From Pseudomonas sp. SCA2728.1_7 (GTDB taxonomy: Bacteria; Pseudomonadota; Gammaproteobacteria; Pseudomonadales; Pseudomonadaceae), in the NCBI RefSeq assembly GCF_018138145.1, contig NZ_CP073104.1:3038001-3102000 (forward strand): DNA of 64,000 nucleotides, in the 5' to 3' direction. The notes beneath the pieces were generated by a model. That model worked only from the letters and a program-made list of their open reading frames with translations, was not told the origin of the DNA and ran no database searches. Of the stretch, positions 1-64,000 are shown piece by piece; within the stretch, counting starts at the first letter, position 1; each line of letters begins with the position of its first letter. Both the position numbers and the translations under genes were made by a program.

Positions 1-996
1 GTGGAACCACGGTGGCCGGAAGGTGTTCTCGGCGACCATCCAGCGTGGAGGGAAGATCACGAAGTCGAGGTTGGCCAGACCGTGCACGCTGGTCGGCGAG
101 GTCAGCACGGTGAAGATCGACGGATCCGGGTGATCGAAACTCACCGTACCGATGGTGTTGAAACGGCGCAGATCATATTTGTACGGCACGTTGTTGCCGT
201 GCCAGGCGACCACGTTGAGCGGCGAGTGATTGAGTTCGGTGGCCCATAGCTGGCCGAGGAACTTCTGCACCAGCGTAGTCGGTTGCTGCAGGTTCTCGTA
301 AGCGGCGACCGGCGTGAGGAAGTCGCGCGGATTGGCCAAGCCGTTGCTGCCGATCGGGCCCAGATCCGGCAGACGCAGCGGCGCGCCATGGTTCTCGGCG
401 ACGTAGCCGCGTGCTTGCGGGTCAAGCAACTCAACGCGGAATTTCAGACCTCGCGGCAGCACGGCGATTTCCAGCGGCGCCACGTCCAGCACACCCAGTT
501 CGGTGGCGATGCGCAGACGCCCGAGTTGCGGCACCAGCAGCAGTTCGCCGTCGGCATTGAAGAACACGCGCTCCATCGAACGGTTAGCGACGTAGTTGTA
601 GATGCTGATGCCGGACGGCTTTTCCGCACCAGCGTTGGCGACCATGCTCACCAGTCCGTCGATGAAATCGGTCGGTTCGGCCGGAATCTCCAGCGGGTTC
701 CAGCGCAGGCGATTGGGCGTCACCTCACCCAATGGGCCACCGGCCAATTGCCGCTCCAGTTTGACGAAGGCCGGGTGATTGGCCGACGGCTGAATCCGGT
801 ACATCCAGGTGCGCCGCGCTTCACTGCGAGTCATGGTGAACGCGGTGCCGGAAAACAATTCGGTGTAGAGACCGTACGGGGCTTTTTGCGGGGAGTTCTG
901 GCCGACGGGCAGCGCGCCGGGCAACGCTTCAGAGCTGAATTCGTTGCCGAAACCGGACTGATACGCCAGCGCCTGAGCGGTTGAATCGAGGTTCAT
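1..996 (-). CDS. hmgA: Homogentisate 1,2-dioxygenase (partial, 3' end outside window)
   Basis: This enzyme opens the aromatic ring of homogentisate to maleylacetoacetate, the central step of tyrosine and phenylalanine breakdown in the cytoplasm. The 332 visible codons begin [20 protein letters not shown] and contain the conserved stretches [38 protein letters not shown] and [11 protein letters not shown]. The family is about 430 residues, so roughly the last 100 residues, including part of the iron site, lie beyond position 1. The start at 996 has a GGAGGCTC ribosome site just upstream. It is divergent from the IclR regulator at 1161, with a palindromic operator between them. Confidence 0.95.
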
Positions 997-1073
997 GGAG
1001 CCTCCTGAACAGGGAGTCGGCAGTGGCCCATCGCTCTGGCTCAGAGGTTTCGGCACGCCGGGGTTGTTATTAT

Positions 1074-1099
1074 CGTAATTCGATTACGCATAACGTAAT
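1074..1099. promoter_or_regulatory. Three-half-site operator between hmgA and the IclR regulator
   Basis: Three copies of one hexamer alternate in orientation: CGTAAT at 1074-1079, ATTACG at 1083-1088 and CGTAAT at 1094-1099. They form two overlapping inverted repeats. In P. putida the IclR-type repressor HmgR is known to bind a palindrome in the hmgA promoter, so this is probably the HmgR operator. Its position about 80-100 bp upstream of the hmgA start fits control of that promoter. Confidence 0.75.
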
Positions 1100-1160
1100 T
1101 TGCTCGCTATCCAGCGTCAAGCTATAAAGACGCCCATTCGTTTCGGAACCCGGCCGCACC

Positions 1161-1940
1161 ATGGAAAAAACCAGCGACAGCAACGGCAAACAGAAAGTCC
1201 GCTCCGCCGAAGTCGGCACCGACATCCTCAAGGCCTTGGCCGAGTTGTCGCCGTCCACTTCATTGTCGCGACTGGCCGAACATGTGCAGATGCCAGCAAG
1301 CAAAGTGCATCGCTATCTGCAGGCGTTGATTGCCTCGGGTTTTGCCGAGCAGAACGCCGCCACCAACCATTACGGTCTCGGCCGTGAAGCGTTGCGCGTT
1401 GGCCTGGCTGCTCTCAACAGTATGGACGTGCTGAAGGTCGCCGCCCTGCCGCTGGCCGAACTGCGCGATGAACTCAACGAAACCTGCTTTTTGGCGGTGT
1501 GGGGCAATCAGGGCGCGACCGTGGTGCACATCGAACCGGCGGTGCGTGCGGTGACGGTGGTGACGCAATTGGGTTCAGTGTTGCCGCTGCTCAGTTCATC
1601 GACCGGACTGGTGTTCAGCGCCTACCTGCCGCATCGGGAAACCGATGAATTGCGCGAGCAGGAAATCGCCGCTGCCGATCATCCGCTGAAAGACGAGAAG
1701 ACGTATGCAACGCTGTGCGAACAGATCCGCGAACGCGGTCTGCATCATGTGCATGGCCTGCTGATGCCGGGTGTGGATGCGTTATCCGCACCGGTGTTCA
1801 ATGCTGTCGGACAAGTCGCCGCCGTGCTGACCATCGTTGGCCCGACCTCGCTGTTCCATGCCGACGAAAACGGCCCGGCGGCGCAGCGGTTGCTGGCGGC
1901 GACGCGGGCCGTGAGTTGGCGGATGGGTTATGAAAGATAA
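1161..1940 (+). CDS. hmgR: IclR-family regulator of homogentisate catabolism
   Basis: A 259-residue IclR-family protein. The N-terminal winged helix-turn-helix lies at about residues 18-75 (GTDILKALAELSPSTSLSRL, then ASKVHRYLQALIASGFA). The C-terminal effector domain has the typical FLAVWGNQG, LPLLSSSTGLVFSAYLP and GVDALSAPVFN segments. Divergence from hmgA and the shared palindromic operator indicate the homogentisate-responsive repressor HmgR. The start at 1161 is the first Met after the operator. Confidence 0.85.
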   Translation: MEKTSDSNGKQKVRSAEVGTDILKALAELSPSTSLSRLAEHVQMPASKVHRYLQALIASGFAEQNAATNHYGLGREALRVGLAALNSMDVLKVAALPLAELRDELNETCFLAVWGNQGATVVHIEPAVRAVTVVTQLGSVLPLLSSSTGLVFSAYLPHRETDELREQEIAAADHPLKDEKTYATLCEQIRERGLHHVHGLLMPGVDALSAPVFNAVGQVAAVLTIVGPTSLFHADENGPAAQRLLAATRAVSWRMGYER

Positions 1941-1969
1941 ATCCGCGGACTAAGCGCGCTCGAAACGGC

Positions 1970-4900
1970 TCAACGAACCGTGGTCTTGCTCAATGCCGAG
2001 TCAGCATCTTCCATCAGTGACTTGAAGAAACCAATCAGTTCATCTGTGGGGTCTTCATGGCCGGTGTAATACGTAACGAGTTCCGCGACTGTCCGAGCGT
2101 CTTCAAACAAACTGAGGAACGAGCGTTGCGCACGAGTAAGCTCTTTAACCGGTGCGCCCGCCGCCGCTGCCTGACCCAATGTCAGCAGTTCGCTCAATAC
2201 ATCCCGTATATGTCCCAGCGCAGCGGAATAATCACCCCGTCGGTGCGACTGCGAAGCGTCGTAGATACTTTTCATCATCTGCACAGCCACCACGACAGTG
2301 CCCACGGGAGGCACCAGCAGGCTCACGATGTTCGCGACCTTCAACAGGTTGCCGTAAATAATACCGGCGATTATTTCATTGAGGCTGGTGGTGCGTTCGT
2401 CGATATCGCTCAATACACGGCGCACTCGCTCGTCATGGAAAGTGAACAGATCAGGCAATAACGAACGCTGCTGCGTGCGAATGACCGGTTTGGTATCGGC
2501 GGTTGCAACCAGATTGTCGAAATAGGTGTTGATCACCTTTTGGTCGAGCAGCAGTATCCGCTGGCTGTAGTAGTTCCTGAACGGGCCGTATCGAAAACGA
2601 ATCGAAGGAATAAACTCAGCGATTGGTCGGAAGCTGACCAGATCCGGCGCGTCAGGCGTATAGAGCAAATCGACGAACCCTGAAGACATCTTCAGTCGGA
2701 AAATATAAACGCCGCCAACCGTGCGATCCCTGGCAGCCGTCAAACCCAGCTCACCGATATTGAATTTATACAGACCGACGTCACCTTCGGCGACGCTATT
2801 CACAATTGACTGATAGCCGCCACTTTCTTTCAGATTATCGATAGTCCGCTGGATAGCAGAGAAAGACTCTATTGACAGTCTGCCATTGGTAAAGTCGGTA
2901 AAAGCACTGCAGTACATTTCACAGCGAATTCTTCGCGCGTGTACTGCGCGCCTGAACGCGTAATCAGGATGAGCCTTGTTCTGATATTGCGCTTTCAGCA
3001 TCGCGGCATATCTGTCGCCGGGACGGAAAGTTTTCGACAGTGAGGACAGGTCTCGGATATCCAGTTTTTCAATGCCGGGATGGCCATTCACCAAATAGTA
3101 TTTCGGGCTGAATTTCGTTTCGTAGGCCGGATGCACCGCTTCAAAGGCGAGTCCCTCGAGCAAAACGTCGGTAACGCTCTTACGAAACTCTTCGGTTTGA
3201 ACAATGATCTGATCGGGATTGACCGAAACATTGCTCCCACGAGTACGCAAAATGTCTTCTATCTGCGCTTTCACCGAGTCATAAGTGAACTGCTCGAATG
3301 TCGGAAAACCATTATCCCGTGCATCAACCGTAGACAGTGCCTTTAGCTCGGTTGTCAGACGCGAATAGCGCTTGCGGCCTTCAATGCCCAGCGCCCGATA
3401 ACCTACCGGAGCAATAGCCTTGTGCAGGGCAACTTCGGCTCGGTAAGCGATATTTACATAGTCTGCCAACGGTGCCTTGAGATTCAGGCCAAGATCGACC
3501 GGCCGGCCATCGAGCGTGTAGCGGTAGTTCAGCTGTGTGGGATCGCTGCCGAGCAACTTACCTGCTTCGTGCAGGTAGTCTGGATGGATCAGCAATGCAG
3601 CGTATTCACGATCTGCGGACAATGCCGACTCCAGCCAGAGGTTCGCTGCATAAACATCGGAAAATTTTTGCAGTTCAAATTCACCGCCAGGCGTTTTCAC
3701 CAGCATCAGCGACGGTACATATTCTCTGGCCGAAATGATCAGGACATCTTTCAACGCGGGTACTTGTAATTTGATTCGCAATCCCTGAATGGTCACCGTT
3801 GAGTCATTGGCCATGGCTCGCGCGATGATATTCGCATCGGTGGAGTCCAGCTTTCCGGAGTGGCGAGCAACAAAAACTGCAAACTCCATCTGGCTGAAGA
3901 GGTAGTTGCGGTAGGCCTCCTGGTAATCAATCGAGGGCGAGGAGGCAAGGCTGCCGGTAAATTCCAGTCGCAGGTTGCGATTCTCCAGCCACTGCTCGAG
4001 CGCCACCGTCGTCAGCCGACTGCCGTCGGGAACGCCGATGATAGTCAGCGCGGCTTTATAACCATTGTCATGCAGACCGAAAACGATAAATTCCGTCAGC
4101 GTCCGGGTGTCTTCCTGCTCGACAGTACGTCCGGCAATTTGCAGGGTGTACGAGCTATGGACACTTATTGTTTCTGGATCGAGGTGTTCCCCGAGCGTCC
4201 TGTGCGCCCATTCGGCGAACTTACGCACCACATAATCCTTAAACGAAAAGTACGCATCGAAGACGGTTGAATACGCGGTCTGGTATTGATCCCTGGACTC
4301 TTCAAGCTCGTTATATCGCTGTTGAATATCGCTACCAGCACCATGGAGCCAAAACGGCCAGTCGGTGCGTTTCAACGCAGCCCAAAGCAGATAGAAGCGA
4401 GTGTCGATACCGTAGCGCAGCACGTGCAGGCCTTGATTCTCCTGCAGTACGGAGGTGAGCGGACTATCCAATTGTTCCCGGCCACTGAACAACGATGACA
4501 CGCTTTCAAGCTGGCCTTCGAGATGAGTCTCTACACAAAAGGCGTGAGGACTTCGCGTAGCCTTCAGGTATCGGATCTGGTCACTGCCCAAGGACAATCG
4601 CTGCTGAAGTTTGCGGTGCAAATCGGTATTTTTTTCAAAGAACTCGAAGCCGCTTTCCGGCGTGTGCATGAGGTAAGAGGTCGACTCGTTGACCAGCGGT
4701 CATTTCTGCACCCGCACGCTCGGCGTTGTCCAGAACGAAACAGGGCTGGAGCGACAGTAGGTAATCCTGCGCCGGTTGCAACTTCACTTCGAACACTGCG
4801 CGACCGGCGTCTGCGTCGAGCAGATGGGCGAATCGCTCACCCAACCGGGCATCGAAATTGTTGGCCATGATCGACAGGGACAGCTCTGCACTCGTGACCA

Positions 4901-5435
4901 CGGCGTACGCTGCGATGAAAGCCTGCTTGTTCGACAGCGATGCAGTGTCCGGGCGAATGGTTTTCGCTGGCGCCGCCCAGAACTTTGCGATCTCGGTTCG
5001 CAATGTTTTTTCCAGTCCGGCAGCTACAGCAGCGATCAGATCTTCGACAATAAGCGTATTCAGAGCATTGACTTTGAATTGCTCACTAAACGTGTCCGGC
5101 AGAAAAAACACACCATCGCCGCCCACGATGTAAGCGGGACGGATGTTGTTATCAAGACAATGAACAGTAACGTCCCAAAGAGTGCCCGAAGGCCGTTTTT
5201 CATTGGCGGGGAAAACAGGATCCGTATTGACATAGACTTTGTCGATATCGACCGTTTTGCCCAAACGCTTTAATTCACTTTCAAGCATGTTGCGAAGAAT
5301 ATCCAGCACGCTTGGCATGGCATCGATGATCTTCAATAGACCTGCTTTTGCCTGGCTTGCCTTATCCCACTCTTCAGCCCATGTAACTTGCTCCCCCAAC
5401 GAACCACGCATCAAACTTTTAAATAACTTGGCCAC
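1970..5435 (-). pseudogene. Dermonecrotic-toxin-like (DUF6543-type) large protein, split by a frameshift
   Basis: Two overlapping minus-strand frames form one interrupted gene. The first (5435 to about 4635, 266 residues) starts MAKLFKSLMRGSLGEQ and carries the N-terminal region (DILRNMLESELKRLG, VYVNTDPVF). The second (4669 to 1970, 899 residues) holds the rest. Read upstream without a start, the second frame gives PLVNESTSYLMHTPESGFEF, the natural continuation of ...ERAGAEMT in the first, so a single-base deletion near 4705-4712 explains the break. The intact product would be about 1,160 residues. Hydrophobic residues near 770-800 of the second part (IVSLLVPPVGTVVVAVQMM) could be membrane-active. 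The family assignment rests on resemblance to the large DUF6543 toxins common in Pseudomonas and is moderate. I see no immunity gene or secretion partner. Confidence 0.55.
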
Positions 5436-5587
5436 AACAATTCCTTACTTGACTATCCAGGGCTGCGAGTGCAGCCATGCAGAGGATCGCAAGGTAGTTT
5501 CTTTTTCAATCAACCTGAAGTCCGAACAATTTACAAAACATGCCAACAAATAACCAGAACCATTTGCACTCGCAAAAAATCACAACA

Positions 5588-8143
5588 CTAAGCCAATATC
5601 CCCATCAACTTTGCTTTCGCCACAGCCTGAGTTCTGCGCTCTACACCCAACTTTCCGTTAATCCGTCTCGCGTGTGTTTTTACTGTATGCAACGAAATAA
5701 AAAGTTGTTCTGCAACTTGCTGATTCGAAGCACCTTGAGCAATTAACATCAGCACTTCGCGCTCACGCCGACTGAGGCCCGACGCCAGATCACGGTTATC
5801 GCATTGCCTGGCAGGAAACTGCTTGGCAGACACTGTTCCGAGACTGCCTCGGCGTAATTCCCACTCCCGCATGGCGTGCTGCAATTGGCAGCGTTCCACC
5901 AGCATTGCGGCACGCTGGAAAGCTTGCTGCGCCGCTTCCGTGTCACCGTTCGATTCGGCCAACTGGGCGAAGGCCAGCAACAACTCCGTTTCCGCCGTCA
6001 ACATGCCTCTGGCCTGGGCCTGACTCAGCAATCGTTCAATGGTTGGCAGACAGTTTTCATCCGGATTCAACTGCGTATGCGCGCAGGCCAACAGGTATTC
6101 AATGCGGATAATCAGCTCGAATGTCGCGGGCGGCGCCTGGAGTGCAGAGGGTCCACGGTAATGCCGTAACAGCCGGCCCAACGCCTCTTGCACCAATTGC
6201 GGTCGCCCCTGCTGCAACCAGAACTGGCTGCTGACCTGAAGCACGACACCGCGATAGACCGTATCGGGAATCTGCCGCTGCTGCATGACCCTTTCGGCCT
6301 CGCGCAGGCGCTCGAAAGCGCAGGCATAATCGCCTCGATTGCCGGCCAGTTGAGCCTGCCCGAGGTAGCCATACAAGACCCGCTTGTCTGCACTGCGCAA
6401 GCAATCTTCAAGGCCTCGGCTGAACAGATCCGCAGCCTGCTCTTCAAGCCCCATGCACAGCGCCAGCCGTCCTCGTCGCAGGGCAATTCGGCCCAGCAGC
6501 GGCGTGGGCACCAGAGTGCGCTGGCGCAGCAAATGCTCAATGTCCACCAGCAGACTTTCGGCACGCACGGGCGCTCCTCGCTGCTCGAGCCATTGCGCAT
6601 GATCAAGCTCGAGCAACCCTTCGAACAACAGGGAGCCATGCGCGCGCGCCAGGCACAGCGCCTCGCGGTTGAGGGCATGGGCCTGATCGAGTTCACCGCA
6701 CAGTAAGGCCTGCTGCGTCAGTCCCGACAGACACATCAGACGGGCCTGCCAGGCATCGTCGGTCAGGGCCGACAATGCCTCCTGAAAACAGGCGCGCGCC
6801 GGCTCCATTTGCCCCTGCAAATGGCAGAGCCAACCTTGTTGCGCCTGCCAACGTGCCAGCAGTTGCTGCTCCAGATGCCTCGTCGGCTGCGGCATGAAGC
6901 GCACGAGATGGGCCATGCATTGCGCGGCCTGTTCGAATCGGCCGGCGAACAGCAATGCCCCGGTGACCAGCCCGATCAATTGCGGTGTCATCAAGGTCAG
7001 CTCGCGGCTTTGCTGCTCATGCAAGCGCAACAGCAGGACGACCGTCTGGTCTTCCAGCAAATCCTCGAAGCTCAAATGCTGCAACAGGCTTACGGCCGTT
7101 TCGTACTCTTCGGCCAACAACGCTTGCTCGAACGCTGCTCGCCAATCCTGCACCGCAGTGAACCACTGACAGGCGCGTCGGTGCCACGAACGCGCACACG
7201 GCCAATGCGACTCCTGCATGATTCGCGACAGCGGGCGAAAGACCTGCAGCCAATCGGCGGACTCCTGCCAAGGCTCGATAAAGCAGCCCAGCACTTGCAG
7301 ATCATGCAACAGCTGTGCGCCTTCGCCGGGACCGAACAAATGCTCGCATAATGGCGCGTTGAACCGTGGCAGGTGAGCCAGAACACGCCATGCCTCATCC
7401 TGCTCTGGCGTCAGATTGCTGAAGAGTTCGTGCTGCAGATAATCGAGCAGGGTATCGACACGCTGTTGTGGCTGCAGGTTTTGCGACCAGTCGCATTTTT
7501 GCAGGAGCGCCATGCGCGCACCCGCGCACCAGCCGCCGGTACGCTGGATGATACGGGCAGCGACGCGGTCCGCCTGGTCTGGCGGCAAATGGCGCAACAC
7601 CGGTACAACCTCATCGTGGGTCAGTGCCAGGCTGGCGCGCTCGGATTCGTAGAGTTCGTCATCGAGCAACAGGCGCGGCCAGTTGCACTGTGGCCGGCGA
7701 CGAGTGCTGATCCACCAGGTAAGCGCCGGGCTGCTGACCGCCAACAAACGATCCAGTAAAGCATCCAGAGCCGGATCCGGCAGACGACTGTAATCGTCGA
7801 TAAACAGCGAAGTCGTCCTGGACCAACGTGCCAGCTCCGCCATCAGTTGCGTAACGTCAAGGTCTTCGACCAGCCCGAGCGCTCGGGTCAGACGCAGGCA
7901 AAATTCCTCGCAGTCGAGCGCTGCTCCCGCCAGCGGCAGCCAAATCGTCTCGCAGTCTGCACGCACCTGCAGAAAACATTCGCTGAGCAGTGCGGTTTTG
8001 CCACTGCCAGCGGGTGCGCACAACAGCCTGACCCGCGCGTTCGAAGCCAGAAGAGGCGCACTCAAGCGACTGCGAGGCTGATGATGGGAAGAAAGTCTGG
8101 GCAAAAAACCGGGTCGATCCAGGCACGGAGTCATGGCAGTCAT
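5588..8143 (-). CDS. MalT-type (LAL) LuxR-family transcriptional regulator
   Basis: An 851-residue STAND-type regulator. A Walker A P-loop (APAGSGKTALL, residues 43-53) begins an ATPase module, and a Walker B-like LFIDDYSRLPD follows. The middle is helical TPR-like repeat. The C-terminus is a LuxR/GerE helix-turn-helix (LSRREREVLMLIAQGASNQQ, then LFISLHTVKTHARRI). The start at 8143 has AAGG at good spacing. It follows the DUF1302-DUF1329 pair on the same strand after a terminator. In pseudomonads such regulators often sit beside this pair and are thought to activate it. The ligand is unknown. Confidence 0.85.
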   Translation of the reverse strand: MTAMTPCLDRPGFLPRLSSHHQPRSRLSAPLLASNARVRLLCAPAGSGKTALLSECFLQVRADCETIWLPLAGAALDCEEFCLRLTRALGLVEDLDVTQLMAELARWSRTTSLFIDDYSRLPDPALDALLDRLLAVSSPALTWWISTRRRPQCNWPRLLLDDELYESERASLALTHDEVVPVLRHLPPDQADRVAARIIQRTGGWCAGARMALLQKCDWSQNLQPQQRVDTLLDYLQHELFSNLTPEQDEAWRVLAHLPRFNAPLCEHLFGPGEGAQLLHDLQVLGCFIEPWQESADWLQVFRPLSRIMQESHWPCARSWHRRACQWFTAVQDWRAAFEQALLAEEYETAVSLLQHLSFEDLLEDQTVVLLLRLHEQQSRELTLMTPQLIGLVTGALLFAGRFEQAAQCMAHLVRFMPQPTRHLEQQLLARWQAQQGWLCHLQGQMEPARACFQEALSALTDDAWQARLMCLSGLTQQALLCGELDQAHALNREALCLARAHGSLLFEGLLELDHAQWLEQRGAPVRAESLLVDIEHLLRQRTLVPTPLLGRIALRRGRLALCMGLEEQAADLFSRGLEDCLRSADKRVLYGYLGQAQLAGNRGDYACAFERLREAERVMQQRQIPDTVYRGVVLQVSSQFWLQQGRPQLVQEALGRLLRHYRGPSALQAPPATFELIIRIEYLLACAHTQLNPDENCLPTIERLLSQAQARGMLTAETELLLAFAQLAESNGDTEAAQQAFQRAAMLVERCQLQHAMREWELRRGSLGTVSAKQFPARQCDNRDLASGLSRREREVLMLIAQGASNQQVAEQLFISLHTVKTHARRINGKLGVERRTQAVAKAKLMGILA

Positions 8144-8232
8144 CGAGTGAGCCTTCTTATCGTTGTGCGCTCACCCTAGCCCTCTCCCGCGCGCTTGTTG
8201 ACGAGTATTCAGCGCGCTGATTGGCGTCCATA

Positions 8233-8259
8233 AAAAAGGCGACCGAGCGGTCGCCTTTT
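8233..8259 (-). terminator. Rho-independent terminator after the DUF1329 gene
   Basis: GGCGACCG and CGGTCGCC form a perfect stem around a short loop. On the minus strand the stem is followed by six T residues. It lies just beyond the DUF1329 stop and before the LuxR-family gene, so it separates the two units. Confidence 0.85.
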
Positions 8260-8282
8260 GTGCAACTGATGTATCAGAACCG

Positions 8283-9650
8283 TTACCGCACACCCTCTGC
8301 ACGCAAGGCCGCTGGCGTGTAGTCGGCAGCCTTGGCTTCAAAGCCGAATTCGTAACTGTGCTTCTCTTCGTTCTTCATCCCCAAGGCAATGTAGCGGCCG
8401 GCAATGATGTCGTAGAGCGCTTCCAGTGTGTATGCCTGTGCCTGATGCTCGTAGTGATATTCAGAGTGGCCTTCGGCTACGCGCCAGAGTTGACCACGAC
8501 CGTCGTAGTGGTCGGCCAGTGCAACCTGCCAACTGTCCTCGTCGATATACATGTGGCGTTTGGCGTAGATATGCCGCTCATTCGGTTTGACGGTGCCGAT
8601 CACTTCCCAGACCCGGTGCAACTCATAGCGCGTCAGGTCCTGATTGATGTGCCCGGCCTTGACGATGTCGTCGTACTTGAGCTTCGGCGAATCGAGTTTG
8701 TAGCTGTTGTACGGGATGTACATTTCCTTCTTGCCGACCAGTTTCCAGTCGTAGCGATCGGGTGCACCGGAGAACATGTCGAAGTTGTCCGAAGTACGCA
8801 GGCCATCGGCGGCGGTACCCGGACCGTCATAGGCCACTTGCGGCGCACGGCGCACCCGACGCTGACCGGCGTTGTAGATCCACGCCAGACGCGGCTCTTT
8901 CACCTGATCAAGGGTTTCGTGCACCAGCAACACGTTACCGGCCAGACGCGCCGGCGCGGTCACCGACTGCTTGAAAAAAGTCAGCACGTTGGCAGCTTTT
9001 TCCGGGTCGATATCCTTGATCAGTTGCGGCACGGCGATCTCTTCTTCGAAGCGGATCGGCGTATAGCTGCCGTTGGTCTGCGGGGTCACTTGAGTAATGA
9101 TGCGTTTGACGTTGCCGCCGTGATAACGGGTGATGTGGTTCCACAACACCTCGACGCCGTTCTTCGGTATCGGAAAGGCGTAGTAGCGATTGCCGGTGAA
9201 ATTGGCCAGGCCGTTACCGTCGTTGATGGTGGTCACGTTGAGCGCACTGCGCTTGGCCGACTCGTAGATTTCCGCCGGTGCGGCGACGGTGCGGTGGGTC
9301 GAATAGACCGGGATCTTGTAAGTCTCCGGGTAGCGTTTGAACATCGCCACCTGACCATCGGAAAGTTTGTCCTTGTACTTGTCGACGTTGGCCGCGGTAA
9401 TCGTGAACAACGGTTTTTCGTTGGCGAACGGGTCGGCAAGGAAACCTTTGCTGTCCACCGCACCGGCATTTTTCGGAATGCCGCCGGTCCATGCCGGAAT
9501 CGAACCGTCAGCGTTGCCAGCCTTCTCGGCACCCAGCGGCGTCAGGCTGGTGCCGAGCTTGCTGGCCTCGTCCGGCGACACCGCCGCCATCACGTTGGCA
9601 GCCAGCAGACTCAGGGCCAGCACGCCACATTGCAGAATCATTTTGCGCAT
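8283..9650 (-). CDS. DUF1329 periplasmic/outer-membrane-associated protein
   Basis: A protein of about 455 residues with a clear signal peptide (MRKMILQCGVLALSLLAANV, cleaved near MAA-VSPDEA), so exported. Family landmarks are DEASKLGTSLTPLGAEKAGN, IPAWTGGI and the tyrosine- and tryptophan-rich C-terminal half. DUF1329 members adopt a LolB-like beta fold and are almost always paired with a DUF1302 porin-like protein, as here (24-nt gap). I chose the ATG at 9650 because AGAAGG lies about 9 nt upstream of it but abuts the earlier ATG at 9659. A role in moving hydrophobic or esterified substrates across the envelope has been suggested for the family; the substrate here is unknown. Confidence 0.85.
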   Translation of the reverse strand: MRKMILQCGVLALSLLAANVMAAVSPDEASKLGTSLTPLGAEKAGNADGSIPAWTGGIPKNAGAVDSKGFLADPFANEKPLFTITAANVDKYKDKLSDGQVAMFKRYPETYKIPVYSTHRTVAAPAEIYESAKRSALNVTTINDGNGLANFTGNRYYAFPIPKNGVEVLWNHITRYHGGNVKRIITQVTPQTNGSYTPIRFEEEIAVPQLIKDIDPEKAANVLTFFKQSVTAPARLAGNVLLVHETLDQVKEPRLAWIYNAGQRRVRRAPQVAYDGPGTAADGLRTSDNFDMFSGAPDRYDWKLVGKKEMYIPYNSYKLDSPKLKYDDIVKAGHINQDLTRYELHRVWEVIGTVKPNERHIYAKRHMYIDEDSWQVALADHYDGRGQLWRVAEGHSEYHYEHQAQAYTLEALYDIIAGRYIALGMKNEEKHSYEFGFEAKAADYTPAALRAEGVR

Positions 9651-9673
9651 TGCTTTCATCCTTCTCGGGCAGA

Positions 9674-11467
9674 TCAGAAGTTCACGCCGAAGCTCAGAGC
9701 GACGAAGTCACGGTCTTCGAGGACGTTGTAGTCACCACCGAAAAAGTCGGTGTAACTGAGGCTCGCGGTGTAGGTGTTGCGGTAGTCGGCATCGACGCCG
9801 ACGCTGATCGCTTTCGCGCCTTCGTTGAACAGCCCGTTGGGGCCGTAACCGGCGACGTCATGCGACCACGACAGGTTGGGTTTGAGGTTGATCCCGCCGA
9901 TCACGTTGGCGTAATCGAGGATCGCCCGGGCGCGGTAGCCCCACGAGGTCGAGGTGACGAAACCGTCGGTGTCGCCGCCGAAACCGTATTGGCCATATAC
10001 CGAGTCGCGGCCATAACGCAGCTTGTCGCGCGACTCCAGACCGCCGACCCGCACCACCGCCGCTTCACCGACCAGAGTCAAGCGCTGAGCGCCCCAGACC
10101 TGATCGAAGAAGTGCGTGAGGGTGCTCTGGATTTGCGTGACTTCTTTGCGCCGATAACCTTTGTTGTCCGCTCCCGGTGAGGTCGAAAGTGGCGACGCCG
10201 TGCCACCGGCAATCGGGTTGAGCAGCGCCAGCGTCAGGTCGTTGGTGTTGACTTGCACCGGCGCATTCGGGCGGTAGCTGATCTCGCCGGTCCACGCGGT
10301 ACCGGTGGGCAATGTGGTGGAAAAACTCGCGCCGTAGAGACGAATGTCTTCCGGGTACTCAAGGTAGTAGCCACCCCGCCCGAGCATGACGCTCTGCGCC
10401 AGGCCGGAACCGCTGCCGGGGGCCAGACCATTGGCGATCCCGACCATGCCCGGTAACGCCGCCAATGTCGAAAGACCGGCCGTGGTAGTGCCAACCGTCG
10501 GCGTACGGCTGTGGTAGTTCATGAAGTAGAGACCGTATTCAGTGTCGTCACCGAGCCAGCGCAACGCCGTACCCCACTGCCCGGAATCCCGCGCATCACG
10601 GTCACCGCCACGAGGAATCACCACGCCTTCGCGAGTTACCTGAATGCCTTGTCCAAAGGCCTGGGTCAGCGGAACAAACGGTGCGATCGCCGGGTTGCCG
10701 ACGGTGTAGCCGTTGTTGCAACCATCCGCCGCCACGTCGACGCCGAAGAAGGTGCCGCAGTTGTCGAGAACGGTCTGGTCCCATTCCAGTTGATAGAAGC
10801 CTTCAACGGTCAGTTGATCGGTCAGGCCTTGCGAACCAAACAGCATGTTGACTGGAATCAGGCCTTCCTTGATCTCCGCACCAGGGCGACGAAACGCTGA
10901 AACGTCGATCGGGTTGATGCTGTTGATCGAGTTGCCGATAAACGTACTTTCGCCCCAGCTCACCACCTGTTTGCCGGCGCGCACGGTGCCCGGCAGGTCG
11001 GCGATGGAATAGTTGTGATAGACGAATGCATCGAGAATTTGTGCGCCGGAAGATTTCGCGCCTTCCTTGCGCCCGCTATCGCTGATCTGCTTGAACTCGC
11101 GGTCCTCGTCTTTCAGTTCGAAGTCATACCAGTACTTGCCACGCACGAAGACACCGGTGTCGCCGTACTTGAGTTCGAGGTCGTGAATACCTTTGAAGAT
11201 TTTCGAGAAGGTCTCGCCCTTCTTGAAATTCAAACGCCCGTCATCACCGGTCGAGGATTGCCCGGTACCACCATTGACCGTGCCAACCAGCGACTTGTCG
11301 GCATCGCGCATGCCCCAACTCGCACCGATCGACAGCGAAGAATCGAAAGTGCCCTCGATTTCGCCAATGTTGAACGCAACCGCTTGCGCCTGGGCGCAGC
11401 AACCCAGAGCCACCGCGGCTGCCAGCGCCTGCGGTGTGAAGATGGCGCGCATTGTTGTTTTTGTCAT
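9674..11467 (-). CDS. DUF1302 outer-membrane protein
   Basis: A 597-residue DUF1302 protein with a signal peptide (FTPQALAAAVALGCCAQAQA, mature end near VAFNIGEIEG). It has the expected start IEGTFDSSLSIGASWGMRD, then GETFSKIFKG, VVSWGESTFIGNSINSIN and a C-terminal beta-rich segment ending in Phe (LSFGVNF), typical of outer-membrane beta barrels. The start at 11467 is preceded by GGGGAAG; the reading frame is open for 70 more codons upstream but without signal-peptide character there. It is the first gene of the DUF1302-DUF1329 unit. Confidence 0.85.
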   Translation of the reverse strand: MTKTTMRAIFTPQALAAAVALGCCAQAQAVAFNIGEIEGTFDSSLSIGASWGMRDADKSLVGTVNGGTGQSSTGDDGRLNFKKGETFSKIFKGIHDLELKYGDTGVFVRGKYWYDFELKDEDREFKQISDSGRKEGAKSSGAQILDAFVYHNYSIADLPGTVRAGKQVVSWGESTFIGNSINSINPIDVSAFRRPGAEIKEGLIPVNMLFGSQGLTDQLTVEGFYQLEWDQTVLDNCGTFFGVDVAADGCNNGYTVGNPAIAPFVPLTQAFGQGIQVTREGVVIPRGGDRDARDSGQWGTALRWLGDDTEYGLYFMNYHSRTPTVGTTTAGLSTLAALPGMVGIANGLAPGSGSGLAQSVMLGRGGYYLEYPEDIRLYGASFSTTLPTGTAWTGEISYRPNAPVQVNTNDLTLALLNPIAGGTASPLSTSPGADNKGYRRKEVTQIQSTLTHFFDQVWGAQRLTLVGEAAVVRVGGLESRDKLRYGRDSVYGQYGFGGDTDGFVTSTSWGYRARAILDYANVIGGINLKPNLSWSHDVAGYGPNGLFNEGAKAISVGVDADYRNTYTASLSYTDFFGGDYNVLEDRDFVALSFGVNF

Positions 11468-11659
11468 GCGTCTTCCCCGGTGAGTGACAGAAGGCCCCAC
11501 CCTACTGCCGGGCAACCGCGTCGATAAGCGCACCAAGGAGGTATTCGTGTTGTCGCTCGAAAGGATGAATGGCCTTGCGCCGCGGGGCTTTGCGTCGCTC
11601 ATGGATTGGCTGGATGGAGGATCATCAGTGCAGCGCATGGTGCGCATGGGTTCGTGGGA

Positions 11660-11680
11660 CTGTTGCATGGCCCGCAACAG
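11660..11680. promoter_or_regulatory. Inverted repeat upstream of the DUF1302-DUF1329 unit
   Basis: CTGTTGC (11660-11666) and GCAACAG (11674-11680) form a perfect 7-bp inverted repeat with a 7-bp spacer, about 200 bp upstream of the DUF1302 start. It is a plausible activator site for the neighbouring LuxR-family regulator. It lacks a T tract, so it is probably not a terminator. Confidence 0.4.
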
Positions 11681-11806
11681 TGCATGTCCGGAATCGGTAT
11701 TTTTCCTGCGCGCTCAAGACCTTATTCTGAACGCGCTTTCACGGGACACGCCGTGAAGCACGAAGCACTGGCCTTTGAGCAACTCAGGCCATCGCTGACA
11801 GATTTC

Positions 11807-11914
11807 AGATAAATCGAAGACTTCGGTTTATCGCCCCGGTGTTCACTGACGTTGATTTGTAGCTCCTTGATCCAACGTCTTACCTTGGCCGCTGCGTTTG
11901 CAGCGGCCTTTTTT
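11807..11914 (+). ncRNA. Candidate small RNA ending in a strong terminator
   Basis: No protein-coding gene on the plus strand explains the strong terminator at 11887-11914. About 80 bp before it a second hairpin can form (GATAAA.CGAAG with CTTCG.TTTATC, roughly 11809-11833), followed by an unpaired stretch and then the terminator stem. Two stems plus a T tract in an intergenic region is the usual layout of a Hfq-type small RNA. The 5' end and promoter are not determined, and the identity is unknown. Confidence 0.4.
11887..11914 (+). terminator. Strong Rho-independent terminator
   Basis: GGCCGCTGC pairs perfectly with GCAGCGGCC around a four-base loop (GTTT), followed by six T residues. It terminates plus-strand transcription about 290 bp before the bacteriocin gene. 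From 11915 to 12202 the sequence becomes AT-rich and I see no further gene, only the bacteriocin leader. Confidence 0.85.
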
Positions 11915-12202
11915 ATGGGCGATTAATTCGTCAGAAGTTGCCGCTGCTGAACATTCACCGCCGCGTATTGTAGGAAGCGTCCGAAACTTCATTAAGCCTT
12001 ATCCCTTCTCGATCCCTTCAATACTTTTCTCTATTTCTCACAAGAAGCTTCCGACAATCTTCTACGCCCTTTCCGAGAGATTATTAACTTAGCATATAGA
12101 TACCTGTTCACAAGATTGGCACAGGCACTCAGCTCGACAGCCATCAGTCAATAACGGATAGCTGCCAGCAAATTTTGATATCGCATTTAAAAAGGAATTT
12201 AA

Positions 12203-14305
12203 ATGCACAGACCACCCGATCTTACTCTACCCGCCACACCTGTTAACGCACCCGCGCCGGAATGGATGACCCCCATTACCACTACTTCACGCCCTCGCGG
12301 CAGCGGAATGTTTGGCAATGGAACCAACCGTCAACTTCAGCAGGTAGAAACATCCGTCAGAACCCAGGGAATAACAAGAACAGTCCGACAAGAGTTCGAA
12401 ACCAAATCTCAAGCACTACCAACGAATCTGGACGCTGAAATTTCCAGTCATCGATCTCAATATCCCAACTCATCTTTATCCGCCGTACAGGCGTGGCAAC
12501 GAGAGGTGGATATTCGAGAGGCGTTGCGCACCAGAAAAACTGCCGAGCTTGCGCAGAGAACCACCATTGCGAACGCTTTTTTCGGTAGCGACCCTCGGGA
12601 TAAATCGTTTGCCGACTTTGTCCGTAAAGCGACCACCATCGACACGTTGATCTGGCCCGGGGCTCGCTCCACACAACTCTGGGAACAGTCCTTTCTGGCG
12701 GCCCACGAAGCACAACTTCTGAGGCAGTCGATTGCGCTATTGCAGCAGCAATCGGCGACTGCACACGTCTATTTGAGGGCGGCGCAGAACCAAGAGCAAG
12801 CCGCGCGAGTGGCTGCCGAGCAGGCGAGAGTTGCGGCGGAGCAAGCGCAACAATTGGCTGCGCAACGCAGCCGTATCGCAGCAGAACAACAGCGGCAAAA
12901 AGACATTGCGGACGCGGTGCGACGTGAGCAGGAACAAGCCCAGGCCCGGGAACAGACAAGGCTTGCTGCGTTGGCGGAAAAGCAGCGCTTGGCTGACGAG
13001 CAAGAGCGGTTAGCCGTTGAAGCGCTGCATCGCGAGCAAGAACTCAAACTCAGCGATGAAAAAAAACGCATCGAGCAACAGAAAAAAGCAGAACAAGCCG
13101 CGCGAAGAAAGAGACAGCGGCTGGCGCGCCTGAAAGCCCGGGCCGACGCCGAAGTCCAAGCGGAACACGCTCGCTTGAAAGCCGATTGGAAAAAACAGAC
13201 AGAGGCACGCTGGAAAAACCCGGTATTCGCTCACGTCGGTTCAGCGGCTGTATCCGGATCAACTTTCTCAGGAACGCTTGGCGAGATCGCTATCGATCAA
13301 GCCACAACATTGGCTCTCAATGGTGCACTTCGTCGTGGCGTCGCCTCCGCGGTGGCAGCTGCTTCCGCTTTCGCTGCTCCTGCCGTAGTCGGTTTTGCTG
13401 CCCTGCTAGTCCCCTCTGAACTGGGAAACGGTGATCTCTTTTCCGCAAGCGTCCCGTTATCAAATGTTGCATCTGATCTGACTGACGATTTGTATGAGTT
13501 AGCGGCCGTCGGCGGCCGCGCTCATCTTCCCGTAAGACTTGGCACCAGAACGGTGGGCAACCGGGTAGAAATCGTCATTGTCAGCACCGATGGCGTAACT
13601 GTTCCCAGCGATGTGCCGGTAAGACTCGCTGACTTCGATCCAGAAAAAAACGTGTACGTAGCTACCGCCGGCTCCAACGGCCCTACCGTTACTTGGACGC
13701 CGCTGATCGAGCCAATTGATCCGTCGTCTGCTCTTCCGCAGGTCGACAGACAGCTACCAGTCTATGACGGTGCAACAGTTAAATCCGCCGACGGACGAAT
13801 AGATCCATTTCCTGAATTGGATCTGTATGAGTTCGGCGGATACATCACCCTATTCCCGATTGAGTCAGGCATACCGCCGATACTCACGGTATTCAGGGAT
13901 CGAAGGCAGGATCCGGGGGTTGCCAGCGGTTTGGGGCAACCGGTTTCAGGTAATTGGCTTGGAACTGCTTCAACGTCGAAGGGCGCCCCCATTCCCGCGC
14001 AGATCGCGGATAAACTTCGAGGAAAGGAGTTTTCCAATTTCAGGGCATTTCGGAGGGCGTTCTGGAAAGCAGTTGGGAATGACCCAGCATTACTTGAACA
14101 ATTTTCAAGACTCAACAAAATAGACTTGAGAGACGGATTGGCTCCCAGCGCATTACCTTCGGAGCAAATAGGCAAGCGTAAAAAATTTGAAATACACCAC
14201 CACAAGCCAATTAGCGAGGGTGGCGACGTCTACGATATAAACAATCTAACGGTGCTAACACCAAAACAGCATATTGAATTGCACTTAAAAAAAGGAAAAT
14301 TATAA
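12203..14305 (+). CDS. S-type pyocin / colicin-E9-like HNH DNase bacteriocin
   Basis: A 700-residue bacteriocin that kills related bacteria by degrading DNA. Order of parts: a receptor-binding or translocation N-terminus (1-170), a long Ala/Gln/Arg-rich coiled coil (about 180-330), a pyocin-S translocation domain (about 350-570, containing AAPAVVGFAALLVPSELGNG), and a colicin E9-like DNase (about 575-700). The DNase has GNWLGTAS, APIPAQIADKLRGKEF, FRAFWKAV-like helices and the HNH motif EIHHHKPIS...TPKQHIELH. Metal and catalytic histidines fall at about 665, 666, 690 and 694, matching E9 H102, H103, H127 and H131. The ribosome site AAGGA precedes the ATG. I could not find a convincing PrtN or LexA box. 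Confidence 0.93.
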   Translation: MHRPPDLTLPATPVNAPAPEWMTPITTTSRPRGSGMFGNGTNRQLQQVETSVRTQGITRTVRQEFETKSQALPTNLDAEISSHRSQYPNSSLSAVQAWQREVDIREALRTRKTAELAQRTTIANAFFGSDPRDKSFADFVRKATTIDTLIWPGARSTQLWEQSFLAAHEAQLLRQSIALLQQQSATAHVYLRAAQNQEQAARVAAEQARVAAEQAQQLAAQRSRIAAEQQRQKDIADAVRREQEQAQAREQTRLAALAEKQRLADEQERLAVEALHREQELKLSDEKKRIEQQKKAEQAARRKRQRLARLKARADAEVQAEHARLKADWKKQTEARWKNPVFAHVGSAAVSGSTFSGTLGEIAIDQATTLALNGALRRGVASAVAAASAFAAPAVVGFAALLVPSELGNGDLFSASVPLSNVASDLTDDLYELAAVGGRAHLPVRLGTRTVGNRVEIVIVSTDGVTVPSDVPVRLADFDPEKNVYVATAGSNGPTVTWTPLIEPIDPSSALPQVDRQLPVYDGATVKSADGRIDPFPELDLYEFGGYITLFPIESGIPPILTVFRDRRQDPGVASGLGQPVSGNWLGTASTSKGAPIPAQIADKLRGKEFSNFRAFRRAFWKAVGNDPALLEQFSRLNKIDLRDGLAPSALPSEQIGKRKKFEIHHHKPISEGGDVYDINNLTVLTPKQHIELHLKKGKL

Positions 14306-14306
14306 G

Positions 14307-14567
14307 ATGGAATTAAAAAACAGACTAGAAGACTACACTGAGTCCGAATACCTGGCAGTTATAGAACGGCTATTCCAAGGAAAATTCTCATCAGAACGAA
14401 AACATGATCAATTCGTCGACAACATTGTTCACACTTCTGAACACCCGAATGGGACAAACATTCTTTACTACCCGGAAGAAGGTGTTGAAGATAGCCCGAC
14501 AGGCGTATTAGAAGCCATCAAGGCTTGGCGCGCAGCAAACGGAAAACCTGGATTCAAGCCGGAATAA
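14307..14567 (+). CDS. Colicin-DNase immunity protein (Im9/pyocin type)
   Basis: An 86-residue acidic protein that binds and neutralises the DNase made by the gene just upstream (one base between stop and start). It closely follows Im2/Im9: start MELKN, then DYTESEYL, TSEHPNG, the YYPEEG helix-III segment with the two tyrosines that contact the DNase, EDSPTGVL, and the ending KAWRAANGKPGFK. It is full length. Confidence 0.95.
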   Translation: MELKNRLEDYTESEYLAVIERLFQGKFSSERKHDQFVDNIVHTSEHPNGTNILYYPEEGVEDSPTGVLEAIKAWRAANGKPGFKPE

Positions 14568-14570
14568 AAA

Positions 14571-14600
14571 AGCGAGCAGGCATTCGATGCCTGCTCGCTT
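14571..14600. terminator. Bidirectional terminator between immunity gene and SDR gene
   Basis: AGCGAGCAGGCAT pairs perfectly with ATGCCTGCTCGCT around a 3-base loop. A run of A on the left gives T residues for the minus-strand SDR gene, and TTT follows on the plus strand. It sits between two convergent genes. Confidence 0.85.
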
Positions 14601-14610
14601 TGCGCTCTCT

Positions 14611-15522
14611 TTACAACGAATACTTCTGCAAATTCGCCATCATTTCCTTCAGCGCCTCAATATTGTCCTTCGGATGCGCCGCGCCTTCGAAATCGCAAAT
14701 CTGCTGCCAATGCGCCGCGACATCTTCCGGCGAGAAGCCTTCGCGTGGGTCGAAGCCGGCGCCGAGGCTGCGCTCCCAACGTACCTTGCCCATCCAGCCG
14801 CCACCGACTTCGAATAACCCGGAAGTTTCCTGGCATTGCTCACTGGCCAGATACACCACCAACGGGCTGACCAGCTCCGGCTTCAATTGCTCGAATACTT
14901 GCGGCGGGATCAGGCCTTCGGTCATGCGCGTACCGCCGGTTGGCGCGATGGCGTTGACGAGGATGTTGTTCTTGCGGCCTTCGATGGCCAGCGTGCGGGT
15001 CAGGCCGTAGAGGCCCAGTTTGGCCATGCCGTAGTTGGACTGACCGAAGTTGCCGTAGATGCCCGAGGTCGAGGCGGTGAAGATCACCCGGCCGTAGTTT
15101 TGCTCACGCAGGTGCGGCCAGGCGGCGCGGGTGACTTTGTAGGCGCCTTCGACGTGGACGCGGTAAACCAGATCCCAGTCGGCGTCGTCCATTTTGTGGA
15201 AAGTCTTGTCGCGCAGGATTCCGGCGTTGTTGACCACGACGTCGACGCGGCCGAAGGCATCGAGGGCGTTTTGCACCAGTTTGTCGCCGTCGGTGACCGA
15301 GTCGTGGTTGGCTTCGGCAATGCCGCCGGCTTCGCGGATTTCCGCCACCACGCGATCGGCCGCGGAGGCATTGGCGCCTTCACCCTGAGTCGAGCCGCCG
15401 AGATCATTGACCAACACCCTGGCGCCCTGCTTGGCAAACAACAATGCGTGGGCGCGTCCGAGGCCACCACCGGCTCCGGTGACGATGACAACTTTATCTT
15501 CGAAACGCACAGACTCATTCAT
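14611..15522 (-). CDS. SDR-family oxidoreductase (3-hydroxyacyl-CoA dehydrogenase-like)
   Basis: A 303-residue short-chain dehydrogenase. The NAD(P) motif TGAGGGLGRAHALLFAKQGA lies near residues 14-33, followed by NNAG and the catalytic Ser...YxxxK pair (STSGIYGNFGQSNYGMAKLG). The early VNDLGGS and the C-terminal region beyond the SDR core (VGGGWMGKVRWERS, DNIEALKEMMANLQ) resemble the dehydrogenase domain of peroxisomal multifunctional enzyme type 2. The start at 15522 (MNESVRFEDKVVIVTGAG) is chosen because upstream codons do not look like protein. Confidence 0.85.
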   Translation of the reverse strand: MNESVRFEDKVVIVTGAGGGLGRAHALLFAKQGARVLVNDLGGSTQGEGANASAADRVVAEIREAGGIAEANHDSVTDGDKLVQNALDAFGRVDVVVNNAGILRDKTFHKMDDADWDLVYRVHVEGAYKVTRAAWPHLREQNYGRVIFTASTSGIYGNFGQSNYGMAKLGLYGLTRTLAIEGRKNNILVNAIAPTGGTRMTEGLIPPQVFEQLKPELVSPLVVYLASEQCQETSGLFEVGGGWMGKVRWERSLGAGFDPREGFSPEDVAAHWQQICDFEGAAHPKDNIEALKEMMANLQKYSL

Positions 15523-15640
15523 CGCAGCAACTCCAGCAGACCAGTAGTGATCCCGAGTGTCAGGTACAGGGCTTTGGGTCACAACGAATACGGCTGAGGC
15601 TGAATGGTGCGCGATAAGGTTGGGGGATGATGAGGGCGTG

Positions 15641-15723
15641 AAAAGATCAAAAGATCGCAGCCTGCGGCAGCGCCTACACAAATCCAATGTAGGAGCTGCC
15701 GCAGGCTGCGATCTGTTGATCTT
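15641..15723. repeat. REP pair (REPIN)
   Basis: Two inverted copies of a Pseudomonas REP element: AAGATCGCAGCCTGCGGCAG and GTAGGAGCTGCCGCAGGCTG, separated by a short spacer. It lies between the SDR and hydrolase genes and can fold as a long hairpin. Confidence 0.85.
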
Positions 15724-16626
15724 TCAGGAGCAGGCGACTTTGCGCGGTGGCAGCACAAAACGCTCGCGAAACGCCAGATAGTGCTTGAGCACCTGCACCG
15801 GCGCTTCGGTCTGGGGATAGTGACCAATGCCCGGCAGCAGCACCGTGTCGGCATCGGGAATCAATTCGCGGTAACGCTCGACCATGTGCGCCCCGGAAAT
15901 CGGATCGACTTCGCCGTCGATCACCCGCAACGGCACGTCACCGCGCTGCATGGCGGCCACCCAACGATCACGCTGCACCCGACGCTCGGGAATGTAGCTG
16001 ATCAATTTGTGCATGATCCGAGGCCCGCGATTGCTGTCGACCAGGCTCCAGAAATCGTCCAGTTCACTTTCGCTCGGCCGCGTTTGCGGACCGAAGATCT
16101 GCCGGAAGCTTTTCACCAAAGCATCACGAGTAAACGCCCGACCAATCATCCAGCCCAACGGGCTAAGCAGCAGTTTCTGCATCAGCACCGGGCGATGGGT
16201 TTCCGGAAACAATCCGCCGTTGAGAAACACGCAACTGGCGATCTCGATCTGGTCTTCGTAGTGTCGGGCAAGCAGTTCTTGCGCAACGCTGTCACCGTAA
16301 TCATGCGCCAGCACATGCACCGGTTGTTCAACCTGCAAATGCGCGAGCAATGCCTGTTGCAGGTCAGCCTGTTCCAGCAGGCTGTAGGTGTGATTGATCG
16401 GTTTGGCCGAATCGCCAAAACCGAGCATGTCGCAGGCAATCACTCGATATCGCTGGGCCAGCGGCTGCCACAGGTAATGCCAATCCCAACTGGCGGTCGG
16501 GAAACCGTGGATCAGCAACAGCGGCTCACCCTGTCCCGCCGTCCAGTAGCGGATCGGCTGGCCACGAAAGACAAACGTCTGGCTGCGTTTGCGCCAGACA
16601 CACAGAGGAATCTCGGCAAGAGGCAT
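15724..16626 (-). CDS. Alpha/beta hydrolase (MEST/epoxide-hydrolase-like)
   Basis: A 300-residue alpha/beta hydrolase. It has the oxyanion-hole motif LLLIHGFPTASWDW, the nucleophile elbow LAHDYGDSVA with Asp rather than Ser, the acid in IDGEVDPIS, and the catalytic His in GIGHYPQTEAP. An Asp nucleophile is the haloalkane dehalogenase/epoxide hydrolase arrangement, and HDYGD resembles MEST-like proteins. The start overlaps the stop of the class II aldolase gene (TAATG), so the two are cotranscribed. The substrate is unknown. Confidence 0.85.
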   Translation of the reverse strand: MPLAEIPLCVWRKRSQTFVFRGQPIRYWTAGQGEPLLLIHGFPTASWDWHYLWQPLAQRYRVIACDMLGFGDSAKPINHTYSLLEQADLQQALLAHLQVEQPVHVLAHDYGDSVAQELLARHYEDQIEIASCVFLNGGLFPETHRPVLMQKLLLSPLGWMIGRAFTRDALVKSFRQIFGPQTRPSESELDDFWSLVDSNRGPRIMHKLISYIPERRVQRDRWVAAMQRGDVPLRVIDGEVDPISGAHMVERYRELIPDADTVLLPGIGHYPQTEAPVQVLKHYLAFRERFVLPPRKVACS

Positions 16627-17441
16627 TAGAGTTTATATCCGGGGTCTTGTTTATCGAGTTTGCGCAGCAACGCCGGCCAGGCCAGCGCGCCACCCATGCC
16701 TTGAGCACTTTTGGTGACGCCGGCGATCATCGCTTTGGCGCCGGCCAGAATGTGCGGTTCAATGGCGATCAGTTCAGCACCACCGGTTTGCGCCATGACC
16801 TGGATGTCGCAGGCGCGCTGGAAGGTGAACATCATCAGAAACGTATCGGCGATGGTGCCACCACAGGTCAGCAGACCGTGGTTGTGCAGCATCAGGAAAT
16901 TGTTCTCGCCCAGATCGGCTTGCAACCGCGCCTTCTCTTCGTGATTCAGCGCCACGCCTTCATAGGAGTGATAAGCCAGACTCGAGAGAACGAACAGCGA
17001 CTGCTGACTGATCGGCAACACACCCTGCTTTTGCGCCGACACCGCGACACCGGAGGCGGTGTGCGTATGCAGCACGCAAACCACATCGTGCCGCACTTCG
17101 TGCACGGCGCTGTGGATGGTGTAGCCGGCGGGGTTGATCTCGTAGGGGCTGTCCATGAGTTTGTTGCCGGCCTGATCGACTTTCACCAGGCTCGAGGCGG
17201 TGATCTCATGGAACATCAGACCGAACGGGTTGATCAGGAAATCTTCGGTGCCCGGCACCTTGGCGGAAATATGGGTGAAGATCAGATCGTCCCAGCCATG
17301 CAGCGCGACCAGACGATAACAAGCGGCGAGATCGACTCGGGTCTGCCATTCCGCAGCACTGACCTGGTCTTTGACATTAAGGGACGATTGGACGGGGGCT
17401 ACGCTCACTGTATGCACCTCTGCGTTCTTATTGTTCTGCAC
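16626..17441 (-). CDS. Class II aldolase/adducin-family protein
   Basis: A 271-residue protein with the class II aldolase fold: LVALHGWDDLIFTHISAKVP, then metal-binding histidines in VLHTHTASGVAVSAQ and FLMLHNHGLLTCGGTIADTF. The family includes fuculose-phosphate aldolase, but stand-alone members like this one are often of unknown activity. Translation is coupled with the downstream hydrolase. The start at 17441 gives about 30 residues before the domain; an internal start is possible. Confidence 0.85.
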   Translation of the reverse strand: MQNNKNAEVHTVSVAPVQSSLNVKDQVSAAEWQTRVDLAACYRLVALHGWDDLIFTHISAKVPGTEDFLINPFGLMFHEITASSLVKVDQAGNKLMDSPYEINPAGYTIHSAVHEVRHDVVCVLHTHTASGVAVSAQKQGVLPISQQSLFVLSSLAYHSYEGVALNHEEKARLQADLGENNFLMLHNHGLLTCGGTIADTFLMMFTFQRACDIQVMAQTGGAELIAIEPHILAGAKAMIAGVTKSAQGMGGALAWPALLRKLDKQDPGYKL

Positions 17442-17539
17442 GTACGAGCAGTCTAGTCAGGCGCAGAGGATCGCGTAGTTGCATTGGCAGCCAGCTTGAT
17501 GACTGACCGAGTCAGCAACGCAAACACCTTGGATCCATG

Positions 17540-18226
17540 TCAAAGCAACGACGCCAACAAAGGTGCAGCGAATAGATTCAGCAAACCGGTCAGCACCATC
17601 ACCAGTCCGGCGACAGAACCTTCTTCGCCGCCCACTTCATGGGCCCGGCTGACACCGGCACCGTGCGCGCCCACCCCGAACAGCGCACCGCGCGCCAAGG
17701 CACTGCGCAACGGCAACCACTTCAACAACACGCCGCCGAGCATCGCGCCAAACACACCGGTGAACATTACAAAGACCGCCGTCAGTTCCGGCACGCCACC
17801 CAGGTTCTGTGCCAGCGGCATGGCGAACGGTGTGGTGATCGAGCGTGGCACCAGCGACATCGTCACCGAACTGTCGAGCGCCAGCGCCTTGGCCAGCCCG
17901 AACGAGGTGCCGATCGAGGCTGCACTGCCGGCAACCATGCCCAACAGCAGTGCCGACCAGTGCCGCATCAGCAAGCGCCGTTGCTGCCAGATCGGCACGG
18001 CGAAAGCCACGGTGACCGGGCCGAGTACCAGCATCAGCCAGTGGGTGTTGCTGGAATATTCGGCATAGGCGGTGTGCAGGGGCACGGCGAGCGCCAGCAG
18101 CAACGCCGGCACCAGAATCAGTGGTGACAAGACGTAGCGCCCGGTGCGCCGATACAACCAGCGGCTGAACAGATACGCCAACAGGGTGAAGGCCAGCCAG
18201 AACATCGGCATCCATTCAAGCTTCAT
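17540..18226 (-). CDS. LrgB/CidB-family membrane protein
   Basis: A 228-residue inner-membrane protein with about six to seven hydrophobic segments and the family signature SLVPRSITTPFAMPLAQ plus GAHGAGVSRA. LrgB/CidB proteins work with LrgA/CidA in murein hydrolase control or in transport of pyruvate or glycolate-type acids. Its start overlaps the end of lrgA by 11 nt, so the two are translationally coupled. Confidence 0.9.
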   Translation of the reverse strand: MKLEWMPMFWLAFTLLAYLFSRWLYRRTGRYVLSPLILVPALLLALAVPLHTAYAEYSSNTHWLMLVLGPVTVAFAVPIWQQRRLLMRHWSALLLGMVAGSAASIGTSFGLAKALALDSSVTMSLVPRSITTPFAMPLAQNLGGVPELTAVFVMFTGVFGAMLGGVLLKWLPLRSALARGALFGVGAHGAGVSRAHEVGGEEGSVAGLVMVLTGLLNLFAAPLLASLL

Positions 18227-18602
18227 GGGACCGCCTCATGCGCACCGCAAGCTCGACGGTGAACGCCGTTACCAGCATCACCATCAAGGTGCTGGCAGCA
18301 ATCACCAACAAGATCCGCCAGCCGTCATTGCGCAACAGCGCGCCGTAGTCGAGCAGACTCATCAGCGCCGGGATGAAGAACAACAGCATCTCGGCCATCA
18401 GCAGTCCCGCGCCCAGTTGCAGGGCTGCCGGTTTGACCCAGCCAAAGGCAAATGCCAGCAGCAACAGCGCCATACCGATGACGCCGCCGGGGATTGGCCA
18501 CGCCAGCCAGGCCGCCAGTTGGCAGCCGAGCAGGTAGAGACCGAGCAATACGGCGAGTTCGGCGAGAAGACGAGAGAGATGCTTGAGGGTGACGGCGTTC
18601 AT
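18216..18602 (-). CDS. LrgA/CidA-family holin-like membrane protein
   Basis: A 128-residue protein with four hydrophobic segments and the CidA/LrgA landmarks LLGCQLAAWLAWPIPGGVIG and MLLFFIPALMSLLDYG. It is the first gene of the lrgA-lrgB pair, divergent from the LysR gene at 18698, with a palindrome between them that probably controls both. Confidence 0.9.
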   Translation of the reverse strand: MNAVTLKHLSRLLAELAVLLGLYLLGCQLAAWLAWPIPGGVIGMALLLLAFAFGWVKPAALQLGAGLLMAEMLLFFIPALMSLLDYGALLRNDGWRILLVIAASTLMVMLVTAFTVELAVRMRRSHEA

Positions 18603-18676
18603 GATTTTGCTCCTGACAGGCGCTTATTTTACGAAGCGCCCTGCCATCGCCGAAGCGAATTGTTAGACTCAAAGCC

Positions 18677-18691
18677 ATTCCAAAATGGAAT
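18677..18691. promoter_or_regulatory. Perfect palindrome, probable LysR operator
   Basis: ATTCCAAAATGGAAT is a perfect palindrome just before the LysR-family start codon, in the gap shared with lrgA. Its T-N(n)-A form fits the LysR consensus. It probably mediates autoregulation and control of lrgAB. Confidence 0.6.
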
Positions 18692-18697
18692 CAGGCG

Positions 18698-19585
18698 ATG
18701 GAATTCAAACAGCTGCGCAGTTTTGTCGAAGTCATGCATCAGGGCGGTTTCACCCAGGCCGCCAAAACACTGCACATCAGCCAGTCAGCGGTGAGCAAGC
18801 AAATCGCGCAACTGGAGCAGAGCCTCGGCACGCCATTGCTCGAACGGCTCGGTTCGCAATTGCGCCTGACCGCCGCTGGCAGTGTGGTGCTGCAACGGGC
18901 CGAGGGCATGCTGCGCTTGCGTAACGAATTGCTCGCGGAACTGGATGATCTGAGTCATCTGGCGCGTGGCGAATTGCGCCTGGGTTTGCCGCTGCTGGGT
19001 AGCGATGCACTGTTCGCAGAATTGTTTGCCGAATACCGCCGACGCTACCCGAATATCAGTATTCAGTTGCTTGAGGGTGGCAGCCGCAATGTCGAGCAAG
19101 CGGTGCTGAGCGGTGAACTGGAACTGGGCGGCAGTCTGTTGCCAAAGGATCCGCAATTCGATTGTCAGCCGTTCTGCGATGAGCCACTCGACGCCCTGTT
19201 GCCGGCCGATCATCTGCTGGCTGGTCGGGGTGAGATCGGGCTGGAAGAATTGGCCGAAACGCCCTTTCTGCTCTATCAGCGCAGCTTCGTGCTCAACGAC
19301 CGCTTGTTGCAGGCGTGCCAGCAACTGGGCTTCACGCCGAAGGAAGGCGGACGCAGCGGTCAGGCGGATTTTCTCGCGGCGCTGGTGGCCGCCGGGCAAG
19401 GCGTGGTGCTGTTGCCCAGCGTGGTCGCACGCGGGCTGGTGCGACCAGGCGTTGTACGCCTGGCCTTGCGCGCGCCGGATTATCTGCGCTGGGATATCGC
19501 GTTCATCTGGCGTCGCGGCGCCTATCTGTCAAAAGCCGCACAGGCGTGGCTGAGCTTGTTGCGCGAGCGCGCGGTCAGCCCTTGA
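18698..19585 (+). CDS. LysR-family regulator of the lrgAB pair
   Basis: A 295-residue LysR regulator: N-terminal winged helix (LRSFVEVMHQGGFTQAAKTL, then SQSAVSKQIAQLEQSLGTPL), linker helix, and a periplasmic-binding-like effector domain (GELRLGLPLLGSD, AALVAAGQGVVLLPS). Divergent placement and the shared palindrome indicate it controls lrgA-lrgB, as CidR does for cidAB elsewhere. It overlaps the convergent flavodoxin gene by 11 nt. Confidence 0.85.
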   Translation: MEFKQLRSFVEVMHQGGFTQAAKTLHISQSAVSKQIAQLEQSLGTPLLERLGSQLRLTAAGSVVLQRAEGMLRLRNELLAELDDLSHLARGELRLGLPLLGSDALFAELFAEYRRRYPNISIQLLEGGSRNVEQAVLSGELELGGSLLPKDPQFDCQPFCDEPLDALLPADHLLAGRGEIGLEELAETPFLLYQRSFVLNDRLLQACQQLGFTPKEGGRSGQADFLAALVAAGQGVVLLPSVVARGLVRPGVVRLALRAPDYLRWDIAFIWRRGAYLSKAAQAWLSLLRERAVSP

Positions 19586-20030
19586 GGGCGTCGATCAACT
19601 GCGCCAGCCAAGGCTCGGCGTCGGTTTCCGGAGTGACGCTTTCGCTGGCATCGATGCGCAGCATCTCTTGCACTTCACGTACGCCCAGTTCGCCGAACAG
19701 TTCACGCATTTGCTCGCCACCGCCACAGAAGGTGTCGCCGTAACTGGCGTCGCCCAAGGCAATCACCGCGCCCGGCAAACCAAGCAATGCGGCTGGCAAC
19801 TGGTCGCGAATCGCCGAATACAGCGGTTGCAGGTTGTCGGGCAATTCGCCCATGCCGGTGGTCGAGGTCACTGCGAGCAATGCTTCGGGGCCGAACGCCT
19901 GAATGTCGGCGAGGCTCGCGCGCGAGTTGTAGAAGGTTTCGAAGCCGGCGGCTTTCAACAGGTTCTGGGCGTGACGGGCGACTTCTTCGGCGGTGCCGTA
20001 GACCGAACCGGAGAGGATGGCGACTTTCAT
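19575..20030 (-). CDS. Flavodoxin (MioC-like)
   Basis: A 151-residue flavodoxin fold protein. The FMN-phosphate loop is SGSVYGTAEEVA at residues 6-17, followed by AVTSTTGMGELPDN and the isoalloxazine loop ALGDASYGDTFCGGG. Its size and the style of the motifs match the short MioC-type flavodoxins. The start at 20030 (MKVAIL) is where homology begins; 19 further open codons upstream have no domain content. Confidence 0.85.
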   Translation of the reverse strand: MKVAILSGSVYGTAEEVARHAQNLLKAAGFETFYNSRASLADIQAFGPEALLAVTSTTGMGELPDNLQPLYSAIRDQLPAALLGLPGAVIALGDASYGDTFCGGGEQMRELFGELGVREVQEMLRIDASESVTPETDAEPWLAQLIDALKG

Positions 20031-20184
20031 CAATCTGATCCTGAAACTGGAAAAAAAGAGCGGCGATAGTAACAGCCTCCAGCGCAAAGCTGCGATTGGA
20101 TCTCAACTGGCGATAATGGCCAGTAGACAGCGCCTACGGTTCTTCTAGAATGCGAGCCACTGACAACTCTGAAAGGATTCAAGG

Positions 20185-20661
20185 ATGATCAAAGCGAGCT
20201 TGCTGCAGATGGTGATCAACGCGTCGAACGACGGGATCGTGGTGGCCGAGAAGGAAGGTGAGCAGGACAATATCCTGATTTATGTGAATCCGGCATTCGA
20301 ACGCATGACCGGCTACAGCAGCGAAGAAATCCTCTATCAGGACTGCCGTTTTCTGCAGGCTGGGGACCGCGATCAGGAAAGCCTGAAGCTGATTCGCGAG
20401 ACGCTGGATAACGGCGGATCGTGCCGGGAAATCCTGCGTAACTATCGCAAGGACGGCACACCATTCTGGAATGAACTGTCGCTTTCAACGGTGAAAAACG
20501 CCGATGACGGGCAGACTTATTTCGTTGGTGTGCAGAAAGACGTTAGCGTTCAGGTCAAGGCTCAGCAGCGCGTGGCACAGCTGGAAGCGCAAGTCGCAGC
20601 CCTCAAGGCAGAACTGGCTACGTTGAAAGCGACAAACGGTCAAAACAAAATCGCGAACTAA
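20185..20661 (+). CDS. Short LOV photoreceptor (PpSB1-LOV-like)
   Basis: A 158-residue blue-light sensor. The PAS/LOV core (about 9-120) carries the flavin-adduct motif YQDCRFLQ with the reactive Cys, then REILRNYRKDGTPFWNELSL and YFVGVQKDVS. A C-terminal coiled coil (residues 120-150) replaces an output domain. It is very similar to PpSB1-LOV of P. putida, a short LOV protein reported to act with the class II LitR regulator PplR1. A LitR-type gene lies one gene away here. AAGGATTCAAGG precedes the ATG. Confidence 0.92.
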   Translation: MIKASLLQMVINASNDGIVVAEKEGEQDNILIYVNPAFERMTGYSSEEILYQDCRFLQAGDRDQESLKLIRETLDNGGSCREILRNYRKDGTPFWNELSLSTVKNADDGQTYFVGVQKDVSVQVKAQQRVAQLEAQVAALKAELATLKATNGQNKIAN

Positions 20662-20715
20662 TTGTCATTAACTACAATCACCAATGACTTTGTATCTATA
20701 TCTTTCGAGTTAGCC

Positions 20716-21321
20716 ATGCAGCGTGACGCCCTCCTCACTCAGGATGAGCTGGATTTCATCCAGACCATGCAGCACAACCCGCAATTGAACGTGCGGGATG
20801 CGACGTCGAGTCTGCTGGTTAACGGCGGTTCGCAGATCCGTGATTTGCTCACGCGTCTGGCCGCTCACGAACAAGTGACCATTCAGGCCAACTTCGAAAA
20901 TCAGCAGATGACCTTCCCGCTGCATCTGGTGGAAGACGAGTTTCACGCGCTGCACTTGCGCCTCGGTGTGCCGAGTATTTATGAAGACGGCCCGATGGTG
21001 CGGCCATGGCGGTTGACTCTCGAAGAGCCAGTAGCCCTGGAGAACGCCAAAGGTCAGCCGGGCACGTTGTGGGTCCACGAGGTTTCGCACAAAGGTGTGC
21101 TACTGGAAGTGCGCAACAAGACCAAACCTCCCAAGCATTTCGCGTTGTGGTTCAGCCCTTCGGGTTACGAGCGGATTTCATTGCGTGGCAATTTCGAACG
21201 GGAAACCGAAAGTGGTTTCTATGCCTACGAACTGAGCCAGACCGACACCGACGAAACCGAACGCCTGCGCCAGTTCATCCTGCAGCAACATCGCCTGACG
21301 CATCCTGCCCTTCACACCTGA
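20716..21321 (+). CDS. Divergent PilZ-like protein
   Basis: A 201-residue soluble protein (from MQRDALLTQDELDFIQTMQ). The C-terminal half has a beta-barrel pattern like PilZ: RPWRLTLEEPVAL, then HEVSHKGVLLEVRNKTKP. The canonical RxxxR and (D/N)xSxxG motifs are only partly conserved, so c-di-GMP binding cannot be assumed. It lies between the LOV gene and the LitR-type regulator and overlaps neither. The start at 20716 is preferred over an in-frame TTG-type start at 20662 directly behind the LOV stop. Confidence 0.55.
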   Translation: MQRDALLTQDELDFIQTMQHNPQLNVRDATSSLLVNGGSQIRDLLTRLAAHEQVTIQANFENQQMTFPLHLVEDEFHALHLRLGVPSIYEDGPMVRPWRLTLEEPVALENAKGQPGTLWVHEVSHKGVLLEVRNKTKPPKHFALWFSPSGYERISLRGNFERETESGFYAYELSQTDTDETERLRQFILQQHRLTHPALHT

Positions 21322-21324
21322 GTT

Positions 21325-22302
21325 TCAGGTATCCAGATTGCCGGCCAGAAACTGCAACATGCGCTGACGCATGTTCGCCCCTTCATTGCCCAGACAGGCA
21401 ACAGAGGAGCCAGCCAGGCTGTCCTGCGCCAGATCTGAAGCATCGCCCGCCAGCATCAACTGACAATCGAGGCTTAACGCCAGCCGGTTCAGACGCCGAG
21501 GTAATTCGGCGCTGGGCGCGTGATTGGAAAACAGCACGAGTGCATCAGGTTTGATCTTTTCGCACACCAGCGTCAGCTCATCGAACGGCTGACCTGTAGT
21601 CAGCACTCGAACACCGGCATTGCTGTCGCTGAGAAACAACGCCGCCACCAGCAATTCCAGCTCCCGACACTGCCCGGACAGCGCACTGACGATCACCCGG
21701 CGCGGTTGCGTGCCGCGCAGCATGACAATCCGCTGCAATACGCGCGCGCGCAGGAATCCATCGAAGAACAGCCACTCGCTGGTTTGCCCGAAAGCCTCCT
21801 GGCGCTGCAACAATTGCAGCCACAACGGCATGAGGATGTCCTGAAACACCACGGGCAACGCGTAAGAAGAGAAAATCTGCCCATAGACGCGGTCCAGTTG
21901 CTGGTCGTCGAACGCACTGACCGCCTGCTGGATCTGCTCCTGCCATTGCAGGTAATCCGCTTGCACCAGATCATCGGGGATGATGTGCGCGAGCACTTTC
22001 ATCGGTTCGGTCTTGGCGAGGATCTTGCCGACTTTACTCACGGCAACACCGCGATCAATCCAATCGACGATGCTGCGCACGCGCTCGATATCGGTCATCG
22101 AATAAAGTCGATGCCCACTTTCAGTGCGTGTCGGCTGAATCAAGCCATAGCGTCGCTCCCAGGCGCGCAAGGTCACCGGGTTGACGCCTGTCAGACGTGC
22201 GACCTCACGGATCGGGAACAGATCGGCGCGTTCGAGCGCAACAGAGGCCTGCGTAGCGGGGTTTGCGTCCGTGATGACAGGCATATGGCGTTCAACTTCC
22301 AT
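21325..22302 (-). CDS. MerR-family regulator, class II LitR type
   Basis: A 325-residue protein with an N-terminal MerR helix-turn-helix (FPIREVARLTGVNPVTLRAW, then RRYGLIQPTRTESGHRLYS) and a C-terminal cobalamin-binding-like domain (about 110-320). I see no E-x-x-H or D-x-H-x-x-G cobalamin ligand pattern, as expected for class II LitR proteins that do not bind B12. In P. putida such regulators (PplR1/PplR2) control light-induced genes together with short LOV proteins. It is divergent from the monooxygenase-like gene and folM-folE-folX. Met at 22284 is an alternative start. Confidence 0.8.
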   Translation of the reverse strand: MEVERHMPVITDANPATQASVALERADLFPIREVARLTGVNPVTLRAWERRYGLIQPTRTESGHRLYSMTDIERVRSIVDWIDRGVAVSKVGKILAKTEPMKVLAHIIPDDLVQADYLQWQEQIQQAVSAFDDQQLDRVYGQIFSSYALPVVFQDILMPLWLQLLQRQEAFGQTSEWLFFDGFLRARVLQRIVMLRGTQPRRVIVSALSGQCRELELLVAALFLSDSNAGVRVLTTGQPFDELTLVCEKIKPDALVLFSNHAPSAELPRRLNRLALSLDCQLMLAGDASDLAQDSLAGSSVACLGNEGANMRQRMLQFLAGNLDT

Positions 22303-22497
22303 GTCGGTTCAATTGGATCCCATTCTAACGCTTATGCCCCGATGGGGTTCAAGTGATGAAATGCGACGAAAGTCGCTGGTTTAATCGTGAAAAACCGGAA
22401 TAATCCTTGCTTGTTGAAAAACGCAGGCCTCTACCCCGGCCCTGCGTCAGGCGAAATTCCTACCCGGAGTGACGCACTCGAAATACGGAGATACAAA

Positions 22498-23067
22498 ATG
22501 TCTACTTCCCCCGTCACGCTGATGGTTGCCCGTCGCGTCGCCGACGGCCGTTATCAGGATTTGATCGCCTGGCTGCGCGAAGGCGAACAACTGGCCACTG
22601 ACTTCCCCGGTTACCTCGGCTCTGGCGTGCTCGCTCCGCCGCCCGGTGATAACGAGTTTCAAATCATTTTCCGTTTCGTCGATGAACAGACGCTGCATGC
22701 GTGGGAATACTCGGCATCGCGCACCGCGTGGCTGAGCCGTGGCAGCGATCTCTTCGCGCACCCGAAAGAGCATCGGGTCAGCGGTATCGAAGGCTGGTTC
22801 GGCGCGGCCGGTCAGCGTCCACCGCGCTGGAAGCAGGCAGTCGCGATCTGGCTGGCGTTCTTTCCGGTGTCGCTGCTGTTCAACTTTGTTCTCGGCCCTT
22901 TGCTCGCTGACATGAGTTTGTTGCCGCGCGTGTTGATCAGCACGGCGTGCCTGACGCCACTGATGGTTTACTTCTTTATTCCGCTGTCGACGCGCTTGCT
23001 GGCGAACTGGCTGAACAGCACCCCGGTGCGCCCGTTGCCAGTGACGTCTTCTGCACAGAATCGATGA
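22498..23067 (+). CDS. Antibiotic biosynthesis monooxygenase (ABM) domain membrane protein
   Basis: A 189-residue protein with an N-terminal ABM-like ferredoxin-fold domain (about 1-95: VTLMVARRVADGRYQDLIAW, FPGYLGSGVLAPP, QIIFRFVDEQTL) and about two to three C-terminal membrane helices (AIWLAFFPVSLLFNFVLGPL, LISTACLTPLMVYFFIPL). ACGGAG upstream fixes the start at 22498. It is the first gene divergent from the LitR-type regulator and is probably in its regulon. Function unknown. Confidence 0.75.
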   Translation: MSTSPVTLMVARRVADGRYQDLIAWLREGEQLATDFPGYLGSGVLAPPPGDNEFQIIFRFVDEQTLHAWEYSASRTAWLSRGSDLFAHPKEHRVSGIEGWFGAAGQRPPRWKQAVAIWLAFFPVSLLFNFVLGPLLADMSLLPRVLISTACLTPLMVYFFIPLSTRLLANWLNSTPVRPLPVTSSAQNR

Positions 23068-23072
23068 TCTCT

Positions 23073-23164
23073 GTGTGGGAGCGAGCCTGCTCGCGAATAC
23101 GGACTGACCTTCAACATTGATGTCGACTGAGACACCGCTTTCGCGAGCAGGCTCGCTCTCACAG
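23073..23164. repeat. REPIN, near-identical to that at 25653
   Basis: TGTGGGAGCGAGCCTGCTCG at the left is matched inversely by CGAGCAGGCTCGCTCTCACA at the right. The about 90-bp unit, including its unpaired centre, differs from the one at 25653-25743 at only five positions by eye. Confidence 0.9.
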
Positions 23165-23239
23165 TAATGGGGGCCGACGATAGGTGGGCAAGCCATGTCG
23201 CTGTTATAGTTTTTGCTCCTACCTCGATGCGAGCCGTTC

Positions 23240-23950
23240 ATGCCAAATTCCGCAGCCCCGATCCTCATCACCGGTGCCGGCCAGCGTGTCGGCCTGCATT
23301 GCGCGCAGCGGTTACTCGAGGACGGCTATCGCGTCATCTTCACCTACCGCAGCGAACGCCCCGGCGTACAGACGTTACGAGATCTGGGCGCCATCGGCCT
23401 GTTCGCCGATTTTTCCAGCGAAGCCGGAATTCTCACCTTCATCAACGAACTGAAAACCCGAACCGACAGCCTGCGCGCCATCGTGCACAACGCCTCCGAA
23501 TGGCTGGCCGAAACCCCGGACAACGAGGCCGAAGCCTTCACCCGCATGTTCAATCTGCACATGCTCGCGCCGTACCTGATCAACCTGCACTGCAGTGAGT
23601 TGTTGAAGCGCTCGACACCCGCCGACATCATCCATATCAGCGACGACGTCACCCGCAAAGGCAGCAGCAAGCACATCGGCTACTGCGCCAGCAAAGCCGG
23701 GCTCGACAGCCTGACGCTGTCCTTTGCCGCCCGCTATGCGCCGGCCATCAAGGTCAACGGCATCGCGCCGGCCCTGCTATTGTTCAATCCCGACGACGAC
23801 GCGGCGTACCGCGCCAAGGCCCTGGCCAAATCCGCGCTGGGCATCGAACCCGGCAGCGAAGTGATCTATCAAAGCCTGCGCTATCTGCTCGACAACCCTT
23901 ATGTCACTGGTACGACCCTGACCGTCAACGGCGGACGGCACGTCAAATAA
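23240..23950 (+). CDS. folM: Dihydromonapterin reductase
   Basis: A 236-residue SDR enzyme that reduces dihydromonapterin to tetrahydromonapterin, the cofactor of phenylalanine hydroxylase in pseudomonads. The cofactor motif is [14 protein letters not shown] with Arg in place of the usual third Gly-loop residue, as in pteridine reductases and FolM. NNAG is replaced by HNASEWL, and the YxxxK pair is YCASKAG. The start at 23240 is the first Met in the domain ([14 protein letters not shown]). It leads the folM-folE-folX operon, 20 nt before folE. Confidence 0.92.
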
Positions 23951-23970
23951 GCCGATTCGCGAGGATTTCC

Positions 23971-24531
23971 ATGACCCGCTCACTGCCCGATAATTACCGC
24001 GAAATCCTCATCGGTCTCGGTGAAAATCCCGACCGCGAAGGACTTCTCGACACCCCGCTGCGCGCGGCCAAGGCCATGCAATACCTGTGTCACGGTTATG
24101 AACAGAGCGTCGATGACATTGTTAACGGCGCGCTGTTTGACTCGGACAGTGACGAGATGATCATCGTTGCCGACATCGAACTGTACTCATTGTGCGAACA
24201 TCACCTGCTGCCCTTCATCGGCAAGGCCCATGTGGCTTATATTCCGACAGGCAAGGTGCTGGGCCTGTCGAAAATCGCGCGACTGGTGGACATGTTCGCC
24301 CGGCGTCTGCAGATCCAGGAAAACCTCACCCGACAAATCGCCGAGGCGGTGCAACAGGTCACCGATGCCGCCGGCGTCGCGGTTGTCATCGAGGCCAGAC
24401 ACATGTGCATGATGATGCGCGGTGTCGAAAAACAGAATTCGACCATGAACACCTCGGTCATGCTCGGCGCGTTTCGCGAGTCGAGCAACACCCGTCAGGA
24501 GTTCCTGCAATTGATTGGACGGAGCAAGTAA
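23971..24531 (+). CDS. folE: GTP cyclohydrolase I
   Basis: A 186-residue enzyme that converts GTP to dihydroneopterin triphosphate, the first pterin step. Zinc ligands are visible in [12 protein letters not shown] and in [36 protein letters not shown] is the family signature. Placed between folM and folX, it is the copy devoted to tetrahydromonapterin rather than to bulk folate. Confidence 0.95.
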
Positions 24532-24903
24532 ATGCCACAACTTCAGCCGGGAATGGCGCGTATCCGGGTCAAGGATTTGCGCTTGCGCACCTTTATCGGG
24601 ATCAACGAGGACGAGATCCTCAACAAACAGGATGTGCTGATCAACCTGACCATTCTGTACGCCGCGCAGGAAGCGGTGCGTGACAACGACATTGATCACG
24701 CACTGAATTACCGCACGATCACCAAAGCGATCATCGCCCACGTCGAGGGCAACCGTTTTGCCCTGCTCGAACGCCTGACGCAGGAATTGCTCGATCTGGT
24801 GATGAGCAACGGTTCGGTACTGTACGCCGAAGTCGAAGTCGACAAGCCCCATGCGCTGCGGTTTGCCGAATCGGTTTCGATCACGCTCGCGGCTAGCCGC
24901 TGA
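24532..24903 (+). CDS. folX: Dihydroneopterin triphosphate 2'-epimerase
   Basis: A 123-residue member of the DHNA/epimerase fold that epimerises the side chain of dihydroneopterin triphosphate on the way to tetrahydromonapterin. Conserved [20 protein letters not shown] and [20 protein letters not shown] are present. The ATG follows the folE stop directly. Context with folE and folM separates it from folB. Confidence 0.92.
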
Positions 24904-24986
24904 GCTTCAAGCTTCGAGCTGCAAGCGGTAAGCTAACGGCCGACCCCGATCCAATCTTGCAGCTTGAAGCTTGCCGCTCAAAGCTG
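24904..24986. repeat. Second REP family: AGCTTGAAGCTTG-type repeat
   Basis: GCTTCAAGCTTCGAGCTGCA and the inverted TTGCAGCTTGAAGCTTGCCG flank a short spacer directly after folX. A partial copy (TTGCAGCTTGAAACTCGAAG) lies near 51268. Confidence 0.7.
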
Positions 24987-25002
24987 TCTCGCAGAGACCC
25001 CC

Positions 25003-25299
25003 ATGACTGATCAACAACGCCTCGAACTTGAAGCCGCCGCCTTCCGCCGGCTGGTCGCCCACCTGGACAGCCGCAAGGACGTGCAGAACATCGATCTGAT
25101 GAACCTTGCTGGCTTCTGCCGCAACTGCCTGTCGAAGTGGTACAAGGCCGAAGCCGATGAGCGCCAGATCGAGGTCAGCCTCGACGACGCCCGCGAAGTG
25201 GTTTACGGCATGCCGTACGCCGAGTGGAAAGCCCAATATCAGCAAGGAGCCAACGCCGACCAGCAAGCGGCGTTCGCCAAAGGAAAAACCCATGAGTGA
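25003..25299 (+). CDS. DUF1244 family protein
   Basis: A 98-residue helical protein with the DUF1244 signature VQNIDLMNLAGFCRNCLSKW followed by YKAEADERQIEV and YGMPYAEWKAQYQ. The two Cys residues are conserved in the family and could bind metal, but function is not established. It overlaps the next gene by 8 nt, so both form one unit. Confidence 0.88.
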   Translation: MTDQQRLELEAAAFRRLVAHLDSRKDVQNIDLMNLAGFCRNCLSKWYKAEADERQIEVSLDDAREVVYGMPYAEWKAQYQQGANADQQAAFAKGKTHE

Positions 25300-25630
25300 T
25301 CTGAACACCCTGCGCGCCAGCCTCAAGAGCGGCGAGCACGCTTTCGCCGACACCCTGGCTTTCATTGCTGCGGGTTACGACTACCAGCCGCAAGCCTTCA
25401 ACAACGGTGGCGTGGAAAACGCCGCCGGGCAGAACGAAGGTTCGTGCAAGACCTTGGGTCTGGCGCTGCTGGAAGGTCTGAGCGATGAGGAAGCGCTGTT
25501 GGCGTTCGGCGAACATTATCGTTCGGTGGTCGCGACGCCAGAGGGCAGCGATCACGGCAACATCCGTGCGTTGATCCAGCACGGTCTGGCCGGCGTCAAA
25601 TTCACCGCCCAGCCCCTGACCCGCCGCTGA
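25292..25630 (+). CDS. HopJ-family protein
   Basis: A 112-residue protein starting MSDLNTLRASLKSGEHAFAD, with FIAAGYDYQPQAFNNGGVEN and AGQNEGSCKTLGLALLEGLS. The family is named after the P. syringae type III effector HopJ, but it is widespread in non-pathogens as a small housekeeping-like protein, so effector function should not be inferred. The start lies inside the DUF1244 gene (8-nt overlap). Confidence 0.85.
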   Translation: MSDLNTLRASLKSGEHAFADTLAFIAAGYDYQPQAFNNGGVENAAGQNEGSCKTLGLALLEGLSDEEALLAFGEHYRSVVATPEGSDHGNIRALIQHGLAGVKFTAQPLTRR

Positions 25631-25652
25631 TACCTCTATCCACACAAAATCC

Positions 25653-25743
25653 CTGTGGGAGCGAGCCTGCTCGCGAATACGGACTGACATTCAACATTGA
25701 TGTCGACGGATACACCGCATTCGCGAGCAGGCTCGCTCCCACA
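25653..25743. repeat. REPIN, near-identical to that at 23073
   Basis: Same layout and nearly the same sequence as the element at 23073-23164, in the same orientation 2.6 kb away. The two copies flank folM-folE-folX-DUF1244-hopJ. Confidence 0.9.
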
Positions 25744-25775
25744 TTTGATGTGTGATGGCTGTGAATAACGGGCAC

Positions 25776-25808
25776 AAAAAAACCGGCCAATCTCTGGCCG
25801 GTTTTTTT
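25776..25808. terminator. Bidirectional terminator between hopJ and trxB
   Basis: A run of seven A, then ACCGGCCA and TGGCCGGT as a perfect stem with a short loop, then seven T. It serves the convergent hopJ-like and trxB genes. Confidence 0.9.
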
Positions 25809-25820
25809 ATGCCTGCGATC

Positions 25821-26930
<1,110 letters not shown>

Positions 26931-27018
26931 TTAAGGAAATACGGTTTAACAATCCAGCTCATAGGTGGTCTCTATGCCGTCACACTGACGAGAAGGACGT
27001 CGTTATATCTGAATGGCC

Positions 27019-27357
27019 CTAACAGTTAGTAATGATCAAGCTATTGATTTTTAAGGTTTTTATCCCACTAACATGTTTTATGTTTTTATCGCAATTGCGG
27101 GCAAAAACCAGGCAACTAGGTTCTTGAATGGTGCACCTCATCAGAACGCTACGCTGCAAGCAGCAATCAAGATTGCTCTCATTCCCAACGACCCCGCCAT
27201 CCAGTTCCGCTACCAGGTAGAGGTACATCGGGAGCGTTGCGGCTATACGCTCCACCATATCGTCGACAGTCGGAGGCGTCAGTACAAACGAGATGACCGT
27301 GTCCAGAACCATTGACGCATATATAGCCTGGATGTCAGAGGCGTTAGTGCCGAACAA
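27019..27357 (-). pseudogene. Decayed GNAT acetyltransferase (phosphinothricin-acetyltransferase-like)
   Basis: Only the first about 55 residues still look like the family: ASDIQAIYASMVLDTVISFV, then TVDDMVERIAATLP and YLVAELDGGVVG, which matches the start of PAT-type N-acetyltransferases (IYAP.VLDT.ISFE..PP). After VVG the sequence becomes unrelated, and the acetyl-CoA loop (Q/RxxGxG/A) is absent. It is broken by frameshift or deletion. From 27358 to about 27585 I see no gene. Confidence 0.55.
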
Positions 27358-27587
27358 AATATTCTGACATCAACGCACACCCACCAAGTGTGCGGATGGA
27401 TCACAGCGACAACCCCTCAGTTATCTGAAGAAGCATATCCTCTACCAGGCGCATACCGGGGGAATGTAGAGAGAATGGCGTTTGGGGTTTCACCCGAAAA
27501 TCGTGATTTAGGAGTGGAAAGCCAATTTCTGGCCTTTCCTGCGTCGCCGAAGATCACCTCTGCCATGGCATTAGTTTGCGTGAAGCG

Positions 27588-28470
27588 AAACAACCGATCG
27601 CTTTCAGCTGCATTCAGAGCTGTTCCGGCGCACGCTGCAAGCAGCCGCAGCCCAACCGTCCGAAGCGATTTTAGCTGAGCGCGATCGGCTCAGACGCCCG
27701 GAAGCCCCCATCGAGAACGATGATCGAATTTCACCACTGATACAGAACGTCAACGCTGAGTTAGCGAGATGCATACCGAACGCGCCACATGTTCAACTTC
27801 GGGTGACGAGCACTGATAGCCGATCGCTTCTCGACTCTGTCGCTGCACATTTCGCTGTCGTCGGAGGACTGGGCGTACCCCCAGCCAGACAAGGCAGCGG
27901 TTTGGTGTCTCTGCAAGGGTTGTTACTGCTTCTGGAACTAGGTCGAGGACGTGCAGCTGAAGGTGAAGGATTTCTAATGGCCTTGGAGGAGCCTGAGCTT
28001 CATCTGCCCCCAGCAGTTCAGCAGCAGCTGGTACAACGAGTACAAGCACTTTCGACCCAAACCTTCATTACTACGCATTCCCATTGATCGCTGCGGTATC
28101 AGATCCAACCTCTGTATTGATTCTGCGAAATGTCGACGGTCATCTCTCGGCCCTTCCTTTTTTATCAGAGCCGTTGCTACCAAATGCTCAGAATTGGAAG
28201 AGGAAATTTTTTCAGCAAAGTCGCGTAGATGTCCTGTCGGCTTTAATGCACCCGTGTGTATTGGTACCTGAAGGTCGTGCAGATTTCCTATTACTGAAAA
28301 CGGTGCTACGACCTTTGATGTTGACCGAGGGTTGGTCCACGAGCATGCCATCTATGTTTGGACTGGAGGTCGGCGTCGTACCCACTGAGGATGCCAAAGT
28401 GGTCGAGACGTTCCAGTTACTGTCGGCCACTCATAACAAGGTCTGCTGCCTGGTGGACGGCGACAGAGAC
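27588..28470 (+). pseudogene. OLD-family ATPase/TOPRIM nuclease remnant
   Basis: The C-terminal part of an OLD-type protein is readable in two frames. Frame one contains LLELGRGRAAEGEGFLMALE and [20 protein letters not shown] (ABC-signature-like and Walker B) and ends at THSH-stop. Frame two continues [16 protein letters not shown], then the TOPRIM-like [17 protein letters not shown] and [10 protein letters not shown]. Restoring one base near 28082 (THSP-LIAAV) joins them. The N-terminal P-loop half is missing and the 3' end runs into IS66 sequence. OLD proteins often take part in phage defence; this copy is dead. Confidence 0.65.
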
Positions 28471-28800
28471 GGTACGTCGAGGGTCGAGGAAGGCAATCTG
28501 CCGATCGACAACAATGCCGCCGAATGTGTGATCCGCCCCTTCGTGATCGGAAGAAAGAACTGGTTGTTCAGCGTTACGCTCAAAGGCGCGAAGGCTAGCG
28601 CTCAACGTCACAGCCTGGTCGAGACCGCCAAAGCCAACGGCCAAGAACCTTATGCGTGGCTGCGCCACGCACTTTAGCGCCTACCAATGGCGGCTTTAGT
28701 CAACAATTATGAAGCCCTGCTGCCATGTAACTGCCCACCCGCATCGCCTTAACGAGCGGGCTACTCACACTGAAGTCGGTGGGGTTTGTGGAGCGCTTAC
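28471..28800 (+). mobile_element. 3' end of an IS66-family element (tnpC fragment and right inverted repeat)
   Basis: The C-terminus of an IS66 TnpC transposase is recognisable: [50 protein letters not shown]. An in-frame TAG follows HAL, and then the usual ending continues (RLP..., YEALLPCNCPP) to a TAA at about 28750. GGGTTTGTGGAGCGCTTAC ends at 28800, which fits an IS66 terminus (complement GTAAGCG). The left part, including tnpA and tnpB, is absent. It is fused in frame to the OLD remnant. Confidence 0.75.
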
Positions 28801-28890
28801 TCAAAACCCAAGGCGGGAGTCGTATGCGGTAATTCCGCACGTACGGATCTGTGCGGGGGGTTGCAGGTGACTGCCATTCCTACCGCGATC
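28801..28890 (+). mobile_element. Group II intron 3' remnant (domains V-VI)
   Basis: GAGTCGTATGCGG, a TAAT loop and TCCGCACGTACGGATC fold into a hairpin like group II intron domain V, followed by CTGTGCGGGGGG and a second hairpin (GGTTGCAGG...CCTACCGC) resembling domain VI. The intron-encoded reverse transcriptase is absent. From 28891 to 29014 there is no recognisable gene. Confidence 0.5.
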
Positions 28891-29014
28891 AGTTGATCTC
28901 GCTTCCTTCGGTTATGAAACGCGGATCCATGAAAACTGGGCACAGCGTATTGAGTGAGAGCACATTTTCCCAGCCTGGTAGTTTGATCATCAGCGGCAAG
29001 GCTGGAAAAACGGG

Positions 29015-30364
29015 TTAAGAAACTTCCTCCTCGAAAAAGAAGGCAGCCTCCCCAAAAGCCGGTTTTAGTTGATCGAACCACGTAGCATCGGGATCAAATC
29101 GTGCGAAAAATGGTCTTTGCACCCAATCCGGGTTTCGTGCTTGGATAAAGCGTAAAACAAACACCTTTTCTCCTCTAATTTCAGCTACACCGCAGACTTC
29201 AACTTTCCCCGGATCTGCGCTCATCGAAGGTCCTCTGGCGGTCCTAGCAATACCTGAGACTTGTTTGACAGCGTCTCGGTAAATTTCCCAGGAACGTATA
29301 AGAGGTACTTCAAAATACCGACGAGCCCCGGTATCACGTTCGATAAACATATAGTAAGGAATAATACCTAGTTCAACTTGCGTCTGCCAGAGTCGCGCCC
29401 AGACATCAGCAGAGTCATTGATATGAGCCAGCAACGGGCCCTGACTACGTATTTGAGCACCTGTTTTTCGAACACGACGAATAGCCTCTCGAGCAATTGC
29501 AGGCTCAAGTTCCGCCCAATGATTATAATGAGCCATTAATGCTAAGTGTTTCCCATGCATGCTAATCTTCCTAAATAGATCAAGAAGTTCACCTGCGTCG
29601 CTATCAGTCACAAACCGCTGAGGCCAGAAAGAAAGCGCTTTCGTACCAATTCGGATAGTGTGGATGTGCTCGAACTCAGGAGTCAAAAGAGGTTCTAGAT
29701 AAGCACGTAGATTGCTTGTCTTCATAACCAGCGGATCTCCACCAGTAATTAAAACATCAGTCACTTGAGGGTTGGCCCGCAGGTAATCCAACAGCTGGGT
29801 GTTTTCCTTAGCCGCAATTTTGAGCGATTGGTCTCCAGTGAACTGGGCCCAACGGAAACAAAAAGTACAGTAGCTATGGCAAATCTGACCAGCGCTTGGG
29901 AAAAAAAGCACAGTCTCACGATATTTGTGCTGGACACCAGTTACCGTCACGCCAGACAGTGAAGGGATGTTACGCTCAAGCTGTCCCGCTGGATGAGGGT
30001 TCAGTCTAGCTCTAACCTGTTTTATCGCAACCTCACACGTTGAACGGTCGGAATTCCTTAAAAGTAAAGATGACACTAGATCAAAAGATTCTTTATCCAG
30101 CATATCCTTCTGGGGGAAGGTAAGTTGGTATATAGGGTCGTTGGGAATATTGTCCCAGTCGATCAAATTCTTTATAACATATTCATTGACCCGAAATGGC
30201 AAGACGCTTGCCACAACCTTCATCTCCCAAATAGTCTGGCTGTCTAATTTAGCAAGCTGAGAAATGTGGTCAATTTGTTTCAAGGTATAAACCTTGAAAC
30301 GTTCAACCTCTGATTTGTTTGTGAAGTCGTCAACACTCACCGCTAGATTTTCTATAGAATGCAT
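29015..30364 (-). CDS. KamA-like radical SAM aminomutase, divergent substrate pocket
   Basis: A 449-residue PLP/radical SAM protein of the lysine 2,3-aminomutase superfamily. The cluster motif CHSYCTFC supplies C162, C166 and C169; ITGGDPLVM is the SAM-binding GGDP; RIGTKALSFWPQR is the barrel segment; ADPGK offers K387 as PLP lysine. In clostridial lysine 2,3-aminomutase two Asp residues (D293, D330) hold the substrate amine; the D293 position here is R343 (PYYMFIER). Glutamate 2,3-aminomutase has Lys there, so an acidic or neutral substrate is more likely than lysine. It is the last gene of the cluster, 225 nt after the aminotransferase. Confidence 0.75.
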   Translation of the reverse strand: MHSIENLAVSVDDFTNKSEVERFKVYTLKQIDHISQLAKLDSQTIWEMKVVASVLPFRVNEYVIKNLIDWDNIPNDPIYQLTFPQKDMLDKESFDLVSSLLLRNSDRSTCEVAIKQVRARLNPHPAGQLERNIPSLSGVTVTGVQHKYRETVLFFPSAGQICHSYCTFCFRWAQFTGDQSLKIAAKENTQLLDYLRANPQVTDVLITGGDPLVMKTSNLRAYLEPLLTPEFEHIHTIRIGTKALSFWPQRFVTDSDAGELLDLFRKISMHGKHLALMAHYNHWAELEPAIAREAIRRVRKTGAQIRSQGPLLAHINDSADVWARLWQTQVELGIIPYYMFIERDTGARRYFEVPLIRSWEIYRDAVKQVSGIARTARGPSMSADPGKVEVCGVAEIRGEKVFVLRFIQARNPDWVQRPFFARFDPDATWFDQLKPAFGEAAFFFEEEVS

Positions 30365-30510
30365 AATTAGTAGCCAATAAGATTCTTTAATGAAATATAG
30401 GAAATGATAAAATATCGAACTGTCTTGACCTAAAATTAATGCGTGACCACATATAATATCTGATGACGCAATGGGATCTTAGGCATATAAACTTAATAAA
30501 ACCTCAACAA

Positions 30511-30528
30511 GGTTAGCGTGGGCTAACC
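30511..30528. other. Inverted repeat in the gap between aminotransferase and KamA-like gene
   Basis: GGTTAGC and GCTAACC form a 7-bp stem with a 4-base loop in the 225-nt AT-rich gap (30365-30589). There is no immediate T tract, so it is a weak attenuator or an operator rather than a clear terminator. No gene is visible in the gap. Confidence 0.35.
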
Positions 30529-30589
30529 AAGAAAGCGCAACCTCCAATTGAAAAATTTTTCCACACTAGTAACACTTACCGCATAAAAA

Positions 30590-31717
30590 TCAGCGACGGT
30601 GGACAAAATCTACAATTCTCCCACAAGCCTCTTTAATTTCAGCTTCATTAACGGAAGCAATTGATATTCGGATATGGTCCTTCATACCGTAAGAAGAGCC
30701 CGGCGTGGTAGAAACAGATTTTACGTTGAGGAGATCGTCTACAAATTGGGCGTCCGAATCCCAAGTAGCACCCAATACGCGGGAAATATTAGGAAATAGG
30801 AAAAATCCACCCTGCGGCATTACAATATCAAACGTAGTGCTTAACAACTGATGGCAGTAATAGGCTCGGCGTTGCAACTCATCAACACGCGTTTTAAGAA
30901 TATTTTTAGGCAAAGCTGTTGCTGCCAGGGCACCGTGCTGAGCAAATGTACAAGCATTATCCGTCATGACGCCCTGAAGCGTGGAGCAGCGATTGATAAT
31001 ATTTCTATCCGCGAACATATAGCCTATTCTAAAACCAGACATGGAGAATAGTTTTGAAAACGTACGTGTAACCACCAGCAGGCTAGTATCCACCATAAGA
31101 TCCAGAGGACTAACATGTTCACTGCTACCAAAAACGATGCCTTCGTAGGCTTCGTCGGAAATTAGTAAAAATCCAAACTCTTGAGATAAGAGCACCAACT
31201 CTAGAATTTCTTGTCGACTTAGAACCGAGCCAGTGGGGTTGTGCGGCGAGTTAATGATCAACGCCCTAGTTTTGCTAGTGACCAACTTACGAATTTCAGC
31301 TATGTCGATACGCTTAGTGCCCATTTCATAATCGACGGCAATGCCATCGTTAAGCTCTATGTAAGATATATAAGCGGGCCAGCATGGGTTCGGAACAAGA
31401 ACCTCGTCACCTTTGGATAATATGCATTTCATCAACATAAACAAAGCCTGACTCGAGCCATTAGAGACTAAAATCTCGGCTGGGTCGTACAACTTACTAT
31501 GCTTGTGAAAACACCCCTCGATCAAAGATTTTTTTAAAGACTCTATGCCGGTAAGATCACAATAGCCAGTATATCCATTCGTTAAGGCGTTAATCGTCGC
31601 GCGAGAAATCTCCTGCGGAACTTCAAGATTGAACTCACCATCGTGCATCTGAATTAAGTCGCCCATTTGAGGACTTTTACTTAAGACCTGCGACAACTTC
31701 TGACTCGGGTTTAACAT
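30590..31717 (-). CDS. Class I/II PLP-dependent aminotransferase
   Basis: A 375-residue fold type I aminotransferase. Visible features are GYTGYCDLTGIESLKKSL at the N-terminus, LVSNGSSQALFMLMKCIL, the INSPHNPTGSVLS motif with the PLP-contacting Asn, the SDEAYEGI Asp, and the PLP lysine in TRTFSKLFSMSGFRIGYMF (K222). The start at 31717 is preferred because GGTGA lies 7 nt upstream; a TTG at 31729 is weaker. It begins 18 nt after the hydroxylase gene. In the cluster it could make or remove an alpha-amino group on a precursor; the substrate is unknown. Confidence 0.85.
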   Translation of the reverse strand: MLNPSQKLSQVLSKSPQMGDLIQMHDGEFNLEVPQEISRATINALTNGYTGYCDLTGIESLKKSLIEGCFHKHSKLYDPAEILVSNGSSQALFMLMKCILSKGDEVLVPNPCWPAYISYIELNDGIAVDYEMGTKRIDIAEIRKLVTSKTRALIINSPHNPTGSVLSRQEILELVLLSQEFGFLLISDEAYEGIVFGSSEHVSPLDLMVDTSLLVVTRTFSKLFSMSGFRIGYMFADRNIINRCSTLQGVMTDNACTFAQHGALAATALPKNILKTRVDELQRRAYYCHQLLSTTFDIVMPQGGFFLFPNISRVLGATWDSDAQFVDDLLNVKSVSTTPGSSYGMKDHIRISIASVNEAEIKEACGRIVDFVHRR

Positions 31718-31735
31718 AATTCTCACCAACTGTAA

Positions 31736-32953
31736 TTATTTTAAATGTCGCAGCATCTGCCGCGAGTAGACTTCAGTGAAAAAAGCTTTTGCCGACGGGC
31801 CCAGATCCTGGGGCCAGAAATCAAACATTAAATTTACACGAGTACATTTACTATAGTTCCAAGACTCATGTTGAAAAGTCGTATCAATGATTACTATGTC
31901 ACCGGTTCTCCAACTAACGATCTCTTCCCCGACTCTCAGCCCAGACAAACCATCGTCAGAACAAAGTATAGGTAGATGTAACGTCAGCATAGGATAAACA
32001 TAATCTAGATGCGGTTCGATATGACCGCCCGGCTCTAGGCTTGAAAGCACAACCTCTCTGATAGTCGCACCTGGCACAATATCCTCAACAAAGCGAATAG
32101 TATTTGGTACAAGGTCAGCGTATACAGCAACTTTTTGACCACCTTTATAAAGTGGAATTGATTTCCACAAAGGGTCGCCATGAAAGGGATATTTTTCTTG
32201 CGTGTTCTTATATTTATCATAGAGCTGGATTAATTCCTGCGTCATCTCGGCGAGTAGAGTATCAACGCCTGAGAGAAAGCTGAAATCGTCTTTAGACCAA
32301 AGAGGCTTTCTTGGTCCAAACAACGACTTAAACCCATTGATATTTATATTCGTAGCATAAGGTACAGGCGTAACATGCTTAGATAGGCCGCTGGATAAGC
32401 GGCTAGGTAATGATGATTTACCTTCATAACATTCCAACTCTATTAGATCAAGGACACACTCACGTGTTTTATCATCGATATCGCCAAGTTCATCTAATAC
32501 ATCGCGCCACAATGTGACGACTGGCTCCCGCCACTTTAGAGCAGACCTGCAGGCAATCACTACAGTCGCATATAGCCGGATTATGAGGTAAATGAGTAAT
32601 AACTGGCTCGCTCCTAAAAGTCCAAATCCTAATGATTCGGCTCTGTAATATAGACCCGCCACCAAAGTAAAAATAGAGAGAGGAACGAGCCAACACAAGT
32701 AGCTACTATAGCGTCGCACGGCAGAGTAAGGTACGACGATATTAAGCATATCGAATTGGGAACGAATAATCGGCCAGGAGCTGACGGAATATAGAAGAAA
32801 AAATAGCAAACAGCAGTAGGAAACAGCATATATCGACAAGAGATCGATCGGAACAGCCAGAACAATAAATACATATAACAATAAGCAAGCTATCACGGAT
32901 ATACTGTGTTTCAGTATATAATTTATGCCTCGAATGCCGTATAGATTTCTCAT
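31736..32953 (-). CDS. Membrane-anchored AspH/LpxO-type 2OG-Fe(II) hydroxylase
   Basis: A 405-residue protein. The N-terminal about 150 residues contain four hydrophobic helices (ISVIACLLLYVFIVLAVPID and others). The C-terminal part is an aspartyl/asparaginyl beta-hydroxylase domain with GGHIEPHLDYVYP and FQHESWNYSKCTRVNLMF. The iron site reads H-x-D...H, as in LpxO and unlike animal AspH, where the Asp is missing. The ATG at 32953 overlaps the stop of the MATE gene (ATGA), supporting this start. The exporter next to a membrane-bound hydroxylase suggests late hydroxylation at the membrane, though this is inference. Confidence 0.8.
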   Translation of the reverse strand: MRNLYGIRGINYILKHSISVIACLLLYVFIVLAVPIDLLSIYAVSYCCLLFFLLYSVSSWPIIRSQFDMLNIVVPYSAVRRYSSYLCWLVPLSIFTLVAGLYYRAESLGFGLLGASQLLLIYLIIRLYATVVIACRSALKWREPVVTLWRDVLDELGDIDDKTRECVLDLIELECYEGKSSLPSRLSSGLSKHVTPVPYATNININGFKSLFGPRKPLWSKDDFSFLSGVDTLLAEMTQELIQLYDKYKNTQEKYPFHGDPLWKSIPLYKGGQKVAVYADLVPNTIRFVEDIVPGATIREVVLSSLEPGGHIEPHLDYVYPMLTLHLPILCSDDGLSGLRVGEEIVSWRTGDIVIIDTTFQHESWNYSKCTRVNLMFDFWPQDLGPSAKAFFTEVYSRQMLRHLK

Positions 32954-34350
32954 GTCGCAACCTGCGCCGAAGGCTCGTATCGAATCCATCTAAATAAAAG
33001 TAGAGAGAACAGCGCTAAAAGTCCGAGCGCTAAGCCACACCATATACCAGCTGCTCCTAGGTCAGTATAAAATGCAAGTAATAGAGCTAGCGGCAGCCCC
33101 ACTAGCCAAAAACAAATAATTGAGAGCAGCATCGGAATAACAGTCTTTTTCAGCCCCCTGAATATACCGAGCAGGACCATTTGACTACCATCAAAGAAAT
33201 GGAAGATTCCCAAGATGCTGACAAAGAGACTAGATAGCATGATGAGTTCGTCATTTACACCGTCATCGCGAGCAACAAATAACTGAACGATATCATTAGA
33301 AAAAATAATCAGAATAGAAGATGTCACAGTGAGCACTATCCAGCTGAGCCATAGGGCACTCCATCCTGCGTCACTAGTCCGCCGCGAATACAAACCTAAA
33401 GGTGAGCAGAGGCTTATTCTTGTGGTAGATGCTTGAGAGATACCATTAGGTATTGTAAATACAACTTGAAGAACTTGCATTGCGATACCATGAGCAGCCA
33501 ATGCAACGACTCCAAATTTACCCACTACAATTGTAAGGATGAAGAAAAAAAGCGTGTCGTTTGCTTGAGTTAAAGAGACCGGAATACCGTTTTTTAGAAT
33601 AGGCAGCATCAACCGCCATCTCACTACCATCAATTTTATGCAGTGCCGACGCACCCTAAACTGCGGATTCATTAAACCGAATGTGATCAGCAACATACAA
33701 AGCAGGACGTTTGTTAGAGTCGTGGCTATACCTGCACCGAACAAACCCAAGGGGGGTATCCACAAAAACCCAAATATTAGAATCAGGTGCGCAACGAAGT
33801 TAAAGATCGACGCTATAATAATTGCGATAACTGCATATCGCGCGGACCCCATTATAGATAAAACATTTCTGAGGTGTACAAATAAAATCGCTGGTCCAAT
33901 GCTCCACATCAGGCTGCTCATATATCTCTGGGCCTCGAGAGACAAAAGAATATCCTGGCCGAAAAAAACTAATATCTCTTTCGTAAAACAGAGTATTGAT
34001 AAGCATATTAAAAAAGCGGCTACTATGAGCTGAACGCAACTGGTTGATACAGATATATATTGTTCTTCTTTTCCCTTAGAGCCCAACGCATCAGTTATAA
34101 ATGGGATTGTAGAGACTAGCAATCCGGAAAATAATAAAAACAGGAGATAGTAGAGGCCCTGTGCCAAAGTCGACGCAGCTAACGCCTCTGTACTAATCCA
34201 TCCAGCCATTATTACGTCCGTAGTAGCAATAATCACATGCGCGATATTGCCAAATACAAAGGCAAGCGAAAGCCGGAAACTCTCGCGCATCTCGGATGTA
34301 TATCTACGGGAAAGCCTCACGGCACGATTATATATCAGCGATGATGTCAA
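32950..34350 (-). CDS. MATE-family efflux transporter
   Basis: A 466-residue inner-membrane protein with about 12 hydrophobic segments. MATE features include ATTDVIMAGWISTEALAAS in the first bundle, GIATTLTNVLLCM, and VGKFGVVALAAHGIAMQVLQ in the second. The likely start is a TTG at 34350 because GGGAG lies 7 nt upstream; the first ATG (34290) has a poor site and would cut into the first helix. It overlaps the oxygenase gene by 23 nt and the hydroxylase gene by 4 nt. It is the cluster's probable exporter and self-protection. Confidence 0.88.
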   Translation of the reverse strand: MTSSLIYNRAVRLSRRYTSEMRESFRLSLAFVFGNIAHVIIATTDVIMAGWISTEALAASTLAQGLYYLLFLLFSGLLVSTIPFITDALGSKGKEEQYISVSTSCVQLIVAAFLICLSILCFTKEILVFFGQDILLSLEAQRYMSSLMWSIGPAILFVHLRNVLSIMGSARYAVIAIIIASIFNFVAHLILIFGFLWIPPLGLFGAGIATTLTNVLLCMLLITFGLMNPQFRVRRHCIKLMVVRWRLMLPILKNGIPVSLTQANDTLFFFILTIVVGKFGVVALAAHGIAMQVLQVVFTIPNGISQASTTRISLCSPLGLYSRRTSDAGWSALWLSWIVLTVTSSILIIFSNDIVQLFVARDDGVNDELIMLSSLFVSILGIFHFFDGSQMVLLGIFRGLKKTVIPMLLSIICFWLVGLPLALLLAFYTDLGAAGIWCGLALGLLALFSLLLFRWIRYEPSAQVAT

Positions 34351-35167
34351 GACTGTACTCCCGATCTAGGTGCTTAGATATATCCTTGGAAATCTGTACT
34401 CTTTTTAGCCATCGATCCGTTCCATCGTACCTTGGTGTAAATTCCGGCCTGCCGTGAGCGCACTTATAGTTGTTGATAAATAAAACCTGCGCTTCATTCA
34501 TTGACAAGTTAAAGGTGGCTGACTCAACCAGCGTGATAAAATCCTTAAACACCAGTTCTTCACAATGAGACATTTTGCTGTAGTCAACGTAGACCGGATC
34601 ATAAATGAAGCTGTAACCTTCGGCTGGAGACTCTTGCAATACCGCCGTCTCTAGAGCTTTCGGCTTATATTCGATCGTAGAAGGTCGGTCGGAAAGAATT
34701 GTATAACGATTCTCAGTTAACCGATGTTTGAGTGTTGCATCAATAGTTGAGAAGTCTGGGCAAGACAGCAAGTTAGGGATTTTATCGTCGTTTCTTACGC
34801 ATAAAAACCCTAGCACATCTGCCCTATAGGCTAGAGCGGGGTCTTCCGTATGAAGTTCTAAATGCACAGAACCACTCCCCAACTGCTTATTTCTATCTTT
34901 GAATATGGGGAATATTTCTTGAATAAGCTTACCGTTCTGCAGGTCGCTATAACCGAAGACATCACCAACATGCCTTGAAAGCTGAAGAAACAAATCATCG
35001 TAGTTTGAATGACAGTCGTCTTTCCAGTGTTTCGGCGTTGGACGCTGTTCATCGGCTTTAGGGAGGTCTAATACTACTATGTCAGACGAAAAACTAAAGT
35101 CCTCTTTAAATTGAGCTACAACAGCTTCTGGTTTTAACATCGAGTAGTCTAATTTAGTAAGTATCAT
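34328..35167 (-). CDS. Clavaminate-synthase-like 2OG-Fe(II) oxygenase
   Basis: A 279-residue protein of the clavaminate synthase/TauD group, which hydroxylates free or carrier-bound amino acids (VioC on arginine, AsnO on asparagine, lysine hydroxylases). The iron triad is visible as H106-T-E108 (VHLELHTEDPALAYRADVLG) and H238 (YKCAHGRPEFTPRYDGTDRW), with R252 placed to bind 2-oxoglutarate at the same spacing as in VioC. The H-x-E form, rather than H-x-D, is typical of this subgroup. It lies 77 nt after the second aminomutase gene. Confidence 0.82.
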   Translation of the reverse strand: MILTKLDYSMLKPEAVVAQFKEDFSFSSDIVVLDLPKADEQRPTPKHWKDDCHSNYDDLFLQLSRHVGDVFGYSDLQNGKLIQEIFPIFKDRNKQLGSGSVHLELHTEDPALAYRADVLGFLCVRNDDKIPNLLSCPDFSTIDATLKHRLTENRYTILSDRPSTIEYKPKALETAVLQESPAEGYSFIYDPVYVDYSKMSHCEELVFKDFITLVESATFNLSMNEAQVLFINNYKCAHGRPEFTPRYDGTDRWLKRVQISKDISKHLDREYSLDIIADI

Positions 35168-35244
35168 ATCAACACCGAAGAAATTGTAAGTTAGTTAGCT
35201 TCAAAGCCACGAGGTGTAGTGAACCACTCACTCGTCAATTTAGC

Positions 35245-36357
35245 TCAAGAGATCTCAAGCGTTTTATGATCATAACCGAGCACAAAATTCTTTGAGCCTA
35301 GTTTATAAAAGTACTGGTTATTCAGAGGAATCTTCCCAAGTTTGGTGGTGTAAACATACTGTGGGACACTGAAACCAGTTTCATAACCGTGCAACTGCTC
35401 CATAATCTCAAGGCCTTTTTCAATCGACGTCCTAAAGTGCGACACGCCTTGAACGTTATCCGCGTGATAAAGGTAATAAGGTCTTACCCTGCCTTTCACT
35501 AACATCCGGTTCAACGTTCTAAGAGTTTCAACATCGTCATTAACTCCACGCAACAGCACTGTCTGATTTTGCACCGGTATTCCGTGGGAAAGGAGTTTAT
35601 CTACCGCGCTTAAGGCCTCAGGAGTCACTTCTACGGGATGATTGAAATGAGTGCTAAACCAGATCGATTTGAATTCAGACAACATCTTACAAAAATCATC
35701 TGTTATCCGCTGCGGGAGAAAAACCGGATACCGTGAGCCAATTCGTACAAAATCGACGTGGGGGATTGCATTGAGCCTAGATATAATACTATGCAGAAGC
35801 TTATCTGAAAGAATTAGCGGGTCGCCTCCGGTGAGTAATACGTCGCTGATATTTTTGTTATTCGCGATGTACTCTATGTCTTGATCATATGAAGCGGGAA
35901 GTTCTTTATTGTAATAAGTACCTGACTTATCAGTTGTATGGAATTTTCTCGTACAATGCCTACAGTAAACTGGACAAGTATCCGAAACTAGGAATATGAC
36001 TCGGTTTGGATATTTATGTACGACGCGCCTGGTTTTCATGTAAACCATATCACCAACCGGATCTACTTCCTCCTGCTGATTGCTCTCCTCAACTTCTTTT
36101 GGGTGGGGTATGCTTTGCAGCCTAATCGGACAATTCTCATTGGTCTCATCCATCAGTGATGCATAATAGGGAGTAATCATCCACTTATACTGGCTCTCTG
36201 TTTGCTCAATCCCCCTTAACTCCGTTTCACTGAGATTCACCCAGGTTTCCAGCTGAGACTTGGTGCGGATGGCATTCTTCATCTGGAACTTGTAGTCACC
36301 CCATTGGTCGGAAGAAAGTAAATCCTGTTTACTCAAAGTGTCCTTTGCAATAATCAT
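35245..36357 (-). CDS. Lysine-2,3-aminomutase-like radical SAM enzyme
   Basis: A 370-residue enzyme close to classical KamA. It has C128-P-V-Y-C132-R-H-C135, LTGGDPLIL, FVRIGSRYPVFLPQRIT, GVNDDVETLRTLNRML, VRPYYLYHAD, GVSHFRTSIEKGLEIMEQLH and a PLP lysine in TKLGKIP (about K342). The first substrate Asp of KamA (D293) is kept (HADN, about D300), but the segment holding D330 (VVDAPGGGGK) is shortened to YTTKLGK without an Asp. The substrate may therefore be a modified or non-lysine amino acid. The start at 36357 has AAGGA inside the end of the preceding gene, 4 nt upstream. The product would be a beta-amino acid. Confidence 0.88.
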   Translation of the reverse strand: MIIAKDTLSKQDLLSSDQWGDYKFQMKNAIRTKSQLETWVNLSETELRGIEQTESQYKWMITPYYASLMDETNENCPIRLQSIPHPKEVEESNQQEEVDPVGDMVYMKTRRVVHKYPNRVIFLVSDTCPVYCRHCTRKFHTTDKSGTYYNKELPASYDQDIEYIANNKNISDVLLTGGDPLILSDKLLHSIISRLNAIPHVDFVRIGSRYPVFLPQRITDDFCKMLSEFKSIWFSTHFNHPVEVTPEALSAVDKLLSHGIPVQNQTVLLRGVNDDVETLRTLNRMLVKGRVRPYYLYHADNVQGVSHFRTSIEKGLEIMEQLHGYETGFSVPQYVYTTKLGKIPLNNQYFYKLGSKNFVLGYDHKTLEIS

Positions 36358-36361
36358 TTTA

Positions 36362-37924
36362 TTATCCTTGGATGGCTGGGTGACTGATAAGATTTTTGTC
36401 AATATCTGCAGTTTTTGAGGTCGTCCATCCGCCGCTATGATAGTCGAGACCTTGTATCTTATATCGACTAGTTGGAAGCCCAAAGCCGAACTCTTGGAAT
36501 ATCAAAGCAGCATTATTAACTGCATCATCTTCTAGCGGAAATGGCTTGTTATCCAGGCTCTCATTCATGGATTGAAGTACGTCAAATATGAGTCCGCCTA
36601 TACCTGACCCTTCGGACATCCTCATTTTTGGTCGCCGAGTGATATAATCTGGTAATTCGAGAGAGAAGGCGTCTCTAAGCAAAGCTTTCGTAAAATCATC
36701 TCTTACATGAAATTCCATTGGTAACGAGATTATAAAATCGAAAAGATCTTTATCAAGAAACGGCACACGGCATTCCACCGTATTGAACATGCTCATTCTA
36801 TCCACACGTTGTAGATCAGTTCGATACAAGTTCCTAACCTTATGTAATTGAAGTGCACGACGGTCAATGACCCCTTGAAAGAAGTCATAACCAGCAAATA
36901 GCTCGTCACTTCCATCTCCAGATAAAGCTATACGTATGCCGTCTTCTTTCATCCGGGAGAAAGCAGCATTTATAGTTAATGCGTCAGTTATATCCACAGG
37001 CTCAAACTGTTCAGACACGTATATGTGTGTTCTAATAGATTGCATGAGGTCTGCGCGATCAACATCACAAAAAACTATTTTTATACCGAGTTCATTGCAT
37101 AGTCTCTGAGCGAATACTACGTCAGATGAGCCAGGCACGCCTACCGTGTACGCGGTGACGTTATTATGATATAGGTTAGCAAGATAAAGAATAATTGCGC
37201 TGTCTAGCCCGCCAGAGAAAACTACTCCAACTGGAAGATCCGTATTAACTTGGCGTTTTACCGAAAGGTGCAGTAACTCGTTGCATTTAGCTACCGCGGA
37301 CTTGCAATCTAATTTCCGCTCTATGCTTTCGCTAATTAAATAATATGCTTTTTGTCGACCATCCTCCCAATAATATCCGGGGAGAATTTCTTGTGTCTTG
37401 TTGGTCAACCCAATCAGTGCTTTCAGTTCCGATGCGAAATAGAGGACGGATCCCACTTGAGCCCAGTATAGAGGCTTTACGCCCAACCGATCCCTCGCAG
37501 CAAAAACAGTGTTGTCTTCCGGTGAGTAGATAATAAAGGCGAATATTCCATTGAACCGGTTCAGACAAGACCTTCCCCAGTGAATATAGGCTCTAAGAAC
37601 TAGCTCAGTATCTGAGCAGCCTAAAAACTCCACTCCTTGCGATAATAAAATCAATCGCAACTCATCCAGATTATAAATCTCGCCATTAAATATAATTGCG
37701 TGGCCAGAAATTTTATCTATAAATGGTTGATTATTTTCTTCTCTCTCCACGATAGGCAAGCGATTGGTACCAATAGCAGCATTAGAAAATATAAAACGCT
37801 CTCCAAATCTTTCAGCCGCGCCTCTATGAGAGATTCTCCCCAACATTTCTAATAAAGTAGCCTCAATGTCGCGCTGTCCATCAGAACTAGTAGACGTTTC
37901 AAATACTGCAGCTATCCCACACAT
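36362..37924 (-). CDS. Glutamine-dependent asparagine-synthetase-like amidotransferase
   Basis: A 520-residue protein with both AsnB domains. The N-terminal glutaminase starts with Cys2 (MCGIAAVFE) and keeps RLPIVE, FNGEIYN and CSDTELVLRAY. The synthetase domain has the PP-loop VVFSGGLDSAI (residues 237-242) and ALSGDGSDELFAGYDFF. Because Cys2 is present it can use glutamine ammonia to form an amide, unlike beta-lactam synthetases (BLS, CarA, TblS), which have lost it. Its ATG abuts the stop of the ATP-grasp gene (TAGATG) with GGGGGAG upstream. It is shorter than most AsnB proteins (about 550-640). Amidation of a pathway intermediate is the likely role. Confidence 0.88.
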   Translation of the reverse strand: MCGIAAVFETSTSSDGQRDIEATLLEMLGRISHRGAAERFGERFIFSNAAIGTNRLPIVEREENNQPFIDKISGHAIIFNGEIYNLDELRLILLSQGVEFLGCSDTELVLRAYIHWGRSCLNRFNGIFAFIIYSPEDNTVFAARDRLGVKPLYWAQVGSVLYFASELKALIGLTNKTQEILPGYYWEDGRQKAYYLISESIERKLDCKSAVAKCNELLHLSVKRQVNTDLPVGVVFSGGLDSAIILYLANLYHNNVTAYTVGVPGSSDVVFAQRLCNELGIKIVFCDVDRADLMQSIRTHIYVSEQFEPVDITDALTINAAFSRMKEDGIRIALSGDGSDELFAGYDFFQGVIDRRALQLHKVRNLYRTDLQRVDRMSMFNTVECRVPFLDKDLFDFIISLPMEFHVRDDFTKALLRDAFSLELPDYITRRPKMRMSEGSGIGGLIFDVLQSMNESLDNKPFPLEDDAVNNAALIFQEFGFGLPTSRYKIQGLDYHSGGWTTSKTADIDKNLISHPAIQG

Positions 37925-39316
37925 CTAGCACTCCCCCATCAATTTGTCTTCGCTATATTCAGACACTTCGATTTCAATATTTCTCTCATACTCTTTATGG
38001 AAGTTAAGTATCTCGTCTATAGACGTTGCCCTCACCCACATCTTAGCGATATAAGCTTCTTCGTTCTCTACATCGAAGAATCCATCTTTGTGCCCGTTAG
38101 TTGCAGGCAGTACCTGCGATAAAATCTCACATGCAGAATCAATTTCTGGGAGTTTTATAGCTTTGATGTAGCCTGAGCGATTTGGATAGAATAGGAGCAT
38201 TGCGTATACGGCGTCCTCAGGCAAGATCGGAAGGTCATCCGCCAAATAATGCCCTATGGTCACTGGCTTATTTGTTAGGTAATTTACGTTTAAAGAATAC
38301 GCATCACATGAGCACAAATCCTTAAGGGCTTCGTCCACGAAGAACCCGCCCAGCCTAGGATTTACCTCAATTACCTGGGGGCCGTCTGGGGATAACTTGA
38401 ACTCAACGTGTAAAAATCCGTTCTTTATCTTCAGCGCTTTTATAGAATCGCTAATAGCTGATACTATTATCGAAATCTGGTCGTTGGAAAAGCTTTGAGG
38501 CGGTGTGACTATGACCTTTTCTAATACCGTATTAGAAGTATTGCTTGTTATCATCTTTTCGAAGATTAGCATCGGGTGAATGCTACCGTTGATAACTAAG
38601 CACTCTAAAGAACCTTCCGGCCCCTCGATAAATTCTTCAATTAAAACGGAAACACCCGGAGTATATAGAACTGGGCCTTCCTCTGAAGAGCTAAGCCATT
38701 TTTTAGTTCCTGAGAAAGAACACGCTCCAGGTACGTCAGGAAATCTTTGTATGAAGTGATTGTATGCCAGTTCAAGACCCTTCCGGTCATCACATATCGA
38801 GACAAACGCCGAGCCGCCTCCATATACTGGCTTCATCACTACGGGAAATATAAGATCATCAATAGTTTCGAAATCCCCGTTGAAGAGCCGGAATTTTACT
38901 GGCTTAACACCTTTTATATTGCTAAGTTGTGAACGCATCAGGTGCTTATTATTGCAGTTCTCTAGCGGCTCGGCGCTGTAATATTTGAGCCCGCATTGAA
39001 TAGCGACCTCTTCAACTACATGGTTGGCGTCCCCACGCGGGGTGACATGCGCTGGGTAACAAAACAGTCCCTTCACGTTGTATATGCGACTTAAACTTTC
39101 TATTGCGCAGAGTACTTCGCTAGTTTCAATACTATCAACCAAGAAAACTTCGTCACTTTCATCGCTGGACTCCCTGATATTTTTGCTATCTTTTGCGATG
39201 ATTGTTATGCATCTGACGCCCTCTTTTGCCGCGGCTTGAAAGTGAAGTTTTCTATATAAATATAATGAGGTTGATAGATAATCGTTGTCGATAAAAATTA
39301 GTATTTCGGGCTTCAT
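37925..39316 (-). CDS. ATP-grasp carboxylate-amine ligase
   Basis: A 463-residue ATP-grasp protein (from MKPEILIFIDNDYLSTSLY). Features: pre-ATP-grasp domain with LFCYPAHVTPRGDANHVVEE, the lid segment FPVVMKPVYGGGSAFVSI, VLIEEFIEGPEGSLECLVIN, and the metal-binding FLHVEFKLSPDGPQVIEVNP with RLGGFF. Such stand-alone ligases join amino acids to other amines (BacD/TabS type) or activate carboxylates. GGAA precedes the chosen start at 39316; earlier in-frame Met codons at 39328 and 39385 are less likely. It is the first gene of the cluster and may form the peptide bond. Confidence 0.85.
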   Translation of the reverse strand: MKPEILIFIDNDYLSTSLYLYRKLHFQAAAKEGVRCITIIAKDSKNIRESSDESDEVFLVDSIETSEVLCAIESLSRIYNVKGLFCYPAHVTPRGDANHVVEEVAIQCGLKYYSAEPLENCNNKHLMRSQLSNIKGVKPVKFRLFNGDFETIDDLIFPVVMKPVYGGGSAFVSICDDRKGLELAYNHFIQRFPDVPGACSFSGTKKWLSSSEEGPVLYTPGVSVLIEEFIEGPEGSLECLVINGSIHPMLIFEKMITSNTSNTVLEKVIVTPPQSFSNDQISIIVSAISDSIKALKIKNGFLHVEFKLSPDGPQVIEVNPRLGGFFVDEALKDLCSCDAYSLNVNYLTNKPVTIGHYLADDLPILPEDAVYAMLLFYPNRSGYIKAIKLPEIDSACEILSQVLPATNGHKDGFFDVENEEAYIAKMWVRATSIDEILNFHKEYERNIEIEVSEYSEDKLMGEC

Positions 39317-39418
39317 GTGTAGTTCCATGATAATTGGCGTCATTGTGTAATAAGATAGTGAGCTAACGTATGCACCGTATGTCACCCGGGTATCGGTATA
39401 GATCTTTTTGGAGTTGCA

Positions 39419-39562
39419 CTAGAAGGTTAATCTCAGCGAGATAAAAATATCTCTACTGGTCCGATCTACTGAAGTTAAATGAGCGTCTATGGGCCGCTGA
39501 TCTCGCTCAGAAAAAGCATGACCCAGGACGTTCAGCTTGCGCTCACTCGGGTAGTTCAGCAT
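39419..39562 (-). CDS. Possible 47-residue peptide upstream of the cluster
   Basis: A short frame (MLNYPSERKLNVLG...FISLRLTF) with GGAA upstream of its ATG lies in the 356-bp gap before the ATP-grasp gene. I do not recognise it. It could be a leader peptide, the remnant of an older gene, or chance. The rest of the gap holds an inverted repeat at 39600-39625 and presumably the cluster promoter. Confidence 0.2.
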   Translation of the reverse strand: MLNYPSERKLNVLGHAFSERDQRPIDAHLTSVDRTSRDIFISLRLTF

Positions 39563-39599
39563 GACAATCTATTCCCTTAGATTCTTCGCTATGCGCGTT

Positions 39600-39625
39600 G
39601 ATTCAACTATTGTGTGAGTTGAATC
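39600..39625. promoter_or_regulatory. Perfect 9-bp inverted repeat upstream of the biosynthetic cluster
   Basis: GATTCAACT (39600-39608) and AGTTGAATC (39617-39625) are perfect inverted copies separated by 8 bp. They lie between the PRTase-like gene and the ATP-grasp gene, and could be an operator for the cluster or a terminator for the gene upstream. Confidence 0.4.
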
Positions 39626-39672
39626 TCTAGCCCTTCTTGGCCATGGTAGTCATGAAACATTTGCATAATTAT

Positions 39673-40431
39673 TTAGTGCATTAGCTGCGGCTTTATTTTC
39701 GGCTCGCATATTTCCCAGATACCGGGGTGGTCTTTTAGCTCGCTGAAGAAGTTATGTCGGTGATCGAAGACTTCCACCGGAAGGACGATCAGCCAAGGAC
39801 ACGCGTCTTTGGGTGCTTTCAGACCCCCGGCGTGAGCGATCAGAGGACAGTAAACGATGTGGACGCGCTCTTTTTCAGGCAGGGCATGTTCCTTTGCGAG
39901 TTTGTCGAACTGAGTAACCGTCCCCAGCATGTCATCGACAGAAACGAGGCGCCGGACAACTCTTGAAAGTTCACTAAGCGCATCGGACCGACAGGTCAAG
40001 AATCTGGGTATTGCGGCGTACCGTTTATACTGGCGAATGATTACACCGCCGCTTTTGCCCGCGTCGAACGCGCGACTGCCGTCCACACCAACAATCCGAA
40101 TCGGAAAGTCGGTGTCGTCGAGTTGCAGCACTTCGAGGAAGTTCTCAATGTCGAGCTGAGGAAAATGGTCAATTTTCCGCAGGTACGTCGGCAATAGGCA
40201 GTTGAGCAGATGGTCGATAGAGCTGTCGATTATCGCCTGCGAGCGATAGATCAGGCGGTTCAGCATGCATGCCGCCAAGTAGTGCTCTTCATAAGTACGA
40301 AAACTTGCGATCCAGCGGTCGAGTCTAGTTTTGTCGATGCCGGTGATGGCTCTTTTCTCGAGAAGGACGCAAAAACGGTCCAGGACATCCTCAAGCAGGC
40401 CATGGTTTACTTCTGGGACATGAAAATCCAT
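39673..40431 (-). CDS. Phosphoribosyltransferase-like (PRTase-CE type) protein
   Basis: A 252-residue protein. An N-terminal helical part (RLDRWIASFRTYEEHYLAAC) precedes a phosphoribosyltransferase-like core with GKSGGVIIRQYKRYAAIP and the degenerate PRPP loop LVSVDDMLGTVTQF, then VHIVYCPLIAHAGGLKAP. This order resembles PRTase-CE proteins, which have been predicted to act in bacterial conflict systems. The start at 40431 has AGGA upstream. No partner gene is intact. It may belong to defence cargo of the island rather than to the biosynthetic cluster. Confidence 0.45.
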   Translation of the reverse strand: MDFHVPEVNHGLLEDVLDRFCVLLEKRAITGIDKTRLDRWIASFRTYEEHYLAACMLNRLIYRSQAIIDSSIDHLLNCLLPTYLRKIDHFPQLDIENFLEVLQLDDTDFPIRIVGVDGSRAFDAGKSGGVIIRQYKRYAAIPRFLTCRSDALSELSRVVRRLVSVDDMLGTVTQFDKLAKEHALPEKERVHIVYCPLIAHAGGLKAPKDACPWLIVLPVEVFDHRHNFFSELKDHPGIWEICEPKIKPQLMH

Positions 40432-40716
40432 AGACAATCCTGTGCTATGTAATCATTGTTTTTTCGCGGCCTTTTCCCTGGCCGGTGCACTCAGACTGTG
40501 CAATAGAATCAGACTACATGCGAAACACAAAGACACGCAATACCCCATTTACATTTTGAAACAAGGCTCCACCGTGCTAGTGGTACGGTGTATCTCTGGC
40601 CTCCCTGACCGTTCCAGCTTTATGAGATTGAGCATGAAAGGCAAGCGTAAGTCCAAATGTAGGAACTGAAAATAACTGCCACATTTCGGTAATAACCACC
40701 CACCTCTCTAATGATT

Positions 40717-41904
<1,188 letters not shown>

Positions 41905-41915
41905 AGTACGCAAAT

Positions 41916-42936
41916 TTATTCAGCGAGAAACATCATGTCTATTTCGTCTTCATGAGCAAGAACTGACTGAGCCTCAAGCTGATTCATTACATGTAGATAA
42001 ATCATTATTGTTTGTACATCCGAATGCCCAATTCTATCTCGGACATACAACAACGGATCTCCCCCAAAGCTCTTACTTTTCCGCAAAGCACATAGAGTGT
42101 AAGTCCCATAGGGGTGACGAAGCATGTGAGCACGAACGTAAAATCCACATCTTTTTCATATGCTTTCATAACATCGACAACGGAGTCTTTTGAATATTTC
42201 CGCCCCTCCTTGGTAAGCAGCAGCGCACTTACATTTCCATCACCGTGCGATTTTCGTATCTCACGCTGATGGAGCGAATAAGACCACATCGCCTCCATAA
42301 GCGACCACGGGACATCTATAGTTCCAGGGCGGCCAAACTTTATGTACATATCATTGGGCTCAAGAGCCACGCTAATCATCTGCCCTTGGCGAAGACCTTT
42401 TTTCAACCGAGGATTGAACACATACTTCACTGGAAAGCTCCGCGCCTCGCAAGAGCGAAGCCCTGTGCGCAGCATGAGATGAAACAAAATTTTATGGCTC
42501 GGATCAGTGTTTAAAGCGAGGCAAACCTTTGCCTGACTCTTAGTTAGGGATTTTGTTAAACGCGTACGCTCCCGGACCATCACTGAAGGCTTCGTGCTCT
42601 CCGGCGCTGAACAAGTGGTGTGACTTAGCAAACCCAAATTTTTTGCAACTCTCACCCTTTTCTCACTAAAGGGCAGTAGCGATACAAGACCACGTAATTT
42701 GGCCCAGCGATAAAAGCGAACGATCAGTGCTAGCCGTTTATTGACCGTACTGGAGTCGAGTCCCAATTCCCCACTCGACCAGTCTCTATACCTCGCCAAC
42801 ACACTTAATCCGGGGGCGACACTCTGTTCATCCCAAGCCAAATCGTTGGCCTCTAGAAATGCAAAGTAGTCAAACAACCGGCGCCCATAGGCCTCCCAGG
42901 TTAAGGGACTCAGCGCTTCACCTGATTCGCCAAGTA
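41916..42936 (-). pseudogene. Tyrosine recombinase (integrase), frameshifted
   Basis: A phage-type integrase broken in at least two places. The main frame (42877-42005) has the core-binding region (VNKRLALIVRFYRWAKLRGL) and box I Arg (LMLRTGLRSCEARSF). Homology extends upstream to about 42936 without a start (GESGEALSPLTWEAYGRRLF). Near 42130 the frame shifts, and box II continues in another frame: RAHMLRHPYGTYTL, then RIGHSDVQTIMIYLH with the His and nucleophilic Tyr. It probably mobilised the island and is now dead. The first 20-30 N-terminal residues are not readable. Confidence 0.75.
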
Positions 42937-43006
42937 CTTACCACAAAAAAGTTTGAACTGGCTCAACTGGCCAACCATCTAACCCAATCAACAACGGGAA
43001 CCCCTC

Positions 43007-43185
43007 AAAGGATCGACCCGCTAACGAAAGATCCTTTGTTGCGAACACCAGCCTCATAGAGCAGACCTACATACCAACTCAGAATTTATCTCGGGACCTA
43101 ACCATGACCATTTATGATCCCCCCACAAAGAGCCCTGCCGACTGTAAACGATCCGCTAACGAATGCCCCCCTCGGATCTTTGTTA
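43007..43185. repeat. Imperfect direct repeats and hairpin next to the recombinase gene
   Basis: CCGCTAACGAA occurs at 43018-43028 and 43153-43163, each followed by GATC(C)TTTGTT (43030 and 43175). The first copy also sits inside an inverted repeat, AAAGGATC...GATCCTTT (43007-43037). Their position between integrase and cysZ suggests remnants of an attachment region. The stretch 42937-43271 otherwise holds no gene. Confidence 0.35.
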
Positions 43186-43271
43186 CGGTGAATGTCGATC
43201 GCTCTACCGCGCTTTCGCCGCCGTTGCAAAGTCGGTAAGGTCGGCGCGTTTTCCCTTGCTCGGAGCACCTT

Positions 43272-44024
43272 ATGCCCGCCCCCGTTCTGTCCGGCCCGCA
43301 ATACCTGCGCGAAGGCCTGAAACTGGTTCTCAGCCCTGGCTTGCGCCTGTTCGTGTTGTTGCCGCTGGCGATCAACCTGGTGCTGTTCGTCGGATTGATC
43401 TATCTGGCCGGCCACCAGTTCAGCCTGTGGGTCGATACGCTGATGCCGTCGCTTCCGGAATGGCTGAGCTTTCTCAGCTACATCCTCTGGCCCTTGTTCG
43501 TGGTGCTGGTGGCATTGATGGTGTTTTTCACCTTCACCATGCTCGCTAACGTGATCGCCGCACCGTTCAACGGTTTCCTTGCGGAAAAAGTCGAAGTGGT
43601 GGTGCGCGGCACTGATGACTTCCCGGCGTTCAGTTGGGGAGAATTGATCGCGATGGTCCCGCGCACCCTCGCCCGGGAAATGCGCAAACTCGGTTACTTC
43701 CTGCCCCGCGCCATCGGCCTGTTCATCCTCTCGTTCATCCCCGTGGTGAACATCATCGCCGCGCCGCTGTGGCTGCTGTTCGGTGTGTGGATGATGGCGA
43801 TCCAGTACATCGACTACCCGGCGGACAACCACAAACTGGGCTGGAACGAAATGCTCGCCTGGCTGCGCCAGAAGCGCTGGCAGAGCATGAGCTTTGGCGG
43901 AATCGTCTATTTGGTGTTGCTGATACCGGTGGTCAACATCCTGATGATGCCGGCGGCTGTGGCCGGGGCGACGTTGTTCTGGGTGCGTGAACGTGGCGCA
44001 GAGAATCTGGTGACTCAGCGCTAA
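43272..44024 (+). CDS. cysZ: Sulfate transporter CysZ
   Basis: A 250-residue inner-membrane protein that brings in sulfate for cysteine synthesis. Hydrophobic segments include [20 protein letters not shown] and [20 protein letters not shown]; the family stretches [32 protein letters not shown] and [14 protein letters not shown] are intact. It is divergent from trxB across the island, an arrangement I recall as adjacent in related Pseudomonas genomes. Confidence 0.93.
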
Positions 44025-44066
44025 CGCGACGTCACAAATCCATCATCCGAACGTCACAAGCACGAC

Positions 44067-45266
44067 ATGGCCTCAGCCGATACTGAGGCCATGACGAGAG
44101 CTCTACACATCACCCTGATCAGCGAAACCTTCCCACCGGAAATCAACGGCGTGGCCAATACCCTTGGCCGCTTGTGCGATGGGTTGCGCGCGCGTGGGCA
44201 TCAGGTTGAACTGGTGCGACCGCGTCAGGCCGGTGATCCGCAGCGCAGTGAGGATGACTCGCTGTTGCTGTGTCGGGGCTGGCCATTGCCGGGGTATCCG
44301 GGGCTGCAATGGGGCCAGTCGTCGATGCACAAACTGCTGCGACGCTGGAAACGTCAGCGTCCCGATGTGCTGTATATCGCCACGGAAGGACCGCTCGGGT
44401 TATCGGCCCTGCGTGCGGCGCGGCGTTTGGGCATTTCGGTGGTCAGCGGGTTTCACACCAACTTTCAGCAATACACCAGTCAGTACGGACTCGGACTGCT
44501 GACGCGAATGCTGACGCATTATCTGCGCTGGTTTCACAATCGCTCGGCGCTGACGTTAGTGCCGAGCGTCAGCCAGCGCCTGGAACTGGAGCGGCGCCAT
44601 TTCGAGCGGTTGGCGCTGTTGTCGCGCGGTGTCGACAGCCAGTTGTTTCATCCGAGCAAACGGCTGAATGCCTTGCGTGAGCAATGGGGCCTGTCCGAGC
44701 AGGACATTGCGGTGATTCACGTAGGACGGCTCGCGCCGGAGAAAAATCTCGGCCTGCTCAAGCGCAGTGTCGAAACACTGCGTAGCACTTATCCACAGCG
44801 CAATTTGAAACTGGTCGTCGTCGGCGACGGGCCGCAACGGCTGGCGCTGGAAAAGGATTTGCCCGAAGCGATCTTCTGCGGTGCGCAGCGCGGTGAAGCG
44901 TTGGCGGCGCACTATGCGTCCGGGGATCTGTTTCTGTTTCCGAGCCTGACGGAAACCTTCGGCAACGTGGTGCTGGAGGCGTTGGCTTCAGGGTTGGGCG
45001 TGGTGGCTTACGATCAGGCTGCGGCGGCGCAGCACATTCGCCATGGCTACAACGGCGTGCTGGCGATGCCTGGTGATGAGCAGGCCTTTTGCGAGGCGGC
45101 GGCGTGGTTGCTGGAAGAGGACGAGACGTTCCGTTGCGTGCGTTTGAATGCGCGGCAACATGCGAGTCGCCAGGGTTGGCCGGCGGTTATCGAGCAGTTT
45201 GAAAAGCATTTGCGCGGGGCTTGTTTGGGGGAGCAGGTTGTCCCGAATGCGCAGACATTGCCTTGA
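44067..45266 (+). CDS. GT4-family glycosyltransferase (MgtA-like mannosyltransferase)
   Basis: A GT-B enzyme of about 399 residues. The N-terminal motif ISETFPPEINGVANTLGRLC and VVSGFHTNFQQYTSQYGLGL are typical of GDP-mannose-dependent alpha-mannosyltransferases and SqdX-like proteins. The donor domain has VIHVGRLAPEKNLGLL and the E-x7-E motif in PSLTETFGNVVLEALASGLG. An alternative start is 44091. It probably glycosylates a lipid at the membrane; the acceptor is unknown. Confidence 0.8.
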   Translation: MASADTEAMTRALHITLISETFPPEINGVANTLGRLCDGLRARGHQVELVRPRQAGDPQRSEDDSLLLCRGWPLPGYPGLQWGQSSMHKLLRRWKRQRPDVLYIATEGPLGLSALRAARRLGISVVSGFHTNFQQYTSQYGLGLLTRMLTHYLRWFHNRSALTLVPSVSQRLELERRHFERLALLSRGVDSQLFHPSKRLNALREQWGLSEQDIAVIHVGRLAPEKNLGLLKRSVETLRSTYPQRNLKLVVVGDGPQRLALEKDLPEAIFCGAQRGEALAAHYASGDLFLFPSLTETFGNVVLEALASGLGVVAYDQAAAAQHIRHGYNGVLAMPGDEQAFCEAAAWLLEEDETFRCVRLNARQHASRQGWPAVIEQFEKHLRGACLGEQVVPNAQTLP

Positions 45267-45284
45267 ATCCAGGTGACTTGGAGA

Positions 45285-45359
45285 CCGCCATCGCGAGCAG
45301 GCTCACTCCTACAGGTGGAATGCATTCCAATTGTAGGAGTGAGCCTGCTCGCGATGGCG
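45285..45359. repeat. REP pair around a palindromic centre
   Basis: CATCGCGAGCAGGCTCACTC and its inverse GAGTGAGCCTGCTCGCGATG flank GTGGAATGCATTCCAATTG. It lies between two convergent genes and probably ends both transcripts. Confidence 0.85.
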
Positions 45360-45375
45360 TCAGTACAGCCGCTGA

Positions 45376-46479
45376 TTAAACCAGCGTCATCAACGCCTCA
45401 CGGCTGAACGGCAAGATATCCTGCTCGCGCCCTTCACGAACCTTCAGCGCCCAATCCGGATCAACCAGCAGCGCACGCCCTACCGCCACCAGATCGAATT
45501 CCTCCTTGTTCAAGCGCTCCAGCAGGTTTTCCAGACTGGCCGGTTGCGCGACCTTGTCGGTGTTGACCATGAACTGCAGGAACTCGCCATCAAGGCCAAC
45601 GCTGCCGACGGTGATGGTCGGCTTGCCGGTGAGCTTGCGCGTCCAGCCTGCCAGGTTCAGATCGGAACCGTCGAACTCCGGCTCCCAGAAGCGCCGCGTC
45701 GAGCAATGGAAAATATCCACGCCAGCGTCGGACAATGGCTTGAGGAGTTCGCCCAGCGCTTCCGGGGTTTGCACCAGACGCGCGGTGTAATCCTGCTGTT
45801 TCCACTGCGAGAAACGGAAGATGATCGGGAAGCCTTCGCCTACGGCCGCACGTACGGCTTGAATCAGTTCGATGGCGAAACGCGAACGGTTGGCCAGGCT
45901 GCCACCGTATTCGTCGCTGCGCTGGTTGCTGCCTTCCCAGAAGAACTGGTCGACCAGGTAACCGTGCGCGCCGTGGATTTCCACGCCGTCCATGCCGATG
46001 CTTTGTGCATCCTTGGCGGCTTGGGCGAACGCGGCGATCACGTCCTTGATGTCCTGTTGGGTCATGCCGTGCACCACGACCTGACCGTCCTTGAGTTTTT
46101 CCGACGGGCCGTAAGCCGGCACGCTGGCGTCCGGCTCGGTGCCGATGCGGCGCACGCTGCCGACATGCCACAGCTGCGGAACAATTTTGCCGCCTTCAGC
46201 GTGAACAGCGTCGACAACTTTTTTCCAACCGGCCAATGGCGCGTCACCAAAGAACTGCGGCACGTTGGGGTAACCGTTGGAGGCGATGTGGCCGACGGTG
46301 GTGCCTTCGGTGATGATCAGGCCGACACCGGCCGCTGCGCGACGACGGTAGTACTCGATGACTTTCGAATTAGGCACGCCACCCGGAGAGAAGGAGCGAG
46401 TCATCGGCGCCATGACCACACGGGTCGGCAGTTCGAGGGCACCGAGATGGAACGGTTTGAACAAGGCTTGAACCGGCAT
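45376..46479 (-). CDS. Old Yellow Enzyme-family alkene reductase
   Basis: A 367-residue FMN-dependent oxidoreductase that reduces activated double bonds or nitro groups (NemA/XenB group). It starts LFKPFHLGALELPTRVVMAP, with GLIITEGTTVG, PQLWHVGSV, the substrate-binding GVEIHGAHGYLVDQFFWEGS, NQRSDEYGGSLANRSRF, and the C-terminal FMN site VAVGRALLVDPDW. Full length. Confidence 0.92.
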   Translation of the reverse strand: MPVQALFKPFHLGALELPTRVVMAPMTRSFSPGGVPNSKVIEYYRRRAAAGVGLIITEGTTVGHIASNGYPNVPQFFGDAPLAGWKKVVDAVHAEGGKIVPQLWHVGSVRRIGTEPDASVPAYGPSEKLKDGQVVVHGMTQQDIKDVIAAFAQAAKDAQSIGMDGVEIHGAHGYLVDQFFWEGSNQRSDEYGGSLANRSRFAIELIQAVRAAVGEGFPIIFRFSQWKQQDYTARLVQTPEALGELLKPLSDAGVDIFHCSTRRFWEPEFDGSDLNLAGWTRKLTGKPTITVGSVGLDGEFLQFMVNTDKVAQPASLENLLERLNKEEFDLVAVGRALLVDPDWALKVREGREQDILPFSREALMTLV

Positions 46480-46583
46480 TGGAAGGCTCCACAGGGAATG
46501 ACTTTATGACGGCGATAATATGGAGAGCCCAAGCCGTTGAACAGCATTATTGATTTCGGTGATTAAGGATTAAAAGACGCAAA

Positions 46584-46647
46584 GCAAAAGATCGCAGCCC
46601 CGACAATCCCGTGTAGGAGCTGCCGAAGGCTGCGATCTTTTGATCTT
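46584..46647. repeat. REP pair
   Basis: AAAAGATCGCAGCC and the inverse GGCTGCGATCTTTT, with GTAGGAGCTGCCGAAGGCTG inside. Same family as the element at 15641. Confidence 0.8.
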
Positions 46648-46653
46648 GCTGTT

Positions 46654-47136
46654 TCAGCTCAGCGCTTTTTCAATCGCATGAACAATGGTCGGATCATCCG
46701 GTGCCGTGCGCGGAGAGAACCTTGCCAGCACCCGGCCGTCCTTGCCGAGCAGAAACTTCTCGAAATTCCAGGTGATGTCACCGGGAAACTCCGCGCCCTC
46801 GCCCGCCAGCAGACGGTAGAGCTGATGCCGCTCGTGACCGTTGACCTCAAGCTTGCTCGACAACGGAAACGTCACGCCATAGTTGAGGCTACAGAAATCC
46901 TGAATTTCCTTTTCGCTGCCAGGTTCCTGACCGGCAAACTGGTTGCACGGCAGGCCCAGCACACTGAAGCCTTTGCCTTTGAACTGCTGATAGAGGTTTT
47001 CCAGCGCCGCGTACTGTGGGGTCAAGCCGCATTTGGAGGCGACGTTGACCACCAGCACGACTTGGCCCTTGAACGGCGCCAGCGGTAGCTCCTGACCATC
47101 CAGGGCTGTCAACTTAAGGTCGTGAAAAGCACTCAT
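46654..47136 (-). CDS. Glutathione peroxidase-family thiol peroxidase
   Basis: A 160-residue peroxidase. The catalytic Cys lies in NVASKCGLTPQY, Gln in GLPCNQFAGQEPG, and Trp/Asn in ITWNFEKFLLGKDG. A second Cys (LPCNQF) is in the position used by thioredoxin-dependent members. The start at 47136 (MSAFHDLKLTALDGQ) is the natural domain start. Confidence 0.92.
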   Translation of the reverse strand: MSAFHDLKLTALDGQELPLAPFKGQVVLVVNVASKCGLTPQYAALENLYQQFKGKGFSVLGLPCNQFAGQEPGSEKEIQDFCSLNYGVTFPLSSKLEVNGHERHQLYRLLAGEGAEFPGDITWNFEKFLLGKDGRVLARFSPRTAPDDPTIVHAIEKALS

Positions 47137-47208
47137 GACGAACTCCAAGATTCCCGTGTTCTACTCGAAACAGCCACTTGGCGAGGTCACCAAGGACAGC
47201 CGCGGACT

Positions 47209-47230
47209 AAAAAGGCGCCCGCAGGCGCCT
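47209..47230 (-). terminator. Terminator after slyD
   Basis: AGGCGCC and GGCGCCT form a compact stem. On the minus strand it is followed by five T residues, about 30 nt past the slyD stop. Confidence 0.8.
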
Positions 47231-47259
47231 CTCCAGTACTCGAAGCTTAGCGCAGAAAA

Positions 47260-47745
47260 TCAGTGGTGATGGCCACCTTCGCCATGGACGTGACCATGAG
47301 CGATTTCTTCCTGGCTGGCGTCACGGATGTCAACGATCTTCACTTTGAAGTTCAGGCGCTGACCGGCCAGTGGGTGGTTGCCGTCGACAGTCACGTCGTC
47401 GCCGTCGAGGTCACGGATGGTGACGATTTGCATCTGGCCGTCCGGCGCCGAAGCGTGGAACTGCATGCCGACTTCCAGCTCGTCAACGCCTTCGAACATG
47501 CTGCGGCTCAGGGTGCTGACCAGCTCAGCGGCGTATTCGCCGTAAGCGTCTTCCGGTTCAACGGAAACTTCCAGCTCGTCACCAACAGCTTTGCCTTCCA
47601 GAGCTTTTTCCAGGCCCGGGATGATGTTGCCTGCGCCTTGCAGGTAGACCAGCGGAGCGCCGCCGGCGGAGCTGTCGATGACCTCACCAGCGTCGTTGGT
47701 CAGGGTATAGTCGATGGAGACAGCCTTATTGGCGGCGATCAGCAT
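47260..47745 (-). CDS. slyD: FKBP-type peptidyl-prolyl isomerase SlyD
   Basis: A 161-residue isomerase and metallochaperone. The FKBP core contains VSIDYTLTNDAGEVIDSS and LVYLQGAGNIIPGLEKALEG; the inserted flap is VEPEDAYGEYAAEL; the tail is His-rich (HGHVHGEGGHHH), as in nickel-binding SlyD. The tail is shorter than in E. coli. The start at 47745 (MLIAANKAV) is the family start. Confidence 0.92.
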   Translation of the reverse strand: MLIAANKAVSIDYTLTNDAGEVIDSSAGGAPLVYLQGAGNIIPGLEKALEGKAVGDELEVSVEPEDAYGEYAAELVSTLSRSMFEGVDELEVGMQFHASAPDGQMQIVTIRDLDGDDVTVDGNHPLAGQRLNFKVKIVDIRDASQEEIAHGHVHGEGGHHH

Positions 47746-48040
47746 GGGGCGAGACCTTTTGCAGAAGAATATAGAAAGGCCAAGTTTAGCGAAGCAAACG
47801 CGCGAAAGCGAACACAACCCGGACAAACGGGTTTCGACGATCGCAGGCTTCCATCAGGACGAAGAGGGTCATTGGGTAGCCGAGCTTTCCTGTGGCCACA
47901 CCCAGCACCTGCGCCATCAGCCGCCGTGGCAATCACGTGCCTGGGTGCTCGACCCGGCGCAACGTATTGAAAAAATAGGCCAACCCTTTGCCTGCGGTTG
48001 GTGCGCACAAGGCTCGGTTAGCGCTAACCTTGGCGACTGA
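47744..48040 (+). CDS. DUF3565 protein
   Basis: A small protein with the DUF3565 signature RVSTIAGFHQDEEGHWVAEL, then SCGHTQHLRHQPPW and a C-terminal CGWCAQGS. The C-x-H...C-x-x-C set may bind zinc. The start is uncertain: ATG at 47744 would overlap the divergent slyD start by 2 nt, and ATG at 47714 is also open. Confidence 0.7.
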   Translation: MGRDLLQKNIERPSLAKQTRESEHNPDKRVSTIAGFHQDEEGHWVAELSCGHTQHLRHQPPWQSRAWVLDPAQRIEKIGQPFACGWCAQGSVSANLGD

Positions 48041-48100
48041 ATTTCGGTAGGTCGTCAGCCATAAGCGACCGCCATTGCCATGCACCCTTAGAGAATTCGC

Positions 48101-50200
48101 ATGCAAACTTTTTTTATCGCCCCCACCGATTTTGGCGTGGGTCTGACCTCCATCAGCCTCGGGCTGGTGCGCACGCTTGAGCGAGCGGGCCTGAAAGTCG
48201 GTTTCTTCAAACCGATTGCCCAGCCGCACCCGGGCGACACCGGCCCTGAGCGTTCCACCGAACTGGTGGCGCGCACCCACGGCCTGAAACCGCCGCAACC
48301 GCTCGGCCTGGCCCACGTCGAGCGGATGCTCGGCGATGGTCAGCTCGATGAGCTGCTCGAAGAAATCATCACCCTTTATCAACAGGCGGCCGTCGGCAAA
48401 GACGTGCTGGTCGTCGAAGGCATGGTGCCGACCCGCAGCGCCAGCTATGCCGCGCGGGTCAACCTGCACTTGGCCAAAAGCCTCGATGCCGAGGTGATTC
48501 TAGTTTCGGCGCCGGAAAACGAAGTGCTCGCCGAGCTCTCCGGCCGGGTCGAATTGCAGGCGCAATTGTTCGGCGGCCCGAAAGACCCGAAAGTCCTCGG
48601 CGTGATCCTCAACAAGGTCAAAACCGACGAGAGTATGGACGCCTTCGCCACGCGTCTGAAAGAGCATTCGCCGTTGCTGCGCAGCGGTGATTTCCGCCTG
48701 CTCGGCTGCATTCCCTATCAGCCGGAACTCAACGCGCCACGTACCCGCGACGTCGCCGACCTGATGGGCGCGCAAGTGCTCAACGCCGGCGACTACGAAA
48801 CCCGGCGCATGACCAAAATCATCATTTGCGCACGGACCATGCGCAACACCGTCGAGCTGCTCAAGCCCGGTGTACTCGTGGTGACGCCGGGCGATCGCGA
48901 CGACATCATCCTCGCCGTCAGCCTCGCGGCGATCAACGGCGTGCCACTGGCCGGCCTGCTGCTGACCAGCGACACCCTGCCCGATCCGCGCATCATGGAT
49001 TTGTGCCGTGGCGCCTTGCAGGCTGGTTTGCCGGTGTTGTCGGTGAGCACCGGTTCCTACGACACCGCCAACCTGCTCAACGGTTTGAACAAGGAAATTC
49101 CGATCGACGACCGCGAACGTGCGGAAATCATCACCGACTTCGTCGCTAGTCACCTCGACGCCAAGTGGCTGCACCAGCGCTGTGGTACGCCTCGGGAAAT
49201 GCGCCTGTCGCCGGCAGTATTCCGCTATCAGTTGATTCAGCGCGCGCAAGCGGCGAACAAACGCATCGTCCTGCCCGAAGGCAGCGAGCCGTTCACTGTG
49301 CAAGCGGCGGCGATCTGTCAGGAACGCGGGATCGCCCGTTGCGTGTTGCTGGCCAAACCGGAAGACGTCGAAGCCGTCGCTCGCGCTCAAGGCATTGTGT
49401 TGCCGCCGGGGCTGGAGATTCTCGATCCGGATCTGATCCGCGAGCGCTACGTCGAGCCAATGGTGGCCCTGCGCAAAACTAAAAGCCTCAATGCACCGAT
49501 GGCCGAGCAGCAGCTGGAAGACACCGTGGTGATCGGCACCATGATGCTGGCGCTGGATGAAGTCGACGGTTTGGTTTCCGGCGTGATCAACACCACCGCC
49601 AACACCATCCGCCCGGCCTTGCAGCTGATCAAGACCGCGCCGGGCTGCACGCTGGTGTCGTCGGTGTTCTTCATGCTGTTCCCGGAAGAAGTGCTGGTGT
49701 ACGGCGACTGCGTGATGAACCCGCACCCGAGCGCCACCGAGCTGGCGGAAATTGCTTTGCAAAGCGCCGACTCGGCAGCGGCGTTCGGTATCACTCCGCG
49801 CGTAGCGATGATCAGTTATTCCAGCGGCGAATCAGCCACCGGCGAAGAAGTCGAGAAAGTCCGCGAGGCCACCCTCCTCGCCCACGAACAACAGCACTCA
49901 CTGCTGATCGACGGCCCGCTGCAATACGACGCCGCGGCCAACGCCGAAGTCGCCCGGCAACTGGCACCGAACAGTCAGGTGGCCGGTCGCGCCACGGTGT
50001 TTGTGTTCCCCGATCTGAACACCGGCAACACCACTCATAAAGCGGTGCAACGCAGTGCCGATTGCGTCAGCCTCGGGCCGATGCTGCAAGGCCTGCGCAA
50101 ACCGGTGAACGACTTGCCGCGCGGCGCGCAAGTCGATGACATCGTCTACACCATCGCCCTCACCGCGATTCAAGCCGCCAACCGACCTATGGATGTGTAA
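48101..50200 (+). CDS. pta: Phosphate acetyltransferase
   Basis: A 699-residue long-form Pta that interconverts acetyl-CoA and acetyl phosphate. The N-terminal BioD-like domain begins MQTFFIAPTDFGVGLTSISL; a DRTGG domain follows in the middle (VVTPGDRDDIILAV). The catalytic PTA domain (about 375-699) has IVLPEGSEPFTVQAAAICQE, SGVINTTANTIRPALQLIKT and TVFVFPDLNTGNTTHKAVQR. The next gene starts directly after its stop. Confidence 0.96.
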   Translation: MQTFFIAPTDFGVGLTSISLGLVRTLERAGLKVGFFKPIAQPHPGDTGPERSTELVARTHGLKPPQPLGLAHVERMLGDGQLDELLEEIITLYQQAAVGKDVLVVEGMVPTRSASYAARVNLHLAKSLDAEVILVSAPENEVLAELSGRVELQAQLFGGPKDPKVLGVILNKVKTDESMDAFATRLKEHSPLLRSGDFRLLGCIPYQPELNAPRTRDVADLMGAQVLNAGDYETRRMTKIIICARTMRNTVELLKPGVLVVTPGDRDDIILAVSLAAINGVPLAGLLLTSDTLPDPRIMDLCRGALQAGLPVLSVSTGSYDTANLLNGLNKEIPIDDRERAEIITDFVASHLDAKWLHQRCGTPREMRLSPAVFRYQLIQRAQAANKRIVLPEGSEPFTVQAAAICQERGIARCVLLAKPEDVEAVARAQGIVLPPGLEILDPDLIRERYVEPMVALRKTKSLNAPMAEQQLEDTVVIGTMMLALDEVDGLVSGVINTTANTIRPALQLIKTAPGCTLVSSVFFMLFPEEVLVYGDCVMNPHPSATELAEIALQSADSAAAFGITPRVAMISYSSGESATGEEVEKVREATLLAHEQQHSLLIDGPLQYDAAANAEVARQLAPNSQVAGRATVFVFPDLNTGNTTHKAVQRSADCVSLGPMLQGLRKPVNDLPRGAQVDDIVYTIALTAIQAANRPMDV

Positions 50201-51106
50201 ATGCTGGATTTTCTACCTGCACCGCTGCGCGGCGTGATCGCCTCGCTGCTGTTGGCACTCAATACGATTCTGCTGTGCTCGTTTCTGTTCTGCGTGGCGC
50301 TGATCAAAGTGTTGCCGTTCGACCTCGCCCGACGCGCCTCGCTCTGGCTGATGAGCCACACCCACGAAGCGTGGATCAGCAACAACAAGGGCTGGATGAA
50401 TCTGGTGCGGCGCACGCGCTGGCACATCAGCGGTCTGCAAGGCCTCGACTATCAGCACTCGTATCTGATCACCAGCAACCACCAGAGCTGGGTCGATATT
50501 CTGGTCCTGCAATACGTGCTCAACCGTCGAATTCAGCCGCTGAAATTCTTCCTCAAGCAGGAGCTGATCTGGGTGCCGGTAATCGGTCTGGCGTGGTGGG
50601 CGTTGGGCTTTCCGTTCATGAAGCGCTACTCCAAGGCGTACCTGGCCAAACACCCGGAGAAGAAAGGCAAAGACCTTGAAACCACGCGCAAGACGTGTGC
50701 GAAGTTTCGTAATAACCCGGTGGGGATTTTCAACTTCGTCGAAGGCACGCGCTTCACCGAAGGCAAACATGCGCAGCAGCAGTCACCGTTCAAATACCTG
50801 CTCAAGCCCAAGGCTGGCGGGATTGCCTTTGTGCTGGATGCAATGGGCGAACAGCTTGAGTCGATCGTCAACGTGACCATCCACTATCCGGCCGGGCGTC
50901 CGGGGTTCTGGGATTTGCTCTGCGGCAATGTGCGCGATGTGGTGGTGCACTTTGCAGAGCTGAAGATTCCCCAGCAGTTCATCGGCAAGAATTACGATCA
51001 GGACGGCGAGTATCGATTGCAGTTTCAGGGCTGGATCAACCAGCTGTGGCTGGACAAGGATGCGTTGCTGGAACAGATGCACCGCGAATACCCAGCCAAA
51101 CACTGA
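50201..51106 (+). CDS. 1-acyl-glycerol-3-phosphate acyltransferase-family protein (YihG-like)
   Basis: A 301-residue membrane acyltransferase. An N-terminal hydrophobic segment (IASLLLALNTILLCSFLFCV) precedes the H-x4-D motif (SNHQSWVDILVLQ), the FLKQELIWVPVIGLAWWALG helix, and the substrate motif FVEGTRFT. The length and C-terminal part fit the YihG subgroup, not the essential PlsC. Its ATG follows the pta stop with no gap. Confidence 0.88.
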   Translation: MLDFLPAPLRGVIASLLLALNTILLCSFLFCVALIKVLPFDLARRASLWLMSHTHEAWISNNKGWMNLVRRTRWHISGLQGLDYQHSYLITSNHQSWVDILVLQYVLNRRIQPLKFFLKQELIWVPVIGLAWWALGFPFMKRYSKAYLAKHPEKKGKDLETTRKTCAKFRNNPVGIFNFVEGTRFTEGKHAQQQSPFKYLLKPKAGGIAFVLDAMGEQLESIVNVTIHYPAGRPGFWDLLCGNVRDVVVHFAELKIPQQFIGKNYDQDGEYRLQFQGWINQLWLDKDALLEQMHREYPAKH

Positions 51107-51110
51107 TCCC

Positions 51111-51202
51111 TTGTAGGAGTGAGCCTGCTCGCGATAGCGGTGGATCAGCTTGCAAAGATGTTGAATGAGATAACGCTTTCGCGAGCAGGCTCGCTCCCAC
51201 AG
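51111..51202. repeat. REPIN
   Basis: TGTAGGAGTGAGCCTGCTCG at the left and CGAGCAGGCTCGCTCCCACA at the right, inverted, with a spacer of about 45 bp. Confidence 0.85.
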
Positions 51203-51224
51203 TTTTGATCGCCGTATGCCCGAA

Positions 51225-51265
51225 TAAAAAAGCCCGCCGGTGATTGCTCATCGGCGGGCTTTTTC
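51225..51265. terminator. Bidirectional terminator between acyltransferase and cysNC
   Basis: AAAAAAGCCCGCCGGTG pairs with the inverse arm CATCGGCGGGCTTTTT around a short loop. It lies between convergent genes. Confidence 0.88.
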
Positions 51266-51304
51266 TTGCAGCTTGAAACTCGAAGCTTGTCGCTGCTTCA
51301 GGGC

Positions 51305-53203
51305 TTAGATCGCGCCACGCTGACGCAGCAGATCCAGCACTTGCTTGACGCTGTCTTCCAGACTCAGCGTCTGCGTGTCGATCACCAGATCGGCATTCAG
51401 CGGCACGTCGTACGGGAAGGATTCGCCCGGGATGTTGTCGCCAGCGGCGGCATACAGACCTTGCGGATCACGCTCGGCGCAGACAGCCGGCGAGGCCTGC
51501 ACGTAGACCGTCAGCAGACGATCCTTGCCGATCAGCTCCCTGGCTTGCTCGCGCCCCTCAGCACTCGGTGCAACGAACGCAGCCAGGGTCAGCAGACCGG
51601 CTTCGTTGAACTGACGCGCCACGTGTGCGGCACGGCGCCAGTTCTCGGTACGCCCGGCGCGATCCTGTGGCAGACCTTTGTTGAGGTCGTGACGCAGGTT
51701 CTGGCCATCCAGTACAAACACCGCACGGCCCAGGTCGAACAGCTTGCGCTCGACCGCGTAGGCCAGCGTGCTTTTGCCGGCGCCCGACAGGCCGCTGAAC
51801 AGCACAGTGGCCGGTTGCTGACCGAAACGCTGAGCGCGCTCTTCAGTGGCCACGTGCGCCAGTTTGCCGTGGTGCGTGGCAGTGCCATGGGTCACTGGCT
51901 GCGCGACGATCATGCCGGCGCCAACAGTGCCGTTGGTCAAACGGTCGATGATGATGAACGCGCCGGTGGTGCGGTTGCTTTCGTAACCGTCGAGGGCGAT
52001 CGGCGCGTCGAGCGCGATCTTTACCTTGCCGATTTCGTTGAGCTGCAACGCGCTCGCCGGGCCTTCTTCAAGGGTGTTGACGTCGACCTTGTTAACGATG
52101 CTGGCAATCGAGCCCGGCACGTAACTGGTGGCGCGTTTGATGTCGTATTTCTTGCCCGGCAGCATCGGCTCTTCAGCCATCCACACCAGCATCGCTTCAA
52201 AGCTGTCGGTGACCGGCGGCACGTTGTCGGCATGCACCAACAGGTCGCCACGGGAGATGTCGATTTCGTCTTCCATGGTCAGCGTTACGGCCTGACCTGG
52301 ACCGGCGTGTTCCAGTTCACCTTCGAAAGTGACGATGGATTTCACCCGGCTGCTTTTGCCCGACGGCAGCACCACGACTTCGTCACCCTTGTGCACGATG
52401 CCGCTGGCCAGCGTGCCGGCGAAACCACGGAAGTTCAGGTTCGGACGGTTGACGTACTGCACCGGGAAACGCAGATCGGTGAAGTTGCGATCGCCCGCGA
52501 CTTCCACGGTCTCGAGGATTTCCATCAGCGACTGGCCTTTGTACCAAGGCGAGCGCTCGGATTTGTTCACCACGTTGTCGCCCTTGAGGGCAGACATCGG
52601 CACGAAGTGCATGCTGGTCGGCTTCATCTTCAAGCCTTCGGCGAACTTCAAATAGTCAGCCTTGATCGACTCGAACACGCCTTCATCGAAGCCCTTCAAG
52701 TCCATCTTGTTGATGGCGACAACGATGTGCTTGATGCCCAGCAGGGAGGCGATAAAGCTGTGGCGACGGGTCTGGGTCTGCACGCCGTAACGCGCGTCGA
52801 CCAGAATGATCGCCAGGTCACAGGTGGAGGCACCGGTGGCCATGTTGCGGGTGTACTGCTCATGGCCGGGAGTGTCGGCGATGATGAATTTGCGCTTGGC
52901 GGTGGAGAAATAGCGGTAAGCAACATCAATGGTGATGCCCTGCTCCCGCTCGGCCTGCAGGCCGTCGACCAGCAACGCCAGGTCGATGTCGTCACCGGTG
53001 GTGCCGACTTTCTTCGAGTCGCGAGTGATCGCTTCGAGGTGATCTTCGTAGATCATTTTCGAGTCGTGCAGCAGGCGCCCGATCAGGGTGCTCTTGCCGT
53101 CATCGACGTTACCGCAAGTCAAAAAGCGCAGCAGCTCTTTACGTTCGTGCTGGCCCAGGTAGGCGAGGATGTCCTCGCTGATCAAATCAGATACGTGCGA
53201 CAT
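51305..53203 (-). CDS. cysNC: Sulfate adenylyltransferase large subunit fused to APS kinase
   Basis: A 632-residue bifunctional enzyme of sulfate activation. The CysN GTPase part has [15 protein letters not shown] (G1), [29 protein letters not shown] and INKMDL. The C-terminal APS kinase (about 440-632) has its own P-loop [20 protein letters not shown] and [18 protein letters not shown]. It begins 9 nt after cysD. Together they make PAPS from sulfate and ATP, linking to cysZ-type uptake. Confidence 0.96.
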
Positions 53204-53212
53204 GACAGCCCC

Positions 53213-54130
53213 TTAGAAATAGCCTTGACGTTTTTTATCTTCCATCGAGCCGGCGCCATCGTGGTCGATGACTCGGCCCTGGCGCTCGGAAGTTCGCGTC
53301 AGGAGCATTTCTTGAATGATGTCCGTCAGGCTTTCGGCCTCGGACTCCACGGCACCCGTCAACGGGTAGCAGCCAAGGGTGCGGAAACGCACTTTCTTTT
53401 TGACGATGCGCGCTTTGTCTTCGTCGGACAGGTGCTCGAGGATGCGCTCGTCGTCGATCATGATCAGCGTGCCGTTCTTCTCGATCACTTCGCGTTCGGC
53501 GGCGAAGTACAACGGCACAATCGGGATGCCTTCGAGGTAGATGTACTGCCAGATGTCCAGCTCGGTCCAGTTCGACAGAGGGAATACACGAATGGATTCG
53601 CCCTTGTTGACCTTGCCGTTGTAGACGTTCCACAGCTCTGGACGCTGGTTTTTCGGGTCCCAACGGTGCTTGCTGTCGCGGAACGAGTACACGCGCTCTT
53701 TGGCACGGGATTTCTCTTCATCGCGACGAGCGCCGCCGAACGCTGCGTCGAAACCATGCTTGTCGAGTGCCTGTTTCAGGCCCTCGGTCTTCATGATGTC
53801 GGTGTGCTTGGCGCTGCCGTGAGTGAACGGGTTGATGTTCTGCGCCACGCCGTCCGGGTTGATGTGAGTGATGAGGTCCAGGCCCAGCTCTTCGACCATC
53901 TTGTCGCGGAACTTGTACATCTCCTGGAATTTCCAGCGGGTGTCGACGTGCATCACCGGAAACGGCAGTTTGCCCGGGAAGAACGCCTTGCGTGCCAGGT
54001 GCAGCATCACGGCGGAGTCTTTACCGATGGAGTACAGCATAACCGGGTTATCGAACTCGGCGGCCACCTCGCGGATGATGTGGATGCTTTCCGCCTCCAG
54101 CTGTTTCAGATGCGTCAGTTTGTCGACCAT
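53213..54130 (-). CDS. cysD: Sulfate adenylyltransferase small subunit
   Basis: A 305-residue PP-loop enzyme that forms APS. The signature [17 protein letters not shown] is present, along with [40 protein letters not shown] and [11 protein letters not shown]. It leads the cysD-cysNC operon. Confidence 0.96.
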
Positions 54131-54267
54131 GGCTACTCACGAAAACTTTCTTATGAACGGCCAGCGGGCCGTGTTCGAGCGGGAAATCCTAGCACAGCGG
54201 CCTCTTCTAATCAGGACGCCAACTAGATCGAAAGGGTATATGAATATGCCCACTCGTTTGGGCGATG

Positions 54268-54365
54268 CCCCCTGTAGGAGTGAGCCTGCTCGCGATAGCG
54301 TTGTCACATTCGACATAGCGGTGACTGACACTCCGCTATCGCGAGCAGGCTCACTCCTACAGGGG
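54268..54365. repeat. REPIN
   Basis: CCTGTAGGAGTGAGCCTGCT and its inverse AGCAGGCTCACTCCTACAGG flank a spacer containing a second small inverted match around GCGATAGCG / CGCTATCGC. Confidence 0.88.
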
Positions 54366-54379
54366 ATTTGCGGTGGTTT

Positions 54380-55138
54380 TCAGATCGGGTTGGGGCAGTC
54401 GATGAAGATGTGCTCGACGGCAAAGCGTTTCGCCAGGTAGTCGCCCAGTGCCTGTACGCCATAGCGCTCGGTGGCGTGATGGCCGGCGGCGATGAAGCTG
54501 ATGTCGTTTTCGCGGGCGCTGTGGAAGGTCTGCTCGGACGCTTCACCGCTGAGATAAAGATCGACGCCCGCCGCGACGGCCTGATCGATATAGCCCTGAC
54601 CGCCGCCGGTGCACCAGCCGACCCGACGAATCATCGGATTGCCTTCAATCAGCAACGGTTCGCGGCCCATCACTTCTTGCACCTTGCGGGCGAAATCGCG
54701 GGCGGTCAGCGGTTCTTTCAAAGACCCGACCAGACCGACAATTTTCAGATTGTCCGGGTCCAGCGGGCCTTCCACAGTGATGTCCAATTGGCGAGCAAGC
54801 TGCACGTTATTACCGACATCCGGGTGCAGATCCAGCGGCAAGTGATAGGCCAGCAAGCTGATGTCATGCTTGAGCAAGGTCTTCAGTCGACGCTGCTTCA
54901 TGCCGGTAACGCACGGGTTCTCGCCCTTCCAGAAGTAACCGTGATGCACCAGCACCAGATCGGCCCCGGCCTCGACGGCAGCGTCCAGCAACGCTTGGCT
55001 GGCCGTGACGCCGCTGACGATGCGCATCACCTGCGGACGGCCCTCGACCTGCAAACCGTTGGGGCAATAATCGGCAATTTTCGCACTGCCAAGGTAACGG
55101 TCGGCTTCTTCGACGAGGGTGCTGAGGGCAACGGCCAT
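54380..55138 (-). CDS. NIF3-family dinuclear metal protein (YbgI-like)
   Basis: A 252-residue NIF3/YbgI protein. Metal-binding residues are in LVLVHHGYFWKGE, YHLPLDLHPDVGNN and the C-terminal GHHATERYGVQALGDYLA. The family forms toroidal hexamers; E. coli YbgI has been linked to GTP cyclohydrolase-like activity and DNA repair, but the role here is unproven. Divergent from algW. Confidence 0.88.
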   Translation of the reverse strand: MAVALSTLVEEADRYLGSAKIADYCPNGLQVEGRPQVMRIVSGVTASQALLDAAVEAGADLVLVHHGYFWKGENPCVTGMKQRRLKTLLKHDISLLAYHLPLDLHPDVGNNVQLARQLDITVEGPLDPDNLKIVGLVGSLKEPLTARDFARKVQEVMGREPLLIEGNPMIRRVGWCTGGGQGYIDQAVAAGVDLYLSGEASEQTFHSARENDISFIAAGHHATERYGVQALGDYLAKRFAVEHIFIDCPNPI

Positions 55139-55241
55139 GAAAGACTCCTAAATATCCCGTTCAGAGGCACGCGCGGCCTCGTATAATGCGCGACATTATG
55201 GGCGGTCTGACCCCGCCTGCAACTCTTCCAGGACGTGCTTA

Positions 55242-56399
55242 ATGTTCAAGGCGCTGCGTTTTATGGGCTGGCCGTTGTTGGCCGGCGTGCTTATCGCTCT
55301 GTTGATTATTCAGCGTTACCCGCAGTGGGTCGGGCTGCCGAGCCTCGACGTCAACCTGCAACAGGCCCCGCAAACCACCAGCGTGCAGCAGGGGCCGGTG
55401 TCCTATGCGGACGCGGTGACCATCGCTGCGCCTTCGGTGGTCAATCTGTACACCACCAAAGTTATCAACAAGCCGGCGCATCCGCTGTTTGAAGATCCGC
55501 AGTTCCGCCGTTTCTTCGGCGATAACTCGCCGAAGCAGAAACGCATGGAATCGAGCCTCGGCTCCGGGGTGATCATGAGCCCGGAAGGCTACATCCTCAC
55601 CAACAACCACGTGACCAGCGGTGCCGACCAGATCGTCGTGGCGCTGAAGGATGGCCGCGAAACCCTCGCCCGCGTCATCGGCAGCGATCCGGAAACCGAC
55701 CTTGCAGTGTTGAAGATCGATCTGAAAACCCTGCCGGCGATCACCGTCGGCCGCTCGGACAACATTCGTATCGGCGACGTCGCGCTGGCCATCGGCAACC
55801 CATTCGGCGTTGGCCAGACCGTGACCATGGGCATCATCAGCGCCACCGGGCGTAACCAGTTGGGGCTGAACAACTACGAAGACTTCATCCAGACCGACGC
55901 GGCGATCAACCCGGGCAACTCCGGCGGCGCGCTGGTTGATGCCAACGGCAACCTTACCGGCATCAACACAGCGATCTTCTCCAAGTCCGGCGGCTCGCAA
56001 GGCATTGGCTTTGCGATCCCGGTGAAACTGGCGATGGAGGTGATGAAGTCGATCATTGAGCACGGTCAGGTGATTCGTGGCTGGCTGGGCATTGAAGTGC
56101 AGCCGCTGACACAGGAACTGGCTGAGTCGTTTGGTCTGTCCGGGCGTCCGGGAATTGTCGTTGCGGGGATCTTCCGCGATGGCCCGGCACAGAAGGCAGG
56201 CCTGCAATTGGGCGACGTGATTCTGAGCATCGATGGCGAGCCGGCCGGTGATGGCCGTCGTTCGATGAACCAGGTCGCGCGGATCAAACCGACGGACAAA
56301 GTGACGATTCAGGTGATGCGCAACGGCAAAGAGCTCAAGCTCACCGCAGAAATCGGCCTGCGTCCGCCACCGGCGCCGGTGAAAGAAAAAGAAGAATAA
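55242..56399 (+). CDS. algW: Periplasmic site-1 protease AlgW/DegS
   Basis: A 385-residue serine protease anchored by one N-terminal helix (MGWPLLAGVLIALLIIQRY). The trypsin-like triad is His in LTNNHVTSG, Asp in DPETDLAVL and Ser in NPGNSGGALV. One PDZ domain follows (about 275-370: GWLGIEVQPL, GPAQKAGLQLGDVILSIDGE). In Pseudomonas AlgW cleaves MucA in response to envelope stress, releasing AlgU. The start at 55242 gives a complete anchor. Confidence 0.93.
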   Translation: MFKALRFMGWPLLAGVLIALLIIQRYPQWVGLPSLDVNLQQAPQTTSVQQGPVSYADAVTIAAPSVVNLYTTKVINKPAHPLFEDPQFRRFFGDNSPKQKRMESSLGSGVIMSPEGYILTNNHVTSGADQIVVALKDGRETLARVIGSDPETDLAVLKIDLKTLPAITVGRSDNIRIGDVALAIGNPFGVGQTVTMGIISATGRNQLGLNNYEDFIQTDAAINPGNSGGALVDANGNLTGINTAIFSKSGGSQGIGFAIPVKLAMEVMKSIIEHGQVIRGWLGIEVQPLTQELAESFGLSGRPGIVVAGIFRDGPAQKAGLQLGDVILSIDGEPAGDGRRSMNQVARIKPTDKVTIQVMRNGKELKLTAEIGLRPPPAPVKEKEE

Positions 56400-56445
56400 A
56401 ACTTTTTTCGCGCCAGTCGCGCGAATAAAAGACATTCTCAACAGG

Positions 56446-56490
56446 CATGTTATATTGTTTCAATTCTAAGAATTGGAACAACATAACATG
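56446..56490. promoter_or_regulatory. 45-bp near-perfect palindrome ending at the receptor start codon
   Basis: The left arm (56446-56466, beginning CATGTTATATTG and ending TTCAATTC) and the right arm (56470-56490) are inverted copies with only two mismatches in 21 positions around a TAA centre. The outer segments ATGTTAT/ATAACAT resemble half-sites of Zur-type operators, but the spacing is far larger than a normal Zur box. It covers the leader and the ATG of the TonB receptor gene, so it can act as operator or as an mRNA hairpin hiding the start. Confidence 0.7.
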
Positions 56491-58593
56491 TCGTCTCGAA
56501 CAAAGGCTTCCCTGCTCGGTCTGAGCCTTGGTCTGCTGGTCGATCCAGCCTTCGCCGAAGAGCCCAAACCCCTCGAACTCGACGCCATCAGCGTCATCTC
56601 CGACTACGAATCGCCGACCGGCCCGGTCAAGGGCTATCGCGCCACACGTTCATCCAGTGCAACCAAAACCGACACCGCGATCCGCGATATCCCGCAGGCG
56701 ATCAGCGTTGTGCCCGCCAGCGTGCTCAAGGATCTGGGCAGCACCAGTGTCGAGCGCGCGCTGGATTTCGCCGGTGGCGTATCCAAGCAAAACAACTTCG
56801 GCGGCCTGACGCTGTACGAATACAGCGTGCGCGGCTTCACCACTTCGGAGTTCTACAAGGATGGCTTCAGCGCCAATCGCGGCTATCCGAGCACACCGGA
56901 TGCGGCCAACATCGAGCGCATTGAAGTGCTCAAAGGCCCCGCCGCCAGTCTGTATGGCCGAGGTGATCCCGGCGGCACGGTAAACATCGTCACCAAGAAA
57001 CCGCAGTCCGAAGCCTTCACTACCCTGCAAACCAGCGCCGGCAGTTGGGATCGTTATCGCACCGCACTGGACGTCAACACGCCGCTGGATGATCAGGGCG
57101 ATGTGCTCTCGCGGATCAACCTTGCGGTCGAAGACAACAACAGTTTTCGCGATCATGTCGACAGCCAGCGCGTATTCGTCGCGCCTTCGATCAGTTGGCA
57201 ATTGAACCCGGACACGTCGCTGTTGGTGGAAAGCGAAATCGTCCGTCACAGCTCCACCTTCGATCGCGGCATCGTCGCACCGAACAACAAGTGGAGCGGC
57301 GTGTCGCGCTCGACCTTCCTCGGCGAACCCAACGACGGCAACATCGACAACCACAACAATCTGCTGCAGGCGACGCTCGAACATCACCTCAACGACAGCT
57401 GGAAACTGCGTCTGGCAAGTCACTACAAGGAAGGCAAACTTTGGGGCTACGCCTCCGAGAATCGTCCATTGAACGCCGACGGTCACACCGTCAACCGCCG
57501 CTATCGCGAGCGCGATACCAACTGGCATGACAGCATTACCCAACTGGAACTGCGCGGCCTGTTCGACCTCGGCCCGTGGCAGCACGAACTGCTGATCGGC
57601 ACCGAGTATGAAAACTTCCGCAAGAACGAGCGCGTCACCACGATTGCCGGCGGCCCTTACGCCATCGACATCTATAAGCCGGTCTACGGCCAGCCAAAAC
57701 CCAACGGCGCACGCTCGGGCAGCGACTTTTTCGAACACGTCGAAAGTCATGCACTGAACCTGCAGGATCAGATCGTCTTCACCGACAAACTGCGCGGGAT
57801 GATCGGTGCGCGCTTCGAGCACTTCGATCAGCACATTGACGACCACAGCCGCAACGCCACCAGCAACCAACGTCACGATGCCCTCATCCAACGCGTCGGC
57901 CTGCTCTATCAACTGACGCCGGATACCGGCCTCTTCGCCAATGCCTCGACCTCGTTCAAACCAAACAATGGCCTCGACGCCTCCGGCAAATCCTTCGACC
58001 CGGAAGAAGGCGTCGGCTACGAAGTCGGGATCAAGAACGAGCTATTCGACGAGCGCCTGAGCAGCACCCTCGCCTTCTTCCACATCGACAAGGAAAACGT
58101 CCTCGCCCTCGACCCGGCCAGCGACACCAGCCGGGCGATGGGCAAGGCGCGCAGTCGCGGTTTCGATCTGCAAGTCACCGGACAAGTGACTGACGCAGTG
58201 CGGCTGATCGGCGCCTTCGCTTACATCAATGCCGAGGTGACCCAGGGCGACGCAGTGATTCCCACCGGCAGTCGCATCCTCGGCGTGGCCAAACGCAGCG
58301 GTAGCCTGCTCGGGGTTTATGAGTTTCAGGATGGCCATTTACGCGGCTCGGATGTCGGCGCTGCGTTCACCTATGTCGGTGACCGCTCGGGAGAGTCCGG
58401 CAGCGACTTTGAATTGCCGGCCTACCAGACCGTCGACCTGCTCGCGCATTACAAGGCCAGCGACAACGTCACCGTCGGCCTGAACCTGAACAACCTCTTC
58501 GACGAAAAGTATTACGAGCGCTCCTACAGCAACTACTGGGTCAACCCCGGCGAACCGCGCAATTTCACCGTCAGCCTGACTCTCAACCTGTAA
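56488..58593 (+). CDS. TonB-dependent outer-membrane receptor (siderophore/metallophore type)
   Basis: A 701-residue receptor. Signal peptide (KASLLGLSLGLLVDPAFA-EE), plug domain (about 50-170: IRDIPQAISVVPASVLKDLG, then IERIEVLKGPAASLYGRGDP GG-type turn and VNIVTKKP), and a 22-strand barrel ending in the aromatic tail TVSLTLNL. NLNNLFDEKYYERSYSNYW is the conserved C-terminal siderophore-receptor segment. The ATG at 56488 lies inside the long palindrome. It is followed by a DUF4198 gene, so the ligand is probably a metal chelate (nickel, zinc or copper are possible). Confidence 0.9.
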   Translation: MSSRTKASLLGLSLGLLVDPAFAEEPKPLELDAISVISDYESPTGPVKGYRATRSSSATKTDTAIRDIPQAISVVPASVLKDLGSTSVERALDFAGGVSKQNNFGGLTLYEYSVRGFTTSEFYKDGFSANRGYPSTPDAANIERIEVLKGPAASLYGRGDPGGTVNIVTKKPQSEAFTTLQTSAGSWDRYRTALDVNTPLDDQGDVLSRINLAVEDNNSFRDHVDSQRVFVAPSISWQLNPDTSLLVESEIVRHSSTFDRGIVAPNNKWSGVSRSTFLGEPNDGNIDNHNNLLQATLEHHLNDSWKLRLASHYKEGKLWGYASENRPLNADGHTVNRRYRERDTNWHDSITQLELRGLFDLGPWQHELLIGTEYENFRKNERVTTIAGGPYAIDIYKPVYGQPKPNGARSGSDFFEHVESHALNLQDQIVFTDKLRGMIGARFEHFDQHIDDHSRNATSNQRHDALIQRVGLLYQLTPDTGLFANASTSFKPNNGLDASGKSFDPEEGVGYEVGIKNELFDERLSSTLAFFHIDKENVLALDPASDTSRAMGKARSRGFDLQVTGQVTDAVRLIGAFAYINAEVTQGDAVIPTGSRILGVAKRSGSLLGVYEFQDGHLRGSDVGAAFTYVGDRSGESGSDFELPAYQTVDLLAHYKASDNVTVGLNLNNLFDEKYYERSYSNYWVNPGEPRNFTVSLTLNL

Positions 58594-58605
58594 AAGGACG
58601 TCACC

Positions 58606-59325
58606 ATGCAATACGGCAAATCCCTTGTACTCATCGCCGCGCTGTTCGCCGGTCAGGTCTCGGCCCATGGCCTGTGGACTGAGCAACGGCGCGGCAATAT
58701 CGAAGTGGTCTACGGTCATGGCGCTGAGGACAATGCGTTCAAGGCGCAGAAAATCAGCGGCGCGTGGGCTTATGACGCGGGCGGCAAGATGATTCCGGTC
58801 AGCATCGAGCGTCTGGCGGATCATGCACGTTTGAAGCCGCTGAAGTCGCCTGCGGTGATGGCCGTGGCGCTGAACAACGGCATGTGGTCGCAAACGGCTG
58901 ACAAGAAGTGGATCAACCAAGGTCGCAGCAAAGTCCCTGGCGCCATTGAGGCCACCGAGACATTCAAATACAGCCTGGCGATTTATCAGCCGGGGGCGAA
59001 GTTGCCCAAGCTCGATCAGATCAAGTTGCTGATTCTGCCGGAGGTTGATCCGCTGACGGTTGGGCCGGGCAAGTCATTGCCAGTTCGGGTGTTGCTCGAT
59101 GGTAAACCGGCGGCTGGGGTGAAATTGATTGGCGACTATCGCAGTGCGCCGAACACGTTGAGCACCGAGACTGACAAGGAGGGTCGGGCGCAGGTATTGG
59201 TGAGGAATGAAGGGTTGAATGTGATTGCGGCGCAGATAGAAGTGCCGGTGAAAGGCAGCGCAGATGTGGATAGTCGCGGCTTGTTCACCTCACTGACGTT
59301 CCTTGGCGAGCCGCATCACGAATAA
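58606..59325 (+). CDS. DUF4198 periplasmic protein with a predicted N-terminal histidine
   Basis: A 239-residue exported protein: signal peptide KSLVLIAALFAGQVSA, cleaved before HGLWTEQRRG, so the mature chain would start with His. N-terminal His is used for metal binding in CopC-type proteins, LPMOs and NikM-type proteins. The C-terminal half is Ig-like (LPVRVLLDGKPAAGVKLIGD, STETDKEGRAQVLVRNEG), as in DUF4198 nickel-transport-associated proteins. It begins 12 nt after the TonB receptor stop with AAGGA upstream, so it is a periplasmic partner of that receptor. Confidence 0.8.
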   Translation: MQYGKSLVLIAALFAGQVSAHGLWTEQRRGNIEVVYGHGAEDNAFKAQKISGAWAYDAGGKMIPVSIERLADHARLKPLKSPAVMAVALNNGMWSQTADKKWINQGRSKVPGAIEATETFKYSLAIYQPGAKLPKLDQIKLLILPEVDPLTVGPGKSLPVRVLLDGKPAAGVKLIGDYRSAPNTLSTETDKEGRAQVLVRNEGLNVIAAQIEVPVKGSADVDSRGLFTSLTFLGEPHHE

Positions 59326-59362
59326 GTGGTGTCTCGAGATATTTGTTGAATCCGAAAATTAC

Positions 59363-59524
59363 CCCCTCACCCCAACCCTCTCCCCCAGGGGGGCGAGGGG
59401 GAAAGGGGGCAGATTTGTTTGCTCTTCAAACCAGAGTTCGACTCGATATCTCAAGTCGGTGTATCTCTAAAGTGCGCCTCGGTCAGTCCCCTCTCCCTCT
59501 GGGAGAGGGTTAGGGTGAGGGGCT
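59363..59524. repeat. Inverted pair of CCCTCTCCC-type repeats
   Basis: CCCCTCACCCCAACCCTCTC at the left and GAGAGGGTTAGGGTGAGGGG at the right are inverted partners, each beside an internal hairpin (CCCCCAGGGGGG and CCCTCTGGGAG). It fills the gap between the DUF4198 gene and hisC. No gene is present. Confidence 0.85.
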
Positions 59525-59531
59525 CTTGCTT

Positions 59532-60584
59532 TTAGAGGTCGCCAAGTCCATCGATAAGCGCCTGATTCTGCTCCGGCGTACCAATCGAAATCCGCAAAAA
59601 TTGCGCAATCCGCTCCTGCTTGAAGTGCCGCACAATCACACCCTGCTCGCGCAGTTTGGCCGCCAGCCCCGCCGCGTCATGCTGCGGATGCCGGGCGAAG
59701 ATGAAGTTCGCCGCCGATGGCAACACTTCAAAACCCTTGGCCTGCAACTGCGCGATCACCCACTCACGGCTCTCGATCACCAGTCGGCAGGTCTTGTCGA
59801 AATGCTCGCGATCTTCAAACGCCGCTGCCGCCCCGACAATCGCCAGACGATCCAGCGGATAAGAGTTGAAGCTATTCTTGATCCGCTCCAGCGCCTCGAT
59901 CAGATCCGGATGTCCGACTGCGAAACCCACGCGCAAACCAGCCAGCGAACGCGACTTGGACAGGGTTTGCGTCACCAGCAGGTTCGGATAACGGTCCACC
60001 AGACTGATTGCGGTTTCGCCGCCGAAGTCGATATAGGCCTCGTCTACGACCACCACCGAATCCGGGCTGGCCTTGAGGATTTGCTCGACCGCCTCCAGCG
60101 CCAGCAGGCAACCGGTTGGCGCATTCGGATTCGGGAAAATAATCCCGCCGTTCGGCTTGGCATAGTCTGCCGGGTTGATCTGGAACTGCACGTCCAGCGG
60201 CACCGCATCAAACTCGATGCCGTACAGACCGCAGTAAACCGGATAGAAGCTGTAGCTGATGTCCGGAAACAACAGCGGCTTATCGTGTTGCAGCAAGCCG
60301 TGGAAAATGTGCGCGAGAACTTCGTCCGAACCGTTGCCGAGGAACACCTGATTGCTCTGCACGCCGTAATACTGGGCGACGGCAGTTTTCAGCAGGTCAC
60401 TGTTCGGGTCCGGGTACAGACGCAGGTTATCGTTAAGCTCGACCTGCATCGCCGCCAAGGCTTTTGGCGATGGGCCGTAGGGGTTTTCGTTGGTGTTGAG
60501 CTTGACCAGTTTGGTCAGCTTCGGCTGTTCGCCCGGCACGTACGGCACCAGATCCTTGACGAACGGGCTCCAGAATTTACTCAT
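59532..60584 (-). CDS. hisC: Histidinol-phosphate aminotransferase
   Basis: A 350-residue PLP enzyme converting imidazole-acetol phosphate and glutamate to histidinol phosphate. Features: [62 protein letters not shown] and the PLP lysine in [17 protein letters not shown]. It follows hisD by 3 nt in the operon hisG-hisD-hisC. Confidence 0.95.
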
Positions 60585-60587
60585 CGC

Positions 60588-61925
60588 TCAGTTCCCCTGC
60601 CCTTGTAGAAAGTCTTCGTCTTTGATGCGGTATTCGGCGCTGCGCGCGTGTGCGCTCAGCGATTCGCCACGGGCCAGCACCGATGCAGTCTTGCCCAGCT
60701 CGGAAGCGCCGGCTTCGGAGCAGAAGATGATCGACGAACGCTTCTGGAAGTCGTACACGCCCAGCGGCGAAGAGAACCTCGCAGTGCCGGACGTCGGCAG
60801 TACGTGGTTCGGGCCTGCGCAGTAGTCGCCCAGCGCTTCGGAGGTGTGACGGCCCATGAAGATCGCACCGGCGTGGCGGATCTGCGGCAGCCAGGCTTGT
60901 GGGTCAGCGACCGACAATTCCAAATGTTCCGGAGCGATACGGTTGGCGACTTCGATGGCCTGAGCCATGTCGCGTACGTGAATCAGCGCACCACGGCCAT
61001 TGATCGAGGTTTCGATGATCGTCGCGCGGTCCATGGTCGGCAGCAGTTTGTCGATGCTCGCGGCGACCTTGTCGAGGAACTCGGCGTCCGGGCTGACCAG
61101 AATCGCCTGCGCATCTTCGTCGTGCTCGGCCTGCGAGAACAGGTCCATGGCGATCCAGTCCGGATCGGTCTGGCCGTCGCACACCACAAGGATTTCCGAA
61201 GGGCCGGCGATCATGTCGATGCCGACCTGTCCGAATACATGACGCTTGGCGGTGGCGACATAGATGTTGCCCGGGCCAACGACTTTGTCGACTTTCGGTA
61301 CGCTTTCGGTGCCGTAGGCCAACGCAGCGACGGCTTGCGCACCGCCGATGGTGAACACCCGGTCGACGCCAGCGATGCACGCAGCCGCCAGCACCAGTTC
61401 GTTGATTTCACCGCGCGGGGTCGGCACGACCATGACCACTTCGGTCACGCCGGCGACCTTGGCCGGAATCGCATTCATCAACACCGACGACGGGTACGAC
61501 GCCTTGCCGCCCGGCACATACAGACCGGCGCGATCCAGCGGCGTGACCTTCTGGCCGAGCACGGTGCCGTCAGCCTCGGTGTAGCTCCAGGAATCCTGCT
61601 TCTGTTTTTCGTGGTAGCTACGCACACGGGCCGCGGCTTTTTCCAGGGCTTCGCGCTGGGGCACGGTGATGCGGGTCAAAGCCAGTTCCAGACGCTCGCG
61701 TGGCAGGATCAGGTCAGCCATCGACGCGACTTCGAGGCCGTCGAACTTCTGGGTGAACTCGACCAGCGCCGCGTCACCGCGCTCGCGCACAGCCTTGATG
61801 ATGTCCAGCACGCGCTGATTGACCGAGTCGTCAGACACACTTTCCCAGCTCAGCAGATGATCCAGATGATGCGCGAAATCCGGGTCAGCAGCGTTGAGTC
61901 GGCGAATTGCAGTCGGTGCGGTCAT
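60588..61925 (-). CDS. hisD: Histidinol dehydrogenase
   Basis: A 445-residue zinc enzyme that oxidises histidinol to histidine in two NAD-dependent steps. Conserved segments: [60 protein letters not shown], the catalytic Glu-His in [12 protein letters not shown], and the zinc-site region [20 protein letters not shown]. Full length. Confidence 0.96.
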
Positions 61926-62050
61926 AGCGAGAGCCTCATAGGAATGGCAAAAAACTCAGGCGCCCGAAACTATCATTCGATCCGCTTAGGCACCTGAGAA
62001 TTCTGGCTATGAGGCGGATAGACGGCGCGACCTGGGGCCGCGCAGGTAAA

Positions 62051-62686
62051 TCAGCCGCGGTGTCGCGATTCCACTGCGTTGCGCAGGGTATCGATCAACG
62101 CCTGGATTCGGGCGTGTTGCATTTTCATCGAAGCTTTATTGACGACCAGGCGCGAGCTGATCGTGGCGATCAGTTCCTGAGGTTCCAGGCCGTTGGCGCG
62201 CAGGGTGTTACCGGTGTCGACAACGTCGATGATCTTGTCGGCCAGACCGATCAGCGGTGCCAGCTCCATCGAGCCGTACAGCTTGATGATGTCGACCTGA
62301 CGGCCCTGCTCGGCGTAATAACGCTTGGCAACGTTGACGAACTTGGTCGCCACGCGCAGACGGCCCTTGGGCTCAGGCGCGCCGATCTTGCCGGCGGTCA
62401 TCAGCTTGCACTGGGCGATTTGCAGGTCCAGTGGCTCGTACAGGCCCTGACCGGTGTATTCCATCAACACGTCTTTACCGGCAACGCCGAGGTCAGCCGC
62501 GCCATGCTCAACGTAAGTCGGCACATCGGTGGCACGCACGATCAGCAGACGAACGTCGTCCTGCGTCGTGGGAATGATCAGCTTGCGGCTCTTGTCCGGA
62601 TTCTCGGTCGGCACGATGCCCGCTTCGGCGAGAAGCGGCAGGGTGTCGTCAAGGATGCGGCCCTTGGACAGTGCGATGGTCAACAT
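62051..62686 (-). CDS. hisG: ATP phosphoribosyltransferase, short form
   Basis: A 211-residue first enzyme of histidine synthesis. [20 protein letters not shown] starts the protein, with [14 protein letters not shown] and the PRPP site [36 protein letters not shown]. The C-terminal regulatory domain of long HisG is absent, so it needs HisZ, which must lie elsewhere in the genome. Confidence 0.95.
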
Positions 62687-62810
62687 GGGAAACGTCAGTC
62701 CTTATCAAGGTACTCATGTCCGGTCGCAATCGGCGCCGGACACACATCGAGCCGGAAACCGGCTCGACTCTTAAAATCAGTGGACACGTCCCTGTGTCCC
62801 AATGCAGCTA

Positions 62811-64000
<1,190 letters not shown>

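Follow-up and report, generated by a model that had tools for sequence, protein, structure and literature searches.

In guanitoxin biosynthesis, GntB carries out gamma-hydroxylation of arginine, GntC closes the ring to form enduracididine, and GntD performs a beta-hydroxylation. In clavam biosynthesis, a beta-lactam synthetase closes the beta-lactam. Excerpts of PMC10367076 and PMC10673588 describe GntB as a transmembrane enzyme producing gamma-hydroxyarginine. An oxygenase of one common group together with a PLP enzyme is found in the guanitoxin (GntB/C/D), viomycin (VioC/VioD), streptothricin (OrfP/OrfR), and naphthyridinomycin (NapI) systems, and the blasticidin S (bls) cluster has an arginine 2,3-aminomutase for its beta-arginine unit, with an ATP-grasp ligase two genes away. 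These likenesses are shared by a locus in Pseudomonas sp. SCA2728.1_7, in the stretch of 64,000 nucleotides analyzed here (the window). Eight ORFs were confirmed at 29015-39316, all on the minus strand and spanning about 10.3 kb, with a GC content of 42.8% as against 58.6% in the window outside the surrounding island. We read them, with a probability of about 0.6, as an orphan cluster for an exported cationic beta-arginine pseudopeptide or amide, made by one pathway starting from arginine. ORFs, profile matches, and GC content agree with the initial annotation of eight genes of named families on one strand in an AT-rich island, and the gene content bears out its description of a compact NRPS-free operon with an exporter, two amide formers, and two oxygenases.

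The gene at 35245..36357 encodes a 370-residue radical SAM, PLP-dependent protein whose assignment to the arginine 2,3-aminomutase type, by curated model and residue signature, is clear. It scores 641.8 bits to TIGR04468 (arginine 2,3-aminomutase), passing the cut-off of 600, and 383.1 and 384.7 bits to the lysine and glutamate models, both under their cut-offs. The three radical SAM Cys residues, the carboxylate Arg, the Asp, and the PLP Lys are kept, in roles that we take to be those of lysine aminomutase, and Thr occupies the position of LAM D330, presumably the lysine-specific Asp. In a signature alignment of 16 rows (KamA2, the second KamA-like protein, set aside, and loci L002, L006, L011, L013, and L016 left out), this Thr and a loop two residues shorter occur in all nine rows of closer relatives, namely four of the eight Pseudomonas copies, Xenorhabdus, Azospirillum, two blasticidin-S-like clusters, and Tateyamaria. 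All seven rows of relatives at 40-45% identity have Asp at this position. The listed ORF begins at TTG 36483, upstream of ATG 36357, but four of five orthologous loci (L002, L003, L004, and L006) do not keep its first 42 codons in frame, as L001 does. The start is therefore ATG 36357, which leaves a gap of 4 bases from the AsnB stop.

The second KamA-like radical SAM protein, KamA2 (29015..30364, 449 residues), fares differently. It reaches 142.8 bits on TIGR00238 (cut-off 199.2) and 130.6 on the lysine 2,3-aminomutase model (cut-off 525.4), and scores under the cut-off of every one of the six KamA-type models matched, so that of the two KamA-like aminomutases originally proposed one is upheld by TIGR04468 and the other is not. 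KamA2 retains the CxxxCxxC motif, the Arg, and the Lys. It has Arg at the position of LAM D293, an Asp that we take to bind the side chain of lysine, and Ser at D330, neither a lysine nor an arginine signature. It is found in all eight cluster copies and belongs to a large family, with at least 7999 relatives. Of the 14 loci of the order with a match at E<=1e-100, we considered 11 (L078 was judged from coordinates, the non-overlap rule having dropped its KamA2 frame), and nine of these 11 loci elsewhere in the order showed no conserved neighbor. Neighbors are never common to different families of the order, and are common only within a genus except in L087 and L088, from one family, where KamA2 adjoins a predicted ligase judged by eye to be of ATP-grasp nature. 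Reading the function of KamA2 from its neighbors was therefore rejected: with no family-spanning neighbor, no substrate follows.

The 279-residue product of 34328..35167 is an Fe(II)/2-oxoglutarate oxygenase that, on sequence evidence, belongs to the GntD/VioC/NapI/OrfP arginine-hydroxylase group. Its NCBIfam scores are 160.1 bits for GntD, 127.1 for VioC, and 57.9 for clavaminate synthase; its first description as clavaminate-synthase-like holds for the broad fold only, GntD and VioC being closer. None of the curated cut-offs is passed (GntD 345, VioC 418.6). PDB relatives are NapI, OrfP, and VioC. The HxE...H metal ligands are present as HTE at 106-108 and His 238, and Arg 252 and 256 agree with a 2-oxoglutarate Arg. 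Asp 195, matched by an Asp-x-Ala pattern, aligns with the guanidinium Asp of NapI; the guanidinium Asp of arginine hydroxylases is named in an excerpt of PMC10884159. About 30 N-terminal residues of the Xenorhabdus and Azospirillum relatives are missing from the Pseudomonas oxygenase.

The fold-type I PLP enzyme, a transaminase or cyclase (30590..31717, 375 residues), most likely starts at ATG 31717. We rejected its identification as GntC despite a good profile rank, because at 229 bits (cut-off 415) four other proteins of its own genome score higher on the model. Its identification as VioD, a capreomycidine synthase, was likewise rejected (113.7 bits, cut-off 390.9; three higher scorers in the same genome). 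An excerpt of PMC10367076 gives the active site of the GntC crystal structure as E9, S25, N52, T84, K219, and H250. The AspH/LpxO-type hydroxylase (31736..32953, 405 residues) most likely starts at ATG 32953, overlapping the MATE stop. It matches PF05118 at 99.6 bits, and its N-terminal part is hydrophobic as judged by eye. His315, His326, His362, and Arg372 are invariant across six aligned sequences. Relatives are few, 11 at E<=1e-3 among 5619 candidates, its own included.

The ligase gene at 37925..39316 (463 residues), whose start at 39316 agrees with a conserved block, encodes an ATP-grasp protein of L-amino-acid-ligase type with 62.7 bits to PF13535 (cut-off 27). Its best PDB match is the L-amino acid ligase BL00235 (3vot), with BacD next, and a search of 369 genomes sampled from the class found it at E<=1e-25 in its own genome only. 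From its sequence we propose that it joins two amino acids. The AsnB-type glutamine amidotransferase (36362..37924, 520 residues), a proposed amide former on similar grounds, scores 349.6 bits to TIGR01536 (cut-off 267.1) and begins MCGI, so that the N-terminal glutaminase Cys2 is present. The MATE efflux protein at 32950..34350, the proposed exporter, scores over the cut-offs of both PF01554 (124.9 bits) and TIGR00797 (181.1 bits). Apart from this pump, no evident self-resistance gene or regulator is seen among the eight genes.

All eight genes recur in identical order in eight distinct Pseudomonas assemblies, the present one included; the genus and class searches cover samples of 398 and 369 genomes rather than all species, and L091 and L004, which agree at 100% over 14631 shared bases, are one genome and were counted once. 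Travel of the gene set as a unit, which the initial annotation had proposed to check, is thus confirmed. The searches run found no characterized cluster with the whole set, the kind of match named there as counting against its interpretation, and no recognizable description of the set appeared among the matches listed from open-licence PMC literature. Flanks mostly differ between the eight copies. The cluster is under purifying selection, with dN/dS of 0.02-0.20 in six comparisons and 0.04-0.65 in a very close one; for the arginine aminomutase the values are 0.02-0.04 in seven comparisons. Coverage falls below 1 for the PLP gene of L002 (0.59), the ATP-grasp gene of L090 (0.17), and AsnB of L003 (0.97) and L004 (0.99), and inspection of these genes turned up a frameshift, a stop codon in frame at position 82, and, for AsnB, frames 14 and 6 codons short. 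Two of the eight copies have one broken gene each, and the trait is therefore not kept everywhere.

The cluster lies in a genomic island of about 16.2 kb (about 26984..43177), flanked by a gene that we called trxB by eye (25821-26819). The site is empty in three relatives (L115, L116, and L117), where 17 to 69 bases separate the joined flanks. The island itself contains remnants of IS66 and IS3-type transposases (IS66 and rve matches). No direct repeats of at least 9 bases were found at its ends in 300-base windows, and the only near-DNA relatives on plasmids covered a single stretch of up to about 90 bases (28801-28892) that lies clear of the genes.

In the pathway we propose, the aminomutase would convert arginine to beta-arginine. 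The oxygenase, the membrane-anchored AspH-type hydroxylase, and the PLP enzyme would work on a second unit derived from arginine, or possibly on the same one. The ATP-grasp ligase would couple the units, the AsnB-type amidotransferase would add a further amide, and the MATE protein would export the product, predicted to be a small, strongly basic, hydroxylated or cyclized pseudo-di- or tripeptide or its amide. The step order, the positions hydroxylated, ring formation, the role of KamA2, the position of the amide, and the biological activity are parts of this scheme that we infer. The earlier idea of a beta-amino acid combined with hydroxylation survives, and the precursor is likely arginine, not lysine.

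Related chemistry could be arranged in other ways. In a guanitoxin-like front end, the AspH-type protein would stand in for GntB, the PLP enzyme for GntC, and the oxygenase for GntD, and the resulting hydroxy-enduracididine would be joined to beta-arginine. Among NCBIfam models, the oxygenase indeed matches GntD best in three of three loci, 33-37 bits over VioC, GntC ranks first or second for all seven PLP enzymes scanned, and AspH-like and PLP proteins occur together on two metagenomic contigs (records of equal size taken as one) and on the Azospirillum plasmid. However, no curated Gnt cut-off is reached, GntC fails the own-genome control, the AspH-type protein is likened to GntB by description, and the Xenorhabdus stretch yields no AspH-like match. 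In two comparisons of the predicted PLP enzyme structure with the PDB, the nearest folds appear to be plain aminotransferases; GntC, OrfR, and VioD, absent from the best 50 listed of each, may lie further down. The remaining guanitoxin pathway is also absent from the eight genes, and we regard this arrangement as doubtful.

A KamA-family aminomutase, hydroxylases, and amide formers side by side suggested a beta-lysine antibiotic like sperabillin or negamycin, and the first comparison made for this locus was with 5-hydroxy-beta-lysine. That comparison, judged by the described chemistry of these pathways, does not hold: both model and residue place the assigned aminomutase with the arginine type, the oxygenase belongs with arginine hydroxylases, KamA2 has Arg in place of the lysine-binding Asp, and no acyl-chain or amidine-forming gene is among the eight, which leaves a beta-lysine product very improbable. 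Equally remote is a route in which the AsnB-like enzyme would take a beta-amino acid from the aminomutase and turn it into a beta-lactam, with the oxygenase in the role of a clavaminate synthase. It would account for finding AsnB in one operon with an oxygenase of clavaminate type and a source of beta-amino acid, and CarA and beta-lactam synthetase are among the detectable PDB relatives of the AsnB-like enzyme, but at 54.5 and 52.9 bits against 170.8 for AsnB, and the oxygenase falls among the arginine hydroxylases. The AsnB-like enzyme has its glutaminase Cys2, whereas beta-lactam synthetases, to our knowledge, lack glutaminase function. Finally, the AspH-type protein has the lipid hydroxylase OlsC as its best NCBIfam match, albeit at 59.7 bits with a cut-off of 450, as might be expected if the genes modified a macromolecule or lipid in AspH/LpxO/OlsC-like fashion and were not a small-molecule pathway at all. 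An exported small molecule fits better with the presence of ATP-grasp, AsnB, and MATE genes and with the PKS or PKS/NRPS neighbors of related modules, and lipid or macromolecule modification is accordingly a slim prospect.

The reading as a beta-arginine pseudopeptide or amide cluster has practical consequences. As it contains neither NRPS nor PKS genes, the cluster is compact and lies on one strand, so that transfer to a laboratory host and a direct product search should be simple. It offers a Pseudomonas arginine 2,3-aminomutase, a KamA2 protein from a large family, and an AspH-type protein whose relatives are few.

An adjacent aminomutase-PLP-oxygenase triad recurs in uncharacterized modules on the megaplasmid of Xenorhabdus bovienii CS03 (NZ_FO818638) and on p5 of Azospirillum argentinense (NZ_CP032326), at identities of 60-61% for the aminomutase, 35-36% for the PLP enzyme, and 43-44% for the oxygenase; Azospirillum p5 has further AspH-like (31-33%) and MATE (35%) genes. 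Both plasmid records with a relative of the PLP enzyme at E<=1e-50 have the aminomutase and oxygenase beside it. Unlike the Pseudomonas cluster, the Xenorhabdus module stands beside PKS genes and that of Azospirillum beside PKS/NRPS genes, and neither stretch has an ATP-grasp or AsnB match at E<=1e-3. The module common to these three genera would offer a way to study the delivery of one set of modified amino acids to different assembly systems. We tentatively suggest, at somewhat less than even odds, a new NRPS-free family in which free-standing ATP-grasp and AsnB enzymes would link beta-arginine to an oxidized, possibly cyclic, arginine unit and amidate the product, the arginine-processing module being common with PKS and PKS/NRPS systems and the backbone part exchanged, and in which the second KamA-type enzyme may have a new specificity.

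Among described systems, the blasticidin-S-like copies of the aminomutase, from Kitasatospora and Embleya, are 58% identical to that of Pseudomonas. The arginine aminomutase lies near ATP-grasp ligases in these two loci and in Tateyamaria, and in all three genera it occurs without the triad; the aminomutase alone therefore does not define the pathway. The blasticidin S nucleoside genes (cytosylglucuronate synthase, decarboxylase) are unmatched by the nine island proteins scanned, and the Pseudomonas cluster adds two oxygenases, AsnB, MATE, and KamA2. The ligase is of the L-amino-acid-ligase type seen in bacilysin BacD and dapdiamide DdaF, but it scores 25.1 bits (cut-off 850) and 27.2 bits (cut-off 840) on those models, and the amino acid units differ. 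From the viomycin, streptothricin, naphthyridinomycin, and guanitoxin systems the Pseudomonas proteins differ in missing the curated cut-offs, the nine proteins scanned giving only sub-cut-off GntC- and GntD-type matches to gntA-J, and the oxygenase and PLP enzyme pair adjoins ATP-grasp and AsnB genes rather than an NRPS or a guanitoxin tail.

The initial annotation proposed a cluster of eight neighbouring biosynthetic genes on one strand, and profile searches of the gene families confirm it. On a single 6.78 Mb chromosome, the genes occupy 29015-39316 of the window on the minus strand, in the order ATP-grasp ligase, AsnB-type amidotransferase, arginine 2,3-aminomutase, Fe/2-oxoglutarate oxygenase, MATE efflux protein, AspH-type hydroxylase, PLP enzyme, and a second KamA-like radical SAM protein, here called KamA2. 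By ORF coordinates with corrected starts, the gaps among the first seven genes do not exceed 77 bases; the KamA2 gene, which is last, lies 225 bases beyond the PLP gene. The GC content is 42.8% in the block and 58.6% in the rest of the window, with 26901-43200 excluded. The idea of a cluster is strengthened by the recurrence of the identical gene set and order in eight distinct assemblies: SCA2728.1_7 itself, Pseudomonas khavaziana SWRI124, QTF5, Leaf48, REP124, ACN8, and two genomes designated G204 and G046. G166, a genome of the genus, is identical to Pseudomonas sp. REP124 across the shared stretch. In six of the seven other copies the start of that stretch falls within 28754-29009 and its end within 39334-39656; in G204 it extends up to 41564. 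A PRTase-CE domain gene just upstream of the cluster (39673-40437; PF24390, 78.2 bits) is common to G204, and only fragments of it occur in one other locus (L001). Beyond the shared stretch, short repeats also match in other loci.

Among 398 sampled Pseudomonas genomes, the AspH-type protein occurs at 77% identity or more in four, SCA2728.1_7 included; another 324 genomes have matches, and those listed are partial, with no more than 34% identity. Comparison with six genomes gave dN/dS of 0.02-0.20 for all eight genes, smallest for the aminomutase (0.02-0.03), and comparison with the seventh, a very close genome with few changes, gave 0.04-0.65. Two copies are damaged. The PLP gene of QTF5 is frameshifted (around 15254-15260 of locus L002), and the ATP-grasp gene of G046 (8720-10108 of locus L090) has an in-frame stop; dN/dS for these two genes was computed from the open part alone. 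The remaining seven genes of each copy have uninterrupted reading frames from end to end.

One flank of the cluster region ends at 26965-26983, next to a gene judged trxB-like by eye, and the other begins at 43178-43210; in three relatives only 17 (L115 and L116) or 69 (L117) bases separate the two. Since the flanks are nearly joined there, the intervening DNA of SCA2728.1_7 is an insert, about 16.2 kb long. A fourth relative (G011, loci L113/L114) has a large insertion of other DNA at the same site, which suggests an insertion hotspot. IS66 and IS3-type (rve) transposase remnants lie on either side of the cluster (28084-28677 and 41393-41896), and an ORF at 42005-42877, integrase-like by eye, has no Pfam match. 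Up to about 90 bases of 28801-28892 match 13 plasmid records, and in five of these a group II intron gene (ltrA) is annotated there; the stretch is perhaps an intron end. REP-like repeats of about 90 bp (23074-23163, 25651-25760, 51112-51205, 54270-54368) also occur around the cluster in some other Pseudomonas.

For the first KamA-like protein, the score on the curated arginine 2,3-aminomutase model (641.8) lies above the cut-off of 600. In an alignment with lysine 2,3-aminomutase 2A5H, its three Cys, the Arg that binds the carboxylate, the Lys that binds PLP and D293 are all conserved, and Thr stands for D330. This Thr, with a loop two residues shorter, appears in all nine rows of closer relatives, among them aminomutases of the Kitasatospora and Embleya blasticidin-S-like clusters; all seven rows of more distant relatives have Asp (16 rows, four of the eight Pseudomonas copies read, KamA2 left out). 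The oxygenase has GntD and VioC as best profiles and NapI, OrfP and VioC as best PDB relatives. Arginine therefore replaces lysine as the likely precursor, and the 5-hydroxy-beta-lysine comparison made initially is not supported. The oxygenase keeps HTE (106-108), His238, Arg252, Arg256 and Asp195, the last aligned with Asp245, which binds the guanidinium group in NapI (PMC10884159); it has Ser at the position of VioC Asp270 and NapI Ala247, and lacks some 30 N-terminal residues present in its Xenorhabdus and Azospirillum relatives. Membership of this group does not fix the position of oxidation, since its enzymes variously act by C3 hydroxylation, C4 hydroxylation or desaturation (PMC10884159).

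In KamA2, Arg and Ser replace the two Asp (positions 293 and 330) that bind lysine in lysine 2,3-aminomutase, so it is not a lysine aminomutase nor, by the same signature, an arginine one. Its family is large (at least 7999 relatives scored, all at E<=1e-3), and nine of 11 loci inspected have no conserved neighbour of the KamA2 relative. In L087 (7142-9359) and L088 (7460-9650), loci from two genomes of one family, the relative adjoins and overlaps a gene that is ATP-grasp-like by eye. Assignment of the PLP enzyme as GntC or VioD was rejected, as generic aminotransferases of its own genome outscore it on those models; its predicted structure (pLDDT 91.2) most resembles prephenate and aspartate aminotransferases. 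The AspH-type protein, one of 11 proteins listed at E<=1e-3, has invariant His and Arg residues and may have a GntB-like role. Amide formation from glutamine is favoured for the AsnB-type protein, which retains Cys2 and resembles asparagine synthetases far more than beta-lactam synthetases.

A tblastn search of 72,556 plasmid records found the PLP enzyme at E<=1e-50 in only two, one from Xenorhabdus bovienii and one from Azospirillum argentinense. On each plasmid its gene adjoins those of an arginine aminomutase (60-61%) and an oxygenase relative (43-44%), a triad whose gene order differs between the two plasmids. PKS genes adjoin the Xenorhabdus triad; the Azospirillum stretch holds PKS and NRPS genes, a threonine aldolase gene, and two AspH-type copies, each followed by a MATE gene. 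The Pseudomonas ATP-grasp and AsnB proteins have no match at E<=1e-3 in either stretch, and the Xenorhabdus stretch has no AspH-like match. Two more pairs of AspH-like and PLP-like proteins come from contigs of 20,952 and 6,528 bases, each pair assigned to one contig on the assumption that equal size means common origin. In the two blasticidin-S-like loci and one from Tateyamaria, an ATP-grasp ligase is encoded close to the aminomutase, and the triad is absent. Besides its arginine 2,3-aminomutase (619 bits), the Tateyamaria locus (L005, 5458-16854) encodes a GNAT protein, an SHMT/transaldolase-like protein and an ATP-grasp ligase whose C-terminal domain is of the L-amino-acid-ligase type; it is possibly another NRPS-free beta-arginine locus. 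The triad beside PKS or PKS/NRPS genes, and the aminomutase near ATP-grasp genes elsewhere, point to an arginine-processing module combined with different backbone-building machinery.

We estimate at roughly 60% the probability that the cluster makes an exported product from arginine, in which a beta-arginine unit is joined by the ATP-grasp ligase and a further amide is formed by the AsnB-type enzyme. This estimate was lowered slightly because some aminomutase loci lack the triad and because the profile-rank evidence rests on seven PLP enzymes. No characterised cluster with this eight-gene set was found in the genome scan, the plasmid searches or the open-licence PMC papers listed. The cluster falls within NRPS-free arginine-derived peptide biosynthesis, as a variant without a described counterpart in those searches, and its aminomutase shares its Thr signature with the blasticidin-S-like loci.
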